Part shown: positions 1 to 64,000 of the stretch, piece by piece | Layout: each line of letters begins with the position of its first letter | How positions within the stretch are numbered: position 1 is the first letter of the stretch | Assembly: GCF_005844325.1 (NCBI RefSeq) | Contig: NZ_SPFY01000003.1 | Location: 1-64,000 of the forward strand | DNA length: 64,000 nucleotides | Direction: 5' to 3' | Origin: Collinsella aerofaciens | GTDB taxonomy: Bacteria > Actinomycetota > Coriobacteriia > Coriobacteriales > Coriobacteriaceae | Notes under the pieces: generated by a model | What the model saw: only the letters and a program-made list of their open reading frames with translations | Told to the model about the DNA's origin: nothing | The model's database searches: none | Made by a program: the position numbers and the translations under genes

Positions 1-63
1 CCGCAGGAAGCTTGGATACGCCTAGGCGCGGTCCAAGAAATCGTCCGCACCCCCAAACAATCC

Positions 64-77
64 CTATTTCACCGCAA
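64..77 (-). repeat. 14-bp word shared with the hypA terminator
   Basis: Read on the minus strand this is TTGCGGTGAAATAG. The same 14-mer is the left-arm start of the hairpin after hypA (7070-7083), and its complement returns with one mismatch at 7119-7132. Here it lies about 30 bases past the stop of the first gene and no second arm is visible, so it may be half of a decayed intergenic palindrome. The rest of bases 1-105 shows nothing else I can name. Confidence 0.45.
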
Positions 78-105
78 CTGCGTTAGGCGGCTGTCTTCGG
101 GCCGG

Positions 106-1602
106 CTAGTCCTGGGCTTTGATACTCGGCATCAGAATCTGGGCGAGGTAGTCGGTCTCGAGTTTGGTGGCGGCGTCTGCGTTGCCGTCTTTGCCAACCA
201 GGTCGTTCTTGATCTGGCTATACGTATAGCGGTTGCCGGTCGTCAGCTCGACAAGCTCAATGGCCGTGTCCATGGGGTAGGTTGACACGGGATTCTGGGT
301 GCGCCCGTTGATAGTCTGGGGCACCACGTGCGGATAGACGGGGCCGCTGGCATAGACGGTATAACCGTTGCCTAGGCTGACCGTGCCCAAAACCGTATCG
401 CCGTCATCGGGCGTAAAGGTCTCGCCATCGCGCACGGCGACGAGCGTCACGAGCGGCGTATTGGCGTCGTCGCCCAGATAGATGCATAGCGTGCTGCCAT
501 TCTGCCAAGTCTCGACCTTGCCGTACCACTCGACGGGAATATCGAGCTGGTAGAGGTCAGTTGCCTTGTGGCGAGCGTCAGCATCACGGGATGCCTGTGC
601 CTTTTGCGCGCTCACGGCATTGACGGCGGCGTCGCGCCGCGCGATTGCTGCCTGCTGGAGCACTTTGGCAGCCGCGGCGGAGCTCGCACCGCCCTCTTCG
701 GCATACTTGGCGGCGGCATCGATCTGGTCGTCAGTCACTGTGTCGGCCGAAGGCACCTTGAGCTTAAAGGTGGCCTGGGCACTTAAATCCTGTCCATCGC
801 TCTTAACGGTGACCTGCGTCTTGGTGGTCGGGACGGTATAGATGGTGCCGTCGGCCGCGATGGGGGAGGCAGCGATGGAGAGCGTGTAATCGCCGGGCAG
901 CAGTTTGATGCCGCGGCCGTGCTCGTCAACATAGAGCGTTTCGCTCACGGAGGAGCCGTCAGAATCCTGACCGCTCACCTGTACGGGAATCTTGGAGCCA
1001 GTGGAACAGTCGAGGCCCGCGGCATGCGCGCCAATCTGCACCGACATCATCGTGTGGGCATTGGCGGCGACAGCGGCAGCCTGCTCTTGCTGATATCCGT
1101 TCCAGGCAGCATAGCCTGCACCGCCGGCGACGAGCGCGACGGCCACGACACCGGCGACCATCAGATTGCGGCGCTTGGGCGACATCTTGCGATGGCGGAC
1201 CTCGGCCTCGCGTGCCGAGGGAACGGACGGCAGGGGAATATCGCCCATGGCGATGGTCTCGTCCACGGCAGGAGCGGAGCCCAGGCCGGGAAGCTCGCGG
1301 GTCAGCGAATCTTCGGCCGGCAAGCTGTCGAGCAAGATGGTTTCCTCGCTCGTGTCGGATTCGGGCTGGTCGTCGGCCTCGCATTCGGTGTCTTCGTGAT
1401 CTGCCTCATCTTCGGCAGGCTCAACGTCGTCTGCATCCTGATCATCGGACTGCGCCTCGGCTTCCGGCTCATCCTGCACATCAACGCTCGAATCGTCAAA
1501 CGCAACATCGTCAAGCGAAATCCGGTCTAGGCTCTCCAGGGCCTCGGCACACGCTTCTGCATCTTGGGCCGCATCCTCTTGGCCCATCGTCTCATCATTC
1601 AT
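106..1602 (-). CDS. Acidic-tail, single-pass membrane protein of unknown function
   Basis: The product has 498 residues. The start at 1602 (MNDETMGQ) was chosen because GGGGGA sits just upstream; an in-frame start 18 codons earlier has no such site. Residues 1 to about 130 are very rich in Asp and Glu and should be a disordered cytoplasmic tail. A basic stretch (SPKRRN) then precedes one hydrophobic helix at about 147-168. The remaining 330 residues should lie outside the cell and hold beta-rich stretches and an Ala-rich, probably helical segment around 290-350. No catalytic motif is recognised. The topology resembles membrane proteins acted on by actinobacterial Ser/Thr kinases (inference only). 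The gene is transcribed leftward and its downstream end lies near the window edge. Confidence 0.75.
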   Translation of the reverse strand: MNDETMGQEDAAQDAEACAEALESLDRISLDDVAFDDSSVDVQDEPEAEAQSDDQDADDVEPAEDEADHEDTECEADDQPESDTSEETILLDSLPAEDSLTRELPGLGSAPAVDETIAMGDIPLPSVPSAREAEVRHRKMSPKRRNLMVAGVVAVALVAGGAGYAAWNGYQQEQAAAVAANAHTMMSVQIGAHAAGLDCSTGSKIPVQVSGQDSDGSSVSETLYVDEHGRGIKLLPGDYTLSIAASPIAADGTIYTVPTTKTQVTVKSDGQDLSAQATFKLKVPSADTVTDDQIDAAAKYAEEGGASSAAAAKVLQQAAIARRDAAVNAVSAQKAQASRDADARHKATDLYQLDIPVEWYGKVETWQNGSTLCIYLGDDANTPLVTLVAVRDGETFTPDDGDTVLGTVSLGNGYTVYASGPVYPHVVPQTINGRTQNPVSTYPMDTAIELVELTTGNRYTYSQIKNDLVGKDGNADAATKLETDYLAQILMPSIKAQD

Positions 1603-1734
1603 ACATCCCCCAAGCTCAATATCGGGACAACACTGTACCCAAAAACGGGACCCCATAGAGCCGCCTCATGATTTGAAATCCGATTTTATATATGCGCATG
1701 TTTTTGAATAGATGAATAGAGACGCAACGACAAA

Positions 1735-1771
1735 AGCCCCCGAAAAGCGAGCGAAACGCTTTCCGGGGGCT
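1735..1771 (-). terminator. Intrinsic terminator after the 1839-2846 gene
   Basis: AGCCCCCG and CGGGGGCT form the base of a GC-rich hairpin. On the minus strand the stem is followed by TTTTGTCG. It lies about 70 bases past the stop of the membrane-protein gene and ends that leftward transcript. Confidence 0.75.
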
Positions 1772-1838
1772 CTGCGAGGCATTGGATGAAAAACCTGGCG
1801 GGCGGGCCTATGCCCAGGCGCCAACAGCGACCAACATG

Positions 1839-2846
1839 TTACTCGGCGTGAGCGTAATCGACCTTGGCGCGACGAGCGGTGGCCTTCTCCCAATCGCTGG
1901 TGCCCTCAAAGACATCCTGCTTGTAGGGATTGCGACCGAGCTTCTTGGCGCGGTAGGCGATGTAGATGATCGCGGCGACGTTGGCGACCAGTGCGGCGAT
2001 CGAGACCGCGGTAGCGGCGCCGGGGTCGAGCGTGGAGTGGGTCACAAAGATGGACTCCTCCTGGAAGTACGGGAACACCTGGGCAAACATGCACCAAATG
2101 GCCAGCGTGAAGGCGCGGTTCTGGATCCAGCCGCCCTTGTTCCAGATAAAGGCGGCGATGGTGGGCGCCAGCAGCAGCGCAAAGCCGCAGAACCAGGAGT
2201 GGGTGGGCAGGCAGTTGTAGGTGTAGCAGAAGTTCCAGATATCGTAGGCGATGATGTAGACCCAGGTCATGTCGGGCCACAGCATATCGGTCTGATCCTC
2301 GGAGGCGTAGACGCTCCACCAACCGGTCATGCAGAAGATGTTGATGATGCCGGCGATGCCGTTGAACACGTTGTTCCAGCCGGCAAGCTGCGTGGCACCC
2401 TCGGAGGTGACCCAAGTGGACTGGCCCAGGACAAAGAAGTGATAGGCGCTCTCGAAGTCGGACACGACGGCGATCATGATGTTGATGGCGACGATCACAA
2501 ACGGCCATGCGCGGAACCAATGCGCCTTGCCGATCTTGCCCCACTGGTACTTAATGGCAATGAAGCCCCAGCAACCGGCGAGCGCCGCGTATACCTTGGC
2601 GTAGTGGAACCAGCTGTTCTGGTACACATGGGTGGGGTTGGTGAGCGCCCACTCGGCACCCTGTGAGACGCCGATGGCGATGGCGACGCAGTAGATGGTC
2701 ATGGCCAGCGGAGCCACGCCAAAGATGATTGCTGCGCCCAGCTTGGTGCGGCGGCCGACCTCGTTGAGCACGATCAGGCCGATAAAGACCATGGCCCAGC
2801 CGGCCCAGTGGATAAGGGTATCGCTACCCCAAACATCGAACAGCAT
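1839..2846 (-). CDS. Polytopic membrane protein (DUF5692-like)
   Basis: The product has 335 residues and starts at an ATG preceded by AAAGGAGAG. I count about eight to nine hydrophobic helices joined by short Trp- and Tyr-rich loops. The N-terminus (LFDVWGSDTLIHWAGW) and the NEVGRRTKLG segment resemble, from memory, the DUF5692 membrane family of anaerobic actinobacteria; that assignment is tentative. The C-terminal 40 residues are basic and probably cytoplasmic. No transporter signature or catalytic residue is recognised. It lies just downstream of a TetR gene on the same strand, 63 bases away, so both may be one transcript and the regulator may control it. Transport or sensing is possible, but the sequence does not decide. 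Confidence 0.7.
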   Translation of the reverse strand: MLFDVWGSDTLIHWAGWAMVFIGLIVLNEVGRRTKLGAAIIFGVAPLAMTIYCVAIAIGVSQGAEWALTNPTHVYQNSWFHYAKVYAALAGCWGFIAIKYQWGKIGKAHWFRAWPFVIVAINIMIAVVSDFESAYHFFVLGQSTWVTSEGATQLAGWNNVFNGIAGIINIFCMTGWWSVYASEDQTDMLWPDMTWVYIIAYDIWNFCYTYNCLPTHSWFCGFALLLAPTIAAFIWNKGGWIQNRAFTLAIWCMFAQVFPYFQEESIFVTHSTLDPGAATAVSIAALVANVAAIIYIAYRAKKLGRNPYKQDVFEGTSDWEKATARRAKVDYAHAE

Positions 2847-2909
2847 GCTGCTCTCCTTTCACACGCCCGCGGCCCCTCTTCTGATCGCGGGCAGTTTGGC
2901 CAAATGTCG

Positions 2910-3572
2910 TCAGTTCTGGGGCTTGCGCTCCGGATACTTGGCGGTATAGCCCTCGATGTGGAGTGTCGAGGCGATGATTTCCTTGACCGTCTCGTCGGGC
3001 ACATCGGGGTGCGTGCGGATATACATCAACAACCCCATGATGAGGGTGTAGAACGTCTCGTAGACATGGTCGATGCGTAGCTCATGATGGGCGACAAAAT
3101 CCACCACGGTGGTGTCGCAGATATACTGCGCCACGCGTTGGACCACGTTGTGCAGAAAGCCGCCGTAGAGCGCACCGCTGCTGGAGGTGAGCGTACTCGG
3201 CAGCTCGTGGCCGCTGGCGACCAGGCGCTTAAAGAGCGGGGCGACGGTGTCGAGTGCGCCCTCGATATCGCCGACGGTGCGGTTGGCATTCCACTGCTCG
3301 AGCTCGGAGATAAAACCGTCGATTGCCTCGTCCATGACGGCGGTGACGGCGGCGTCCATGTCGGCGAAGTAGTGGTAGAACAGCGAGCGCGTGCAGCCGG
3401 CTCGCTTGGTCACGGCCGATACCGATAGGTGGGACACGCCCAGCTCGGAGCTTACGGTGCGCACGGCATCGAGGATCTCGCGACGGCGTTCGTCGCCCGT
3501 CAAGCGCTTTGCCGTGCTGTCGGGCGCGGGGACGGCGTCGGCCACAGAGGTGTTCGCTGCGTTACTGCTCAT
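2910..3572 (-). CDS. TetR-family transcriptional regulator
   Basis: The product has 220 residues. The start at 3572 is favoured because AAAGGCGG lies nine bases upstream; a start six codons earlier lacks a site. Residues 25-75 form a TetR helix-turn-helix: RREILDAVRTVSSELG, then VSAVTKRAGCTRSLFYHYF, the typical recognition-helix ending. The rest is the helical ligand-binding and dimerisation domain, which differs between members and gives no ligand. The gene diverges from the large oxidoreductase at 3761. The region between holds two perfect 15-bp palindromes that are likely its operators. It probably represses itself and the oxidoreductase, and perhaps the membrane protein downstream. Confidence 0.9.
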   Translation of the reverse strand: MSSNAANTSVADAVPAPDSTAKRLTGDERRREILDAVRTVSSELGVSHLSVSAVTKRAGCTRSLFYHYFADMDAAVTAVMDEAIDGFISELEQWNANRTVGDIEGALDTVAPLFKRLVASGHELPSTLTSSSGALYGGFLHNVVQRVAQYICDTTVVDFVAHHELRIDHVYETFYTLIMGLLMYIRTHPDVPDETVKEIIASTLHIEGYTAKYPERKPQN

Positions 3573-3631
3573 GTGCTTGCCGCCTTTCATCCGTTTGAGC
3601 CTGACCGTTCGCCTAACAGTCTTGAATATTG

Positions 3632-3646
3632 TTGACGGTTCGTCAA
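3632..3646. promoter_or_regulatory. Palindrome 1, probable TetR operator
   Basis: TTGACGGTTCGTCAA is a perfect inverted repeat with 6-bp arms and a 3-bp centre. It lies 60 bases upstream of the TetR start, in the divergent region. The centre-to-centre distance to palindrome 2 is 23 bp, about two helical turns, as expected for two dimers on one face. Confidence 0.7.
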
Positions 3647-3654
3647 TACTGTTT

Positions 3655-3669
3655 TTGACACAATGTCAA
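3655..3669. promoter_or_regulatory. Palindrome 2, probable TetR operator
   Basis: TTGACACAATGTCAA is a second perfect palindrome of the same form, TTGAC(R)-NNN-(Y)GTCAA. Its left half, TTGACA, also matches a -35 box, so binding here would block polymerase. It lies 91 bases upstream of the oxidoreductase start. Confidence 0.7.
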
Positions 3670-3760
3670 CAATAACGGGTGAACGGCGTGGGGGCATGTC
3701 GAGCCCGTAAAAAGAGGGGCGCTGCGTGCCTGCCAGGCTGCGGCAAGAGAAGGGACGACT

Positions 3761-6538
3761 ATGATTCTCAACGGACCGGGGATTAGCTACACCGAGCCCG
3801 ATATCGGTGCGGAGTTTGTGCCGCCGCTGCCGGAGCATCCGCGCGAGGCCATCGTCAAACTGTGCGAGCACTGCACTAACCGCCTGCTGCATCGCGACGA
3901 GCTGCTGGGCTACGAGTACTGGTCGTTTGCCGAGGCCGCAACTGACGAGCAGGCCGAGGTACTCTGCAAGATGAAGATGCGTCGTCCCTACACGCTGCCC
4001 GAGATGGTCAAGCTCACCGGCATGCCCGAGGCCCAGATCGAGAAGATGCTCGACGATATGAGCTACACGGGCCTGCTCGAGTACAACTGGGAAAATCCCG
4101 AGCGCGCCAAGCAATGGGTGCTGCCCATGCTGGTGCCGGGTTCCGCCGAGTTCCTCAACATGCGCGTGAGCCAGCTCGAGGAGCACCCGGTCTACGCCAA
4201 GTTCTTTGAACAGGCATCCAAGGGCCCGCTGTCCAAGGCCACACCGATGGTGCCGCCCGGAGGCGCCGGTATCGGCATGCACGTCATTCCGGTCGAGAAG
4301 GCCATTGACGCCGCGAGCACGTCGGTGCCTATTGAGCATATTGAGCACTGGCTCGACAAATACGAGGGTAAGTATGCCGCTAGCACCTGCAGCTGCCGCG
4401 CGAGCCGTCGCGTGATGGGTGAGGGCTGCGCCGACGACCCGGCCGATTGGTGCATCGCCGTGGGCGATATGGCCGACTACGTGGTCGAGACCGATCGTGG
4501 CCATTACGTGACCCGCGACGAGGTCTACGACATCCTGCGCCAGGCCGAGGACAACGGCTTTGTGCACCAGATCACCAACATCGACGGCGAGAACAAGATC
4601 TTCGCCATCTGCAACTGCAACGTCAACGTGTGCTACGCCCTGCGCACCTCGCAGCTGTTCAACACGCCCAACCTGTCGCGCTCGGCCTATGTCGCCAAGG
4701 TCGAGAAGGACAAGTGCGTTGCCTGCGGTCGCTGCGTTGAGGTGTGCCCGGCCGGCGCCGCCAAGCTCGGCCAGAAGCTCTGCAGCAAAAAGGCCGGCGG
4801 ACAGGTGCCCGAGTATCCGCGCCAGGAGCTGCCCGACGCCACCAAATGGGATCACACCAAGTGGTCGCCCAACTACCGCAACGACAACCGTATCGAGACG
4901 CATGAGTCCGGCACCGCTCCCTGCAAGACGGCCTGCCCCGCGCACGTTGCCGTTCAGGGCTATTTGAAGCTCGCGGCTCAGGGTCGCTATGACGAGGCCC
5001 TAGCACTCATTAAGCGCGAGAACCCGCTGCCCGCTATCTGCGGCCGTGTGTGCAACCGCCGCTGTGAGGATGCCCGCACCCGCGGCCGTGTGGATGCCGC
5101 CGTGGCTATCGACGAGGTCAAGAAGTTCATCGCCCAGCGCGATCTGGATGCCGCGACCCGCTACGTCCCGCCCGTGGTTACGCCGACGCGCGCTGGCGGC
5201 TTTGATCAGAAGATCGCCATCATCGGTGCCGGTCCGGCCGGCCTGTCCTGCGCCTTCTATCTGGCCGAGAAGGGCTACAAGCCCGTCGTGTTCGAGAAGA
5301 ACGAGCGCCCGGGTGGCATGCTCACCTATGGCATTCCCAGCTTTAAGCTGCAGAAGGATGTTATCGAGGCCGAGGTCGAGATCATTCGCCTGATGGGTGC
5401 CGAGTTCCGCTATGGCGTGGAGGTCGGTCGCGACGTGACGCTCGACGAGCTGCGCGAGCAGGGCTTTAAGGCCTTCTACGTTGCTATTGGCTGCCAGGGC
5501 GGCCGCCTTGCCGGTATTCCGGGCGAGGATGCCGTGGACGTGACCGTGGCCGTCGACTTTTTGCGCGAGGTCAACAGTGGCAAGATCGACGCGTTGCCCG
5601 GCCGCACCATTGTGGTGGGCGGCGGCAACGTGGCTATCGATGTCGCGCGCAACGCCTGCCGTCTGGGTTCCGAGCACGTTGAGATGTTCTGCCTGGAGAG
5701 CGAGGCCCAGATGCCCGCCAGCGAGGAGGAACGTCGCGAGGCCGTTGAGGACGGCGCTCACATCAGCTGCGGCTGGGGCCCCAAGGAGATTCACCTGGAC
5801 GAGGCCGGTCGTGTATGCGGTATCACCTTCAAGCGCTGCACGCGTGTCTTTGACGACGAGGGCCGTTTTGCGCCCGAGTACGACGAGAACGATCTGCGCC
5901 GTGTCGATGCCGACCGTGTCGTCATGTCGATTGGCCAGTCCATTGTGTGGGGCGACCTGCTGGCTGGCTCCAAGGTGGAGCTCGGCCGCGGCCAGGGTGC
6001 CCTTGCCGATCCCCAGACTTACCAGACCGCCGAACCCGACATCTTTGTGGGCGGCGACGTCTACACCGGCCCCAGCTTTGCCATCGACGCTATCGCCGCC
6101 GGTCACGAGGCCGCGGTGTCCATCCATCGCTTTGTGCAGCCGGGCTCCACGCTCACCATCGGCCGCAACCAGCGCCGCTACACCGCGCTCGACCGCGACG
6201 ATGTCGTGATCGAGAGCTACGACAACGCGAGCCGCGAGGTTGCGCATGTGGACCGCGAACGCGAGAAGGCTGCACCGTTTAGCGAGTATGTTGAGACCTT
6301 TACCGAGGAGCAGGTGCGCGCCGAGACCGCCCGCTGCCTGGGCTGCGGCGCCTCGATCGTCGACCCCAACAAGTGCATCGGCTGCGGCCTGTGCACCACC
6401 AAGTGCGCGTTTGACGCTATCCATCTGTATCGCGACCGCCCCGAGTGCTCCACGATGGTCAAATACGAGCAAAAGCTCCCAAGCCTGGGCAAGTATGCTC
6501 TAAAGCGTGCGATTAAGATCAAATTCGGGAAGAAATAA
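3761..6538 (+). CDS. Fe-S/FAD NAD(P)H oxidoreductase, glutamate-synthase-beta-like, with ferredoxin domains
   Basis: The product has 925 residues; GAAGGG precedes the start. Domains in order: residues 1-200 unknown, including a winged-helix-like stretch (LPEMVKLTGMPEAQIEKML); a Cys-rich segment (CSCRASRR, CNCNVNVC) at about 210-300; a [4Fe-4S] ferredoxin motif (CVACGRCVEVCP) near 325; a DPYD domain-II-like Cys module (CKTACPAH, CGRVCNRRCE) near 385-450; an FAD-binding motif (GAGPAGLSC) near 490; an NAD(P)H-binding motif (GGGNVAIDVAR) near 625; and a last ferredoxin motif (CIGCGLCTTKC) near 870. The layout is that of the small subunit of glutamate synthase and related electron-transfer enzymes, which pass electrons between NAD(P)H and Fe-S partners. 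The natural partner is not visible. It is likely controlled by the divergent TetR protein. Confidence 0.85.
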   Translation: MILNGPGISYTEPDIGAEFVPPLPEHPREAIVKLCEHCTNRLLHRDELLGYEYWSFAEAATDEQAEVLCKMKMRRPYTLPEMVKLTGMPEAQIEKMLDDMSYTGLLEYNWENPERAKQWVLPMLVPGSAEFLNMRVSQLEEHPVYAKFFEQASKGPLSKATPMVPPGGAGIGMHVIPVEKAIDAASTSVPIEHIEHWLDKYEGKYAASTCSCRASRRVMGEGCADDPADWCIAVGDMADYVVETDRGHYVTRDEVYDILRQAEDNGFVHQITNIDGENKIFAICNCNVNVCYALRTSQLFNTPNLSRSAYVAKVEKDKCVACGRCVEVCPAGAAKLGQKLCSKKAGGQVPEYPRQELPDATKWDHTKWSPNYRNDNRIETHESGTAPCKTACPAHVAVQGYLKLAAQGRYDEALALIKRENPLPAICGRVCNRRCEDARTRGRVDAAVAIDEVKKFIAQRDLDAATRYVPPVVTPTRAGGFDQKIAIIGAGPAGLSCAFYLAEKGYKPVVFEKNERPGGMLTYGIPSFKLQKDVIEAEVEIIRLMGAEFRYGVEVGRDVTLDELREQGFKAFYVAIGCQGGRLAGIPGEDAVDVTVAVDFLREVNSGKIDALPGRTIVVGGGNVAIDVARNACRLGSEHVEMFCLESEAQMPASEEERREAVEDGAHISCGWGPKEIHLDEAGRVCGITFKRCTRVFDDEGRFAPEYDENDLRRVDADRVVMSIGQSIVWGDLLAGSKVELGRGQGALADPQTYQTAEPDIFVGGDVYTGPSFAIDAIAAGHEAAVSIHRFVQPGSTLTIGRNQRRYTALDRDDVVIESYDNASREVAHVDREREKAAPFSEYVETFTEEQVRAETARCLGCGASIVDPNKCIGCGLCTTKCAFDAIHLYRDRPECSTMVKYEQKLPSLGKYALKRAIKIKFGKK

Positions 6539-6627
6539 CAGGACGTAACGAGTAAGGGAGCGGCGCAGAGCGTCGCTCACTGACGTCTGGCCGACATCGC
6601 ATCAACCGTTGTTGAAAGGTTTCTACC

Positions 6628-7056
6628 TTGCATGAATTGGGAATCGTCTATCACATCATTCGCGATGTTGAGAACGTGGCGCGCGCCAATGGCGTGCGTC
6701 ACGTTTCGAGCGTGACGTTACTGCTGGGCGAGGTCTCGGGCGTCGTTCCCGATCTACTACTCGACGCTTGGCGCTGGGCGGCAGATAAAAAGCCTATCAC
6801 CGAGGGCGCGGAGCTTATCGTGGAGCCAGTCAACGCCGTGACGCATTGCGAGGCGTGCGGCCACGACTATGCGACGGTCGAGCATGGTAAGACCTGTCCC
6901 CATTGCGGTAGCGGCGATACCTATCTGCTCCAGGGCCAAGAGGTCATGATCAAGCAGATCGAGACCCCCGACGAGGACCCGGCAGATGCTGCTCCTGACG
7001 GCCTCTCCGACGTCCCCGATGCTGTCGACGCCGCCAACCCTCTCCACATCGCCTAG
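6628..7056 (+). CDS. hypA: HypA/HybF hydrogenase nickel-incorporation protein
   Basis: The product has 142 residues. The start is a TTG codon, chosen because it places the family's invariant N-terminus MHEL at residue 1 (His2 is a nickel ligand) and GAAAGG precedes it. Two Cys pairs (CEAC and CPHC, 17-20 residues apart) form the structural zinc site. HypA delivers nickel to [NiFe] hydrogenase or urease. The last 25 or so residues are an acidic, Ala-rich tail beyond the usual family length. No hydrogenase, hypB or urease gene lies in the window, so its client must be elsewhere. It follows the oxidoreductase by 89 bases and may share its transcript. Confidence 0.9.
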   Translation: MHELGIVYHIIRDVENVARANGVRHVSSVTLLLGEVSGVVPDLLLDAWRWAADKKPITEGAELIVEPVNAVTHCEACGHDYATVEHGKTCPHCGSGDTYLLQGQEVMIKQIETPDEDPADAAPDGLSDVPDAVDAANPLHIA

Positions 7057-7069
7057 GATCCTCTATAAG

Positions 7070-7140
7070 TTGCGGTGAAATAGTTCCTAAAACCAGCCTT
7101 CTGGCTCTTAAACAAGAACTATTCCACCGCAATTTTTTTT
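7070..7140 (+). terminator. Long nested terminator hairpin after hypA
   Basis: Arms 7070-7086 and 7116-7132 pair over 17 bp with one mismatch, followed by eight T residues. Inside, AGCC-TTCT-GGCT forms a second small hairpin. The stem is much longer than a normal terminator needs. Its first 14 bases recur at 64-77. Confidence 0.85.
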
Positions 7141-7462
7141 GAGTAGTTTCGAAGTGCATAAGTCATACAAATAGTCAAGTCATGTCTGTTTAAACAAAAT
7201 AGCAGCAGTACAAGCACATTCGCACTTGCTTAAAATCGTTATTAATGAACAGCCTGTTTGTATCTGTAAAGTACATGGCTTGATGGGCGACGCTTTGGCG
7301 GGTAATGAGTCGAAAAGCAGTAATGTAATCAACTTGTAACAAAAATAGACGTTTAAACAAATAATGCAACCTTTTACGAATTTAGCTATAATTCCACAAA
7401 CCAAACAGGTATACTCCTTTCATGTCGTGTAGGAATTACGTAGACAAAAAGGAGGTTATGTG
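7141..7462 (+). promoter_or_regulatory. AT-rich control region of the mannose PTS operon
   Basis: These 320 bases are strikingly AT-rich compared with their surroundings and hold no gene. A good -10 box (TATAAT, 7387-7392) lies 70 bases before the first PTS gene; no convincing -35 box sits at the right distance, so an activator may be needed. The 11-mer GTTTAAACAAA occurs twice on the same strand (7188-7198 and 7351-7361), the second 25 bases upstream of the -10 box. These are candidate activator or catabolite-control sites. AAAGGAGG at 7447-7454 is the ribosome site. Confidence 0.55.
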
Positions 7463-8452
7463 ATGGTAAGTATTGTTCTTGCTAGCCACGGGGACTTGGC
7501 AGCTGGAATCAAGCAGACGGGCTCGATGGTCTTTGGCGATCAGCCGTCTGTGGCCGTGGTCTCGCTCGAGCCGAGCATGGGCCCCGACGACTTCCGTGCT
7601 AAGGTCGAGGAAGCAATCGCTTCCTTCGAGGACCAGGAGCAGGTGCTCTTCCTCGTTGATCTGTGGGGCGGCACGCCGTTCAACCAGATTAGCGGGCTCA
7701 TCGAGGGCCATGATTCCTGGGCTATCGTCACCGGTGTCAACCTGCCTATGCTCATCGAGGCATATTCGCAGCGCTTTGATGCAAAGAACACTGCACATGC
7801 GATCGCAAAACATCTCGTGACTGAGGCTAAGGCTGGCGTGCGCGTCAAGCCCGAGTCTCTGGAGCCCGAGGAGAAGAAGCCGGCTGCGGCCGCCGCTGCT
7901 CCTGCAGGCGCCATCCCTCCGGGAACGGTCATCGGCGACGGGCACATCAAGATTGCCCACGTCCGTATCGACACCCGTCTGCTGCATGGCCAGGTGGCCA
8001 CCACGTGGACCAAGCAGATCAACCCCAACCGCATCATCGTGGTTTCCGACGGCGTTGCTCACGACGAGCTCCGCAAGACCATGATCGAGCAGGCTGCCCC
8101 TCCGGGAGTCCATGCCAACGTCGTGCCTATCAAGAAGATGGCCGAGGTCGTCAAGGACACGCGTTTTGGTGACACCAAGGCCATGCTGCTCTTCGAGAAC
8201 CCGCAGGATCTGCTCAAGGCCATCGAGGCCGGCGTCGACATCAAGGAAGTCAACATCGGTTCCATGGCTCACTCCAAGGGCAAGGTCGTCGTCACCAACG
8301 CCGTCGCTATGGGCGATGACGACGTTAAGACCCTCGAGGCCCTCAAGGCCAAGGGCGTCAAGTTCGAGGTCCGCAAGGTTCCTTCGGATGCCTCCGAGGA
8401 TCTCGACGCCATGTTGAAGAAAGCTAAGGCCGAACTGGCCGCTCAAGCATAG
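7463..8452 (+). CDS. manX: PTS mannose-family EIIAB component
   Basis: The product has 329 residues. ATG 7463 has AAAGGAGG eight bases upstream; a GTG one codon earlier is less well placed. Residues 1-140 are EIIA of the mannose family, with the phosphorylated His in VLASHGDLAAG. An Ala- and Pro-rich linker at about 140-160 leads to EIIB, with its active His in RIDTRLLHGQV. The protein takes phosphate from HPr and passes it to the sugar during uptake through IIC and IID. It is cytoplasmic and membrane-associated. It is the first gene of a three-gene run in the usual order AB-C-D. Substrates of this family include mannose, glucose, fructose and amino sugars; the sequence does not tell which. 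Confidence 0.95.
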   Translation: MVSIVLASHGDLAAGIKQTGSMVFGDQPSVAVVSLEPSMGPDDFRAKVEEAIASFEDQEQVLFLVDLWGGTPFNQISGLIEGHDSWAIVTGVNLPMLIEAYSQRFDAKNTAHAIAKHLVTEAKAGVRVKPESLEPEEKKPAAAAAAPAGAIPPGTVIGDGHIKIAHVRIDTRLLHGQVATTWTKQINPNRIIVVSDGVAHDELRKTMIEQAAPPGVHANVVPIKKMAEVVKDTRFGDTKAMLLFENPQDLLKAIEAGVDIKEVNIGSMAHSKGKVVVTNAVAMGDDDVKTLEALKAKGVKFEVRKVPSDASEDLDAMLKKAKAELAAQA

Positions 8453-8470
8453 TAAAGGAGGGTCCGATAC

Positions 8471-9289
8471 ATGTCTGCAATCACTATTCTGCTTGTTGCG
8501 ATTGTCGCGTTGCTTGCCGGTATGGAAGGCATTCTGGATGAGTTCCAGTTCCATCAGCCGCTCGTGGCATGCACGCTTATCGGTCTCGTAACCGGTCACC
8601 TTCAGGAGGGCATCCTCCTGGGCGGTTCGCTCCAGATGATGGCCCTTGGCTGGGCTAACGTCGGCGCCGCCGTCGCGCCTGACGCCGCTCTGGCCTCGGT
8701 CGCTTCTTCGATCATCATGGTGCTCGCCCTCAACGGCGGCGCCACTGATTCGGCCAAGGCCGTTACCGCGGCCATCGCCGTCGCCGTCCCGCTGTCGGTC
8801 GCTGGTCTGTTCCTGACCATGATCTGCCGTACCATTGCTACCGCTATCGCTCACGCCATGGACGGTTGCGCCGAGAAGGGCGACTTCTCCGGCATCGAGC
8901 GCTGGCAGTACGCTGCCATCCTCATGCAGGGCCTTCGTATCGCCATCCCGGCAGTACTTCTGTGCGTTATCCCGGCCGAGGCTGTTACCAACGCGCTTAA
9001 CGCTATGCCCGACTGGCTGTCCGGCGGCATGGCCGTCGGCGGCGGCATGGTCGCTTCCGTCGGTTACGCCATGGTCATCAACATGATGGCCACCAAGGAG
9101 ACCTGGCCGTTCTTCATCCTCGGCTTTGTCCTTGCTGCCATCCCTCAGCTCACGCTGATCGCCCTTGGCCTCATCGGCATCTCCCTTGCCCTCATCTACC
9201 TTGGCCTTAAGGATCTGGCCAAGCAGGGTGGCGGCACGGGCGGTGGCTCCGGCGACCCGCTCGGCGACATTCTGAACGATTACGAGTAG
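8471..9289 (+). CDS. manY: PTS mannose-family EIIC component
   Basis: The product has 272 residues, mostly hydrophobic helices, and starts after AAAGGAGGG. The N-terminal helix followed by GMEGILDEFQFHQPLV and HLQEGILLGGSLQMM is typical of EIIC of the mannose/sorbose family, which with IID forms the membrane channel for the sugar. The C-terminus ends in a Gly-rich tail and DILNDYE. It lies 18 bases after the EIIAB gene and 16 before EIID, clearly one operon. Confidence 0.95.
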   Translation: MSAITILLVAIVALLAGMEGILDEFQFHQPLVACTLIGLVTGHLQEGILLGGSLQMMALGWANVGAAVAPDAALASVASSIIMVLALNGGATDSAKAVTAAIAVAVPLSVAGLFLTMICRTIATAIAHAMDGCAEKGDFSGIERWQYAAILMQGLRIAIPAVLLCVIPAEAVTNALNAMPDWLSGGMAVGGGMVASVGYAMVINMMATKETWPFFILGFVLAAIPQLTLIALGLIGISLALIYLGLKDLAKQGGGTGGGSGDPLGDILNDYE

Positions 9290-9305
9290 GAGGGGAGTGA
9301 TACAT

Positions 9306-10226
9306 ATGGCAGAGAACAAGATTCAGCTCACCAAGGCTGACCGTAAGAAGGTTTGCTTCCGTCATCAGTTCCTTCAGGGCTCGTGGAACTACGAGCGTAT
9401 GCAGAACGGCGGCTGGTGCTTCGCAATGATCCCTGCGATCAAGAAGCTCTACACCAGCAAGGATGACCAGATTGCCGCGCTTAAGCGCCACCTGGAGTTC
9501 TATAACACCCACCCCTATGTTTCCGCCCCCGTCATTGGCGTTACCCTCGCCCTCGAGGAGGAGCGCGCCAACGGTGCTCCGATCGATGATGTCGCCATCC
9601 AGGGCGTCAAGGTCGGTATGATGGGCCCGCTCGCCGGCGTCGGTGACCCCGTCTTCTGGTTCACCCTTCGCCCGATTCTGGGCGCTCTGGGCGCTTCCCT
9701 GGCCATGTCCGGCAGCATCGTCGGTCCGTTGCTGTTCTTCTTCGCGTGGAACATCATCCGTTACGCTTTCCTGTGGTACACACAGGAGTTTGGCTACAAG
9801 GTCGGCTCCTCTATCGCCAAGGACCTCTCCGGCGGTCTGATGGGCAAGGTCACCGAGGGCGCTTCCATCCTGGGTATGTTCATCATCGGCGCCCTGGTCG
9901 AGCGCTGGGTGTCCATTTCCTTCACCCCGATCGTCTCCACGGTCAAGCAGTCTGCTGGCGCCTTTATCGACTGGGCTAGCCTGCCTTCCGGTTCCGAGGG
10001 TATCAAGGAAGCGCTGACGATGTACAACTCCGTCGGTGCTACCGCCCTTGATCAGATGAAGGTCACCACGCTCCAGGGTAACCTCGATCAGCTCATCCCC
10101 GGCCTTGCCGCCGTGTGCCTGACCCTGCTGGTCTGCAAGCTCCTCAAGAAGAAGGTCAGCCCGATCGTCATCATCCTGGCTCTCTTCGCCGTCGGCATCA
10201 TCGGTCGCTTCTGCGGCTTCATGTAA
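9306..10226 (+). CDS. manZ: PTS mannose-family EIID component
   Basis: The product has 306 residues. ATG 9306 follows AGGAGGGGAG at a good distance; an upstream GTG is not needed. Family signatures are visible: the soluble N-terminus with FLQGSWNYERMQNGGW, the FYNTHPYVSAPVIGVTLALEE segment and the GPLAGVGDPVFW motif. The C-terminal third holds the membrane helices. IID completes the IIC-IID transport complex. A hairpin at 10283-10318 follows the stop and probably ends the operon. Confidence 0.95.
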   Translation: MAENKIQLTKADRKKVCFRHQFLQGSWNYERMQNGGWCFAMIPAIKKLYTSKDDQIAALKRHLEFYNTHPYVSAPVIGVTLALEEERANGAPIDDVAIQGVKVGMMGPLAGVGDPVFWFTLRPILGALGASLAMSGSIVGPLLFFFAWNIIRYAFLWYTQEFGYKVGSSIAKDLSGGLMGKVTEGASILGMFIIGALVERWVSISFTPIVSTVKQSAGAFIDWASLPSGSEGIKEALTMYNSVGATALDQMKVTTLQGNLDQLIPGLAAVCLTLLVCKLLKKKVSPIVIILALFAVGIIGRFCGFM

Positions 10227-10282
10227 GCACGCTTCGGCTTAAGACCGAGAATTGCTAGGCAAGGGCTTTTGAGCCATTGAAA

Positions 10283-10325
10283 CGGACCGCACCCGGTGGG
10301 TACACTGGATGCGGTCCGATTGTTT
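10283..10325 (+). terminator. Terminator of the PTS operon, overlapping the next promoter
   Basis: CGGACCGCA (10283-10291) pairs perfectly with TGCGGTCCG (10310-10318), and TTGTTTTA follows. The 18-base loop contains GGGTACACT, whose TACACT (10301-10306) looks like a -10 box for the next gene. Terminator and promoter therefore share the same bases. Confidence 0.6.
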
Positions 10326-10346
10326 TATTTGGAGGGCGAGGCGCGC

Positions 10347-10745
10347 ATGGCGCAATCTCAGAACAGCACGGTCGATCTGGCAACGCCGGCAACCTGCCTG
10401 ATGGGGCTTACCAGCCACGGTAACGTGATGGTGGGCAATAAGGCGTTCGAGTATTACAACGAGCGCAATCCCGAGGATTATATTCAAATCCCGTGGGACG
10501 AGGTCGACTATATTGCCGCCGAGGTTTTACGCGGCACCAAGAAGATCACGCGTTTTGCCATCTTCACCAAGGACAACGGTCACTTTACGTTTTCGACGCG
10601 CGACGACAAAGAGACGTTGCGCGCGGTCCGCAAGTACGTCGACGAGGATAAGCTTGTGCGTTCGCCCGACTTTATCGATGTGACGGCCAAGGGCGCCAAG
10701 AGCATCCCCTCCGTTATCAAAAACCTCTTCCACAAAGGCAACTAG
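10347..10745 (+). CDS. manO: DUF956 (ManO-type) protein linked to the mannose PTS
   Basis: The product has 132 residues. ATG 10347 is chosen because GGAGGGCGAG lies upstream and the family begins near here (NSTVDLATPATCLMG). The body, with KAFEYYNERNPEDYIQIPW, ITRFAIFTKDNGHFTFSTRD and a Lys-rich end, matches DUF956, a small cytoplasmic family that follows manXYZ in Firmicutes and is thought to modulate the transporter. A promoter-like TACACT and the operon terminator lie just upstream, so it may be expressed both by read-through and on its own. Confidence 0.85.
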   Translation: MAQSQNSTVDLATPATCLMGLTSHGNVMVGNKAFEYYNERNPEDYIQIPWDEVDYIAAEVLRGTKKITRFAIFTKDNGHFTFSTRDDKETLRAVRKYVDEDKLVRSPDFIDVTAKGAKSIPSVIKNLFHKGN

Positions 10746-10768
10746 TCATTAAAGAGCGCCCCCCAAGT

Positions 10769-10966
10769 GGGACGCAGTTTCCCATGGGGCTCGATCGGGA
10801 AAGTGCATCCCAGTTCGAGCGCCGATTCCGGGATGTAGTTTCCGGAACGGGGTCGTTTGGGAAACTGTGTCCCGTTTCGAGCCGAAATTCTGGGACACAG
10901 TTTCCAGCGAGGTCCCATTGGGAAAGTTTGACCCAGAATTTGCCTGGATAGTGGGACACACTTTCC
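10769..10966. repeat. Array of seven alternately oriented 14-mers, about 61-bp period
   Basis: Seven copies of a 14-mer close to GGGACACAGTTTCC occur with strictly alternating orientation. Forward copies start at 10769, 10830, 10892 and 10953; reverse copies at 10798, 10860 and 10921. Successive starts differ by 29, 32, 30, 32, 29 and 32 bp, so same-orientation copies recur every 61-62 bp. The spacers are related too (TTCGAGC after the second and fourth copies), so this is a diverged tandem repeat with internal symmetry. It fills the gap between the DUF956 gene and tRNA-Arg. No credible gene lies here. Confidence 0.85.
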
Positions 10967-11047
10967 GGAGGGCTGTTCCATCGCAACTTCGAAGAGTGGC
11001 TATACGCTGTATTACAACGGCGTAAATCTGCTACACTAGTACAACAT

Positions 11048-11123
11048 GCCTCCGTAGCTCAGGGGATAGAGCACCGCTCTCCTAAAGCGGGTGTCGACGG
11101 TTCGAATCCGCCCGGGGGCACCA
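11048..11123 (+). tRNA. tRNA-Arg (anticodon CCU), integration target
   Basis: The acceptor stem GCCTCCG pairs with CGGGGGC, the anticodon stem CCGCT with AGCGG around loop CTCCTAA (anticodon CCT), and the T arm GACGG-TTCGAAT-CCGCC is complete. CCA is encoded. It reads AGG codons. TACACT at 11032-11037 is a plausible -10 box. The 3' half of the gene is the left attachment core of the integrated element, and the element's copy keeps the tRNA intact. Confidence 0.97.
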
Positions 11124-11128
11124 GAAGA
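11079..11128. other. attL core (50 bp) in tRNA-Arg
   Basis: These 50 bases, from the anticodon loop to just past the CCA, are repeated exactly at 22136-22185. Identity breaks on both sides (CT versus AC before, A versus T after). This marks the core of site-specific integration. Confidence 0.92.
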
Positions 11129-11132
11129 AATT

Positions 11133-11163
11133 GCAGGTCAGACGGTATAAAACGTCTGGCCTG
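11133..11163 (+). terminator. Hairpin downstream of tRNA-Arg
   Basis: AGGTCAGACG and CGTCTGGCCT pair (one G-T) around a short AT-rich loop, followed by GTCTTCTTG. It probably ends the tRNA transcript. It lies inside the element, so the element supplies it to the tRNA gene. Confidence 0.6.
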
Positions 11164-11195
11164 TCTTCTTGTATAAGGGTCTTATTAGCGGCATT

Positions 11196-11216
11196 TGGGT
11201 AGAAATTGGGTAGAAA
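11196..11216 (+). promoter_or_regulatory. Left arm-type integrase sites (two direct repeats)
   Basis: TGGGTAGAAA occurs at 11196-11205 and 11207-11216, an 11-bp step, about 70 bases inside attL. The same pair with the same step occurs at 22009-22029 inside attR. Paired direct repeats inside both ends are typical arm sites for the N-terminal domain of tyrosine integrases. Confidence 0.6.
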
Positions 11217-11484
11217 GATTTTTTGTGGAGGTCTAAGCCCAATATTCGGTTTCCAACCTTTTCCACAGCTTACGGGCTTATAGAAGCCCTCCGGCTATGG
11301 AAAGCGTTGAAAACCTAGGTCGATGTTGTCGTGAGCGGGCGAGTTTCCAACAGTCCCCGGCGTCTCCGGGTTTTACTGGGGACCCTCCGACACCGGGGAC
11401 CGTTGAAAACTCGCCCCTCTATCCGCAAGGTTGCCCTTACCCCTTAAAATGGTCCGCAAGAGACAACGACGCAGGAGGTCCGGT
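11217..11484 (+). other. Structured leader upstream of the R-M gene
   Basis: There is no gene here. One nested hairpin spans about 11258-11305 (TTTCCA...TGGAAA, with GGGCTT-ATA-GAAGCCC inside). A second has 28-bp arms, 11337-11364 and 11389-11416, with three mismatches. The 9-mer GTTGRAAAC occurs four times: inverted at 11249-11257 and 11343-11351, direct at 11306-11314 and 11402-11410. These could be iterons, a control site for the R-M gene or a transfer origin. AGGAGG at 11473-11478 is the ribosome site of the next gene. Confidence 0.6.
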
Positions 11485-14316
11485 ATGCCTGCCAGCAAGA
11501 AAGAGGCAAAGGAGTTCGTAAAGCGGTGGAAGAAGCGCCTCAGCGCCATCCCCGCGGGCTCCAACAATGAGCAGCAGGACACGCAGAAGTTTTGGGTCGA
11601 CTTGCTCATCAATGTCCTGGGTATCCCGTCCAACACCATAGACAGCTTCGTCGACTTTGAGCGCAAGGTGAGAGGCCGACGCATCGACGTGTTCGTCTCC
11701 GACCACAACTTCCTCTGCGAGCAGAAGTCGTGGGGCATCGACCTCGACAAGCCCGAGCCTAGGAACGGGGGCATGGAGACGCCGCTCCAGCAGGCCATGT
11801 GGTACGCGCGGCACCTGCCGTACTCCGAGCGCCCGCGCTGGGTGATGACGTGCAACTTCGGGACCTTCCGCCTTTACGACCTCGACAACGAGAGGCCCGA
11901 GGACACCGTGCAGGAGTTCTCCCTCGAAGAGCTCCCGGACAGTCTGTACCTGCTCTCATTCCTGACATCCAACGAGACGAGCCGCCTGCACAAGGAACAG
12001 CAGCTTTCAATCGAGGCTGGGGCTTACGTCTCCAGGCTCTATGATGCTCTCGCCAAGCAGTACCATCACATCGAGGAGAAGGACGAGCGGGCCCAGGAGG
12101 AGCAGCGCTCGCTCAACGTTCTCATCACCCGAATCATCTTCTTACTTTACGCCGAGGACGCCGATCTCCTGCAATCGCATCAGGCGTTCGGCAGGTACTG
12201 CGAGGGAGACCCCGCGAAGCTCCGTCGCAAATTGGTCGATCTGTTCGAGACCATCGATACTCCCTTGGATCAGCGGGACGAGTACATGGACGAGGACCTT
12301 GCGGCCTTCCCCTACGTGAACGGTGGGCTGTTCGCCGACTCCTCCATCATCGTCCCGCAGATGACCCCGGAAATCCTTGAGGCCATCACCGACGCCTCCC
12401 AGGACTTCGACTGGCGCGAGATCTCGGGCGTCATCTTCGGCGGCGTGTTCGAGGGGACTCTGAATCCCGAGACGCGCCATGCCGGGGGTATGCACTACAC
12501 GAGCGTTGAGAACATCGAGCGCTGCCTGAAGCCGCTGTTCCTCGACGAGTTGTGGGACGAGCTGCACGAGGCCGAGGGTGAGAGGACGGCGGCGAAGCGC
12601 AAACAGGCCCTGGCGAGGCTGCACGACAAGGTTGCCTCCATTACCATCGGCGACCCGGCGTGCGGCTCGGGCAACTTCCTCACCGAGGCATACCGGCAGC
12701 TGCGCACCATCGAGAATCGAATCATCGAGGACGAGCTCAGCGAGGAGACCGGCAACGCGGGACAGACGTCCCTCGTCGTTGCGCAAGACAGTCCCGTCCG
12801 CGTCTCCCTGGGCCAGCTGTACGGCATCGAGATAAACGACTTCGCCGTTTCGGTCGCCAAGACCGCCCTGTGGATCACCGAGGAGCAGATGCTTCGTAAG
12901 ACGCAGGAGATATACGTCGACTATGACTTCGACTTCCTGCCGCTCAGGAGCCTCAGCAACCTCCATGAGGGCAACGCTCTCAAGATCGATTGGTCCGAGG
13001 TGTTCCCCGACGACCTCACCTATCTCGTGGGCAATCCTCCCTTCCTCGGGGCTCGTAACCAGTCCAAGGAGCAGAAATCTGAACTGCTTGAGGTCTTCGA
13101 CGGAGCGAAAAACGCGGGCAACATCGACTACTGCGGGGCCTGGTACATGAAGGCCGCGAGGTTCACGCAGGGGAAGCGCACGCGCTGCGCCCTGGTCTCG
13201 ACGAACTCCATCTGCCAGGGTGAGCAGGTCGCCAACCTCTGGAAACCCCTGCACGACCTGGGTATCCACATCGACTTTGCGCACAACACGTTCAGGTGGG
13301 ACAACGAGGCGGCAGATAAGGCGCATGTCTTTTGCGTCATCGTCGGGTTCTCCCGCGAAGCGGGGAACAAGACGCTCTTCTACCACGCGACCCCGGACAG
13401 CGACGAAGAACAGGTTCCCATGGCTCGAATCAACGCGTATCTGAAAGACGCCCCTGATGTATTTATCTATAGCCGCAACAAGCCTATTTGTGATGTTCCG
13501 GAAATGGGTATCGGAAATAAACCTATTGATGGAGGCTTCTACCTATTTACTGATGAGGAGAAAGACGATTTCCTGAAGAAAGAGCCCAAAGCCGAAGCCT
13601 TCTTTCACCCATGGCTTGGCTCAAAAGAGTTCATTCATGGCTATCACCGCTGGTGTCTATGGCTTGGGGAGGCAACTTTCTCAGATTTAAAGCAGCTTCC
13701 TGAGTGCAGAAAGAGAATAGAGCAGGTTCGTGAATACAGGCTTGCAAGTAAAAGCGCTGGAACTCGGAAAATTGCAGATAAGCCGACAAGGTTTCATGTT
13801 GAGAACATGCCTGAGGGAAGTTCCATCATCATCCCTGAGGTCTCTTCAAGCAGAAGAAAACGTGTTCCAATGGGCTTTGTTGGGCCAGAGATATTTTGTA
13901 GTAACAAGGTGAGATTGATTCCTAATGCCTCTCTCTATCACTACGGCATCCTGCAATCCCAGTTCCATAATGCATGGGTTAGGGTCGTAACTGGAAGGTT
14001 GAAGAACGATTACCAGTACTCGGCCAATATTGATTACAACAACTTCGTCTGGCCCGAGCCCAGTGAAGAGCAAAGGAACGAGGTCGAACGCTGCGCCCAA
14101 GCCGTGCTCGATGCCCGAGACGTCCAGGAGGGTGCGACGCTTGCGGACATGTATGATCCCAAGAATGAGACGTTCTTCCCCGAGCTGATGGCCGCGCATA
14201 AGGCGCTTGACGCTGCTGTTGAGGCTGCCTATGGCGTCGACTTCGGCGGGGACGAGGAGAAGATCGTCGCCCATCTCTTCAACCTCTACGCCGAGAAAGT
14301 CGGTGAAAGTAAATGA
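11485..14316 (+). CDS. MmeI-like type IIL restriction-modification enzyme
   Basis: The product has 943 residues, close to MmeI (919). ATG 11485 has AGGAGG six bases upstream. Residues 1-190 form the nuclease domain with Asp68, Glu79 and Lys81 (IDVF...CEQKS), the spacing of the PD-ExK site in MmeI. A helical linker leads to the gamma-class N6-adenine methyltransferase: motif I DPACGSGNF at about 390 and motif IV NPPF at 517. A target-recognition domain lies at about 650-850, followed by a helical C-terminus. Such enzymes cut about 20 bases from their site and methylate one strand, so a single protein protects and restricts. The DNA for residues 650-850 is much more AT-rich than the rest, a sign of target-domain exchange. 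The last four bases overlap the next gene. Confidence 0.88.
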   Translation: MPASKKEAKEFVKRWKKRLSAIPAGSNNEQQDTQKFWVDLLINVLGIPSNTIDSFVDFERKVRGRRIDVFVSDHNFLCEQKSWGIDLDKPEPRNGGMETPLQQAMWYARHLPYSERPRWVMTCNFGTFRLYDLDNERPEDTVQEFSLEELPDSLYLLSFLTSNETSRLHKEQQLSIEAGAYVSRLYDALAKQYHHIEEKDERAQEEQRSLNVLITRIIFLLYAEDADLLQSHQAFGRYCEGDPAKLRRKLVDLFETIDTPLDQRDEYMDEDLAAFPYVNGGLFADSSIIVPQMTPEILEAITDASQDFDWREISGVIFGGVFEGTLNPETRHAGGMHYTSVENIERCLKPLFLDELWDELHEAEGERTAAKRKQALARLHDKVASITIGDPACGSGNFLTEAYRQLRTIENRIIEDELSEETGNAGQTSLVVAQDSPVRVSLGQLYGIEINDFAVSVAKTALWITEEQMLRKTQEIYVDYDFDFLPLRSLSNLHEGNALKIDWSEVFPDDLTYLVGNPPFLGARNQSKEQKSELLEVFDGAKNAGNIDYCGAWYMKAARFTQGKRTRCALVSTNSICQGEQVANLWKPLHDLGIHIDFAHNTFRWDNEAADKAHVFCVIVGFSREAGNKTLFYHATPDSDEEQVPMARINAYLKDAPDVFIYSRNKPICDVPEMGIGNKPIDGGFYLFTDEEKDDFLKKEPKAEAFFHPWLGSKEFIHGYHRWCLWLGEATFSDLKQLPECRKRIEQVREYRLASKSAGTRKIADKPTRFHVENMPEGSSIIIPEVSSSRRKRVPMGFVGPEIFCSNKVRLIPNASLYHYGILQSQFHNAWVRVVTGRLKNDYQYSANIDYNNFVWPEPSEEQRNEVERCAQAVLDARDVQEGATLADMYDPKNETFFPELMAAHKALDAAVEAAYGVDFGGDEEKIVAHLFNLYAEKVGESK

Positions 14317-14765
14317 TTCACCCCACGCGTTTTGCCCTTCCAGAGGAGGACTATCTGACCCTTCTCGGGGGGGCGGTTTATGTATTCAACTCGAATGTCT
14401 CCTTCTTCGTTGAGAACCTTCTGCACGCTGGGGCTCCCGACTGGTACGAGCTTGCCGACATGATGACGGGGCAGCTCAAGGATGAAGGAAGGAAGTGGCT
14501 TGTGAATGAAAAGGACAAAAGAGTCCTGGAACTGCTTTGCGAGCTCGGAAACGAGAGGAACAGAATTATCCACAGCTTTCCGGTAACGCATGATGGGCGA
14601 CAGGAGCTTCGAACGAAGACTAAGGCCAAGGACGAAGAGCAACCAAACTATCAGTACCAGATTGACCGTGAACTGCTCCACTCCTTCATCGACAGAAACC
14701 AAGAACTGAGCGACGAACTGTACGAGTGCAGGGACAGAAACGTCGCTATGGCTAAGCTCTCCTAG
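14313..14765 (+). CDS. Small HEPN-like protein coupled to the R-M gene
   Basis: The product has 150 residues. Its ATG overlaps the TGA of the R-M gene (ATGA), so translation is coupled. The protein looks all-helical. It contains ERNRIIHSF, with Arg82-Asn83-x3-His87: the R[N/D/H]xxxH signature of HEPN domains, which are mostly RNA-cutting toxins or defence nucleases. The motif sits between two helices (VLELLCELGNE and a following charged helix), as in HEPN folds. The C-terminal half is very polar (KTKAKDEEQPNYQYQ) and then helical. I do not recognise the family further. It could be an accessory control or back-up toxin of the R-M system, or an unrelated helical protein with a chance motif. Confidence 0.6.
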   Translation: MIHPTRFALPEEDYLTLLGGAVYVFNSNVSFFVENLLHAGAPDWYELADMMTGQLKDEGRKWLVNEKDKRVLELLCELGNERNRIIHSFPVTHDGRQELRTKTKAKDEEQPNYQYQIDRELLHSFIDRNQELSDELYECRDRNVAMAKLS

Positions 14766-15216
14766 GGTCCTGTCAAGCGGCTTGTGATGCAGCAATCGGC
14801 CTTGCGGCCGATGGGTCCCGCTTATGGGCGGGACCCCCGCGACGCACGGCGTCGCTCTCGCTGCGGCTCCCTGGCAACGCTCCCCAGGGTCGCGTTTCGT
14901 CCGCCTCCGCTCACGCCGGCCCAGCCCGCCGAACGGCTGCGCTCGATGGCTTCCAGAAGTCGCCATCGCTCCGCCGTGGTCGCCGGGCTGGGCCTCTCGC
15001 GCCGGGTCGCCGAGCGCCGTCGTGCGACGCTTCCCAGGGTCGCGTCTCCTCGGCGTCGGTTCAACCGGCGCTCACCTGCCCGGGCTCGCGTTGCCTTGGG
15101 CAACCGGCTCGCTCCGTGCAGGCAAGATATGGATTCCGTTGCACGGAATCATCTTGCCCGCCTGCGGCGGGACGGCGAACCGCTCCGAGGTCGCTCTCAC
15201 CGAAGGGCAAAAGAAG
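14766..15216. other. GC-rich non-coding region rich in hairpins
   Basis: This is about 450 bases without a credible gene. Hairpins seen: 14795-14812 (ATCGGCC-TTGC-GGCCGAT); directly next to it 14813-14836 (GGGTCCCGC/GCGGGACCC), a likely end signal for the R-M operon; and 15121-15158 (GGCAAGAT and GATTCCG arms with a 3-base bulge and the loop TTGCA). AGGGTCGCGT occurs twice here and again at 63733-63742. Being between convergent operons and beside the relaxase gene, it could hold the transfer origin, but I see no known nic sequence. Confidence 0.5.
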
Positions 15217-15245
15217 GGGCCGGGACGCCTGTTGCGTCCCGGCCC
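15217..15245 (-). terminator. Terminator of the mobilization operon
   Basis: The perfect 12-bp arms GGGCCGGGACGC and GCGTCCCGGCCC surround a 5-base loop. On the minus strand CTTCTTTTGC follows. It lies six bases past the relaxase stop. Confidence 0.85.
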
Positions 15246-15251
15246 AAGTGC

Positions 15252-16190
15252 TTAGTCCCCGCGCCCGTTCTGGTTCTCGTGCGCCTTGCGCTCAAGTTCC
15301 CAGAACGCCCTCATCGCCGTCGCTATCCCGCGCAGCGTGAAGCGGACGACGAGGCCGGTCGAGCGGTCGACCGCGAAGCCGAGCCTGCCGCCGTTGACCT
15401 TCCGCACGGCCCCGAGGGTCTTCGAGAAGAATCGGTACTGGAGGCTCCCGCCCTTCGACCTCGCGAGCTCGATGCCGTCTCGCCTGAGCCGCCGGTCGAG
15501 CTCGGCCATGCGGTCGGGGCAGTCCCTCATTCGCCCGACCTCCTCGACGCGGCGGGCAACCGCCACGCGGACGCGGGCGTTCTCGGAGCGCTCGGCCTGC
15601 CCCTTGCGGGCCATCTCGCGTTCCTCCCTGCCCGGTTGTCTCGCGTGAACGCGCGAGTTGGCCTTGCCGCGTTCAAGCTGCCTGAGCCCATACTTCTCGT
15701 CCAAGGCGCGGACGGTCTTCACCCTCGCGGTTGCGGCCTTGCGTGCGGGACCCTCGTCGAGCCTTCGGCCGGTTTCCAGATCACTGCGGTTGATGCCGAG
15801 GTGCACGGCGTAGCGGTCGGTGGCGTCCGCGCGGCAGCGCTCGCGGTGCAGCACCATCACGACTTCCTGGTTGGGGTAGCGCTCGGCCACGTACTCCCTC
15901 GCATAGCGCATGCACAGCTCCGGCGTCATCTTCCCGCCGTTGAGGTCGCACTCGTCTGGGAGGAACCCGAGTATCTGGTGCTGCATGTAGGTACACTTGG
16001 CACCGGCCTTGCCGGGCATGTCGTGACCCATGGCTGCTCTCGTGTCTGCCATCTCCTGAAACCAGCGGCCTTCGTCGATGATGTTCTGCGTGCCGTGGGC
16101 AAGCGCCTTGTCGCGGTCCCATGAAAGGTAGTCCCTGAGACGGGAGAGGTGCCTTTCGCTGCAGACGCTCGTCTGCTTTATTGCCGTCAT
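15252..16190 (-). CDS. Relaxase/mobilization nuclease (MOBP-like)
   Basis: The product has 312 residues; a strong AGGAGG precedes the start. Family features: the HQILGFLPDE segment, then MTPELCMRYAREYVAERYPNQ, a histidine at 115 (VMVLH) and RYAVHLGINRSDLETG, the place of the relaxase metal-binding His cluster. The usual HxH reads HLG here, so the third His is missing or replaced. Tyrosines near residues 21 and 68 are candidates for the nicking residue. The C-terminal half is basic and helical. Relaxases nick the transfer origin and lead the strand into the recipient. It is the last gene of a leftward operon after the coupling protein, with nine bases between them. It is shorter than many relaxases but looks intact. 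Confidence 0.75.
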   Translation of the reverse strand: MTAIKQTSVCSERHLSRLRDYLSWDRDKALAHGTQNIIDEGRWFQEMADTRAAMGHDMPGKAGAKCTYMQHQILGFLPDECDLNGGKMTPELCMRYAREYVAERYPNQEVVMVLHRERCRADATDRYAVHLGINRSDLETGRRLDEGPARKAATARVKTVRALDEKYGLRQLERGKANSRVHARQPGREEREMARKGQAERSENARVRVAVARRVEEVGRMRDCPDRMAELDRRLRRDGIELARSKGGSLQYRFFSKTLGAVRKVNGGRLGFAVDRSTGLVVRFTLRGIATAMRAFWELERKAHENQNGRGD

Positions 16191-16199
16191 GGTCGCCTC

Positions 16200-18116
16200 C
16201 TAGTCGAGCGAGAGCCCGCTGAATTTGCTGCCACCTGCGTCCCCGGCCCTCTTCTCGGGCTCGGGCCACTCGGGGCACCAGACGGGGATCGCCTCGGCCA
16301 TCTTCTCGGTCGCCGAGGCGTCGAGCCCCGCCTGGTAGGCGCGGCGATTCCCTGCCTCGTGCTCGGGCGTCCCCAGGCCGAAGTGCTCCTTTGTGGGCGT
16401 GTTGGTGCAGTCGGTGACGGGGGAGCGGAAGACCCCTGCGCGGCACGCGGGCATCCCGTTGTCCGCATGCTTCACGACGATGACCCCGTCCCGGTCGGGT
16501 GCCATGTCGCGCCACTCCCAGGGATGTATCACGTCGTCGGCGCTCTCGCTGTAGGACGTCGAGGAGGATGTGCCCGACGCGGCCCTGCCGTTGCTCGTGC
16601 CTTGCGTGTGGCGCGTGGTCTTGCCGACGAGCTCGGTGAAGTACCGGCGGTCCTCCTCCTCAGCGAGCTTCATGGCGACTTTGACGCCGCAGTTCGCGAG
16701 AATTTTCCTGCGCCCGTCTCGCTCACCGTATTTATTAAGCTGGGATATATCTTGCGTTGCCCCCGTCCAGTAAATCTGGAACGACCTTCCAAGCGAAAGG
16801 AGGGCGGGCAGGCACTCGACGCGGGGAAGGTTGCCCCACTCGTCGCCGAGTATCTGCACGGGGCGGGGGAGCCTGCCGCCGTTGGAGTCGGCGGCGGCCT
16901 GGACGGACGCCCAGAGCTGCGAGAGGAATATCGCCGCTATGCAGTTGTAGGGCGAGCCCTCGTCGAGCACGTGGAGGAACACGGCGCTCTTGTTCTCAAG
17001 GATCGAACGCGGGTCGATGTCGGACCCGGACGTCATCCACGCGACCGGGGCTGACGAGAACGGGCGGAGCGCCACCTTGAGCGTCGAGAGGATGCTCCTG
17101 AGCTCGTTGCCGCCCGAGGAGACGAACTGCGAGGCCCTGTTCTTCGCGGGGTGCCCGCTCGGCAGGGCGCGGAAGACGGACTTCAACGGTTCGGCCGGGT
17201 CGTCGCCCTCGGCCTCGGTGCCACGGTCCAACACCTCGCAGACGGTCGCCAGATGCTTGGACTCCTCGGGGCACTCGTCGGACATGGAGACCAGCAGGAC
17301 GAGGGCGGACAGGAGCCCCCGCGCGGACGCGGTCCAGTGCGAGCCCTTGCCTTTCTCGTCGTCCTGTACCACGAGCTCAGCGATGGCGTCCGCCGCCTGC
17401 TCGGCCTCCTGGTTCCGGCCCTCGGCGTGGAGGTCGAGCACCTGCCTGAGCGGGTTGAACCTCTGGCCGCGATAGGGATGCTGCGTGTCGAGTAGGAGGA
17501 CGCGGTAGCCGCGACGGGCCAGCTCGTCGCCCGTGAGCTCTACGAGCTCGTTCTTCACGTCTGAGACGACGAGGGTCGCGGGTTCGGAGCCGTTTGAGCC
17601 GTCGCCGTAGCTGAGCAGGTCGATTGAGGGGAGGTAGAGGAAGCGTGACTTACCTGACCCAGTGGCCCCTGATACGAAAATCATCTTCTTCGGCTCGTAG
17701 AGATAACAGGGCTTACCGCGATATTTGGTGAAACCGTAGACGAACCCGCGCGACGATGGAATCGTCGAGCCGTCCCAGGTCACGGACCCCTTCACGACCT
17801 CGCGACCTGTCTTGACGTGGGCGTCGCCGAGCACGCCGCCGTCCTCGGCCCGCGCGTTGAGAGCACTTGAGTAGGCGATGAGGGCGCAGGTGCAGAGTGC
17901 AAGGAGGAAGACGAACAAGACCCCGAGGGGATAGGCGGCGAACCCGCCCGAGAGCCACCAGCCGAGGACGATCCCCGCGTCGAACGTTGCGGGGATTGCC
18001 GATGTGTCGAGCCCGTACCCGGCGACGAACGCGTCGATGGGGGCAGCGAGCACGGGGCATGCGAGGACTGCTAGGAAAATGGATGATACGAGTGCTGTGA
18101 GCAGTTTCGTTTTCAT
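16200..18116 (-). CDS. VirD4/TraG-type conjugative coupling protein
   Basis: The product has 638 residues. ATG 18116 follows AGGGAG and gives a normal N-terminus; longer readings add unrelated sequence. Hydrophobic helices lie at about 6-25 and 60-82, the first resembling a signal peptide (ending VLAAP). Walker A GATGSGKS is at 140-147 and the Walker B region (ILGDEWGNLPRVE) near 400. The Gln-containing GATQDISQLN segment typical of TraG/VirD4 follows. These hexameric ATPases link the relaxase-DNA complex to a type IV secretion channel. The element encodes no other channel parts, so this protein would adapt it to a helper's channel. Ser-rich and charged residues fill the C-terminus. Confidence 0.9.
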   Translation of the reverse strand: MKTKLLTALVSSIFLAVLACPVLAAPIDAFVAGYGLDTSAIPATFDAGIVLGWWLSGGFAAYPLGVLFVFLLALCTCALIAYSSALNARAEDGGVLGDAHVKTGREVVKGSVTWDGSTIPSSRGFVYGFTKYRGKPCYLYEPKKMIFVSGATGSGKSRFLYLPSIDLLSYGDGSNGSEPATLVVSDVKNELVELTGDELARRGYRVLLLDTQHPYRGQRFNPLRQVLDLHAEGRNQEAEQAADAIAELVVQDDEKGKGSHWTASARGLLSALVLLVSMSDECPEESKHLATVCEVLDRGTEAEGDDPAEPLKSVFRALPSGHPAKNRASQFVSSGGNELRSILSTLKVALRPFSSAPVAWMTSGSDIDPRSILENKSAVFLHVLDEGSPYNCIAAIFLSQLWASVQAAADSNGGRLPRPVQILGDEWGNLPRVECLPALLSLGRSFQIYWTGATQDISQLNKYGERDGRRKILANCGVKVAMKLAEEEDRRYFTELVGKTTRHTQGTSNGRAASGTSSSTSYSESADDVIHPWEWRDMAPDRDGVIVVKHADNGMPACRAGVFRSPVTDCTNTPTKEHFGLGTPEHEAGNRRAYQAGLDASATEKMAEAIPVWCPEWPEPEKRAGDAGGSKFSGLSLD

Positions 18117-18118
18117 GG

Positions 18119-18463
18119 TTACTCCCTGGCTTTCGATAGGAGGGCTGAAAGCTGCGACGCCGTGTTCGATACCAGGCGGACGGCGTCTGCAAGTTGCTGG
18201 GATGTCTGCGCGTCTGATCCGTATGCGTTGAGGGCGTGACAAGCCTGGTTTAGGTTCCCGCCCTCCTTTTTCAGTTGATAAAGAATCTGCCGCAGCGTCG
18301 CCTCGTCGGCGACCCTGGCGGGCTTCTCCCCGATGCGAAGTGCGGACTCGCGCATAAGCGCCGATGGAGTCATGCCGAAAGCGGAGGAGCGCGCCATGAT
18401 GGCGGCACGCTCCTCCTCAGTCATACGGACGTTGATGTGCGCGGTTTTTGCGTTGCCGCGCAT
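18119..18463 (-). CDS. mobC: MobC-like relaxosome accessory protein
   Basis: The product has 114 residues; AGGAGGG precedes the start. The N-terminal half (INVRMTEEERAAIMARSSAFG and SALMRESAL) is a ribbon-helix-helix-type DNA-binding domain. The second half has GGNLNQACHALNAYG, the MobC hallmark with the NLNQ motif. MobC binds next to the nick site and opens the strands for the relaxase. It lies between the DnaB-like gene and the coupling protein with three-base gaps, so all are one operon. Confidence 0.88.
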   Translation of the reverse strand: MRGNAKTAHINVRMTEEERAAIMARSSAFGMTPSALMRESALRIGEKPARVADEATLRQILYQLKKEGGNLNQACHALNAYGSDAQTSQQLADAVRLVSNTASQLSALLSKARE

Positions 18464-18466
18464 GGC

Positions 18467-19351
18467 TTAACCCTCCTGATCGTAGAAGGTGGCATGAGGT
18501 GCGTCGAAGATGAGCTTGGTGCTCCCAAGCGTGCCATAACGCGCCTTAAGGACCCGAACAAGCAGGGGACGAACGTCAAGCTCTGAGTTGTATTTCCGCT
18601 CCTTCTTGTCCTTGCCATCGACCTGCAGGAAGAGGGCGTTGTCGGAGCCATAGTCGATACCCTGCGAGCCCGCGAAGACGTTGAGCTCGGTGTTCGCGTC
18701 GTTGTACTTGTCTCGTGCGACGCTGCTGATCAGGAAGACGGGGACGTCATACGTCCGGGCGATGTTTCCGAGCGCCTGCACACAAGCGGTGATGACAACG
18801 CGCTCTTCAGCGCGGACGTCGAAGGACGTTGCGGCGATGAGCTGTAGATAATCTACGAAGAGAGCGGGATGCTGGCCGCGAACGTGGATGCAGTCACCGA
18901 TGCAACGGCAGAGGTCTTCCATGGACGTCTGACCGTCCATGATGCATGAGTTGGGTGCTACGCTCTCGGCGTAGGTGGCGCAAGCGCGCTCAAATGCCTC
19001 TTTCTTCTCGGGGATAGCCCCGGTCGCTTCGGAAAGGCTGAAGTCTCCGTTGCCGAGGCGCGTGATGCCCTTCTGAGCAATGCGATACGCGGGGAGTTCC
19101 GCGGAGTAGAAGACGGTGGGCACGCCTTGGGAGGCAAGGTCGTCAGAGATAACCTTGAGGAGCGTCGTTTTGCCGGCAGCGGGTGCCGCTCCGACTATGG
19201 TCAGGATTCCGGGTACGACGCCTCCGATGAGCTTGTCGAGAGAGGGGAGGCTGCGTATATGAGCCATGGGCTTACGCCCGTTCATTTCCTCGATATAGGT
19301 CTTGAGCTGATCGGCTTCGACGTTGAATGAGCTATTGGCTACAGGCTGCAC
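18467..19351 (-). CDS. DnaB-like RecA-fold ATPase of the element
   Basis: The product has 294 residues, starting at a GTG with GGAGGT upstream. Walker A reads GAAPAAGKTT at about 54-63, and FVDYLQLI near 160-170 is the DnaB-type Walker B. The protein corresponds to the C-terminal motor domain of replicative helicase DnaB without its N-terminal primase-binding domain. Such short DnaB/RepA-like ATPases serve replication of mobile elements after excision. Its first 13 bases overlap the end of the excisionase-like gene, so the two are translationally linked. Confidence 0.85.
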   Translation of the reverse strand: MQPVANSSFNVEADQLKTYIEEMNGRKPMAHIRSLPSLDKLIGGVVPGILTIVGAAPAAGKTTLLKVISDDLASQGVPTVFYSAELPAYRIAQKGITRLGNGDFSLSEATGAIPEKKEAFERACATYAESVAPNSCIMDGQTSMEDLCRCIGDCIHVRGQHPALFVDYLQLIAATSFDVRAEERVVITACVQALGNIARTYDVPVFLISSVARDKYNDANTELNVFAGSQGIDYGSDNALFLQVDGKDKKERKYNSELDVRPLLVRVLKARYGTLGSTKLIFDAPHATFYDQEG

Positions 19352-19584
19352 GGATCCGACACCTCCAACTCGTGAAGGTACTCAAAAAAGCTGGACTCGA
19401 TGACGAAGAGGCGGCTATGAAGCTTGAGGCAGCGACCGCTCTCTTTCATGAGCGATGCGGCGGCAACCTCCCCAAGCCCGGTCAGCTCACGAATCTCGGT
19501 GACGCCGAGCAGACGCTCGCGTCCCAGAACGACGCGAGGAGGAGCGGGTGCGATACCCGCTTTGGGAATAGCGGAATCTACCAT
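19339..19584 (-). CDS. Excisionase-like helix-turn-helix protein
   Basis: The product has 81 residues. ATG 19584 has AAAGGAGAT upstream; the 51 codons before it lack features. The core LLGVTEIRELTGLGEVAAASLMKESG followed by a short beta wing (LHSRLFVIESSFFEYL) is a winged helix like excisionases and other MerR-type small proteins. As the first gene of the leftward transfer operon it may steer excision or control the operon. Confidence 0.7.
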   Translation of the reverse strand: MVDSAIPKAGIAPAPPRVVLGRERLLGVTEIRELTGLGEVAAASLMKESGRCLKLHSRLFVIESSFFEYLHELEVSDPCSL

Positions 19585-19764
19585 GGTAGAATCTCCTTTG
19601 GTCTGCTCACTCCTCCCCACCTCAGTTTGGCGACTAGAGGGGAGGGGTGGGCGGCTTTTTGTTTCTATGGCCTTCTTTGGGCACCTCCATTCCGGCATTC
19701 GCTTATCTGTGCAATTCGATGATACTGCTTCTGGCAATCGAGGCGCTGAAGATTCAGAAAAATT

Positions 19765-19814
19765 TCCGAAGATTTTCGGATAAGCACTTTTACCTCGAAA
19801 AACAGGGTTATACT
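19765..19814 (+). promoter_or_regulatory. Promoter of the cargo gene with upstream inverted repeat
   Basis: GGGTTATACT contains a good -10 box, TATACT (19809-19814), 28 bases before the start. Upstream, TCCGAA-GATT-TTCGGA is a short perfect inverted repeat and a possible operator shared with the divergent transfer operon. The 19585-19841 gap holds no gene. Confidence 0.45.
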
Positions 19815-19841
19815 TGCAATGAAAACCGATTGGAGGATGAA

Positions 19842-20588
19842 ATGGAACGCTCCAGGAAACCGAAAAAACGAAAGTTTGGGACGACCATCCTTGAACAGAC
19901 CGATGACAACATCAGCATGTTCAAGGAACAACATCCGCAAGAGTTTAAGACTCCGGGGGAAGTGGTCGACCTTCTCGCGAGCCTCTGTCTCCGCGTCAAC
20001 AAGGGCGCAGCTACGGAACTGAGCGCTTTTTGTGCGCAACGGGTCAAGTCTATTCAGGATGAGCTTAGTGGATATGGCGATGCTGAGTCCCTGTCGCTCG
20101 CTGCCGACGACTTAAACGACAAGCTCTCTTATTACAAGGCTCTTCGTAATCACATGTTGCGATTTGTTCCGCAAGACAGCCTTGTTGATAAGGGGCCGTC
20201 AATGAAACGCGTGGACCTGCGAGGTGGCTCGTATCTCGTTGTCCCCGACGATTGGCCGGTGGTCAATGAGTCGAATGCTGCGTCATGCGACTATGCTTTC
20301 GTCCTTGAAGTGCGGAACGCAAGCGACGCAATTCCGCACTATGTTTATCTTTCCTCAAAGGAAGCCTGTCCTACGGATGAGGTGCTTGATGCGATAGCTG
20401 ATAAATGGCCGGGGATTCGTGATGTCCAGAGTTCTCAGGTCGAGCCGATCTATGACAAGGACGGTGCGATTCTGAATACCGACGAATGGGCGAAGGCACC
20501 TATAATCGGCGTCTTCCCCATTCGTGACGCCTCATCGTTTTCCTGGGAGGATAAGGCTCCATATGGGGCGATGGTCTATCGTCATTAG
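19842..20588 (+). CDS. Unknown cargo protein of the element
   Basis: The product has 248 residues. ATG 19842 has TTGGAGG upstream; the reading frame is open further upstream, but that part looks non-coding. The N-terminus is basic (ERSRKPKKRKFG). Residues 30-110 are helical, and residues 120-248 look alpha/beta with many aromatic residues (VDLRGGSYLVVPDDWPVV, IPHYVYLSSKEACP). No known motif is seen. It is the only rightward gene in this part of the element and has its own promoter, which fits an accessory function such as defence or entry exclusion (inference). Confidence 0.75.
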   Translation: MERSRKPKKRKFGTTILEQTDDNISMFKEQHPQEFKTPGEVVDLLASLCLRVNKGAATELSAFCAQRVKSIQDELSGYGDAESLSLAADDLNDKLSYYKALRNHMLRFVPQDSLVDKGPSMKRVDLRGGSYLVVPDDWPVVNESNAASCDYAFVLEVRNASDAIPHYVYLSSKEACPTDEVLDAIADKWPGIRDVQSSQVEPIYDKDGAILNTDEWAKAPIIGVFPIRDASSFSWEDKAPYGAMVYRH

Positions 20589-20639
20589 CCCATCTATGTT
20601 CAAAGCAAGAGAAGGGCCGGGTATATCTCGGCCCTTCCT

Positions 20640-21920
20640 TTATGAACTGCTCTTTTGGGAAATGAGCTCGCCGAAGGCATCTGCTGCCTTACGGTCGTTT
20701 GCCTCGATGGCGTGGGAGTAGATGGAAAGCGTCGTGCTCGGAGACGCGTGGCCAAGTCTTGCCTGGACGGTCTTCACGTCTGCGCCTTCTCCGATAAGGA
20801 GCGTCGCCTGCGTGTGCCGCAGGGCGTGGGGGACGAGCCCACTGTATCCCGTGCCCCTCACGTGCTCTTTGCCGTTTCGCTGGAATCTTCTGGTGATATT
20901 GCTGTAGCTCCCAAAGCCGTTATCGACGCAGAAGTCGCGGAACCATCGGTCGAAGTTGTGGCCGTCTACGTTGACGACTGTGGCGTATATGCCATCCTCG
21001 GTCGTGACGACCTTTATGCCGTTGACGATAGGCGTCTTGTCGTCCTGATCGAGAGTGTATCGGTTGAGTTGCGCCCGCTGTTCCAGCTTCCATTTGCCGA
21101 GATAGCGGGCCAGGGAGTCGTTGATTGCTATGGTGCGTCGGCTCATCTTCGATTTTGGTGCTCGGAGAGTCTTGTCATTGGTGAACTGATTCGACACGCT
21201 CAACGTGCGCCGCCCAAGGTCGATGTCGCCCCAAGTCAAGCCGAGCATCTCGCCGCGTCGGAGACCACATTGGAGCAGGAGCATGGTGCCTGTTGCCTTG
21301 GCCGACAGTGGTTCATCCATGAGGCAAGACAGAAATCGTGAAGCCTCGTCTGCCGTAAGCGGAGCTCTTTCCCTGTAAGTTGGTTTGGGAAGCTTGATCG
21401 GCGTGCATGGGTTACGAAGGATGAGCTCGTTGTCTACGGCGTCTTGGAGAATCTGTCGCAGCTTGACATGTGTCCCGTGTAACTCGGCTTCGGACATTCC
21501 TCTTTTGCGGGCGTCTGCGTAGATGCGCCGTATATCGTCAGGGTGGAGGTCGGCAAGTCGGATATGGCCGAACATCTCTTGAATATGGCTAATGTAGTTG
21601 CCCTCACGGGCGTAGGCGAGCGGTGACTTGAAGCTCTTTATCCTTAGGCTGTGGAAGTCCTCGGCGTACTTTACGACGGTGAGGTTTCCGCTGTCACGGA
21701 CGATACCGGAGTTCAACTCCTCCTTGTATTCTTCCAGGGCTTTGCGGAGCATTGCCTGTTGTGTGCGTCTACTCACACCTTCGCAGTGCAGCGTTCTCTT
21801 GGATGAGTAGGCGTATTTGCCGGTCTTGGGGTCCTTGCCGAGGTTGAAGCGGTATTGGAACACCCCTTCTTTAACTTGATATACGCTGCCGTTTCCGACA
21901 ACTCTTGGTCTGGTGCTCAT
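20640..21920 (-). CDS. int: Tyrosine recombinase/integrase
   Basis: The product has 426 residues; AAGGAA precedes the start. The order is an N-terminal arm-binding domain (1-65), a SAM-like core-binding domain (70-165) and a catalytic domain. Active residues visible: Arg in LLQCGLRRGEMLGL, His-x-x-Arg in HALRHTQAT, His in LGHASPST and Tyr in LSIYSHA, so it should be active. It recombines the 50-bp core in tRNA-Arg. The gene sits at the right end and reads away from attR, the usual place. Its start lies 12 bases from a perfect 24-bp-arm hairpin that may control it. Confidence 0.96.
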   Translation of the reverse strand: MSTRPRVVGNGSVYQVKEGVFQYRFNLGKDPKTGKYAYSSKRTLHCEGVSRRTQQAMLRKALEEYKEELNSGIVRDSGNLTVVKYAEDFHSLRIKSFKSPLAYAREGNYISHIQEMFGHIRLADLHPDDIRRIYADARKRGMSEAELHGTHVKLRQILQDAVDNELILRNPCTPIKLPKPTYRERAPLTADEASRFLSCLMDEPLSAKATGTMLLLQCGLRRGEMLGLTWGDIDLGRRTLSVSNQFTNDKTLRAPKSKMSRRTIAINDSLARYLGKWKLEQRAQLNRYTLDQDDKTPIVNGIKVVTTEDGIYATVVNVDGHNFDRWFRDFCVDNGFGSYSNITRRFQRNGKEHVRGTGYSGLVPHALRHTQATLLIGEGADVKTVQARLGHASPSTTLSIYSHAIEANDRKAADAFGELISQKSSS

Positions 21921-21931
21921 GGTGGGATTCC

Positions 21932-21985
21932 TTGGGATTAGGCTAGGGGCAAGCCTTTAAGGGCTTGCCCCTAGCCTAATCCCAA
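21932..21985. repeat. Perfect 24-bp inverted repeat beside the integrase start
   Basis: Arms 21932-21955 and 21962-21985 are exact complements with the loop TTTAAG. It lies between the integrase start and the arm sites. Right after it, ATTCTACCCAG (21987-21997) and CTGGGTAGAAT (22008-22018) form another perfect 11-bp inverted repeat. It would either fold in the integrase leader or bind a regulator. Confidence 0.85.
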
Positions 21986-22008
21986 AATTCTACCCAGGCA
22001 AGAGTATC

Positions 22009-22029
22009 TGGGTAGAATTAGGGTAGAAA
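22009..22029 (+). promoter_or_regulatory. Right arm-type integrase sites
   Basis: TGGGTAGAA (22009-22017) and AGGGTAGAA (from 22020) repeat with an 11-bp step, matching the pair at 11196-11216 in sequence, step and strand. They lie 107 bases inside attR. Confidence 0.6.
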
Positions 22030-22135
22030 ATTTTTGAAGCCTTTATCTCGCGATTCTTGAAACATGCCGTTTTACATGCGGCTATATAAAATTGTATAAA
22101 ATTATAAAACACCAGCTCAGATAGAAATACAAGAC

Positions 22136-22185
22136 CTCCTAAAGCGGGTGTCGACGGTTCGAATCCGCCCGGGGGCACCAGAAGA
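22136..22185. other. attR core (50 bp)
   Basis: An exact copy of 11079-11128, lacking the 5' half of the tRNA. It marks the right end of the element. Confidence 0.92.
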
Positions 22186-22579
22186 TTATGACGGCGTCGC
22201 GAGAGCGGCGCCGTTTCTGGTTTGTGGGGACCGCCGGCGGATTCGGACCGTCGACACCCGCGTCACCAATTTCCCCGCGGGGGGGGGAGTTTTCGAATCC
22301 GCCCGGGGGCACCAGAAGATTATGACGGCGTCGCGAGGGCGGCGCCGTTTCTGGTTTGTGGGGACCGCCGGCGGATTCGGACCGTCGACACCCGCGTCAC
22401 CAATTTCCCCGCGGGGGGGGGAGTTTTCGAATCCGCCCGGGGGCACCAGAAGATTATGACGGCGTCGCGAGGGCGGCGCCGTTTCTGGTTTGTGGGGACC
22501 GCCGGCGGATTCGGACCGTCGACACCCGCGTCACCAATTTCCCCGCGGGGGGAGTTTTCGAATCCGCCCGGGGGCACCA
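22181..22579. repeat. Triplicated 134/134/131-bp repeat built from tRNA-Arg pieces
   Basis: Three head-to-tail units start at 22181, 22315 and 22449. They are nearly identical; the third is shorter because a G tract has six instead of nine residues. Each unit ends with a direct copy of the last 25 bases of the tRNA region (TTCGAATCCGCCCGGGGGC onward). Such copies lie at 22158, 22292, 22426 and 22557. Each unit also holds an inverted copy of the T-arm region with one change (GCGGATTCGGACCGTCGAC). ACCAGAA and TTCTGGT plus GGCG and CGCC can pair inside each unit. No real gene lies here. Confidence 0.92.
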
Positions 22580-22589
22580 GAGGAATATC

Positions 22590-22618
22590 GAGCCCGGTAC
22601 CGTTACGGTGCCGGGCTC
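22590..22618 (+). terminator. Terminator hairpin after the repeat, probably the original tRNA-Arg one
   Basis: GAGCCCGGTACCG and CGGTGCCGGGCTC pair with one G-T around TTA, flanked by ACCAGA and TCTGGT and followed by TT and TTT. In the uninterrupted chromosome this would directly follow the tRNA. Confidence 0.7.
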
Positions 22619-22665
22619 TTCTGGTTTAAGGCATGCCGTAGTATTCGCTGCTTCAGATAAAGAAA

Positions 22666-22696
22666 GCGCCCGCTTGCTGGGGGAGCAAGCGGGCGC
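22666..22696 (-). terminator. Terminator of the pknB operon
   Basis: The perfect 13-bp arms GCGCCCGCTTGCT and AGCAAGCGGGCGC surround five G residues. On the minus strand the stem is followed by TTTCTTTATC. It closes the leftward cell-wall cluster. Confidence 0.85.
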
Positions 22697-22748
22697 CTGT
22701 GAGCGAATATGTTTGCGGCGAGAGCCGTGATGGGCGGTGGGGTGGCGA

Positions 22749-24710
22749 CTAGTTGGTCGTACCGGAATCGTCACCCGTGCCCGAGCCAGAGCCCGAACCC
22801 GAGCCAGAAAGTGCGACCGTTAGCGTGATCGTGCTGTCGGTGGACTGCTTGCCGGTGGGGGAGACGCCCGTAACGGTGGCATCCTCGTTACCGCTCACGG
22901 GATTGCCGTTCTGGTCACAGAAGCCAATGTTATAGAAACCGGCGTTGTTGAGCGCGGTAACAGCGGCGGAAATGCTCTTACCGTACAGGTTGCCCGGGAC
23001 AGTGGCCTTGCCGGACTTCTTGGCAATGACGACGGTAATCGTGGCGCCGGGCTTCTGCTTGCCGCTGGGGTTCCAGCTGATCACGGTGCCCTCGGTAACC
23101 GAGTCGTTCTCCTGGTAGCTAACGTCGACGCCAAAGCCTGCCATATCGAGGGCGTTGCGCGCCTGGGCCTCGGTCATGTCGGTCAGATCGGGGACGGACG
23201 TGGTATCCGGGCCGCTCGAGACCTTGTACGAGATGGTCGTGCCCTTCTCGACTTCCTTGCCGGCATCAGTGCCCTGCTCAAAGACCTGGCCTTCGTCGGC
23301 CTCGTTGGCCTCCTCGGTTGCGTTGCCCTTCAGGCCCACGCTTGCCAGCGCGGCCTCGGCCTGGTCCTTGGTCAGGCCGACGAGCTGCGGAACCTCAACT
23401 TTCTCGGAGGGCTTGGGGCCCTTGGAGATCACCAGGTTCACCTTGGAGCCCTTGGGCTTCTTAGTGTTGCCGTTGGGGGTCTGCTCGGCAACCTTGCCCT
23501 CGTCGACATCGTCGTTATAGCTCTGGTCGACAGTTCCGACCTCAAGGCCGGCCTCCTTGATCAGCTCGATAGCGGTCTGCTGGTCCTTGTTAAGCACATC
23601 GGGCACCGTAACCTGCTCGCCCCCAAAGAGCCCGGTGGCGAAGGCCACCACAACGCCAACCACGGCGATTGCGGCGACTACGGCGGCGATAATCTTGTTC
23701 TTGTTGGACTTGGGCTGATCGACCTCGTAGGAACCGGTGGAACCCGAGACGGCGCTGCGGGGGTTGGTCTGTCCGCTTACGCCCGATACGGGGCGAACCA
23801 TAGCGCGCGTGGAGTCAGACAGCTCACGGGTCTTGGTAGCGCCCAGCTCACCGGGGGCGCCGATGATGCGCGTGGGCTCCGAGACGTTGACGGCACGGCC
23901 CGACAGGTAGCTGTTGAGCACCTGACGCAGCTCGTCGGCGGTCTGGAAGCGGTTTGCCGGGTCCTTCTCCATGCACTTGAGGATGATGCGCTCAAGGTCG
24001 GCGTCGACACCGGAGTTGATCTGGCTCGGCGGAATAGGCAACTCGTTGACCTGCTTGAGTGCGACCGAGATGGCGTCGTCGCCGTCAAAGGGTACGCGGC
24101 CGGTGGCGCACTCGTACATGACGACACCCAGCGAGTAGATATCCGAGGTGGGGCCGAGGTCCTGGCCGCGGGTCTGTTCGGGGCTTACATAGTGGGCGGT
24201 GCCCAGCACGTTGTTATCCTGCGTGAGGTGGCTGTTCTTGGCGCGTGCGATGCCAAAATCCATGACCTTGATATTGCCGTCGGGCAGCACCATGATGTTT
24301 TGCGGCTTAATGTCGCGGTGGATAATCTCGTGCTTGTGTGCGACCGAAAGCGCGGAGCTGATCTGCGAGCCGATCTGCGCGACCTTCTTGGGATCGAGGG
24401 CGCCGTGGCTCTTGATGCCGCTCTTAAGGTCGGTACCGCGCAGGTACTCCATGACGATGTAATAGGTGTCGCCATCCTTGCCCCAGTCGTAGACGCCCAC
24501 GATATAGGGGGAGGACAGGCCGGCCGCTGCCTGGGCCTCCTGCTTAAAGCGGGCGGCGAAGGTGGCGTCGCCGGCATACTGCGGCAGCATGATCTTGACG
24601 GCAACCGTGCGGTCGAGGACCTGATCCTGTGCACGGAAGACGGTCGCCATACCGCCCGTTCCCACCTTATCCTTGAGGAGGTATCTTCCCCCGAGGACCC
24701 TCTGTTCCAT
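22749..24710 (-). CDS. pknB: PASTA-domain Ser/Thr kinase (PknB/Stk1 type)
   Basis: The product has 653 residues. ATG 24710 follows AGGAG; an ATG five codons earlier lacks a site. Kinase domain 1-270: GTGGMATVFRAQD P-loop, VAVKIM lysine, HRDIKPQNIMV catalytic loop, DFGIARA and the SPEQ segment. A Ser/Thr-rich juxtamembrane part leads to one helix (IIAAVVAAIAVVGVVVAF, about 345-365). Four PASTA repeats follow outside the cell, each starting near VPDVL, VPQLV, VPDLT and VPGNL, and the protein ends in a Gly-Ser-rich tail. PASTA domains bind peptidoglycan fragments. The kinase controls cell-wall synthesis and division and is reversed by the PP2C phosphatase encoded upstream. Confidence 0.97.
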   Translation of the reverse strand: MEQRVLGGRYLLKDKVGTGGMATVFRAQDQVLDRTVAVKIMLPQYAGDATFAARFKQEAQAAAGLSSPYIVGVYDWGKDGDTYYIVMEYLRGTDLKSGIKSHGALDPKKVAQIGSQISSALSVAHKHEIIHRDIKPQNIMVLPDGNIKVMDFGIARAKNSHLTQDNNVLGTAHYVSPEQTRGQDLGPTSDIYSLGVVMYECATGRVPFDGDDAISVALKQVNELPIPPSQINSGVDADLERIILKCMEKDPANRFQTADELRQVLNSYLSGRAVNVSEPTRIIGAPGELGATKTRELSDSTRAMVRPVSGVSGQTNPRSAVSGSTGSYEVDQPKSNKNKIIAAVVAAIAVVGVVVAFATGLFGGEQVTVPDVLNKDQQTAIELIKEAGLEVGTVDQSYNDDVDEGKVAEQTPNGNTKKPKGSKVNLVISKGPKPSEKVEVPQLVGLTKDQAEAALASVGLKGNATEEANEADEGQVFEQGTDAGKEVEKGTTISYKVSSGPDTTSVPDLTDMTEAQARNALDMAGFGVDVSYQENDSVTEGTVISWNPSGKQKPGATITVVIAKKSGKATVPGNLYGKSISAAVTALNNAGFYNIGFCDQNGNPVSGNEDATVTGVSPTGKQSTDSTITLTVALSGSGSGSGSGTGDDSGTTN

Positions 24711-24842
24711 TCCTGCTCCTAACATAACTATTCGCTCAACGATGTGTGTAGTACCAAATGTATGGCCGCTGGGGCCGTGTGGCGCGTTGTCGCTAGCTCA
24801 TCGGCCGCGGCGCGTCCCAAGTATCCGCTTTGATCACGGGCA

Positions 24843-27713
24843 TCACGCTCCCTGTGCGGCGAGCGCCGCGGTCAGGACGATGCCGGCGATCTTGGCCGCC
24901 TCGACGTCGTGTTTGTCGTAATCCTCCAGGGCCACCGAGATGGCAACCGTGGGTGAATCGTAAGGTGCAAAGCCAACAAACATAGAGTTGACGTTGGTGC
25001 CGCCGGTCTCGGCCGAACCGGTCTTGCCGGCAACCTTGACGCCCGGAATCTGGGCATCGGTGCCGGTACCGGACTGGACGACGGCGAGCATGGCCTGCTT
25101 GACCTGGTCGGCCGTGGCAGAGCTGACAGCCTGGCCCAGCGAGCGGGACTGCGTGGTCTTAACCACGGTTCCGTCCGGGGCGAGTATCTGGGACACAAAG
25201 AACGGGTCCATGACCACGCCGCTGTTGGCGATAGCCGCAGCGATCACGCAATTCTGCATAACGGTGGTCTGCGGGCCAGGCGTGTGGTCCATGCCGACGG
25301 GCTGTCCGGCGCCTGCCCAAGCGGTCTCCCATTCGGTCATAAGCGACGGGTCGGCCATGATGGAAGCCGCGGTGGTCAGATCCTGGCCGAGCTTTTGACC
25401 GTAGCCAAAGGCGTTGGCAAACTGGACGAGCGAGCTGGCGCCGACCTCGTTTGCCACCTGGCCAAAGACGACGTTGGACGACACGGCGAAGGCCTGCTGC
25501 AGGCTGATGGTGCCGTAGCTCTCGTTGGCATCGTTGGTGACCGGCGCGTTGCCAATATCCATGGAGCCGGGCGCCTGGTACGTGCTGGTAAGGCTGGCGG
25601 TGCCGGTCTCGAGCGCCGCGGAGAGTGTGACGACCTTAAAGGTCGAGCCCGGGGTGTAGAGCGCGTCCATGGCGCGGTCGTACATGGAGCCGTCCTCGCC
25701 GCCGCCCGACTGGAGCAGCGCATCGATGTTGGTGTTGTCGTAGGTGGGCGAGCTCGCGCACGCAAGGACCGCACCGGTGCGCGGATCCATGACCACCACA
25801 GCGCCCTTAAAGCCCTTGAGCGCCTGCTCGGCAGCCGTCTGGATGCGCGAGTCGATGGTGAGCTTGGCGGTATTGCCCGGCTGGGTCTGCCCCGCGAGCG
25901 ACGCGATGGCGTTGTTCCAGCTGGAGTAATCCTTGGAGCCGGTGAGCGTATCGTTCATGACGCTCTCGATGCCGGCGGTGCCGTATTGCTGGCTCACGTA
26001 GCCCACCACGTGCGCGGCCATGTTGCCGTTGGGGTAGGAACGGGCGTAGGTGCCGTCCTCCTGCTGCAACGACTCGGCTAGCGTCACGCCGTCGGACGTG
26101 ATGATGGAGCCACGCTGGATGTACTTGGAGCGGGCGATGGTGTGGTTGTTGGTCGGCATGTCCTGATAGTCCTTCGCCTTGATGACCTGGACATAGGTGA
26201 GGTTGCCGATAAGGATGGCGAACAGCGCCGTGAAAGCAAACACGGCACGAGTCAGACGGTTGGCAAGTGCCACGCGGCCGAGCACGCCGGACTCTGGCGT
26301 GTCGAGCAGGCGACGACGCATGCGAGAGCCCGCGGAGTGGTTGCCGTGGCTGTAGGAAGGTGCGCTGGCAAAACGCGTACCGGTCGGGGCGACGGCGGAT
26401 GCGACCTGGTCATCGGTGATGGCGGCCATGGTGCCGGTGCCGGTGAGCTCGGCTTCGCGTCCGGTTGCCTCGTCGCCGGCGCGCAGCAGTAGCGCGACGA
26501 TGATAAAGCTCGCCAGCAGCGAGGAGCCGCCCTGGCTCATAAAGGGCAGGGTGACGCCAGTCAGCGGGATCAGGCGGGTTACGCCGCCAACGATTAAGAA
26601 TGCCTGGAAGCTGATGGCCGCCGTAAGGCCGGTCGCGCTAAAGGCGGCAAGGTCGGACTTGGCGCGGGCGGCCGTGGTGAGGCCACGCACGGCAAAAAGC
26701 ATAAACAGGATGAGCACGGCGCCGCCGCCCAAAAGGCCCATTTCCTCGCCGATGGCCGAGAAGATAAAGTCGGACTCGACGACGGGGATGTTGTTTGCCA
26801 TGCCGTTGCCGATGCCGACGCCAACCAGGCCACCGTCAGCCAGCGAGTAAAGTGACTGTACGATCTGGTAGCCCTGGCCCTGGGCGTCCTTAAACGGATC
26901 GACCCAGACCTGAAAGCGCACCTGCACGTGCGACAGGAACTTGTAGGCGCCCACGGCTCCAACGGCCAGCAGCGCAAGGCCGATGATGACGTACGAAAAA
27001 CGTCCCGTGGCAACATAGAGCATCAGCAAAAAGATGGTGTAGAACAGGACGGCCGAGCCCAGGTCGCGTTCGAAGACGACGATGAGCAGGCACACGCCCC
27101 ACACGGCAAACAGCGGCAGCAGCAGGCGGAAGCGCGGAATCTTGAGGCCCAGGATCTTGCGGTTGGAGATGGAGAGCAGCTCGCGGTTCTCGGCCAGATA
27201 GCCTGCCAGGAACAAGACGATGAAGACCTTGGCGAACTCGCCAGGCTGGATGGTGAAGCCCGCGATGCGAATCCACAGCTTGGAGCCCGAGATCGTGGTG
27301 CCGATAAAGATCGGCAGCATCAGCAGGATGATGCCGATAATGCCAAAGGTGTACTTGTAGCGCATGACCACGTCGAGGTTCTTAACCAGTGCGAGCGTTC
27401 CCACCATGAGCGCCACCGAGACAAACAAGATGATGAGCTGCGAGATGGCGAGGTCGGGGGCCAGGCGCGTCACGAATGTGATGCCGATGCCCGAGAGCAC
27501 AAAGACGATGGGCAGGATGGCGGGGTCGGCGCCGGGCGCCAGGATGCGCACGGCGATATGCGCCGCGGCGAAGGCGGCGAACAGGCCGATCGGCACGGCG
27601 AGCGTCTCAAAGGAAACCGTGGCACCCGCGGTGAGCACGTACATCGCATAGAGCAGGATGACGGGGAACGCCGAGGCGATGAGCAAGAGCAGTTCGGTGT
27701 TGCGGCGACTCAT
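24843..27713 (-). CDS. Natural fusion: RodA/FtsW (SEDS) glycosyltransferase with class B PBP
   Basis: The product has 956 residues; ATG 27713 follows AGGGAG. Residues 1 to about 430 have ten or so membrane helices and SEDS landmarks (RIAGFTIQPGEFAKV, VFERDLGSAVLF, WVDPFKDAQGQGYQI, GLTLPFMSQGGSS-like GVTLPFMSQGGSS). After a linker with MRRRLLD, another helix at about 500 begins a class B penicillin-binding protein: IQRGSIITSDG near its start, and transpeptidase site Ser690-x-x-Lys693, Ser745-Ser-Asn747 and Lys897-Thr-Gly899. Most actinobacteria encode RodA and PbpA as adjacent genes; here they form one frame with no stop. The protein polymerises and cross-links peptidoglycan. It lies between pstP and pknB as in the canonical cluster. 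Confidence 0.93.
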   Translation of the reverse strand: MSRRNTELLLLIASAFPVILLYAMYVLTAGATVSFETLAVPIGLFAAFAAAHIAVRILAPGADPAILPIVFVLSGIGITFVTRLAPDLAISQLIILFVSVALMVGTLALVKNLDVVMRYKYTFGIIGIILLMLPIFIGTTISGSKLWIRIAGFTIQPGEFAKVFIVLFLAGYLAENRELLSISNRKILGLKIPRFRLLLPLFAVWGVCLLIVVFERDLGSAVLFYTIFLLMLYVATGRFSYVIIGLALLAVGAVGAYKFLSHVQVRFQVWVDPFKDAQGQGYQIVQSLYSLADGGLVGVGIGNGMANNIPVVESDFIFSAIGEEMGLLGGGAVLILFMLFAVRGLTTAARAKSDLAAFSATGLTAAISFQAFLIVGGVTRLIPLTGVTLPFMSQGGSSLLASFIIVALLLRAGDEATGREAELTGTGTMAAITDDQVASAVAPTGTRFASAPSYSHGNHSAGSRMRRRLLDTPESGVLGRVALANRLTRAVFAFTALFAILIGNLTYVQVIKAKDYQDMPTNNHTIARSKYIQRGSIITSDGVTLAESLQQEDGTYARSYPNGNMAAHVVGYVSQQYGTAGIESVMNDTLTGSKDYSSWNNAIASLAGQTQPGNTAKLTIDSRIQTAAEQALKGFKGAVVVMDPRTGAVLACASSPTYDNTNIDALLQSGGGEDGSMYDRAMDALYTPGSTFKVVTLSAALETGTASLTSTYQAPGSMDIGNAPVTNDANESYGTISLQQAFAVSSNVVFGQVANEVGASSLVQFANAFGYGQKLGQDLTTAASIMADPSLMTEWETAWAGAGQPVGMDHTPGPQTTVMQNCVIAAAIANSGVVMDPFFVSQILAPDGTVVKTTQSRSLGQAVSSATADQVKQAMLAVVQSGTGTDAQIPGVKVAGKTGSAETGGTNVNSMFVGFAPYDSPTVAISVALEDYDKHDVEAAKIAGIVLTAALAAQGA

Positions 27714-27729
27714 AAGCGGCACTCCCTTT

Positions 27730-29628
27730 CTAATTCTTATCGGAGGCTTCGGCCTCGGCTGACTGTTCGGCGGTTTTCTCGGAATCTGACTCGGATGTGG
27801 ATTCCTGATCGGTGTTGTCGCGAATCGTTTGCGCGTCAATCACCTGACGGGTCTGCTCCTCGTCAATCTGATGGCGGTACTTGGAAATGGTGTCCTGCGC
27901 ATCGTCGACGCTCGTTTGTGGAATGCCTGCCTTCAGGCGGTTTTGCGTGTCTTCGGGCAGGTCGGACAGCTTGATGCTGGTTTCGCTCTCGAGCCAGTGG
28001 AGCTCGACCCCGAGCGTCTTGCCGGGTAGGCCGCGCCAGACGGCGACATTGCCGTGGTAGGTTCCCAAGTAATAGGAGCCGGTGACGCCCGTGTATGCCC
28101 AGATGCCTGCTACCAGCACAAAGACAAGGGCCAAGATGGAGGCGATGGTGACATTGCGGCGTCGGACGCGTTTTGCCTCGCGCATGACGCCGTCGTCGAC
28201 CAGATCGACGACCACCACGGTCACGTTGTCGTGGCCGCCGGCGGCGAGCGCCGCGTCCACCAAGTTGTCGACACAGATCTGTGCGCTCGAAGACTGCGTG
28301 GCGATGTTCTCGATATCGCTATCGGGAATCATGCTCGAAAGACCGTCGGAGCACAGAATCAGGCGGTCGCCTTCCTCGATGTGCAGGGTAAAGTGGTCGG
28401 CATACATGGCGGGATCCGAGCCCAGCGCGCGGGTGATGACCGAGCGGTTGGGGTGGACGCGGGCCTCGTCGGCCGTAATCTCGCCGGCATCCACGAGCTC
28501 CTCCACGTAGGAGTGGTCGCGGGTCACGCGGATGAGCGTACCCTCGTGGAGCAGGTAGGCGCGCGAGTCGCCCACGTGGGCGATGGCGAGCGTGTCGTTT
28601 TCGATGTAGGCACAGGTGGCCGTGCACCCCATGCCGGGTTTGCCCAGGCCGTTGAGGGCGGCCTCGATCACGGCGGCGTTGGCGGCCTCAACGGCTGCGG
28701 CCAGGCGCGCGGCGTCGGCGGACTGCGGCGCCGTCTTGGCGATGGTCTCGACGGCGATGGAGGATGCCACCTCGCCGGCGGCGTGTCCTCCCATGCCGTC
28801 GCACACGCAAAAGAGCGGCGACTGCACCAGATAGGAGTCCTCATTGTGCGGGCGTACGCATCCGACGTCGGAGCGGGCGCCCCACATAAGCTGCGTGGTG
28901 GTGCCGGCGTCGTAGGTCGAGTCGGTCTCGATGCGCTCGTCGGTCAGCGGCTCAAAGCTCATGGTCGAGCCGGGATCTTTGAGCTTTGCCTCCACGGCCG
29001 CGACATCGATCTCGGCGGTGTCGCCGGGGGAGACGGTGTCAGCATCGTTGCCCGACTCGACGTCGGAGACGTCCGGAAGGTTGAGATCTTCGGTTACGCG
29101 GTCGGCGGGATTGCCGTCCTGCTGCGGCTCGACAGCCGTCGGCTCGGGCGTCGCAAAGTGCGACGGCGCGGGCGTGCTCTGGGGTTGAGCGGAGGGCTCG
29201 GGAGCTGTGGCGGGCGCGGCAACGGGCTGCTCGACTTCGGCAGGCGTTGCGGATGCGGGTGCCGCCTCGCTTGCCGGGGCGACGGGGAATACCGGCGCGG
29301 CAGGCTCGGGGGCTGCAAACACGGCAGCGCTCTCGTTAATCGCCTCGGCGACGGGCTCGGCAAAGTGAGCCGGTGCGGGCGTTGCCTCCGGTTCCGCGGA
29401 CTGCTCGGCAGCGTGCGCGCCGATGGGGGCATCGAGCTGCTCGGTGTCGGCGTCCTCGTCATCGACGAGTGCCGGATATTCTTGAGTTACATGCGAAAGA
29501 GGCAGGGAGAACACGGTGTCCTCGGGCTCCACGGTCGCAGGGCGCGCCGGAGCGGCATGAGCCGGCGCAGCTGCGGGGGCAGTCGGCGTCTCGGGCATGG
29601 TTGCGGACTTGTTCTCCTCGTCGATCAT
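27730..29628 (-). CDS. pstP: PP2C-type Ser/Thr phosphatase with long N-terminal tail and membrane helix
   Basis: The product has 632 residues; its ATG overlaps the stop of the FHA gene upstream. Residues 1-220 are Ala-, Pro- and Glu-rich and look disordered, unusual for this family. PP2C domain about 235-480: GCVRPHNEDSYLV, CDGMGGHAAGE and GHDNVTVVVVD carry the metal-binding Asp residues. A single helix (IASILALVFVLVAGIWAY) and a 100-residue outer part follow, ending in an acidic tail. PstP removes phosphate from PknA/PknB substrates. The long tail may itself be a target or docking arm (inference). Confidence 0.95.
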   Translation of the reverse strand: MIDEENKSATMPETPTAPAAAPAHAAPARPATVEPEDTVFSLPLSHVTQEYPALVDDEDADTEQLDAPIGAHAAEQSAEPEATPAPAHFAEPVAEAINESAAVFAAPEPAAPVFPVAPASEAAPASATPAEVEQPVAAPATAPEPSAQPQSTPAPSHFATPEPTAVEPQQDGNPADRVTEDLNLPDVSDVESGNDADTVSPGDTAEIDVAAVEAKLKDPGSTMSFEPLTDERIETDSTYDAGTTTQLMWGARSDVGCVRPHNEDSYLVQSPLFCVCDGMGGHAAGEVASSIAVETIAKTAPQSADAARLAAAVEAANAAVIEAALNGLGKPGMGCTATCAYIENDTLAIAHVGDSRAYLLHEGTLIRVTRDHSYVEELVDAGEITADEARVHPNRSVITRALGSDPAMYADHFTLHIEEGDRLILCSDGLSSMIPDSDIENIATQSSSAQICVDNLVDAALAAGGHDNVTVVVVDLVDDGVMREAKRVRRRNVTIASILALVFVLVAGIWAYTGVTGSYYLGTYHGNVAVWRGLPGKTLGVELHWLESETSIKLSDLPEDTQNRLKAGIPQTSVDDAQDTISKYRHQIDEEQTRQVIDAQTIRDNTDQESTSESDSEKTAEQSAEAEASDKN

Positions 29629-30041
29629 CGACGGTTCACCTTCATGACCACGTCGCCAATCTGGACCTCATCACCCTCGCGCAGCGTTGCGGGCTCCACC
29701 AGCTGACGCCCGTTAACGAGCGTGCCGTTCAGCGAGTTGAGGTCTTCGATGATGAGTGCCGGGCCCTGCAGCGAAAAGCGTGCGTGCGAGGCCGAGACAA
29801 ACGGTTCGTTGATGCAGATGTCCGAGGACGGCGAGCGGCCCACGATGACGGGGCCGAGCATGTCTACATGGATGCCACGGATGCCGCGCGGACCCTTGTC
29901 CACATCGATCGTCCAGATAGCGGAGTCGCGGCGCTGGCCGCGTACGAGTCCCACGCCGGTTTTCATGACGGCGAACAGGAAGATGTAGAGCAGGGCGACC
30001 AGGACGATGCGGCCTGCAAAAAGGACGATATCGATGTTCAT
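29625..30041 (-). CDS. fhaB: FhaB-type membrane-anchored FHA protein
   Basis: The product has 138 residues. A hydrophobic N-terminal helix (IVLVALLYIFLFAVM) anchors it to the membrane. The FHA domain spans about 55-135, with GRSPSSD, the SASHAR phosphothreonine-binding turn and LNSLNGTLVNG. It reads phosphothreonine marks made by the kinases and is known in this cluster as a partner of cell-division and wall proteins. It overlaps pstP by four bases and follows fhaA by six. Confidence 0.95.
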   Translation of the reverse strand: MNIDIVLFAGRIVLVALLYIFLFAVMKTGVGLVRGQRRDSAIWTIDVDKGPRGIRGIHVDMLGPVIVGRSPSSDICINEPFVSASHARFSLQGPALIIEDLNSLNGTLVNGRQLVEPATLREGDEVQIGDVVMKVNRR

Positions 30042-30047
30042 AAGCGA

Positions 30048-31058
30048 CTATCCCCTAAATTCAAAGGTGCTCAGGCCAAACGTCAGCAGGTCGCCGTTGC
30101 GCAGCGGGCAGCGCGTGATGCGGCGGTTGTTGACGAGCGTGCCGTTGGTGGAATTGAGGTCCTCGATCGACCAGTCCGAACCGGTAAAGGTGAGTTGGGC
30201 GTGACGACGCGACACGTTGGGGTCGCGCAGGGCGATGTCCGAAACCGAACGCTCGCGACCGATGGTCACCTGCGCGGAAGTGATGCTGTGGCTCTCGCCG
30301 CTCACGACGTCGACGAGCTGGGCGAGCGGGCGCTGCGGGGCGCGGGTGCTCGCCATGTTGGAGGCAATACCGGCCGCGGCGCCAAGGCCCACGGCGGCGC
30401 CGGTCGCGGCGGCTCCGCCCATGCCGGCGAGGGCGTCACGAGAGACGGTCTGCGGCACGGGGATGGGCGCGGCGGCGGGGTCGGGGACGCTGGGCGCAAA
30501 GGGATCGGCCACGGCGAGCGGGTCGGGAGCGGCGGCACGGGGCGACGGCTGCTGGGGCATGGCGGCGGGGTGCTGTTGCTGCGGAGCGGCGAATTGCTGC
30601 TTGCCGGCGCGGGGAGCGCTGGCGGCGCGGCTTGCGGCCGAGTTGTTCTGGCCCAGGCCATTCTGGTAAGCGCGTTCTTCCTCGTACAAACGACCGAGCG
30701 TGGGGGCGTCGACGTTCTCGGCAAAGACCGAGAACTTACCGGCACGCAGCTGCGGGTCGATCATAAAGCGAACGAGGGGTTCGCCGACAAACACATAGCG
30801 GCGCTTTTCGGCCTGTGCCTTCACAAACTCGCGGACTTCGCGCGAAAGCTCGGGGTAGAACGGGGCGAGCATGGGATCGTCGTCGGCGGCGATCAGGATG
30901 GTATAGAGTGCCGGCGCGGTGTTGACGCCGTTGATCACCAGAGTCTGATCCTCCATGTCGCGAGCGGCCTGCTTGGCAAGCTTCTTAAAGGAGAACGGGG
31001 CACGGGTGGCACCGAAGATGCCGGCCACGTGGTCCTCGAAGATGTTCAGGAAGTTCAC
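30048..31058 (-). CDS. fhaA: FhaA-type protein (DUF3662 plus FHA)
   Basis: The product has 336 residues and starts at a GTG that overlaps the stop of the kinase gene (GTGA). Residues 1-120 match DUF3662, the FhaA N-terminal domain (FLNIFEDHVAGIFG, FKKLAKQAARDME). Residues 125-245 form a Gln-, Pro- and Ala-rich linker. The C-terminal FHA domain has GRERSVSD, RDPNVSRRHAQL and LNSTNGTLVNNRR. In mycobacteria FhaA works with PknB and the lipid II flippase; a similar link is expected here. Confidence 0.95.
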   Translation of the reverse strand: MNFLNIFEDHVAGIFGATRAPFSFKKLAKQAARDMEDQTLVINGVNTAPALYTILIAADDDPMLAPFYPELSREVREFVKAQAEKRRYVFVGEPLVRFMIDPQLRAGKFSVFAENVDAPTLGRLYEEERAYQNGLGQNNSAASRAASAPRAGKQQFAAPQQQHPAAMPQQPSPRAAAPDPLAVADPFAPSVPDPAAAPIPVPQTVSRDALAGMGGAAATGAAVGLGAAAGIASNMASTRAPQRPLAQLVDVVSGESHSITSAQVTIGRERSVSDIALRDPNVSRRHAQLTFTGSDWSIEDLNSTNGTLVNNRRITRCPLRNGDLLTFGLSTFEFRG

Positions 31059-32908
31059 GAAAGATCACTCTCCGTATAGGTTCTTTGGTATCCGAGCAAA
31101 TATAGGCATATCCCAACGATTATAGAGGATAGGGTTCCCGCAACCGCCGCCTTGACGACGACCGCGCCCGCAAGGCTGGCAATTTCCATATGGTGTGCAA
31201 GACAGAGCGACGTCGCGGTGCCTATTCCGCAGCCGGCGATGGCAGCGATTGCAGCCAGGTTCGAGCCCTGCTCGGCACGCTTGGCATGGGCGTTGAGCAG
31301 CAGAGATGTCAGTGCAGCTGTCGCCGCGACAAGCACAACGGCAGCCCAGAAGAGCATGTCTCCCAGCGCCGCGGCAACATTGCCGAGCCCCAGCGCGCCT
31401 CCGGCGGAAAGCGCAACCGTAGCCAGGCGGCCAAAAAGCGCGCCCATCCCCGTGGCGGCCGCGGCGCTTGCCGGGCCGAGCCAAAAGGCCGCGATGCCGG
31501 CGGCGACCCCGGCGGCAAGGAGGACGTCGCCCGTTAGACAGCCAAGTGCCACCGCGCAGGTGAGCGCCGCGCTCGCGGCCGCCTCGGTGCGTCCCCAGGC
31601 GATCCACCAACCGGACATGGTGGCGGCAAAGAGCACCGCGACGGGTAGCATCGACAGGATGCCCTGCGTCTGCATGGTGGCGTTGGCCATAAGTACCAAA
31701 AAGCCCACGGCCGAGATGGCCGAGCCAATCTGCGGGGCCAGGCCGGCGGCCGCCCCAATCGCGATGGCCGCGGCAATAAGTCCGGGAAGCGCCGCGACGC
31801 CAGCCGTCTGCATGATCAAAAAGCTAAAGGCACCACACGTTAGCGCCGAGATGGCGCGCATGGTGTAATCGCGTGCGTGGCTCCAGCGCGTGCCGGCCCA
31901 GCCGAGTGCGGGGTCGACCTCGATGGTGTCGTCCTCATAGGGTAGCGATTCGATATCGTCTGCCGCGCGCTCGTCATCCGACAGCTCGCCCACCATCTGC
32001 TCCAGGCTGCGACGGCCCTCGCGCACGCTGCCCAAGTCGTCGAGCAGCTGGTCGCAAAATGCCTCAATGCTGTTGGGGCGGTCTTGCGGCATGGGGGAGA
32101 GGGCGCTCATGAGCGCAGCCTCGGCTCCCGGGGGAAAGTGCGGGATGAGCTCGCTGGGATAGGTGGCACCGCCGATGATACGGCCGAGCGAGTCGCCGGG
32201 CGTGGCGGCCATAAAGGGAGCGCTGCCGCACAGGCCCTCGTAGATCACACAGGCGAGGGCAAAGACATCGGCGCGCTCGTCAACCGTGCCAGTTTCGATG
32301 TCGAGCTGCTCGGGTGGCATGTAGCCGATGGTGCCGCCGCGCGAGCCGCCAAAGCCGCCGGCAGACGACAGCCGCGCCATGCCAAAGTCGGTGAGCTTTA
32401 CATTGCCCGAGTGGTCGATGAGCACGTTGGCGGGCTTAATGTCCAGGTGGAGCACGCCGTTGCTATGGGCGAAAGTGAGTGCCTGGCCCAGCGTGTCGGC
32501 AATTGCCGCGGCCTCGTCAAAGGTGAGCGAATGGCCGTCCACACGATGCAAAAACTCGGCTAGGGACATGCCGTCGACATACTCCATGACCAGGTAGGCA
32601 TAGGCGGTATCGTGCGTAAAGTCGATAACCTGCACGATATTGGGATGTTGAAGCATGGCGGCGGTGTGTGCCTCGCGCAGGACATCCATGATGTCGCTGG
32701 CGGGCATGCCGGCACCGCTTGTGAGGGGGATACGCTTAATGGCGACGCGACGGCGCAGGTGCGTGTCGCGGCAAATCTCGATGGAGCCAAAACCGCCGGT
32801 TGCAAGCGTCTCGAGCGGCTGGAACCGCTTGAGCAGCTCGCGAGAGCTGGTGCCCTCCAAGGGAACGTCCGGCGAGAACCGGGCGGTATGTTGCGAGAAA
32901 AGCGGCAT
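31055..32908 (-). CDS. Membrane Ser/Thr protein kinase with multi-pass C-terminus
   Basis: The product has 617 residues. ATG 32908 is preceded by GAGGG; a TTG two codons earlier is less likely. Kinase domain about 25-290: ATGGFGSIEICRD P-loop, VAIKRIPL lysine, HLDIKPANVLI catalytic loop (HLD instead of HRD), DFGMARL and MPPEQL. After an acidic linker come about eight to ten hydrophobic helices filling residues 340-610 with almost no loops. PknA, the usual partner in this cluster, has one helix, so this is a different membrane module that might sense lipid or membrane state (inference). It begins the fhaA-fhaB-pstP operon. Confidence 0.88.
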   Translation of the reverse strand: MPLFSQHTARFSPDVPLEGTSSRELLKRFQPLETLATGGFGSIEICRDTHLRRRVAIKRIPLTSGAGMPASDIMDVLREAHTAAMLQHPNIVQVIDFTHDTAYAYLVMEYVDGMSLAEFLHRVDGHSLTFDEAAAIADTLGQALTFAHSNGVLHLDIKPANVLIDHSGNVKLTDFGMARLSSAGGFGGSRGGTIGYMPPEQLDIETGTVDERADVFALACVIYEGLCGSAPFMAATPGDSLGRIIGGATYPSELIPHFPPGAEAALMSALSPMPQDRPNSIEAFCDQLLDDLGSVREGRRSLEQMVGELSDDERAADDIESLPYEDDTIEVDPALGWAGTRWSHARDYTMRAISALTCGAFSFLIMQTAGVAALPGLIAAAIAIGAAAGLAPQIGSAISAVGFLVLMANATMQTQGILSMLPVAVLFAATMSGWWIAWGRTEAAASAALTCAVALGCLTGDVLLAAGVAAGIAAFWLGPASAAAATGMGALFGRLATVALSAGGALGLGNVAAALGDMLFWAAVVLVAATAALTSLLLNAHAKRAEQGSNLAAIAAIAGCGIGTATSLCLAHHMEIASLAGAVVVKAAVAGTLSSIIVGICLYLLGYQRTYTESDLS

Positions 32909-33049
32909 GGCCAACCCTCGTGCGTTTAAAGTTCGTTTGCGAGCGGCGGGCCAGGGTCAAGCCGTTCGCGGTGGCATAGATGCTGCTAGTTTAGCACGCT
33001 CGGGCGCATGGTGAAGGTAGCGGGGCGAGGTGGCCTATCTGACTTGGCC

Positions 33050-33766
33050 TTAGCGCTTCTTCTTGTTCTTCTTCTGCTTGCGCTGTTTGGCCTTTGCGTT
33101 CTTGGGCTCGCTTTCCTGCTTGGCCTTGGCAGCGGCCTTTTCGGCCTTCATCTTCTTGCGTTTGGTCTCGATGCGCAGCTTTTTGTTGATGCGCGCCTTG
33201 AGGAAGGAGCCAAACTGCTCGGCATCACCACGTACAAAGGTGTCCTTGGGGATCGTCACGCCCTGCTCGGCGAACATGGCCACAAAGATGCGCTCGCCGT
33301 CGAGCACGTGGTCGAGCTTCTCAAACGGGAAGAACTGCGACTTGCCGCTCTTGCCCCAGACCATCAGGCCGTCCTCGTTGGCGGCGACGCGGCGGTAGCG
33401 GCCGCCCATGGACTCGTCGGCCTCGACGGCTTCGATAAAGTCGCGCGCGAGCGTATGGTGCAGATTTTTGCTCCACCAGGCCAAAAAGGCGCCGAACACG
33501 ATCAGCACGACGCCGAACTTGATCCAGCTGCCGCCGGCCACCAGCATGCCGATGCCGATGAGCGCGGCAATCGCGGCGGCGACGTACAGGGAGCCACGGC
33601 GCCTGGGCGAGGCAACCAAGCGGGCGAAATCGGTGACGAGGTCGTTTTCGTACTGATACTCGTTGAGGTACAGGATGCCGTCGTCGGCTGCGGCCTGCTT
33701 CTCGAGCGCGACCTCGACCTGGTCGGCTGCTTCGGAGGGAACGAGGTTGCTCTCTGCGTCTGCCAT
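33050..33766 (-). CDS. YcxB-like two-helix membrane protein
   Basis: The product has 238 residues. Two hydrophobic helices at about 60-100 (LYVAAAIAALIGIGMLVAGG and the following FGVVLIVFGAFLAWW) precede a YcxB-like C-terminal domain (GKSGKSQFFPFEKLDHVL, FAEQGVTIPKDTF). The last 45 residues are almost all Lys, Ala and Glu (coiled and basic) and probably touch nucleic acid or the membrane surface. The function is unknown. It lies upstream of the kinase operon on the same strand but 140 bases away, and diverges from dnaX. Confidence 0.75.
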   Translation of the reverse strand: MADAESNLVPSEAADQVEVALEKQAAADDGILYLNEYQYENDLVTDFARLVASPRRRGSLYVAAAIAALIGIGMLVAGGSWIKFGVVLIVFGAFLAWWSKNLHHTLARDFIEAVEADESMGGRYRRVAANEDGLMVWGKSGKSQFFPFEKLDHVLDGERIFVAMFAEQGVTIPKDTFVRGDAEQFGSFLKARINKKLRIETKRKKMKAEKAAAKAKQESEPKNAKAKQRKQKKNKKKR

Positions 33767-33881
33767 GCTCTTTGGACTCCTATCGCGGCGGGCTCGCCGT
33801 ACGGGTTATTATGGATGCAGTATGCCGTGCGACCGCATGGCCGCCGCGGCAACAAGACTCAGTATACCCGGGGGAGCACCC

Positions 33882-36374
33882 ATGGAATCGTTGTACCGAA
33901 AGTATCGCCCGCTCACCTTCGACTCCGTGGTGGGCCAGCAGCATATCGTCTCGACGCTCGAGCACGCCATCACCGAGGGGCGCCTGTCCCACGCGTACCT
34001 GTTTTGCGGTCCGCGCGGCACGGGCAAGACCACCATGGCGCGTATTCTTGCCAAGGCGCTGCTCTGCCGCAATGCCGAGGCGGCGCGCGCCGAGGGTGCG
34101 AGCGGCTGCATGCCCGACGGCACCTGTGAGGAATGCGAGCTCATCGCCGAGGGCAACCACCCAGACGTCTACGAGCTCGATGCCGCAAGCCGCACCGGCG
34201 TAGACAACGTGCGCGAGGAGATCATCAACTCCGTCAACTTTGCCCCGGTGCGTGGCAAGTACAAGATCTATATCATCGACGAGGTCCACATGCTCACGAC
34301 GGCGGCGTTTAACGCGCTGCTCAAGACGCTCGAGGAGCCGCCGGCGCACGTGATCTTTGTGCTGTGCACCACCGACCCGCAAAAGATTCTGGAGACCATC
34401 CTCTCGCGCTGCCAGCGCTTCGATTTCCACCGCATCGGTAACGAGGATATCGAGCATCGCCTGTCCTACGTGTGCGAGCAGGAGGGCTTCGATTACGACG
34501 ACGAGGCGCTCGCCATCGTGGCGCGCCATGCCAAGGGCGGCATGCGCGACGCGCTTTCCACGCTGGAGCAGCTGAGCGTTTTTGGCAACGGAGCCGTGCA
34601 TGCGGACGATGCCCGCTCGCTTTTGGGCGAGGTTTCGGACCAGATCCTGGGCGAGTTTGCGCGCGCCATTGCCGATCGTGATGTCGCCGAGCTCTATGGG
34701 CTGATTCGCGCGCAGGTCGAGGAAGGTAACGATCTGCTGGAACTGACGCGCGACCTGGTGGCGCACGTGCGCGACGTGTATGTTGCCTGCGTTGCCCGTG
34801 CCCGTGCCGAGTTGTTTGAGGGCGGCTCCGAGCAGGCCGAGGCGCTTGCTGCCGAGGCCGCTGCCTTTGGCGAGCATCCTGCCGACCGCCTGGCTCGTGT
34901 GCTGACAGTGCTCGACGATGCCGCACTGGAGATGAGGGGCGCGAGCGACGTGCGCCTGGTGCTCGAGATTGCCTGCACGCGTCTGGCGCGTCCCGAGGCT
35001 GATTTAACGATTGAGGCATTGGCCGAGCGCGTGGCACGCCTGGAGGCCATGGTTGCCAACGCCGCCGTGCCGGCGAGCGTGGCTGCTGCTCAGGCCGCCG
35101 CGCCTGCAGCATCCGTACCCGCTGCTGCCCAACAGCCGACGCTCATTTCGGGCGCCCGCGCTGCCGCCCCGGCGGCATCCGCTGCCCCCGCTGCTACGTC
35201 CGCGCGCCAGGGCGGTATGCCTTGGGACCGTGGTGCTGCCGCTCCGACGGCTCAGCCTGCGCCCCGTTCTGCGTCCGTGTCAGCTTCCAAGCCTGCAGCG
35301 CCTGCACCTCAGCCTGCGCCGGCTCCGACGCCTCAGCCCGTTGCGGCCCCCGCGCCTGCCACCGCTCCGGCACCTAAGCCCCAGTCCAACAACGCCGCCC
35401 AGGTTGCCGCCGCCGGTGCCGCCGAGACGCCCGCGGTCGAGGATGCCGGAGAGCTGCAGCGCAAATGGGCCGAGGTTGTCGAGCGTGTCAAGGCGCGTCA
35501 GGCTTCCTACGCAGGGCTTTTGCTCAACGCCCGCGCCACGGCCGACGACGGCTCCAAGCTCACGGTCTCGTTCCCCGCGGGTTCGACTTTTGCCATCAAG
35601 ATGCTCGGTCGCGCCGATACGCAGTCGGTGGTCCTGCCGACGGTCTGCGCGGTCTTCGGTCGTCGTACCGTCGACTATGTCCTGGATGGGGGTGGCACGC
35701 CGGCTCCTCAACATGAGGAGCATTCTCCATCTGCACGGGCTGCGGTATCTGCGGACCCGCAACCCGTGTCCTCGGTGCCCCCTGCATCCTCGAGCGCCAG
35801 CGCGACGCAGCCAAAAGCGGCGCCGGTAGCGGCACCGACCCCGTCGGCGCCTGAACCCGCTGCGCCCAAACCGGCTGCTCCGATCCCCGCGCCCAAGTCC
35901 GCTGCCGCGCCTGCGCCCAAGTCATCCGACCTGGCCAAGGCCCCTTGGCTGCGCTCCGACAACCCTGCCGGTGCTCCTGCCACGGGCAAGCTCCCGACCG
36001 AGCCCGCGCCCCGAGCGCCCGAGCGCGCGTCCGTCCCCATGGCTCAGCCGCCTGCGCAGGCTGCGCCATGGGAATCCGAGCAGGTGCCCTACGACGATGC
36101 TATGGTCGGTGGTTTTGCTGCCGATGCCGGCGGGGACGATCTGCCCCCGTTCGACGTGCCGGGTGCGGCGTCCGCGACCAAGGCCGCTGCTGTGGCACCC
36201 GCAGCCTCTGCAAACGACGACGTCCCCGCCGCTCCCTGGGAATCCAATCCCGGTGCTGGCAGCCCCTTCGGCCATCAGGGCGCAGCCCCGAGCATCCCGC
36301 AGACCGAGGACGAGGCCAAGGCCCTCATCCGCAGCGTCTTTGGCCAGGCCACCATCTTCAAGCCGGTGGAGTAG
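33882..36374 (+). CDS. dnaX: DNA polymerase III gamma/tau subunit
   Basis: The product has 830 residues. ATG 33882 follows GGGGGAG and gives the standard N-terminus ESLYRKYRPLTFDSVVGQ; the longer frame upstream is not coding. The AAA+ clamp-loader part holds Walker A GPRGTGKTT, the zinc module (CRNAE...CMPDGTCEEC), DEVHML and the SRC-type sensor LSRCQRFDF. From about 380 to 830 the protein is mostly Ala and Pro, with one folded island at about 520-600 (LQRKWAEVVERVKARQAS) like domain V of tau, which binds the polymerase. No frameshift signal for a short gamma form was noticed. Confidence 0.96.
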   Translation: MESLYRKYRPLTFDSVVGQQHIVSTLEHAITEGRLSHAYLFCGPRGTGKTTMARILAKALLCRNAEAARAEGASGCMPDGTCEECELIAEGNHPDVYELDAASRTGVDNVREEIINSVNFAPVRGKYKIYIIDEVHMLTTAAFNALLKTLEEPPAHVIFVLCTTDPQKILETILSRCQRFDFHRIGNEDIEHRLSYVCEQEGFDYDDEALAIVARHAKGGMRDALSTLEQLSVFGNGAVHADDARSLLGEVSDQILGEFARAIADRDVAELYGLIRAQVEEGNDLLELTRDLVAHVRDVYVACVARARAELFEGGSEQAEALAAEAAAFGEHPADRLARVLTVLDDAALEMRGASDVRLVLEIACTRLARPEADLTIEALAERVARLEAMVANAAVPASVAAAQAAAPAASVPAAAQQPTLISGARAAAPAASAAPAATSARQGGMPWDRGAAAPTAQPAPRSASVSASKPAAPAPQPAPAPTPQPVAAPAPATAPAPKPQSNNAAQVAAAGAAETPAVEDAGELQRKWAEVVERVKARQASYAGLLLNARATADDGSKLTVSFPAGSTFAIKMLGRADTQSVVLPTVCAVFGRRTVDYVLDGGGTPAPQHEEHSPSARAAVSADPQPVSSVPPASSSASATQPKAAPVAAPTPSAPEPAAPKPAAPIPAPKSAAAPAPKSSDLAKAPWLRSDNPAGAPATGKLPTEPAPRAPERASVPMAQPPAQAAPWESEQVPYDDAMVGGFAADAGGDDLPPFDVPGAASATKAAAVAPAASANDDVPAAPWESNPGAGSPFGHQGAAPSIPQTEDEAKALIRSVFGQATIFKPVE

Positions 36375-36395
36375 CTGCGTAGGCGGGTATACTGC

Positions 36396-36869
36396 TCAAG
36401 AAGAGGACCCCTTGTCCGGGCGCATCTGTATTTCGGACATGTGTAGTGTGGTGCCGCGTATGTCGCATTTGAGCAGACAGGTGCGTGACGGTCGGCCTAG
36501 GATGCTGAGGTCGATACGATACGTCGCATGGCTGTCCGTGTACTCGACTTGCTCGGCGTTAATGGTTGCTCCGATTGCCAAATAAACGCCTAGCTCGGCA
36601 TCGACAATCTTGAAGTCCTTTATCTTGACCTTGAACTCTTGATAGAGGGACGGGCTGTTGTAGTAGACGGTTCGGGTTCCGTCGGTGCACTCATCGGTCG
36701 TCTCCCATTTGACGACGGGCTGGTCCGAGCTGGCTATCAGCAGTTCTGCTCCAAAAGCTATGGCATGGGTGATGACAACCAGCAATGCCCAGCCGACAAA
36801 GAGATAGAGAACCACATATGCAACGGGGTGTTTTGAGCGGATGTTTTGGAGCGCGTTGGGGGCATTCAT
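36396..36869 (-). CDS. Small single-pass membrane protein, unknown
   Basis: The product has 157 residues; GGAGGTG precedes the start. One helix at about 18-42 (VLYLFVGWALLVVITHAIAF) is followed by an outer domain of about 115 residues rich in beta-type segments with three Cys (ECTDGT, CLLKCD). No family is recognised. It is flanked by dnaX and ybaB on the other strand. Codon use looks slightly less GC-biased than the neighbours, which may mean recent gain. Confidence 0.7.
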   Translation of the reverse strand: MNAPNALQNIRSKHPVAYVVLYLFVGWALLVVITHAIAFGAELLIASSDQPVVKWETTDECTDGTRTVYYNSPSLYQEFKVKIKDFKIVDAELGVYLAIGATINAEQVEYTDSHATYRIDLSILGRPSRTCLLKCDIRGTTLHMSEIQMRPDKGSSS

Positions 36870-37208
36870 GGGGCACCTCCAAATTACTATCTATGGCAAT
36901 CAAATTATACCCTGCCGCCATGTGCGCCGCCTCGAGCAGCGGTTCGGCATTTAGCTATTTAGTGGCGCACATGAAATGCCGGATTCGGCTCTACTAGATT
37001 GAGTGTGCGATATTATGCAACCTTGCATAATTCGACCTTGCATAATCTTTGAGTGCGGTTTGTATTGGAGGACATGTATATCGACTGAGGTAACACGTCC
37101 GCCCCGCTCTCTCGCCGCGCGCCGTGGTACGATTTTTGAGTTTGAAAGTCCCGCCGTGCTCCGGCTGCCCTTGCAGCTCGGCGTGCGGCCGCACGTAAAG
37201 GAGCCATC
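36870..37208 (+). promoter_or_regulatory. Control region of ybaB-recR with TTGCATAAT repeats
   Basis: ATTATGCAA (37011-37019) and TTGCATAAT (37022-37030) form a perfect inverted repeat. A third TTGCATAAT at 37037-37045 repeats 15 bp further on. GTGGTACGAT, with TACGAT near 37126, is a candidate -10 box, and AAAGGAG stands before ybaB. No gene is seen in this gap. Confidence 0.5.
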
Positions 37209-37529
37209 ATGGCCGGTATGAACATGCAGCAGATGATGAAGCAGGCTCGCAAGATGCAGGAGCAGCTTGCCGCCGCGCAGGAGAACCTCAAGTCCCAGAC
37301 CGTCGACGCCTCTGCCGGCGGCGGCATGGTCAAGGTGACCGTTAACGGCGAGATGGAGCTCGTCAACCTCACCATCGATCCCGATGCGCTCGATCCCGAG
37401 GACGTCGATATGCTGCAGGATATGATCATGGCTGCCGTCAACGAGGCCGTTCGCGGCGTCAACGAGCTCGCCAACAAGCAGATGGGCGCCATCACCGGCG
37501 GCCTCAACATCCCGGGCATGCCGTTCTAA
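37209..37529 (+). CDS. ybaB: YbaB/EbfC nucleoid-associated protein
   Basis: The product has 106 residues. The Met-rich N-terminus ([16 protein letters not shown]) followed by [23 protein letters not shown] and the C-terminal helix are diagnostic. The protein binds DNA as a dimer and is nearly always encoded between dnaX and recR, as here. The gap to recR is 13 bases, so they form one operon. Confidence 0.96.
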
Positions 37530-37542
37530 GACACGCATATAT

Positions 37543-38139
37543 ATGAGTGCCAACCACAGTCTGCAAAAACTGCTCGATGAGCTGGGCCGTCTGCCGGGCA
37601 TTGGTCCCAAGTCGGCCCAGCGCATCGCCTATTACCTGTTGGAGGCCGACGCCGAGGAGGCGCGCCGCCTGGCCGAGGCCATCCTGGAGGTCAAGCAGGA
37701 GGTCCACTTTTGCAGCCGCTGCTTTAACTACGCCACGGCCGACGAGTGCTCCATCTGCCAGGACCCGATGCGCGATACCACTCGCATTTGCGTGGTGGGC
37801 GAGCCGCGCGATGTCCAGGCGATCGAGCGCACGGGCAGCTACCACGGCCTCTACCACGTATTGGGCGGCGTGATCAGTCCCATGGACAAGATTGGCCCCG
37901 AGCAGCTGCACATTCGAGAGCTGCTGGCACGCTTGGGCCACGAGGACATCCACGAGGTCATCATCGCCACCAACCCCAATATTGAGGGCGAGACCACGGC
38001 GAGCTATCTGGCCCGTACCATCAAGCCGTTGGGCGTCGAGGTGTCGCGTCTGGCAAGCGGCCTTCCCGTGGGCGGCGACTTGGAGTATGCCGACGAGCTT
38101 ACGCTTGGCCGCGCCATCGAGGCCCGCCGCGCGATTTAG
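37543..38139 (+). CDS. recR: Recombination protein RecR
   Basis: The product has 198 residues. It shows a helix-hairpin-helix ([20 protein letters not shown]), a four-Cys zinc finger ([16 protein letters not shown]) and a Toprim domain ([14 protein letters not shown]), ending with the Walker-like [18 protein letters not shown]. RecR with RecF and RecO loads RecA at gaps. No strong ribosome site precedes the ATG, so translation probably depends on ybaB. Confidence 0.97.
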
Positions 38140-38176
38140 GTGGCGAGCCTGCTCCTGCCGTATGTTTTCCTCGCGA

Positions 38177-38206
38177 CGCACGGGGTAGTCATAATTTCCC
38201 CGTGCG
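38177..38206 (+). terminator. Hairpin after recR
   Basis: CGCACGGGG and CCCCGTGCG pair perfectly around a 12-base AT-rich loop. It lacks a T run, so termination is uncertain. TTTGTTG-TG-CAACAAA (38215-38230) follows as a short palindrome. Confidence 0.45.
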
Positions 38207-38291
38207 ACTGTGAGTTTGTTGTGCAACAAAGATGCTTCGTATCCGCTTATCGCATGGATGCTTCCGCTCGCATCCTTAATTTGTCCATTCG

Positions 38292-38369
38292 TTGCGCAAC
38301 CTTTTTGGTTCGCTGATACACTCAAATATGGATTCGAATGAATGCGCCGCTCCCGAGCGGCGTGTTTTT
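38292..38369 (+). promoter_or_regulatory. Promoter and leader hairpin of the secreted protein/kinase/FHA operon
   Basis: TTGCGC (38292-38297) and TACACT (38317-38322) can serve as -35 and -10 with 19 bp between. The -35 lies inside the palindrome GTTGCGCAAC (38291-38300). About 20 bases after the -10, CGCCGCT-CCCG-AGCGGCG (38345-38362) followed by five T residues makes a terminator-like hairpin in the leader. TTGGAGGAG follows at once. Confidence 0.5.
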
Positions 38370-38384
38370 GTTGGAGGAGAACGC

Positions 38385-39290
38385 ATGCGGCCCGGTGGCA
38401 CTCAGACAAAGCGCGGCGCCGCGGTGCGCATACGACGCCGACTGGGCTTGGCGCCGCGGGCGTACGCACTGCTATCGTGCTCGCTGGTGCTGGTCATGGC
38501 TGGCGTTTCTGCCTATGGCATGACCGTGCCGTCCATGATGCAGGCGCATGCCGCACGCGAACCGCGCGTGGGGCATGAGGTCAAAAGTGATCTGGGTACC
38601 ACGACTGGATATGCTTGGGCAAGTGTGGTCGCGCATATTGTGTTTGGCACCGACGATGCGGACGGCGCCGAGGCCCCGGACAACGAAGTCACGCTTGCCA
38701 ATGGCAAAACCATCGTGCTCACCAACACCAAGATCATCGATCGATTGTCCAACAATAGCGTGGCGGCAACGGTGAATAAGGTCGAGCAGCAAAAGGAGCA
38801 GGACGCCCAGCAGTCCGGAAAGCCCGGTAGCTCGGATACTTCTGGCTCCGGCTCGGATTCATCGAGTTCGGGCGGCGGCTCTGGGTCGGGTTCCTCTACC
38901 GGAGGGCCTGGAAACGGCGGCTCGACGGGCGGCAACACTGACAACGATGCAAACTCCGGCGGCCTTTCCGCTGCTGAGGAAGAGGGCATTCACAGTTGGC
39001 TTGTGACCAAGTACAACATGCTCGACAGTTACGTTTCTCGTGCCAATGACGTGGTCTCGACCTATAACTCTACGGGAGATCCCAGGCCGTGCGACAGCCT
39101 GGTCGGGGAGATGTTTGTCATTCGAGCCGAGTTCGGTCGTCAGACATTCTCGCCCCGGTCAAAGTGGTATCAGCAGTATGCCAATCTGTGGGGCTGTTAC
39201 ACCAACCTATGTCAATGGGTTGGCCATTACGGCGATGATGACGTCGCGCTCGGTAACTTCAACAATAACGTGGCGGCGCTTGCCCTATGA
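38385..39290 (+). CDS. Membrane-anchored protein with Ser/Gly linker, unknown
   Basis: The product has 301 residues. ATG 38385 has TTGGAGGAG upstream. After a basic N-terminus (RIRRRLGLAPR) one helix (YALLSCSLVLVMAGVSAYGM) anchors or exports the protein. A middle region leads into a 50-residue linker of Ser, Gly, Asp and Asn, and then a helical C-terminal domain of about 95 residues with many aromatic residues (WLVTKYNMLDSYV, YQQYANLWGCY). It is the first gene of an operon with a kinase and an FHA protein. Its stop overlaps the kinase start (ATGATGA). It is a plausible substrate or outer partner of that kinase (inference). Confidence 0.75.
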   Translation: MRPGGTQTKRGAAVRIRRRLGLAPRAYALLSCSLVLVMAGVSAYGMTVPSMMQAHAAREPRVGHEVKSDLGTTTGYAWASVVAHIVFGTDDADGAEAPDNEVTLANGKTIVLTNTKIIDRLSNNSVAATVNKVEQQKEQDAQQSGKPGSSDTSGSGSDSSSSGGGSGSGSSTGGPGNGGSTGGNTDNDANSGGLSAAEEEGIHSWLVTKYNMLDSYVSRANDVVSTYNSTGDPRPCDSLVGEMFVIRAEFGRQTFSPRSKWYQQYANLWGCYTNLCQWVGHYGDDDVALGNFNNNVAALAL

Positions 39291-41131
39291 TGACCGATCT
39301 TGCATCCACCACACCACAATCACTCGGTCGCGATCCCATGGTCGGCCTGCGCCTGGCGCGTGTCGACGGGTTTGAGCCGGCCATTGCGCTCGGTCAGGAC
39401 GAACTGCCTGCCTATCTGCGTCGTTTTACGATGCTGTTTGCCGACGATGCCACCATGCGCCGTGGCGGTATCGGCCGCGTGACGCGTGCCGTCAACGCCC
39501 AAGGCGAGGCCGTGGCACTCAAGCAGCTCATCTTGCCGACGCGCGATGAGTTTGACGACGATGCCGCTCACGAGGCGCTGGTCGCCAAGTTCAAGGCGGC
39601 GTTTCGCGAGGAATACGAATGCCATCGCGCCCTTTCGGGCCTTAAGGGCTTTCCCCGCCTCTATGGCTGGGGCGAGGTCGACGGTGTGCCTGCAATTGTC
39701 ATGGAATGGGTCGAGGGCGAGACGCTTGCCCGCTTGCGTTCGCGACTCGCCGTGGACGATGCCGGACGCCTGTCGCCGCTTGTGGCGGCGCGTCTGGGTC
39801 GCGACCTGTTCGATCTGCTCTGCCGTATGAGCCTGGTGGGCGAGGGCTTTGTCCATCGCGATATCTCGCCCGCTAATATTATGGTGCGCACGGCGCGTCT
39901 ACCGCTTGACCGGCAGCTTGCCGAGGGCACCTTTGACCTGTGCCTGATCGACTTTGGCTCGTCGCTGGCGCTTGAGCCTGCGTCGGCCGTGGCCGGTACC
40001 GGCGGCAAGGCGTCGTTTACGGAGCGTTATGCGACGCTGCGTCGCGCGACGGTGGCCTACGCTCCGCCCGAGATGCTCACCGACGATATTCCCGACCTGC
40101 GCGCTTTGCGTATGTCGCCGGCGATCGACGTCTATGCCGCGGCAAGCACGGTTTACGAGCTCATTGCCGGCGTCGCGCCATACGAAGCCGCGCCGAGCAC
40201 TTCGGGCGCCTCGGGTTCGCGCAAAAGGACGCGCGACATCGCGAGCCCCTACCGTCTCAAAATGGACACGCGGCCCGACTATCCCATTGGTGCCCATGCG
40301 CCCGGTTGTGATTTGACTCAGCTGCTTCGTCGTGAGCCCGATGTGGCGCTCGCCGCGGCCGAGCAGGCCCAGCAGCTAGGGCTTGAGCCGGATTCCGAAG
40401 AGCTACGCGATGCGCTGGCGTTTGTCGATGCCCAGCTGTTCGACGTGGTGATGGCCTGTCTGTCCAGCCATCAAAAAGATCGTCCCGAGCCGGCGGCGGT
40501 CGAGGCGGCGCTCTCGGCGTTTTGTGACCACTATGCGCAAAATGTCGGTCGTTCGCTCCGCGGCGAGCCGCTCACGCCGTGCCCCATGGATGCGTCTGGC
40601 CGCGCGGTGCGTCGCGCGCTGATGGTCGGCGCGACGGTCGTCTGTGGCGTGGTTTGGGCTGTGGTCGTGGTTTCGGCCGCGCTGCTGGCGTCGGGCGCTC
40701 GCGTGACGGCGACTTTGGGATCGCTCGTGTGGTCTGGGTCGCTACCGGGTATTATTGCCGCACTGGCGTTGGCGCTGCCAGGCATAGCCGGCGTTGCCGC
40801 GGGGGCACTTGCGCGCGATCGGCGCTCGGGCTTCCTGCAGGGTGTGCTTGCGCTTTCTGCCTGCGAGGTTCCGGTGCTGGTTGTGGCTGCATGTAGCGTA
40901 TTTTCCCAACGCGCCGTGATGGGCGGCCTTGTTGCCGCTCTGGTTGCAACCTATACGCTTACGTGGTTTTTGCTTGCGATGGGCTTTGCCTTTGAACTTC
41001 CCGTTTCGGCACCGCGACGCACAAAAGCCCAGATGGCGACTCCGCTTGCCGGTGGAGCCGCAGCTGCCCGTACTTTTGGCGGACCTGTCGAAGTATCGTC
41101 CGATTCTATTTCTACGACCAAGGAGGCCTAG
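39287..41131 (+). CDS. Ser/Thr kinase-like membrane protein
   Basis: The product has 614 residues. Kinase part about 50-400: GGIGRVTRAVN P-loop, VALKQLIL lysine, HRDISPANIMV catalytic loop and DFGSSLAL (DFG present). There is a long insert between the DFG and the APPEML segment. After a linker, about five to six hydrophobic helices occupy residues 440-580 before a short cytoplasmic tail. The catalytic residues look complete, so activity is likely. It is coupled to the gene before by overlap and precedes an FHA gene by four bases. Together they would make a self-contained phospho-signalling unit separate from the pknB cluster. Confidence 0.85.
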   Translation: MMTDLASTTPQSLGRDPMVGLRLARVDGFEPAIALGQDELPAYLRRFTMLFADDATMRRGGIGRVTRAVNAQGEAVALKQLILPTRDEFDDDAAHEALVAKFKAAFREEYECHRALSGLKGFPRLYGWGEVDGVPAIVMEWVEGETLARLRSRLAVDDAGRLSPLVAARLGRDLFDLLCRMSLVGEGFVHRDISPANIMVRTARLPLDRQLAEGTFDLCLIDFGSSLALEPASAVAGTGGKASFTERYATLRRATVAYAPPEMLTDDIPDLRALRMSPAIDVYAAASTVYELIAGVAPYEAAPSTSGASGSRKRTRDIASPYRLKMDTRPDYPIGAHAPGCDLTQLLRREPDVALAAAEQAQQLGLEPDSEELRDALAFVDAQLFDVVMACLSSHQKDRPEPAAVEAALSAFCDHYAQNVGRSLRGEPLTPCPMDASGRAVRRALMVGATVVCGVVWAVVVVSAALLASGARVTATLGSLVWSGSLPGIIAALALALPGIAGVAAGALARDRRSGFLQGVLALSACEVPVLVVAACSVFSQRAVMGGLVAALVATYTLTWFLLAMGFAFELPVSAPRRTKAQMATPLAGGAAAARTFGGPVEVSSDSISTTKEA

Positions 41132-41134
41132 GTC

Positions 41135-42073
41135 ATGGCATCTCAAGTTGAGCTCACCCCATGCGGGGCCATGTTTGACATCTTTAAGCGCGCGGCGCAT
41201 CTGAGCCATATCGAGCTGTGCGGCCTGGTGCTTTCGTCCCGTCCGCTCGCCGACGGCCGCAGCCCGCAGAGCCGAGCCGCCGATCGCTCTTGGGTTTCCC
41301 GCTTTATCGTTCGCGCGCCGGTCGGCACGCTTCAGCAGCGCTACTTTGCCGAATACGGTACCTCGGCTGCGCGTATTATGTCGCAACTGGCCCTGCGCCA
41401 GCGAAATCCCATGGACTCCACGGCTGTGATCAATATGGCGTGCGGTCCTGCAGGTGAACCGATGGTACGCGCGCTCGAAGAGTGCCACCAGGACACGAAT
41501 CTCTATCGCAACGCGCTCGATCGCCTGTCCCAGGCGGCGGAACTCATGCCCGCCGAGCGCGCCGAGGCCGTGCTGGTGCTGTTTGTCGCTGTCGGTTGTT
41601 CGGCGGATGTGCGGTCCTCGGTGAACTATGCCATCGACTACGCGCACGCGACCTGTGGCGGAGGAACATCCACGCCGCGTTCGCTTGGCATGTCGATGAC
41701 CGCGGGCGAACGCGAACCCGCCCCGGCGCACCCCTTGGGCTTGCTGCGCGTGCAAAACAGTTTTGTCGTGAGCGCCCCGCGCTGGATTCAGCCGAGCGAG
41801 CAGGGTGTTGAGATTGGCGCGCTGGCCACTGGTGAGGGCGATATTACCGACGTCGGCGACGATGTCTCGGCCCGCCATGCCCATATCTGGTGCGATGCTC
41901 AAAATATCTGGCACGTCGAGGACTTGTCGTCCACCAACGGAACCGTGGTGGTAAACGGGGCCACGCGCGTCTGCATTCAGGTCGAGCCCGGCCGTTCCGC
42001 CCAACTCAATCCCGGCGACGAGCTCAAGCTCGGCGAATCCACTACCTACGCCATTCTCTTCGGTGCCCTCTAG
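41135..42073 (+). CDS. FHA-domain protein with unknown N-terminal domain
   Basis: The product has 312 residues; AAGGAGG overlaps the end of the kinase gene. Residues 1-190 are soluble, mostly helical and not recognised (FDIFKRAAHLSHIELCGLV, FIVRAPVGTLQQRYF). The FHA domain at about 215-312 reads DVGDDVSARHAHIW and LSSTNGTVVVNG. The usual GR of the first strand is replaced by ATGEGD, so phosphothreonine binding may be altered. As last gene of this operon it likely reads phosphorylation made by the kinase encoded just upstream. Confidence 0.88.
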   Translation: MASQVELTPCGAMFDIFKRAAHLSHIELCGLVLSSRPLADGRSPQSRAADRSWVSRFIVRAPVGTLQQRYFAEYGTSAARIMSQLALRQRNPMDSTAVINMACGPAGEPMVRALEECHQDTNLYRNALDRLSQAAELMPAERAEAVLVLFVAVGCSADVRSSVNYAIDYAHATCGGGTSTPRSLGMSMTAGEREPAPAHPLGLLRVQNSFVVSAPRWIQPSEQGVEIGALATGEGDITDVGDDVSARHAHIWCDAQNIWHVEDLSSTNGTVVVNGATRVCIQVEPGRSAQLNPGDELKLGESTTYAILFGAL

Positions 42074-42084
42074 CCAGTCCTGCC

Positions 42085-42116
42085 AAATGGTCCCTCCGTC
42101 CCCAAGGGATCATTTT
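42085..42116 (+). terminator. Terminator after the FHA gene
   Basis: AAATGGTCCCT and AGGGATCATTT pair (one G-T) around a nine-base loop and end in TTTT. Confidence 0.65.
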
Positions 42117-42475
42117 GCTCCCGGCAGTCACCTGAGGTAAACCTTTACCGCCCGCCTATATTTGCCGAAATTACACTTGACGGCGGGGTACAATAAACCC
42201 GCATGCGGATTTCCGTTGCGGGCGCTTCCCATCGCCGGGGCGTGCCCGGGAGCATCCGGCATGCGGCCTTTGCGGCGCTCGGTCATGTGCAAGACGGGCG
42301 GTCGGGTCTGTGGGGCGCATCAGCTGGCCCTCGCCTCGGCATGTCTTCTCTCCACGCCACGTACCTGCTGCTGAGCCTGCCTGCCAGATGATTGGAAGCA
42401 ACAGCGTAAATCCCATCACGCCAACATCCCGGCGATCGCCGGGGCCTGTATACCTATATGAGAGGAGAGGGGTAT
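42117..42475 (+). promoter_or_regulatory. Promoter and long leader of the PFOR gene
   Basis: GGGGTACAAT, with -10 box TACAAT (42189-42194), starts a leader of about 275 bases. CCGGG-GCGTG-CCCGG is one hairpin in it. CCCGGCGATCGCCGGG (42428-42443) is a perfect 16-bp palindrome 32 bases before the start codon, a possible regulator site or RNA stem near the ribosome site AGAGGAGAGG. I could not match the leader to a riboswitch class. Confidence 0.5.
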
Positions 42476-46015
<3,540 letters not shown>

Positions 46016-46025
46016 GTCTCCCACC

Positions 46026-46150
46026 GCAGGATCTGAGGGCTGACCTTCGCGGACGTCCTCGGACATGAAAGAACCCCCGCTGCGCATTATGTGCGGCGGG
46101 GGTTCTTTCGTCCTGCGGAGTGTCCGCGAAGGTCAGCCCTCAGATCCTGC
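46026..46150. repeat. Giant inverted repeat (29-bp perfect arms) after PFOR
   Basis: Arms 46026-46054 and 46122-46150 are exact complements. Inside, AAAGAACCCCCGC and GCGGGGGTTCTTT form a second perfect stem ending in T residues on both strands, a bidirectional terminator. The whole 125 bases can fold into one rod. It starts 11 bases after the PFOR stop. Confidence 0.92.
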
Positions 46151-46670
46151 TACGACTACGTCCTCAGATTGTGTGGGCGGATGAAGGACGTAGTTGGCCG
46201 GGTATTCCGTCCCTTTCGCTGTTTCGCGGCTTTGCCGCGAAACCTCGCGCCACTTTGGGGATGGATGGGGGACTTGGCTGTTGCCGCCTTTTCGGAGCGC
46301 TTCTTTATTCCTTTTGCTGGATGAAAAGCCCCTTGTTTTTGCAGGGGTGCATACTCGACTTATAAGTGCATAGAATCTCGTATAGCGCGAGTAAGATATT
46401 GCGCTGTCCGTTTTGTGTTTAGCAGAGATGTAGTTTGCATAATCCGACATAATCCTCGCTTCATTTAAATAAAGTCGCACGTAAATTACGTAGATATGTC
46501 TGAGCTGGAGTTCTGTACGCTGAGCGGACAAAAACGACCGTTCACCGTTCCGCTATTTTCAAAATGAATAAAATGAGCGATAAAGAGAATATAAACCTTA
46601 ATAAACTCGCGTATCGCACGGACGCGGGTTATTAATGGGTTGTAGGCCTTTTACAGAAAGGATTCCAGCA
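46151..46670 (+). other. Intergenic region upstream of the carbamate kinase gene
   Basis: There is no credible gene in these 520 bases. ACTACGTCCT (46155-46164) and AGGACGTAGT (46185-46194) form a perfect inverted repeat right after the giant one, and TTTCGCGG/CCGCGAAA make a hairpin near 46225-46245. The second half is AT-rich and should hold the promoter of the next gene; I could not pick a clear -10/-35 pair. AAAGGA stands before the start codon. Confidence 0.45.
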
Positions 46671-47633
46671 ATGTCTAAGCCTCTTGGCAAGCCCGATCGT
46701 ATTGTCGTCGCCCTTGGCGGCAACGCCCTCGGCAACAACCCCGTCGAGCAGATCGAGGCCGTGAGCAACACCGCCCACGCTCTCCTCGGTCTCATCGAGC
46801 AAGGCAATGAGATCATCATCACCCACGGCAACGGCCCGCAGGTCGGCATGATCCAGAACGCCTTCGCCGCTGCCCACGATGCCATCGGTACCCCCGAGAT
46901 GCCGCTGCCCGAGTGCGGCGCTATGTCCCAGGGCTACATTGGTTATCACCTGCAGCAGGGCATCGGCCGCGAGATGCACAAGCGCTATAAGCGTTGGCAC
47001 GCCGCAACCGTCGTCACCCAGATCGAGTGCGACCCGGACGATCCCGCGTTCAAGAACCCGACCAAGCCGATCGGTCCCTTCTACACCGAGGAGCAGGCCA
47101 AGGAGTTCATGGCCGAGGACCCCTCCAAGGTCTTCGTCGAGGATTCCGGCCGCGGCTGGCGTCGCGTCGTCGCTTCCCCCGATCCCAAGAAGATCGTCGA
47201 GGCCGACTCCATCCTCAACCTGCTCGACAACGAGTTCATCGTCATCGCCTGCGGTGGCGGCGGCATCCCCGTCGTCCGCGACTACGAGAACAAGGGCTGC
47301 TACAAGGGCGTTCCCGCCGTCATCGACAAGGACCTGGGCGGCGAGCTGCTGGCCGAGGACTGCGACGCCGACGTTCTGTTCCTGCTGACCGCCGTTGAGC
47401 ATGTCGCCATCAACTTTGGCAAGCCCAACCAGGAGGAGCTCGAGGACATTACCGCCGACGAGGCCGAGCGCCTGGCCGACGAGGGCCAGTTCGGCAAGGG
47501 TTCCATGGAGCCCAAGGTCCGCGCTGCCATCAAGTTCGCCCGTTCCCGCAAGGGCCGCACCTGCATCATCGGCGCTCTGGACAAGGCCGCCGAGACCATG
47601 GCTGGCCTCTCCGGTACCCGCATCCACGAGTAG
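46671..47633 (+). CDS. arcC: Carbamate kinase
   Basis: The product has 320 residues; ATG 46671 follows AAAGGA. Family motifs: VVALGGNALG at the N-terminus, THGNGPQVGM, the PFYTEEQA insert, ACGGGGIPVV and VIDKDLGGELLA, DVLFLLTAVEHVAINFG, and the C-terminal GRTCIIGALD. The enzyme transfers phosphate between carbamoyl phosphate and ADP, making ATP at the end of arginine, agmatine, purine or creatinine breakdown. No arginine deiminase or ornithine transcarbamylase gene lies nearby, so the source of carbamoyl phosphate is not seen here. Confidence 0.97.
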   Translation: MSKPLGKPDRIVVALGGNALGNNPVEQIEAVSNTAHALLGLIEQGNEIIITHGNGPQVGMIQNAFAAAHDAIGTPEMPLPECGAMSQGYIGYHLQQGIGREMHKRYKRWHAATVVTQIECDPDDPAFKNPTKPIGPFYTEEQAKEFMAEDPSKVFVEDSGRGWRRVVASPDPKKIVEADSILNLLDNEFIVIACGGGGIPVVRDYENKGCYKGVPAVIDKDLGGELLAEDCDADVLFLLTAVEHVAINFGKPNQEELEDITADEAERLADEGQFGKGSMEPKVRAAIKFARSRKGRTCIIGALDKAAETMAGLSGTRIHE

Positions 47634-47698
47634 TCTCTACTCTGTTGCCTCTCTCGTGGGCGCCAGGCAAAGCGCCCGCAAACTAGCCTCTCTTCATG

Positions 47699-47731
47699 AG
47701 CCCCGCAGTCCGCTCCGACTGCGGGGCTTTT
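47699..47731 (+). terminator. Terminator of arcC
   Basis: The perfect 12-bp arms AGCCCCGCAGTC and GACTGCGGGGCT are followed by TTT. Confidence 0.85.
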
Positions 47732-47743
47732 GCTATTCACCTA

Positions 47744-47821
47744 GTCATTGGGGACGTTCTTAAATGACTAGTCAAACAAGAGCGTCCCCAATGACCACTC
47801 ATTTAAGTCTGTCCCCAATGA
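47744..47821. repeat. GTCATTGGGGACG inverted repeat cluster
   Basis: GTCATTGGGGACG (47744-47756) and its exact complement (47783-47795) enclose a 26-base centre, and a third partial copy (GTCCCCAATGACTAGT) runs from 47811 into the stop of the next gene. ATGACTAGT and ATTTAAG/CTTAAAT also recur. It looks like a dispersed intergenic element. Only this copy is in the window. Confidence 0.7.
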
Positions 47822-48823
47822 CTAGTAGTAGGCCCACATGGCTTCGACTTCGTTGAGGACCTCTACGACGCCCCAGCGACGGGCGCTGCGGCTGGCCGAG
47901 TTGGGGTCGTAGACGCCAATCTGGTCGGCATCGTCGATGCCGTAGAGCACGATGTAGTGGCCTACGTTGGTAAACGTACCGGGGCGCACTGCGGCGATGA
48001 CGGGCGCACCCGAGCGAAGTGCTTGAGTAATCGATTCGCGATCGTTATAGAGCTGTGTTCCGTTGAGCCCCAGCTGCCACGCACCGCCTGTCATAAACGA
48101 CCACTCGGTGGCACCAGTGGGGGCGTAGTTGCCGGCTTCGGCCAGCGCGCATATATCGACCGGCGTCTTATCGGTATGGCCGGTCTTAAAGATATAGACC
48201 ATGGTGAGGCAGGTAGGACCGCAAGCGTTTTCGCGAATAGTGCCACCGGCATAGGGCAGCTCCGACCATGCGGGGTCAATTTGGTAGATGTGGGGCATGG
48301 TGCCGGCCTCCCATTGCGAGCGTGGGGTCGAGAACGCAAAGGAGTAACCGGGCGCGACGGGAGCTTTAAGCAGCTTGTCCTCGGCAGTGGGCTCAAGACC
48401 GGCTGATCCGTGGGAGATACAGGATCCCAAAAACACAAAGACGAGGCAGGCGGCGATGGAGCAAAGCGCAAGGCGTAGGCGGCGGGCCGGAAGCGCGTGG
48501 CTTGTGGTGTGCGACGCGGGGTGAGGGGAGGAATTGCCGCGATCGCGTTGAGGTCGCGAAAAGGAACGCTTGACGTAGTAGTCGGTCTTACGGCGATCGT
48601 AGCGGCGTGGCTGCGATGTGTCGGTCTGACGTTGGCGTGTGCTCGTACTCACGCGGTCTGACTGCTGCACGGTACGGCTTTGCTGCCGCGAAGAAGCCCC
48701 GGGCTGCTCTTGGGGGCGCTGCGGGTTGTCGTTGTCGGAGGTGCTTCTGGGCGTTGGCGTGGTGCGGCCGGCAAGGCGCACGCTTTGTGGCCGTTGGTCG
48801 CCGTCATTGTATCCGTATGCCAT
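47822..48823 (-). CDS. C39-like cysteine peptidase domain protein, membrane-anchored
   Basis: The product has 333 residues; ATG 48823 follows AAGGTGA. Residues 1-110 are Gln-, Arg- and Ser-rich and look disordered. A helix (LALCSIAACLVFVFLG) then anchors the protein; a Cys just after it might also be lipidated. The outer part, residues 175-333, matches C39-like peptidases: Cys in ENACGPTCLTMVY, His in VGHYIVLYGID and Asp in YDPNS. Such domains cut peptides or bind them at the surface. It stands alone on its strand and shares no operon. Confidence 0.8.
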   Translation of the reverse strand: MAYGYNDGDQRPQSVRLAGRTTPTPRSTSDNDNPQRPQEQPGASSRQQSRTVQQSDRVSTSTRQRQTDTSQPRRYDRRKTDYYVKRSFSRPQRDRGNSSPHPASHTTSHALPARRLRLALCSIAACLVFVFLGSCISHGSAGLEPTAEDKLLKAPVAPGYSFAFSTPRSQWEAGTMPHIYQIDPAWSELPYAGGTIRENACGPTCLTMVYIFKTGHTDKTPVDICALAEAGNYAPTGATEWSFMTGGAWQLGLNGTQLYNDRESITQALRSGAPVIAAVRPGTFTNVGHYIVLYGIDDADQIGVYDPNSASRSARRWGVVEVLNEVEAMWAYY

Positions 48824-49178
48824 TCGAATCACCTTGCCTCATGTGTAACTTGTCTATCCTACATAAAAAGATGCACGACACATGGGTATGTGCGCCAAAA
48901 GCCTGACAAATGGTATGAACGTTGCCGCGCCGCGCGCCAAGCGTCACGGCAACAGGTCTTCAAAAGCAGACAAGATGAAAGCGTCCAAGACGAATGACGT
49001 CTCCCGCCGTTCGTCCCAAAAACGGTGCCGCTCGTTTTGCAGTTCTGCCTTCGGTCGAGCTGCGAGCGGAGCTGCTGCGCCAAGGCCGTATCTTAAAGCC
49101 ATGGAATAAAAGCGCGCGGCAAAACAGACCGCGCAAGGGGTGACGTCAAGGGGCGTCAAAAAGGAAAGGAGGGGAACA
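48824..49178 (+). other. Intergenic region between divergent genes
   Basis: There are no genes in these 355 bases. GTTGCCG (48921-48927) and CGGCAAC (48947-48953) form a stem, and GCGCGCGG/CCGCGC another near 49102-49134, the latter shortly before the permease gene. AAAGGAGGGG serves the permease. No -10/-35 pair convinced me. Confidence 0.4.
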
Positions 49179-50630
49179 ATGGCGGACAAGAATGCAGAAG
49201 TTGCAGTCGAGGATAACGGCGATATGAAGAAAACGCTTTCGCTCTGGAACTTCTTCACCATCGGTTTCGGTGCCATTATCGGTACCGGTTGGGTTCTGCA
49301 GGTCGGCGACTGGATGGTCGTGGGCGGCGGTCCCGTTCCCGCTATGATCGCATTCCTCTTGGGTGCAATCTTCCTCGTGCCCGTCGGAGCTGTTTTCGGT
49401 GAGCTCACGGCTGCTATCCCCATCTCGGGCGGCATCGTCGAGTATGTCGATCGTAGCTTTGGCCGTACGCTGAGCTACATCACCGGATGGCTTTTGGCTC
49501 TGGGCAACGGTATCCTGTGCCCGTGGGAGGCCATCGCCATTTCGACCCTCGTGTCCGAGATGTTCGGCAGCCTGCCTGGTCTTGAGTGGCTGCGCGCCGT
49601 CAAGCTCTACACCATCCTGGGCGCCGACGTTTACCTGTTCCCGACGCTGATCGCGCTCGGCTTTGCAGCCTACGTCATCTTCCTCAACTTCCGCGGTGCC
49701 AGCTCGGCCGCCAAGCTCCAGGCCTTCCTGACCAAGGCCCTGCTCTGCGGCATGCTGCTCGCCATGGGCGTCTCGCTGTTCACCGGCTCGCCGGACAACG
49801 CCATGCCCGTGTTCTCCCGGGTCACCGGCGCTGGCGGCGGCAAGGCCGCTACCGAGGGCGCCAGCCTGTTCGCCGGCATCGTGTCGGTCCTGGTTCTGAC
49901 TCCGTTCTTCTATGCCGGTTTCGACACCATTCCTCAGCAGGCTGAGGAAGCAGCCGAGGGCCTCAACTGGAACAAGTTCGGCAAGATCATCTCCCTGGCC
50001 CTGCTGGCCGCCGGCGGCTTCTACATGGTCTGCATCTACTCGTTCGGCACCATCCTCGACTGGCATGAGTTTGTTAAGAGCCCGGTTCCCGCGCTTGCCT
50101 GCCTCAAGGGCATCAACATGCTTCTGTACCTGGCCATGCTCGTCATCGCCACGCTTGGACCCATGGGCCCGATGAACTCCTTCTACGGCGCCACGAGCCG
50201 CATCATGCTCGCCATGGGCCGCAAGGGCCAACTGCCCGAGAAGTTCGCCGAGGTCGACCCCAAGTCCGGCGCTCCCAAGCTCGCCTGCGTCGTTCTGGGC
50301 GTTATCACCGTCATCGGTCCGTTCCTGGGCAAGAACATGCTCATCCCTCTGACCAACGTGTCGGCTCTCGCCTTCATTTTCTCCTGCGGTATGGTCGCCC
50401 TCGCCTGCCTGCGCATGCGCTTCACCGAGCCCGACCTGCCTCGTCCCTACGAGGTGCCCGGCGGCAAGTTTGGCATCGGCCTCGCTATCGCTGCCTGCGC
50501 CATCATCATCGGCCTGCTCGTGATTCCGTTCTCTCCCGCCTCCCTCAACATGGTGGAGTGGAGCATCGTGATCGGCTGGTTGGCTATTGGCCTGGCCCTC
50601 ATGGCTTTCACCAATTCCCGCAAAAAGTAA
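49179..50630 (+). CDS. APC-family amino acid permease
   Basis: The product has 483 residues; AAAGGAGGGG precedes ATG 49179. Twelve or so membrane helices are visible. The family's first-helix motif (FFTIGFGAIIGTGWV) and the AAIPISGGIVEYVDRSFG segment in helix 3 place it in the amino acid-polyamine-organocation superfamily. Helix 6 carries TPFFYAGFDTIPQQAEE, typical of the YgjI/basic amino acid-type groups. The substrate is not certain. With carbamate kinase before and an amidohydrolase after it, uptake of a nitrogen compound is likely (inference). Confidence 0.93.
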   Translation: MADKNAEVAVEDNGDMKKTLSLWNFFTIGFGAIIGTGWVLQVGDWMVVGGGPVPAMIAFLLGAIFLVPVGAVFGELTAAIPISGGIVEYVDRSFGRTLSYITGWLLALGNGILCPWEAIAISTLVSEMFGSLPGLEWLRAVKLYTILGADVYLFPTLIALGFAAYVIFLNFRGASSAAKLQAFLTKALLCGMLLAMGVSLFTGSPDNAMPVFSRVTGAGGGKAATEGASLFAGIVSVLVLTPFFYAGFDTIPQQAEEAAEGLNWNKFGKIISLALLAAGGFYMVCIYSFGTILDWHEFVKSPVPALACLKGINMLLYLAMLVIATLGPMGPMNSFYGATSRIMLAMGRKGQLPEKFAEVDPKSGAPKLACVVLGVITVIGPFLGKNMLIPLTNVSALAFIFSCGMVALACLRMRFTEPDLPRPYEVPGGKFGIGLAIAACAIIIGLLVIPFSPASLNMVEWSIVIGWLAIGLALMAFTNSRKK

Positions 50631-50650
50631 CGCCTAGCCGGGGCGGATCG

Positions 50651-50679
50651 GGTGCGTGGGGCCCTCTCTCCCGCGCACC
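50651..50679 (+). terminator. Possible terminator after the permease
   Basis: GGTGCGTGGG and CCCGCGCACC pair with one G-T. No T run follows, so it may only pause transcription before the amidohydrolase gene. Confidence 0.4.
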
Positions 50680-50761
50680 GAACCCGGCACCACTTGGGTA
50701 GCTTTGTGAGGCCTTAACCCAACACGGCCTCGCCCACTATATGGATCCATAAGGAGGAACC

Positions 50762-52039
50762 ATGTCCACTAAGTATGCAATCGTTGGCGGCAAGCTCATC
50801 GACGGTACCGGTGCCGAGCCGGTCGAGAACTCCCTCGTTCTCGTCGACGACAACGGCAAGATCGAGTACGCCGGCACTATGCAGGACCTTCCCGAGGGCG
50901 TTGAGGTCATCGACGCCGCCGGCAAGACCGTCCTTCCCGGCCTGATCGACACCCATCTGCACTTCTCGGGCAACCTGACCGACGATGATACCGATTGGGT
51001 CATGCAGCCGCTCCTCGAGAAGCAGGCCGTCGCCGTCAAGCAGGCCTACGACTGCCTCACTCACGGCCTCACCACTGTCTGCGAGATCGGCCGCTTTGGT
51101 ATCCAGATCCGTGACTGCATCGACAAGGGCGTCTTTAAGGGCCCGCGCGTTCTGGCCACCGGCCTCGGCTTCTGCCGCGTTGCCGGCCACGGTGACTCCC
51201 ACCACTGCACCCAGGAGCTCAACAAGGAATCCCATCCCTGGGGCGACCAGGTCGACGGTCCTTGGGATCTGCGCAAGGCCGTCCGTCGTCGCCTGCGCGA
51301 GAACCCCGATGCCATCAAGATCTGGGCTACCGGTGGCGGCATCTGGCGCTGGGACTCCGGTCGCGACCAGCACTATTGCTCCGAGGAGATCCAGGCCGTA
51401 GTCGAAGAGGCAAAGATGGTCGGCATCCCCGTGTGGAGCCACTGCTACAACAACCACGCCGCTGCCTACGATTCCGTTCGCTTTGGCTGCGAGCAGCTGA
51501 TTCACGGCTTCGATATCGATGAGCGCACCATGGACCTCATGGCCGAGCAGGGCACCTTCTTCACCCCGACGATCGCCTTCCTGCCCACCTGGTACGCCAC
51601 CTATCCGCCCGTCTACGTCCCCGAGCTGCACGACAAGTACGAGGGCACCCTGGTCGAGAAGGAGCTGCAGCGCAACTACGACTGCCTGCGCGAGGCCAAG
51701 AAGCGCGGCGTCGTCATGACGATCGGCTCCGACTCCTTCTCCTTCGTCACCCCGTACGGCACCTGCTCCATCGAGGAGATGTACGAGTTCGTCGACAAGA
51801 TCGGCTTCACCCCGGTCGAGACCATCACCTGCGCCACCCTCAACGGTGCCAAGATGTGCCACATCGAGGACGAGACCGGTTCCATCGAGGCCGGCAAGTG
51901 CGCCGACCTGCTGGTCGTCAACGGTGACGTCGCCGCCGACATCCACGTGCTCAACACCGACAACATGGACGTCATCATGAAGGACGGCTGGATCGTCGAG
52001 GCGGGCACCTTTGGCGAGGCCAACAAATACAGCGCCTAA
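50762..52039 (+). CDS. Metal-dependent amidohydrolase
   Basis: The product has 425 residues; AGGAGG precedes the start. Metal ligands: His65 and His67 in LIDTHLHFSG, Lys in AIKIWATGGG (probably carbamylated), His in PVWSHCYNN, His in LIHGFDIDE and Asp in TIGSDSFSF. The frame with beta-strand ends (VGGKLIDGTG, VVNGDVAADI) is that of the imidazolonepropionase/Xaa-Pro-dipeptidase-like amidohydrolases. It should hydrolyse a C-N bond in a cyclic amide or a peptide. Very biased codon use suggests strong expression. The permease just upstream probably brings its substrate. Confidence 0.9.
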   Translation: MSTKYAIVGGKLIDGTGAEPVENSLVLVDDNGKIEYAGTMQDLPEGVEVIDAAGKTVLPGLIDTHLHFSGNLTDDDTDWVMQPLLEKQAVAVKQAYDCLTHGLTTVCEIGRFGIQIRDCIDKGVFKGPRVLATGLGFCRVAGHGDSHHCTQELNKESHPWGDQVDGPWDLRKAVRRRLRENPDAIKIWATGGGIWRWDSGRDQHYCSEEIQAVVEEAKMVGIPVWSHCYNNHAAAYDSVRFGCEQLIHGFDIDERTMDLMAEQGTFFTPTIAFLPTWYATYPPVYVPELHDKYEGTLVEKELQRNYDCLREAKKRGVVMTIGSDSFSFVTPYGTCSIEEMYEFVDKIGFTPVETITCATLNGAKMCHIEDETGSIEAGKCADLLVVNGDVAADIHVLNTDNMDVIMKDGWIVEAGTFGEANKYSA

Positions 52040-52080
52040 ACTACCGTTCATCGACGACTGGATGTAAAACACAGTATTTG

Positions 52081-52123
52081 ATTGCATAATGCAATGGAGA
52101 GGGTCGCTTGCGGCCCTCTTTAT
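52081..52123 (+). terminator. Palindrome and terminator after the amidohydrolase
   Basis: ATTGCATAATGCAAT (52081-52095) is a perfect odd palindrome. AGAGGGTCG and CGGCCCTCT (52098-52119, one G-T) with TTTATT then form a terminator. The palindrome shares TTGCATAAT with the ybaB control region. Confidence 0.65.
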
Positions 52124-52150
52124 TGCTATGGGTGCGATAGATAAAAGGGG

Positions 52151-53542
52151 ATGACGGTGGATTTAAACAGGCTGATTCTGGGCAAGAGCTACAACTCTAC
52201 CAAGGTCTTTCGTACGGCCCAGCATGTGGTCCAGGCCATCCTGCTCGGTGTTGTCGTTCCGGCGCTTATCCTGCTGCTTATCTGGGATTTAACCGATAAC
52301 CCCAATCCCGTTCCGGGCGTTGTCGTTATTGCCGGCATGGTCATGCTGTGCTTCTTTTTCTCGTATGTCTTTGTGGTCCCCGACGACCTCACATCGAGTG
52401 CAACCGACCGTACGCTCGCCATCGCATCAAAAATATTCGCCTACACGTCGCGCGGCCTTACGCCCGAAGCGGCCTTGGGCGCCTCTAAAATCATCCTGTC
52501 CGAGACCATCGCCTCTGCCATCTGCTTTACCGATGGCAAACAGGTGTTGGCAAGCTGGGGCGAGGACTCGGCAAAGTGCCCTGCCGGCACCCCGGTCGTG
52601 CTCAAGACCACGCTCAGTGTGATTGAGACGGGCGAGCAGAGTGTGTTTTCGCGTGACACCTCCAATGAGACGGGCGGTTATTTTCCCCGTCTGCGCGCCG
52701 GCATTGTCGCGCCGCTTACCGTGCGCGGGCATTGCGTGGGCACACTCGAGCTGTACTATCCCCGCCTGAGCAGCATCGATATGCGCCAGACGGCGTTGGC
52801 CTCGGGCTTTGCCGATCTCATTTCCACGCAGCTCGCCAGCTTTGAGCTCGAGCGCCAGGACGAGCTTACGGCCCGCGTGGAGCTGCGTGCCTTGCAATCA
52901 CAGGTCGATCCTCATTTTCTATTCAATACCATTAGCACGATCGTGTCGCTCGTTCGAACCGAGCCCGACAAGGCGCGATCGCTGTTGATCGACTTTTCCA
53001 ACTACTATCGTCAGACGCTTTCTGATTCCGATACGCTCACCACGCTCGAGCACGAGGTGGAACAGGGCACTCGTTATATCAATCTTATGCAGGCCCGGTA
53101 TGGCGACGGCCGTCTGCGCGTTTCGGTCGACATCGACTTTGAGGTGCGCGACAGCCTGGTACCGCCGTTTATCTTGCAGCCGCTGCTCGAAAACTGCATC
53201 AAGCATGCGCAGCGCGAGACCGAGCCGCTTTCTATTCGTGTTAGGGCTTTTGAGACCGATGACGGCTTGGAGATCATCGTCGAAGATGACGGCATCGGTA
53301 TGAGCGAAGAAGTCTGCGCGCATCTGTTTGAGCAGCATCGCCGAGAGGAGCCCGAGAGCATTACCGCCGACGGCTCCATCAAGCGAGGTTGCGGCCTGGC
53401 GCTCTTCAACGTGCTTCAGCGCATCCATTTCTTTTACGGAGAAGATTCTGGCATGCGCGTGAAGTCCCAGGAGGGCGTGGGAACGCAGGTCATCGTCGAG
53501 CTGAACGGCGAGCCGCATGAGCCAGCGCCGCTAACGGTGTAG
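52151..53542 (+). CDS. LytS-type sensor histidine kinase (first pair)
   Basis: The product has 463 residues. Two helices near 25-75 (VVQAILLGVVVPALILLLIW and VVIAGMVMLCFFFSYVFVV) anchor it. A GAF-like domain spans about 90-225. The His-kinase region reads ALQSQVDPHFLFNTISTIV, with the phosphorylated His in DPHFLFN, and is followed by the ATPase domain (QPLLENCIKHAQ, EDDGIGMSEE, GCGLALFNVLQRI). It signals to the LytTR regulator encoded 39 bases downstream. The stimulus is unknown; the lack of the 5TM LytS domain means another input than in LytS proper. Confidence 0.92.
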   Translation: MTVDLNRLILGKSYNSTKVFRTAQHVVQAILLGVVVPALILLLIWDLTDNPNPVPGVVVIAGMVMLCFFFSYVFVVPDDLTSSATDRTLAIASKIFAYTSRGLTPEAALGASKIILSETIASAICFTDGKQVLASWGEDSAKCPAGTPVVLKTTLSVIETGEQSVFSRDTSNETGGYFPRLRAGIVAPLTVRGHCVGTLELYYPRLSSIDMRQTALASGFADLISTQLASFELERQDELTARVELRALQSQVDPHFLFNTISTIVSLVRTEPDKARSLLIDFSNYYRQTLSDSDTLTTLEHEVEQGTRYINLMQARYGDGRLRVSVDIDFEVRDSLVPPFILQPLLENCIKHAQRETEPLSIRVRAFETDDGLEIIVEDDGIGMSEEVCAHLFEQHRREEPESITADGSIKRGCGLALFNVLQRIHFFYGEDSGMRVKSQEGVGTQVIVELNGEPHEPAPLTV

Positions 53543-53580
53543 CACGCGGTTGGATTGAGAGAAAAAGAGGGGAAGCGCAT

Positions 53581-54315
53581 ATGTCCGAAGGCTGGAACAT
53601 CCTGGTGGTTGATGACGAGCCTCCCATTAGGGCTGAGCTACGCTATCTGTTGGAAAAGGATACGCGTGTAGGTCAGATTGCCGAGGCGGGCAATGTCACC
53701 GAAGCCGTGGAGTCGATTCTGTCGAACAAGCCCGACGTGCTGTTTTTAGACATTACCATGCCCGGTCGCTCGGGAATTGAGCTTGCCGAGACGCTGCAGA
53801 ACCTAAAGACGCCGCCGGTCGTGGTGTTTGTGACGGCATTTGCCGAGTATGCGGCCGATGCCTATAACCTCGATGCGGTCGATTACATCGTCAAACCGGT
53901 CGAGGATGCCCGCCTGTCAAAGGCGCTCGACAAGATCGAGACTGCCCTGGGCGCTCGCCGTGTCGTCCATGCTCCGCGCCAGCCTTTGCGCCTGACGGTG
54001 GATCGCGGGGGCAAAAAGGTGTTCATTCCCGTGGCGGATGTCTGCTACTTTGAGGCGCGCGCCGATTTTTGCAACGCCGTCTGCGCCGAGGGGACGTATC
54101 TGATCAATGAGTCGATTTCCTCGCTCGAGCGTCGCCTGGCCTCCGAGGGCTTTATCCGCGTCCATCGCAGCTATCTGGTTAATTTGGAAGACGTACATAA
54201 TGTCGAGATCGGCTCCACGGGCCTGATGGAGCTCAGGCTCGATCGCGTAACCTCGACGGTGCCCGTGTCCCGCCGTCGCGCTGCCGAGGTCAAATCGCAC
54301 TTGGGGCTTGCGTAA
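53581..54315 (+). CDS. LytTR response regulator (first pair)
   Basis: The product has 244 residues. The receiver domain spans 1-120, with acidic pair DDE and phospho-Asp in DVLFLDITMPG, Thr in VFVTAFAEYA and Lys in DYIVKPVE. The LytTR DNA-binding domain spans 140-244, with VADVCYFEARADFCNAV, FIRVHRSYLVNL and VPVSRRRA. It pairs with the kinase just upstream. LytTR proteins bind direct repeats near promoters of surface and wall genes. Confidence 0.95.
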   Translation: MSEGWNILVVDDEPPIRAELRYLLEKDTRVGQIAEAGNVTEAVESILSNKPDVLFLDITMPGRSGIELAETLQNLKTPPVVVFVTAFAEYAADAYNLDAVDYIVKPVEDARLSKALDKIETALGARRVVHAPRQPLRLTVDRGGKKVFIPVADVCYFEARADFCNAVCAEGTYLINESISSLERRLASEGFIRVHRSYLVNLEDVHNVEIGSTGLMELRLDRVTSTVPVSRRRAAEVKSHLGLA

Positions 54316-54406
54316 GGGTCGGTGTGCCATCGTTTGCCGTTACAGGTTTGGCATGACTGTGCGGTGGGCATAATGGATTGCATCGAATGAAATCGAAAGG
54401 ATTATT

Positions 54407-55351
54407 ATGCCCGCGCTCATTACGCATCATCTGTTTGGCGAGGAAAGCATCGACCGTCTTCCGCGAGGCGTTATCACGTCCGACGAGGAGCGCATCGCCT
54501 TTATCCTGGGAAACCAAGGTCCCGACCCGTTCTTCTTTCACATGCTCACGCCGCGCATTTCCGACTGCATGTCGCTTGCTCAGGTCATGCACCGCTCGCG
54601 CATGTCGCGCCAGTTCTCGTGCCTGCGCGACGGCGTGTCACACCTGCAGCCGCGCGATGCCAATCTGGGTCGCGCCTTTGCGCTGGGCCTGCTGTCGCAC
54701 TATGTGCTCGATCGCAATGCCCATCCCTTTGTCTACGAGCAGCAGTTTGGCATTGTCGAGTCCGATCCCGAGCTCGAGGCTTCGGGCAGTCAAGTTCATG
54801 CCGTGCTCGAAAGCGACCTGGACGTGCTGATGCTGCAGCTCAAGCGCGATGGGGCAACGGTCGAGGATTATCCGCCGGCGGGCGAGATCGTCACTACCGA
54901 CCGCATCAATCGCGTTGCCGGCGTGCTGATGAGCTATGTTGCCGGACGCGTGTACGGCATCGATATCCCGGTGGGGGAGTACGGCGGCGCCGTAGACGAC
55001 ATGCAGCTGCTCTACCGCACTATCGAGCCGGCCGGTTCGGCCAAGACGCGCGCGATTGCCCTGCTCGAGGGCTTGGTGCACGATTATTCGCTGCTCGACG
55101 GCCTTGCGCACCGCGTGACGACCGAGCTGCCCGAGCGTACCGGCAACCTGGGCCACTTGGCATGGAAAAGCCCCTTTACCGATGAAATCTCGACCGAGAG
55201 CTTCCCCGAGGTCTTTGACCGCGCACTGCTCGATTACGAGCTCACCGTCGCCCGCTTTATCGAGACCGGCGATATGGAAGCCGTGACCAACCACGTCAAT
55301 TACAGCGGTCGCGTGCTCGGCGCCGACGAAGAGTTCGACCGCGAGGAGTAG
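54407..55351 (+). CDS. Zinc-dependent phospholipase C-like protein
   Basis: The product has 314 residues; GAAAGGA precedes the start. Features of the Zn-dependent PLC-like family: PALITHHLFGEE at the N-terminus, ILGNQGPDPFFFH and LGLLSHYVLDRNAHPFVYEQ, with His and Asp metal ligands. Members are common cytoplasmic proteins of Firmicutes and Actinobacteria with no proven substrate; lipid or phosphoester hydrolysis is inferred from the fold. No signal peptide is present. GGGCATAATGG upstream (near 54365) is a likely -10 region. Confidence 0.85.
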   Translation: MPALITHHLFGEESIDRLPRGVITSDEERIAFILGNQGPDPFFFHMLTPRISDCMSLAQVMHRSRMSRQFSCLRDGVSHLQPRDANLGRAFALGLLSHYVLDRNAHPFVYEQQFGIVESDPELEASGSQVHAVLESDLDVLMLQLKRDGATVEDYPPAGEIVTTDRINRVAGVLMSYVAGRVYGIDIPVGEYGGAVDDMQLLYRTIEPAGSAKTRAIALLEGLVHDYSLLDGLAHRVTTELPERTGNLGHLAWKSPFTDEISTESFPEVFDRALLDYELTVARFIETGDMEAVTNHVNYSGRVLGADEEFDREE

Positions 55352-55405
55352 GGCTCGTGCGTGCCCCTTTGCCGAATCCTTACCGGCGCCTCTGGGCAAT
55401 TGGGG

Positions 55406-55411
55406 TACGAT
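55406..55411 (+). promoter_or_regulatory. Likely -10 box of the MFS gene
   Basis: TTGGGGTACGAT places TACGAT 41 bases before the start. The GGGGTA context recurs at 42189 and 56806. No clear -35 box is visible. Confidence 0.4.
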
Positions 55412-55452
55412 GAACTAACTGCATATCGGGCGAATACGAAGGGGCCCTGTCC

Positions 55453-56703
55453 ATGAAATACACCAAGCTCGAGCGTAACTGGGTTATGTACGATGTGGGC
55501 AACTCGGCCCTCGTGCTGCTCAATACCTCGGTGGTGCCCATCTACTTTAACGCCATCAATACCGGTGCTTCCTCGGCAGACCTGGTGGTCGCTTGGGGCA
55601 ACGCGCAGACGATTGCCTCGCTGGTCATTGCCATGCTCATGCCCATTCTGGGCGCGCTTGCCGATTACGCCGGCAACAAGATCAAGTTCTTCTTGGGCTT
55701 CTTCCTCACGGGCCTGGTTCTTTGCCTGGCGCAGGCTATCCCCATGTCCGCCATGGCATTTTTGACCGTGTACGTGCTGTGCACCATCGGCCTTAACTCT
55801 TCTATGACGTTCTACGACGCTATGCTGCCCGACATTACCACCGACGAGCGCATGGATGCCGTGTCCAGCTCGGGCTATGCCTGGGGCTACATCGGTTCCA
55901 CCGTGCCGTTCATCATCTGCCTGGCGCTTATCATGGGTGGCCCCGCTCTTGGCGTCCCCACCATGCTGGCAACGCGTCTGTCGTTTGTCATCACCGGTGC
56001 CTGGTGGCTCATCTTTACCCTGCCGCTCATTCGCACCTATAAGCAAAAGTACGGTCGCGAGCGCGGTCCCGAGGACACCATCGGCCACATCGTGGGCGGC
56101 GTGTTCTCCGAGGTCGGACACACCATGCGCGAGATCGCCCACAACAAGACCGTGCTGGTCTACATGATCGCGTTCTTCTTCTACATCGATGGTGTCCATA
56201 CGGTCATCTCCATGGCAACCAGCTACGGCTCGGCTTTGGGCATCGATTCGACCCAGCTGGTGCTGGCGCTGCTCGTTACGCAGTTCGTCGCTTTCCCGTC
56301 CGCCATCATCTACGGCAAGCTCGCCGGTCGCGTGGGCACGCTCAACATGATCATGGTGGCCGTCGCCGCCTACATGGGCATCGTGCTCTTTGCCGCGTTT
56401 TTCCTCAAGACCGCCTTTGAGTTTTGGGTGCTCGCTATTTTGGTTGGCCTGTTCCAAGGCGGCGTGCAGGCGCTGAGCCGCAGCTATTTTGGCCGCATCA
56501 TCCCCAAGGAAAAGTCCAACGAGTACTACGGCTTCTTTGATATCTTTGGCCGCTACGCAAGCGTGATGGGCACCTTCCTGGTGTCGGTTGTCACCTCGCT
56601 GACCGGCAACCCGTCGTTGGGCGTCCTTTCTATTGGTGTTCTGCTGGTTGTTGGCTTTGTGCTGCTGGTCCGTCTGTCCCGCATGGCTCAGGCGGCGGCG
56701 TAA
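55453..56703 (+). CDS. MFS transporter, UMF1 family
   Basis: The product has 416 residues with about twelve helices. The start (KLERNWVMYDVGNSALVLL) matches the UMF1/Atg22-like family, whose first helix carries W-x-x-YD-x-x-NS. RSYFGRIIPKEKSNEYYGFFDIFGRYAS in the second half is also typical. Relatives export or recycle amino acids, but substrates in bacteria are largely unknown. Confidence 0.92.
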   Translation: MKYTKLERNWVMYDVGNSALVLLNTSVVPIYFNAINTGASSADLVVAWGNAQTIASLVIAMLMPILGALADYAGNKIKFFLGFFLTGLVLCLAQAIPMSAMAFLTVYVLCTIGLNSSMTFYDAMLPDITTDERMDAVSSSGYAWGYIGSTVPFIICLALIMGGPALGVPTMLATRLSFVITGAWWLIFTLPLIRTYKQKYGRERGPEDTIGHIVGGVFSEVGHTMREIAHNKTVLVYMIAFFFYIDGVHTVISMATSYGSALGIDSTQLVLALLVTQFVAFPSAIIYGKLAGRVGTLNMIMVAVAAYMGIVLFAAFFLKTAFEFWVLAILVGLFQGGVQALSRSYFGRIIPKEKSNEYYGFFDIFGRYASVMGTFLVSVVTSLTGNPSLGVLSIGVLLVVGFVLLVRLSRMAQAAA

Positions 56704-56805
56704 GGCAACCGGGCTCAGTACTGCAATTGTGCCTATCTGCAGTACTCTTTTGGAAGTAGCCGCATAAATCATTCTGACTTCCGAACAATGTTTAGCCCAA
56801 GTGGG

Positions 56806-56863
56806 TATGATGGAAACAGCTAGGTCGCGGGGCGTCGCCTGTGTTTGGCGGCGCCCCGTTTTT
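56806..56863 (+). promoter_or_regulatory. Promoter and leader hairpin of the glycosyltransferase gene
   Basis: GGGTATGATGG gives a -10 box, TATGAT (56806-56811). About 17 bases on, a 12-bp stem (56828-56839 with 56847-56858, one G-T) is followed by TTTTT. It lies after the promoter, so it is in the leader, not at the end of the gene before. AAGGAGGG follows. Confidence 0.5.
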
Positions 56864-56885
56864 GTGTTGCAAGGAGGGCAAAGGT

Positions 56886-58073
56886 ATGAACGCCACGGTT
56901 GTGATCCCAACATATTGGGCAGGCGATGATACCCAAGCAAACGCTCCCGGCACCTACGATCACTCGACGTCGCTCAATGCCGCCAACCCGGAACTCGATC
57001 GCTGCCTGACTTCGCTCGAACAGGTGCGCGACATTCCGCGCATCATTCTCTTGGTGGTCTGTCCGGTTTCTGCCACGTCCGACGTATCCCATCGCGTGCA
57101 CGAAATCGTTAATGCGCATCCCTCACTTAAGGTCACCATCGTTACCAATACTCAGGCTTCGCGTGTTGCCGACCGCGTGGCACAGATTGCGCCCAAAGGT
57201 TCGGGCGAGTGCGTGAGCCTGCGCGGCTACGGCGCCATCCGCAACATGGGTCTTGCCTGCGCGGCGGTGCTGGGGCACGACGCGGTTGTGTTTTTGGATG
57301 ACGACGAGACCGTCATCGATGCCGACTTTATGAAGCGTGCGACCTATGCACTGGGTCAACAGACACGTCAGGGCCTGCCGATTTTAGTCAAGAGCGGATA
57401 CTTTTACGATCGCGACGGGTCGCCGCTGGCTCCCACGGACAAAGCGGGCATTTGCCATCGCTGGTGGACCAAGCGTATCGAGTTCAATCGCTGGATGAAA
57501 AAGGCGCTCTCGGGCACCCGCATCTCGCGCTCCAATTACGTATGCGGCGGCCTGATGGCCCTGCACGCCCGCGCCTTTACACGCGTGGCCTTCGACCCGT
57601 TTATCACCCGCGGCGAGGATCTGGACTACCTGTTTAACATGCGCATGTTCGGCTACGACGTGTGGTTCGATAACGAGTGGACCGTGCGCCACCTGCCGCC
57701 CGAGTCCGAGAAGCGCTCGCCGCGCTTTATGCAGGACGTGTACCGTTGGTACTACGAGCGGGCCAAGCTGACGTTCGCTGCGCACCAAAAGGAGCTCATT
57801 CCGGTTACGGCCGCATCACTCATGCCCTATCCGGGTCCGTGGATCTCGCGCGAGCTCGACGACCGCGTGCGCAAGACCGCCATGGTTCGCAGCATGTTTA
57901 CCCGCGAGCACGAGGGGTATCTGCGCATCTGGCGTCATGGTATTGACGAGGCCAAGACCTATGCCCGCCAAAACGCCGCAAGCTACCTGCGTTTTCAGAG
58001 TTTCTGGCCCAAGATCATGGATGAACTTTGGCGCGACGCACAACTGATTAGCATCCTGGAGGGGGCTGAATGA
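56886..58073 (+). CDS. Glycosyltransferase family 2-like protein
   Basis: The product has 395 residues; AAGGAGGG precedes ATG 56886. It starts with the GT-A strand NATVVIPTYWAG. The nucleotide-sugar and metal site is VVFLDDDETVIDADF, and a later ITRGEDLDYLFNMRMFGYDVWFD has the acidic ED motif of catalysis. No membrane helix is seen, so it acts on the inner side of the membrane or in the cytoplasm. Sugar and acceptor are unknown. Its TGA overlaps the start of the next kinase gene, tying its expression to a two-component pair. Confidence 0.85.
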   Translation: MNATVVIPTYWAGDDTQANAPGTYDHSTSLNAANPELDRCLTSLEQVRDIPRIILLVVCPVSATSDVSHRVHEIVNAHPSLKVTIVTNTQASRVADRVAQIAPKGSGECVSLRGYGAIRNMGLACAAVLGHDAVVFLDDDETVIDADFMKRATYALGQQTRQGLPILVKSGYFYDRDGSPLAPTDKAGICHRWWTKRIEFNRWMKKALSGTRISRSNYVCGGLMALHARAFTRVAFDPFITRGEDLDYLFNMRMFGYDVWFDNEWTVRHLPPESEKRSPRFMQDVYRWYYERAKLTFAAHQKELIPVTAASLMPYPGPWISRELDDRVRKTAMVRSMFTREHEGYLRIWRHGIDEAKTYARQNAASYLRFQSFWPKIMDELWRDAQLISILEGAE

Positions 58074-59413
58074 TCGACCGCCGCGCCCAGCGCGATAATT
58101 CAATTTCAATCTTTCGCATCATCGCCGTTGTCTGCGCCGTTTGCGTGTTGGTGTACTTTATCTTTGCCCTGGCGACTGGCATTGAGCCGATTGCCACGGT
58201 GATCGCCTGTGCGCTGCTGTGTATCTTCCTGTGCATCTTTATCTATTTGACGCTCAACCCCGATTCGGTACGCTCCCAGTACACCGAGGAGACGCTCTCG
58301 GTTGCCTCGGCCATGCTCGAGGACATTAAGGGCGGCCTGACGCAGGAATCGGCGCTTTTGGTGTGCCGGCGTATTCTGCCCGAGACACGTGCCATGACCG
58401 TTGCCATCACCGATGAGAGCAACGTGCTGGCCTGCGCGGGCGAGTTCGAGGAAAAGCTGCTGCCCGATTCGCCCATCCATACGCTCGCCACGCGCTACGT
58501 CATTGAGCACGGCATCGTGCAGTCGTTCAACCGCGTGGTGGACGTGGTGGGTTCGGATGGCTCGCACAACCATGTTCCCGCCGGCATCATCGCGCCCATC
58601 AAGGTGGGCGACCGCACCGTCGGCACGCTCAAGTTCTACTACAAGACCCCGCGTGCCGTCGACCGTACCCAGTATGCGCTCGCCTCGGGTTTTGCCGAGA
58701 TCCTGTCCACGCAGCTCGCCATCCACGAGCTCGAGGTGCAAAAGGAACTGACGGCCCGTGCCGAGGTGCGTGCCCTGCAGGCGCAGATCAACCCGCACTT
58801 TCTGTTCAACACGCTCAACACCATCGCGTCGTTTACGCGTACCGACCCGCTGCGTGCCCGCGAGCTGCTGCGCGAGTTTTCCTCGTTCTATCGCGCCACG
58901 CTCGACAACTCGGGGTCGCTTATCCCGGTCTCGCGCGAGGTTGCCCAGACCAAGCGCTACCTGACGTTTGAGAAGGCGCGCTTTGGCGAGGACCGCGTAC
59001 TGGCGACCTTCGATGTCTCCGAAGATGTCGAGGACACGTTGGTCCCGGCCTTTGTAATCCAGCCCATTGTCGAGAACGCCGTGCGGCATGGCATGGGCGA
59101 TGGCGATGCCCTGCAGATCGATGTGACCGTCCATCAAGACGGCGACGACGCAATCCTGATTGCCGTGGCCGACAACGGCGTGGGCATGGACGAGGGCACC
59201 GCCGCCAGGCTGTTTGATGAGCGCTCCGCCCGCCCCGATGCCAGTTCCCCGCAAGGCGGCGGCGCCGGCGTGGCCATGCACAATATTTCTGAGCGCATCC
59301 ATCGCTTTTATGGACCGCACTCTTATACGCGCGTCGAATCGGCGCCGGGCAAGGGCACCAAAGTGCTCCTGCATCTTGATTTGTCAGAGAGCATCTTTGA
59401 CATTCAAGAGTAA
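58070..59413 (+). CDS. LytS-type sensor histidine kinase (second pair)
   Basis: The product has 447 residues; its start overlaps the glycosyltransferase stop (ATGA). Two helices at about 15-60 (IIAVVCAVCVLVYFIFAL and ATVIACALLCIFLCIFIYL), a GAF-like domain at about 75-215, His in INPHFLFNTLNTIASF, and ATPase motifs QPIVENAVRHGMG, VADNGVGMDEG and GGGAGVAMHNISERI are visible. It is clearly paralogous to the kinase at 52151. The two share domain order, the EKELTAR-type linker (QKELTARAEVRALQ versus QDELTARVELRALQ) and genome context. Confidence 0.92.
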   Translation: MIDRRAQRDNSISIFRIIAVVCAVCVLVYFIFALATGIEPIATVIACALLCIFLCIFIYLTLNPDSVRSQYTEETLSVASAMLEDIKGGLTQESALLVCRRILPETRAMTVAITDESNVLACAGEFEEKLLPDSPIHTLATRYVIEHGIVQSFNRVVDVVGSDGSHNHVPAGIIAPIKVGDRTVGTLKFYYKTPRAVDRTQYALASGFAEILSTQLAIHELEVQKELTARAEVRALQAQINPHFLFNTLNTIASFTRTDPLRARELLREFSSFYRATLDNSGSLIPVSREVAQTKRYLTFEKARFGEDRVLATFDVSEDVEDTLVPAFVIQPIVENAVRHGMGDGDALQIDVTVHQDGDDAILIAVADNGVGMDEGTAARLFDERSARPDASSPQGGGAGVAMHNISERIHRFYGPHSYTRVESAPGKGTKVLLHLDLSESIFDIQE

Positions 59414-59485
59414 AATAAAAGGCTATGGGCTCAACGCCAAGCGGCGGATGCCCAGCGTAGTTTGTTGACGAAAGGTTTAATCCCT

Positions 59486-60202
59486 ATGCTGCGTGCGATG
59501 ATTGTGGATGATGAGGCCCCGGCCCGTTCGGAACTTCGCTTCTTGCTCGAGCAGACGGGCAAGATCGGCACGATCACTGAGGCGTCGAGCGTCCGCTCCG
59601 CCATTGAGATGCTGATGGAAAGCCGCGTCGATGTCGTCTTTCTCGATATCTCGATGCCCGGCGCTTCTGGTCTGCAGCTTGCCGAGGCGCTACATAAGCT
59701 TAAGAATCCGCCGGCGATTGTGTTTGTGACCGCGTATAGCGATCATGCCGTCGAGGCGTTCGACGTAGATGCCGTCGATTACCTAATGAAGCCGGTTGAG
59801 GAGGCACGTCTGGATCGCGCGATCGAGAAGGTCATGCAACACGCCAAGCCCGTCACGGACAGCAAAGCCACCATCGAGCGCATTCCGGTGGAAAAGGGCG
59901 GCCGTAAGGTCCTCATTCCCGTGGATGACATTCGCTTCATCATGGCCAAGGACGATTACTCCTGTATCTATACCGTCGATGATCGTTTTCTATCGACGAC
60001 TTCGTTGGCGCAGTTCGAGGCCAAGCTTTGCGACTTTGGCTTCTTTCGCGTTCATCGCCGCTATATCGTCAACTTGGCGTGCGTCACAGATGTCGAGACG
60101 GTGCCCTCGGGCGCTATCCAACTGGGCATTACGGGCGTCGACGAACGCGTGCCGGTCTCGCGCCGCCGCGTTGTGCCGCTCAAGAAGGCCCTGAGCCTCT
60201 AG
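59486..60202 (+). CDS. LytTR response regulator (second pair)
   Basis: The product has 238 residues. ATG 59486 follows GAAAGG. The receiver domain has DDEAPARSE, phospho-Asp in DVVFLDISMPG, VFVTAYSDHA and DYLMKPVE; the LytTR domain has VDDIRFIMAKDDYSCIY, FRVHRRYIVNL and VPVSRRRV. It is close in layout to the regulator at 53581, pointing to an old duplication of the pair. Confidence 0.95.
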   Translation: MLRAMIVDDEAPARSELRFLLEQTGKIGTITEASSVRSAIEMLMESRVDVVFLDISMPGASGLQLAEALHKLKNPPAIVFVTAYSDHAVEAFDVDAVDYLMKPVEEARLDRAIEKVMQHAKPVTDSKATIERIPVEKGGRKVLIPVDDIRFIMAKDDYSCIYTVDDRFLSTTSLAQFEAKLCDFGFFRVHRRYIVNLACVTDVETVPSGAIQLGITGVDERVPVSRRRVVPLKKALSL

Positions 60203-60209
60203 CACACTG

Positions 60210-60257
60210 GCCCCGCAGCCCTGTAGACCAATTGTCTGCGGAGCCGTGGGGCTTTTT
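60210..60257 (+). terminator. Terminator of the second two-component operon
   Basis: GGCCCC and GTGGGGC close a branched hairpin with CCGCAG/CTGCGG inside; TTTTT follows. Confidence 0.7.
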
Positions 60258-60293
60258 GTATATACGTCGAATCGGTTTTGCAGAAGGGATCCC

Positions 60294-60761
60294 ATGAACA
60301 GTGCAAGCGCCAAGCGCATCGACATCATCTCGGACACCCACGGCTATCTTTCGCCCGCGCTTCTGGACGAGCTCAAGGGCGCAGATCTGATCATCCATGC
60401 CGGAGACCTCACCTCAGAGATGGATTACGAGCATCTATGCACCATCGCCCCCGTGCGAGCGGTCCTAGGAAACAACGACTACTACCGCGACTACGGCCCG
60501 GATGTAGACCGTCTGGCCCTCTTCACCTACGAAGGACTCAAATTCGCCGTAGCCCACCACCGCGAAGACCTTCCGGTGGGATCCGTAGACGTAGCCATCA
60601 ACGGTCATACCCACGTAACCAAAGAGGCCCAAGTAGGCCGCTGCCTGGTCCTCAACCCCGGCAGCGCCAGCTACCCCAGAGGCACCCGAGGCCCCACCAT
60701 GGCCAGAATGCTCGTCAAGGACGGCAAGATCCTGAGCACCAAATTTATTGACTTAGACTAA
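60294..60761 (+). CDS. YfcE/MJ0936-type metallophosphoesterase
   Basis: The product has 155 residues; ATG 60294 follows AGAAGGG. Metal-binding motifs in order: DIISDTHGY, IIHAGDLT, LGNNDYY and INGHTHV, with NPGSASYPRG at the end, all typical of small phosphodiesterases of this group. They cleave phosphodiester bonds of cyclic nucleotides or similar small molecules in vitro; the natural substrate is open. The gene is shorter than most of the family but complete. Confidence 0.92.
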   Translation: MNSASAKRIDIISDTHGYLSPALLDELKGADLIIHAGDLTSEMDYEHLCTIAPVRAVLGNNDYYRDYGPDVDRLALFTYEGLKFAVAHHREDLPVGSVDVAINGHTHVTKEAQVGRCLVLNPGSASYPRGTRGPTMARMLVKDGKILSTKFIDLD

Positions 60762-60770
60762 CCGCAACAA

Positions 60771-60803
60771 AAACGGGGGATGCAGATCGCATCTCCCGTT
60801 TTT
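60771..60803 (+). terminator. Terminator after the phosphodiesterase gene
   Basis: AAACGGGGGATGC and GCATCTCCCGTTT pair over 13 bp (one G-T) with the loop AGATC and a T run. Confidence 0.85.
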
Positions 60804-61098
60804 CTTTCAGCAAAAGGCCGAAGTTCAACAAGAATAATCAGACCAACCTCGCCGAGGAGAACGGGGCCGCCGAGCCGCGGAAGCGGCGAGGAACAACAAC
60901 GGCTCGAACAATGTGACGGCAGGGAGGGTCTCCGGGGCCGGCTGGCGCGGGTTAAGTTTGTCGCGAGTTCCGCACGCAAAGGAAAGCACTTAATGTGCTT
61001 TCCGTCTTGCGCAGGACTGTAGAGCAGCAAACTTAACCCGCGCCAGCCGGCCCCGGAGACCCTCCCGGAGGGCCCAAAAAATATTTTCAAAAAAGTTG
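60804..61098. repeat. Intergenic region with a giant inverted repeat (39-bp perfect arms)
   Basis: Arms 60922-60960 and 61028-61066 are exact complements over 39 bp, the longest in the window. The 67-base centre holds a perfect GGAAAGCAC-TTAAT-GTGCTTTCC hairpin, so the whole can fold into a rod of about 145 bases. No gene lies here. It stands between the phosphodiesterase terminator and the tRNA-Asp promoter, so it seems to have no gene of its own to terminate. Confidence 0.92.
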
Positions 61099-61128
61099 TT
61101 GCGCACCGGACAGACTTCTGTGTATACT
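61099..61128 (+). promoter_or_regulatory. Promoter of tRNA-Asp
   Basis: TTGCGC (61099-61104) and TATACT (61123-61128) with an 18-bp spacer, 46 bases before the tRNA. Confidence 0.75.
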
Positions 61129-61174
61129 AATCCCCGCAGCGCACGCGAGCGGAAACAAACGCGAACGACTGCCT

Positions 61175-61252
<78 letters not shown>

Positions 61253-61260
61253 ACGCAATT

Positions 61261-61288
61261 AAAGCCACGTCTTCGGACGTGGCTTTTT
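61261..61288 (+). terminator. Terminator of tRNA-Asp
   Basis: A perfect 11-bp stem with a TTCG tetraloop, followed by TTTTT. Confidence 0.9.
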
Positions 61289-61595
61289 GCGTTTGATAGG
61301 ACCTTGATCCCATCGGCCCCTTTCGCCCAAAACCAAATCCTCCCAATTTCCGGACAAGCTCCGTTTGAGACATGTGTTCAAACAAAGCGTTTGTTGCACA
61401 ACACCTGTTCAGCGAAGCAGGGGGTTAGGTTATACTAAATTGCACTGAATGCCGTTTTTGATGCAAGAGGCTTCAAACACGGCATTCAGTGGGCACCCGT
61501 TTTGCTATTTGGGCGTCCATACGGCCATTGGTGTCTCGACGCAAGCTCGGTCCCGGAGCTCGTTCGAGCTGTTCCTATTCCTTGAAAGGGGAAAA
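61289..61595 (+). promoter_or_regulatory. Promoter and leader of the Rrf2-type regulator gene
   Basis: TTAGGTTATACT gives -10 box TATACT (61431-61436). About seven bases on, CACTGAATGCCG (61443-61454) and its exact complement (61480-61491) form a 12-bp stem that would be the very 5' end of the mRNA. GTTGCACAAC (61393-61402) is a palindrome upstream, similar to GTTGCGCAAC at 38291. The rest of the leader has no further signal; GAAAGGGG serves the gene. Confidence 0.5.
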
Positions 61596-62081
61596 ATGGA
61601 CATATCGAGGAAGACTGATTACGCCCTTCGCATGCTCGCGATGCTTGCCGAGGACCCGGAGCGTCTGCTTTCTGTTCGCACCGCCGCCGAAGAGGTCAAT
61701 GTCCCGTATTCGTTTGCTCGTTCGATCCAGCATGGTTTGGTTCAGGCCGGTATTGTGGAGAGCCTGCGTGGCGTCCATGGCGGCATGCGTCTTAAGGTCA
61801 GCCCCGACGATGTCACCATCCGCCAGGTCGTCGAGGCCGTTCAGGGCCCCATGGTCATGAACGATTGCACCGCGCCCGATGGCGACTGTGCACGCATGGG
61901 TACGTGCTGCTATCATCCCCTGTGGGCCGGAGCTCAAGCGCTGATGCGCGACTACTTCGATTCCGTTTCGCTGGGCGATATCGTCGCTCACCGCCAGTTT
62001 CCGGCCGTCGATTCTAAGTTCGCCGACCGCGATGCGTTTCCCGAGTACGCCACCTGTACGTGCGCTTGCCGGGAGGAATAA
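61596..62081 (+). CDS. Rrf2-family Fe-S-type transcriptional regulator
   Basis: The product has 161 residues. ATG 61596 follows GAAAGGGG. The N-terminal winged helix is typical (DISRKTDYALRMLAMLAE, VRTAAEEVNVPYSFARSIQHGL, GIVESLRGVHGGMRL). Four or more Cys in CTAPDGDCARMGTCC, plus a CTCAC tail, can bind an Fe-S cluster, as in IscR, NsrR or RsrR, so it may sense iron, NO or oxygen. The extra Cys tail (CTCACREE) is unusual. Its neighbours, a DNA glycosylase and rubrerythrin, fit an oxidative-stress role. Confidence 0.92.
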   Translation: MDISRKTDYALRMLAMLAEDPERLLSVRTAAEEVNVPYSFARSIQHGLVQAGIVESLRGVHGGMRLKVSPDDVTIRQVVEAVQGPMVMNDCTAPDGDCARMGTCCYHPLWAGAQALMRDYFDSVSLGDIVAHRQFPAVDSKFADRDAFPEYATCTCACREE

Positions 62082-62102
62082 CGCCGCATAAGGAGCATAG
62101 CC

Positions 62103-63008
62103 ATGATTCAGGATCCCTTTCGTTCGATGATTCGTTCGGAAGGGGTCCTGCGTTATCGCGACCTTCCGTGGCGCCGCACGCGCGACCCGTACATTATTTG
62201 GCTTTCTGAGGTTATGCTGCAGCAAACGCAGGTGCCGCGTGTGGAGACGCGTATGCCCGCGTGGCTCGACCGCTTTCCGACCGTACAGGCGCTCGCTCAG
62301 GCCGCTCCTTCCGACGTTTTGGATGCTTGGCAGGGGATGGGCTACAACCGGCGTGCCCTGGCGCTTCACAGAGCCGCTCAGTGCGTTATGGAAGACTGGG
62401 GTGGGGAGTTTCCACGTGAGACGCGCGACCTGGTTGCTCTGCCCGGTATTGGCCCGGCGACGGCGCAGGGCATTCGGTCGTTTGCGTTCGATCTACCGGG
62501 TGTGTATCTGGAGACCAACGTGCGCACGGTCTTTCTGCATCATTTCTTTCCCGATGTGCCGGCCGTTCCCGATCGCGAGCTGGTGCCGCTGATCCAATCC
62601 GCCTGTCCGGCGGCCCCTGGTGCGACGGCGGATGAGATTGCGCCCTTTGCCGCGCCTCGAGATGATGCCGACACGCCGCGCGCATGGTATTACGCGCTGC
62701 TGGATTATGGCGCGTATCTTAAGAAGACGCTGCCCAATCCGTCCAGGCGCTCGGCGAGCTATAGCCGTCAGTCCAAGTTTGAGGGCTCGCGTCGCCAAAA
62801 GCGCGCCCATATTGTGCGCATGCTGCTGGCTGCGCGCGATGGGCGGCCGTCGGGCATTACGCTCGATGAAGCCGTTGCAGGCGTTAACGAGATGGAGACG
62901 GCAGCCGGCCGAGAGCCGGTCGATCACGATCTTGTCGCAGACATTTTGGCCGACTTGGAGCGCGAGGGCTTTTGCCGCTCCGAGGGTGATCGCTGGCTAA
63001 GCGTGTAG
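62103..63008 (+). CDS. MutY-like A/G-specific DNA glycosylase without Fe-S ligands
   Basis: The product has 301 residues. MutY-type motifs: LPWRRTRDPYIIWLSEVMLQQTQV with catalytic Glu36, GMGYNRRALALHRAA, and the helix-hairpin-helix LPGIGPATAQGI. The place of the catalytic Asp (DGNV in E. coli MutY) reads ETNVRT, with Glu137. The four Cys that hold the [4Fe-4S] cluster in MutY and Nth are absent; only LLDYGAYLKKTLPNPS stands there. The C-terminal 100 residues form a winged-helix-like part (EGSRRQKRAHIVRMLL) rather than the Nudix-like domain. It probably removes adenine opposite 8-oxoguanine, but specificity may differ. It lies 21 bases after the regulator gene. Confidence 0.82.
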   Translation: MIQDPFRSMIRSEGVLRYRDLPWRRTRDPYIIWLSEVMLQQTQVPRVETRMPAWLDRFPTVQALAQAAPSDVLDAWQGMGYNRRALALHRAAQCVMEDWGGEFPRETRDLVALPGIGPATAQGIRSFAFDLPGVYLETNVRTVFLHHFFPDVPAVPDRELVPLIQSACPAAPGATADEIAPFAAPRDDADTPRAWYYALLDYGAYLKKTLPNPSRRSASYSRQSKFEGSRRQKRAHIVRMLLAARDGRPSGITLDEAVAGVNEMETAAGREPVDHDLVADILADLEREGFCRSEGDRWLSV

Positions 63009-63120
63009 CCAACCCGAATCTGAAGAAGAGGATTGTAAGGTTTAAATTCTCGGCTTGAGGGCATCCTAAAGACAAGGCCGCTCGAAGCCTACGGGCGGCA
63101 TGTTGAAGGGAAGTACACCT

Positions 63121-63660
63121 ATGGATTTTGAGAACTCTCAAACCAAGAAGAACCTCGAGACCGCTTTTGCCGGTGAGTCCCAGGCGCACACTAAGTATCG
63201 CTACTATGCATCCAAGGCCAAGAAGGACGGCTACGTTCAGATCTCGAATATCTTTGCCGAGACCGCAGGCAACGAGTCAGAGCACGCCAAGCTGTGGTTT
63301 AAGTATCTGCACGACGGCGCCGTTCCCGACACCCTGGACAACTTGCGTGATGCCGCTGCGGGCGAGAACTACGAGTGGACCACGATGTACGACGAGTTTG
63401 CCAAGACCGCCGAGGAGGAGGGCTTTACCGAGATCGCCGCAAAGTTCCGTGGCGTCGGTGCTGTCGAGCAGGCTCACGAGGAACGCTACAACAAGCTTGT
63501 CGAGCGCATTGAGTCGGGCGAGGTGTTTGAGCGCGAGGGCGTGAAGGTGTGGAAGTGCCTGAACTGCGGGCACCTGCATGTTGGTGCCGAGGCGCCCGAG
63601 GTGTGCCCGGTTTGCAACCACCCGAAGGCGTACTTTGAGGAGCAGGTGGTGAACTACTAG
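63121..63660 (+). CDS. rbr: Rubrerythrin
   Basis: The product has 179 residues; ATG 63121 follows GAAGGGAAG. The di-iron four-helix bundle shows [30 protein letters not shown] and [13 protein letters not shown], with Glu and His ligands. The C-terminal rubredoxin has CLNCGHLH and [11 protein letters not shown]. The enzyme reduces hydrogen peroxide with electrons from NAD(P)H via small redox proteins, protecting anaerobes from oxygen. Confidence 0.98.
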
Positions 63661-63680
63661 CGCGTGGCGCTGGCTGCTGC

Positions 63681-63778
63681 GGAGCGCAGGGCGGGAGGCC
63701 GGACTACCTTCCCTCCCCGCTCACGGCTCCGCAGGGTCGCGTTGAGGGAAGGTAGTCCGGCCTCCCGCCCTGCGCTCC
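63681..63778. repeat. Giant inverted repeat (35-bp perfect arms) after rubrerythrin
   Basis: Arms 63681-63715 and 63744-63778 are exact complements with a 28-base loop containing CTCACGGCTCCGCAGGG. It starts 21 bases after the stop of rubrerythrin and has no T run of its own; a normal terminator follows at 63829. Confidence 0.93.
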
Positions 63779-63828
63779 GGCTTCGGGTCGTCGCGTGCTC
63801 ACTACAGAAAAGCTGATAAGAAGTTTGT

Positions 63829-63857
63829 GTGCCGCCCCCTTTGGGGCGGCACTTTTT
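63829..63857 (+). terminator. Terminator of rubrerythrin
   Basis: GTGCCGCCCC and GGGGCGGCAC pair perfectly around four bases and are followed by TTTTT. The remaining bases to 64000 show no gene or clear signal. Confidence 0.9.
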
Positions 63858-64000
63858 GTGTGGGGTCCCTGTCTTCACAATTTCCGTCAAGCTTTTGGTT
63901 AGGTTTTGGTCGGATGGCGCAAGGGCGAAAGGGCAAAAGATTGCTGACGAAAAAAGCTCAAAGAAAGTGCTGGTAGGGGAGTTGTTGAGCTTTTTGACAG

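Follow-up and report, generated by a model that had tools for sequence, protein, structure and literature searches.

Alternating half-site arrays at gene 3' ends in the Collinsella aerofaciens complex: candidate platforms for a sequence-specific DNA-binding protein

Iteron and centromere-like arrays consist of short protein-binding sites that are repeated in phase. REP elements can block exonucleases or help Rho-dependent termination via hairpins, and they are the targets of some IS elements. For the gyrase-binding BIME-2 arrays, a local role against read-through or torsional stress has been proposed. BIMEs are composed of REPs that are regularly spaced and alternate in orientation, and BIME-2 is bound and cut by gyrase in E. 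coli (PMC2817692, PMC6379681). REPINs and GTAG-tagged REPs are short, dispersed and lineage-specific repeats (PMC3116915, PMC3733652).

The window, that is, the whole stretch of C. aerofaciens DNA analyzed here, is 64,000 nucleotides long. A first-pass annotation of its letters had reported seven copies of a 14-mer alternating in orientation at 10769-10966, and all seven copies, the alternation and the six steps between starts (29, 32, 30, 32, 29, and 32 bp) were found at these coordinates. The whole array has a 62-bp period and is assigned to neither strand; its seven half-sites, which are versions of GGGAYRCRSTTTCC, are GGGACGCAGTTTCC (10769-10782, +), GGGATGCACTTTCC (10798-10811, -), GGGATGTAGTTTCC (10830-10843, +), GGGACACAGTTTCC (10860-10873, -), GGGACACAGTTTCC again (10892-10905, +), GGGTCAAACTTTCC (10921-10934, -), and GGGACACACTTTCC (10953-10966, +). 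The array begins 23 bp after the stop codon of the DUF956 gene (10347-10745, + strand; Pfam PF06115), the last gene of a mannose-type PTS operon, and ends 81 bp before tRNA-Arg. Taken alone, the 14-mer was in mild excess in the window, with 10 matches at up to 3 mismatches versus 4.4 expected, a count reached by 1 of 100 shuffles; the ordered lattice, unlike the lone 14-mer, far exceeded chance. At the Rfam gathering score, the two tRNAs were the only hits in the window. The array alternates in orientation and its linkers are related, whereas a CRISPR array has direct repeats and unrelated spacers, and the earlier exclusion of CRISPR was thus upheld.

The half-site consensus was drawn from representatives clustered by array sequence and is best given in full as Y-GGGAYRCRSTTTCC-S (14-16 bp), within which GGG and TTTCC are near-invariant. 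A pyrimidine precedes the half-site in 86 of the 86 linkers counted, and the base that follows is mostly G or C. Steps were counted at 25 loci, defined as orthologous by flank similarity and represented by one array each. The step from a - to a + copy (GGGA to GGGA) was 32 bp in 83 of 85 neighbour steps across all loci, and the step from a + to a - copy, in which the TTTCC ends face each other, was 30 bp in 53 neighbour steps and 29 bp in 9. Rigid spacing is seen in the 18-bp linker that joins facing GGGA ends, and the TTTCC-to-TTTCC spacer is 16 or 15 bp. Given that the arrays mostly start with a - copy and finish with a + copy (or deviate by one end site), that 46-bp units are also present singly, and that one locus, in the between-strain comparison which the first-pass annotation had called for, has 4, 6, 8, 10, or 12 copies depending on the strain, the elementary unit is probably GGAAA..TCCC-N18-GGGA..TTTCC (46 bp), repeated with a 15-16 bp spacer. 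Most changes in copy number involve whole 62-bp units, each with two half-sites. In the window array, half-sites 2 and 3 form such a 46-bp unit (10798-10843, assigned to neither strand), and further units lie at 10860-10905 and 10921-10966. At the inner bases (half-site positions 5-9) of all arrays, the changes were almost only transitions and followed a Y-R-Y-R pattern (CGCG, TGCA, and CACA forms); these positions were slightly more divergent than the flanks (14% versus 11%), as if a CpG-like decay took place inside the site.

The array is a member of a family of about 25 loci, with roughly 10-15 arrays per genome and 3-17 half-sites in each. The paired pattern GGGAYNNNNTTTCC-N14-17-GGAAANNNNRTCCC had 4-27 matches per genome in 24 of 45 Collinsella genomes and none in the remaining 21, and a reversed-pattern control had no match. 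The 46-bp pattern was found in the same 24 Collinsella genomes and was absent from the 277 other genomes searched in the order. These 24 genomes were taken as the C. aerofaciens complex, judged by a DUF956 protein of at least 95% identity (at most 67% in other possessors) and by the names in a named collection. The genome-wide search thus revealed a dispersed family, restricted among the genomes searched to this complex. For a fuller half-site, YGGGAYRNRSTTTCCS, the window's genome gave 48 matches, nearly all of which lie within arrays; its control pattern was not found in that genome, nor was YGGGAYRNRSTTTCCS itself found in two Collinsella genomes from outside the complex. Outside Collinsella, the nine matches examined among the matches listed were isolated pairs without an array and were taken as chance. 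An origin from phages or plasmids was also rejected: no phage record matched, viral contigs gave one single pair, and the lone plasmid match was an 899,693-bp record labelled plasmid that bears housekeeping genes. No description of these repeats was found in the open-access literature, which does not prove that there is none.

Two further observations concern the surroundings of the arrays. One locus (L259; G000:C2:55000-65309) has three arrays within 4 kb, downstream of a xanthine dehydrogenase-type gene, which separate an unassigned 332-aa ORF and an ATPase_2/DUF234 gene; the same region has several arrays in other genomes. In at least 4 places (L278, at about 4400-5874; L284/L285; L286/L287; and L125), a Mutator/IS256-type insertion sequence (PF00872; ends GGTCGCGCGCGCAGACGTGG) lies in or beside arrays.

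The arrays are located at gene 3' ends. In the annotated record NZ_OY725717.1, a distance of 8-123 bp separates each of the five arrays from a gene 3' end. Over the 25 loci, the median distance was 88 bp to gene 3' ends versus 235 bp to 5' ends, as measured with our own gene calls, which miss some genes. Convergent gaps made up 9 of the 21 classifiable array gaps versus 10 of 64 background gaps of at least 150 bp, the latter coming from parts of the window's genome and of the genomes of a few relatives and not drawn independently of the arrays. None of the arrays overlapped a called gene. Since the arrays adjoin gene 3' ends, their job would most likely be local.

Like BIME-2, the array has repeats that are regularly spaced, alternating, extragenic and tandemly amplified, with a copy number that varies between strains. 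Regular spacing and alternation are what defines a BIME (PMC2817692), and the arrays are extragenic and multicopy, although their 4-27 strict pairs per genome are below the usual >100 copies. Unlike the REP of a BIME, which is a palindromic unit of 20-40 bp, the 14-mer is at best a quasi-palindrome, with pairing between neighbouring copies only, and neither a GTAG nor a CGTC end tag is present in the half-site and linker consensus. The array also differs from BIME-2 in that no RAYT was adjacent in the 18 stretches tested, that the copies facing each other over the linker have no kept pairing, and that there are far fewer loci per genome, all in one species complex. Because no REP palindromes, GTAG tags or adjacent RAYT genes were found, we do not file the array as a BIME, although it may work like BIME-2. 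The arrays share with REPINs and GTAG-tagged REPs a dispersed, lineage-specific distribution of short repeats; unlike REPINs, however, their half-sites are untagged and number 3-17 per array instead of forming single doublets. With iteron and centromere-like arrays they have in common the in-phase order of short putative protein sites, but they occupy about 25 chromosomal loci at gene ends, alternate in orientation, and have no recognised partner gene next to them.

The interval between DUF956 and tRNA-Arg differs among members of the complex. Seven copies are present in six genomes. Other genomes have six copies, four, or five that an insertion sequence interrupts; in the remainder, a regular chain is lacking or one of two further palindromes, families B and C, is present instead. 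Many members of the complex do without the array at this locus, which makes it dispensable at any one gene. Family B is a dispersed palindrome, AGTTGCGGTGRAATAGTTCC-N28-GGAACTATTYCACCGCAACT, which is confined to the same 24 genomes and has 17-39 matches in each. One copy lies at window positions 7067-7135, 11 bp past an ORF end at 7056, and another occupies the window locus of G005-type genomes (L291). Family C is a GTAG...CTAC palindrome with 5-14 matches per genome, again in these 24 genomes only (window 47742-47798; L290, L223, L227); it shows compensatory change in whole blocks and looks like a RAYT-type REPIN. To the left of the window array, ACTAGTCATTAAAGAGCG (10741-10758, +) is possibly a remnant of the family-C palindrome, as judged by eye against the intact C at this locus in G002, G034, and G036. 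To its right, GTTCCATCGCAACTTCGAAG (10975-10994, +) is, by the same kind of comparison with the intact B at the locus in G004, G005, G006, G012, G022, and G035, possibly a remnant of the right arm of family B. Because the array flanks resemble such remnants, the window locus seems to have a mosaic history, with arrays and palindromes taking each other's place.

The first-pass annotation had linked the array to tRNA-Arg as the target of an integrating element. That the tRNA is an integration target was borne out by an att copy near 22138-22182. The link to the array was not: the tRNA stands between the array and the element, relatives with the same tRNA lack the array, and the other array loci are elsewhere, so that the association looks coincidental. 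Among the genes of the mobilisable element (window 11048-22579), between tRNA-Arg and the att copy, are those for a coupling protein, a MobA-type relaxase and MmeI-type restriction-modification. Beyond the att copy, att-like scars follow in steps of about 134 bp, at 22290, 22424, and 22555.

The divergence between orthologous arrays of equal copy number was 2.2% in the half-site core, compared with 14.0% at the inner five positions, 10.8% in the spacer, 10.6% in the linker and 11.2% in the flank, the pairs within a locus not being independent. Under simulated neutrality with the same caller, the core was 10.2% divergent, indicating that the low core value is not made by the calling rule. The core is under purifying selection. 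Copies drifting freely in spacing and sequence had been named beforehand as the finding that would speak against an ordered array; linkers and spacers do drift, but core and spacing do not. A neutral tandem repeat (decaying satellite or VNTR) agrees with the between-strain variation by mostly whole 62-bp units, yet all positions of its unit should drift alike. Since the core value is so far below both the neutral simulation and the roughly 11-14% seen elsewhere, the array is no decaying satellite, and the constrained core and spacing beside drifting linkers and spacers already contradict a neutral origin, which we consider highly improbable. Several observations favour a selfish interspersed repeat that has no host function and owes its spread to a transposase, for instance a RAYT: the arrays are dispersed and clade-specific, strains differ in the presence of an array at one locus, two further palindrome families have the same 24-genome range, and RAYT-type Y1 transposase genes occur in 39 of the 45 Collinsella genomes. 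However, purifying selection on the core between orthologous loci, after insertion, is not expected of dead copies. A RAYT was also rejected as the carrier, given that no array was present in any of the 18 stretches examined around RAYT-type genes, each 4-5 kb long, and that RAYTs are also present in array-free genomes; published RAYTs have their own repeats at their flanks in only about a third of cases. Selfish spread without function is thus unlikely in our view.

The first-pass annotation had considered either proteins bound on one DNA face or RNA folded into a row of hairpins. Hairpin function predicts that facing copies match at their variable inner positions. Across the 18-bp linker, their concordance was 0.544 versus 0.541 permuted, and 405 of 500 shuffles paired at least as well as the real arrays. 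Across the 16-bp spacer, a small significant excess was found (concordance 0.595 versus 0.530 permuted; 87.9% versus 86.2% paired; covariation score 0.162 versus 0.128; 1 of 500 shuffles). Opposite copies that are not adjacent in the same array showed no matching of variable positions. Family B, a long palindrome of the same genomes used as a yardstick, had a covariation score of 0.101 versus 0.045 shuffled, from 15 sequences only and owing much to two related rows. On the coding strand, an excess of G.U over A.C (120 versus 77) was gone against shuffles once composition was allowed for. The lack of covariation across the linker, its weakness across the spacer and the lack of a G.U preference indicate that the sequence itself, rather than pairing, is mainly what is conserved. 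The small spacer covariation could stem from weak pairing, from neighbouring proteins that touch each other, or from templated correction inside the quasi-palindrome. These results bear on an RNA-level element, in which the arrays would be transcribed as 3' UTRs and fold into successive hairpins, which would hinder exonucleases or assist termination by Rho. Computed single-strand folding far above shuffles on both strands (z -6.3 and -6.6), the adjoining stop codons and the weak spacer covariation are in its favour, and strong folding is the part of the hairpin claim that held. The linker without covariation and the missing G.U preference argue against it, as does the tolerance of single-position mismatches while GGG and TTTCC stay nearly invariant. 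In addition, the array has no strong intrinsic terminator (a G+C hairpin followed by a T-run); within it, one weak 7-pair match was found, on the - strand at the left end. We therefore regard the RNA-level element as rather unlikely, though less so than selfish spread. Because the linker-facing bases do not covary and the spacer-facing ones do so weakly, a protein lattice on one DNA face is better supported than a hairpin row, in line with the fixed steps of about three helical turns, the purifying selection on the core and the lack of a pairing constraint across the 18-bp linker.

On this evidence, we lean towards the array being one of about 25 chromosomal platforms, in the C. aerofaciens complex, for a putative sequence-specific DNA-binding protein. 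The candidate protein, probably dimeric, would read each 14-16 bp half-site Y-GGGAYRCRSTTTCC-S as double-stranded DNA. Since starts 32 and 30 (29) bp apart correspond to about three helical turns, bound protomers would be aligned on one DNA face, with neighbours in contact. The elementary unit of such an assembly is likely the rigid 46-bp pair, which recurs every 62 bp; gains and losses mostly comprise two half-sites. Cooperative assembly would place a protein patch just past the gene end, and, between one transcription unit and the next, this patch would most likely curb read-through or torsional stress, be it as a nucleoprotein roadblock, as an insulator or as an anchor for supercoils, with a predicted effect on transcription or on supercoiling. 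A more specific version, in which a lineage-specific architectural protein polymerises on one DNA face over the in-phase alternating half-sites and sets up a roadblock or insulator as a boundary at gene 3' ends, the array being distinct from REP/BIME, Rho and intrinsic termination, is a tentative proposal that we hold to be possible but doubtful.

Copy-number variation in 62-bp steps is a marker for strain typing. If a dedicated protein binds the lattices, the C. aerofaciens complex, a group of common human gut bacteria, has a defined and easily assayed set of about 10-15 elements per genome, the register and unit of which have already been set by evolution. In that case, the role of alternating arrays such as BIMEs, be it in topology, termination, mRNA stability or selfish spread, could be tested in bacteria whose arrays allow constraint on sequence to be distinguished from constraint on hairpins.
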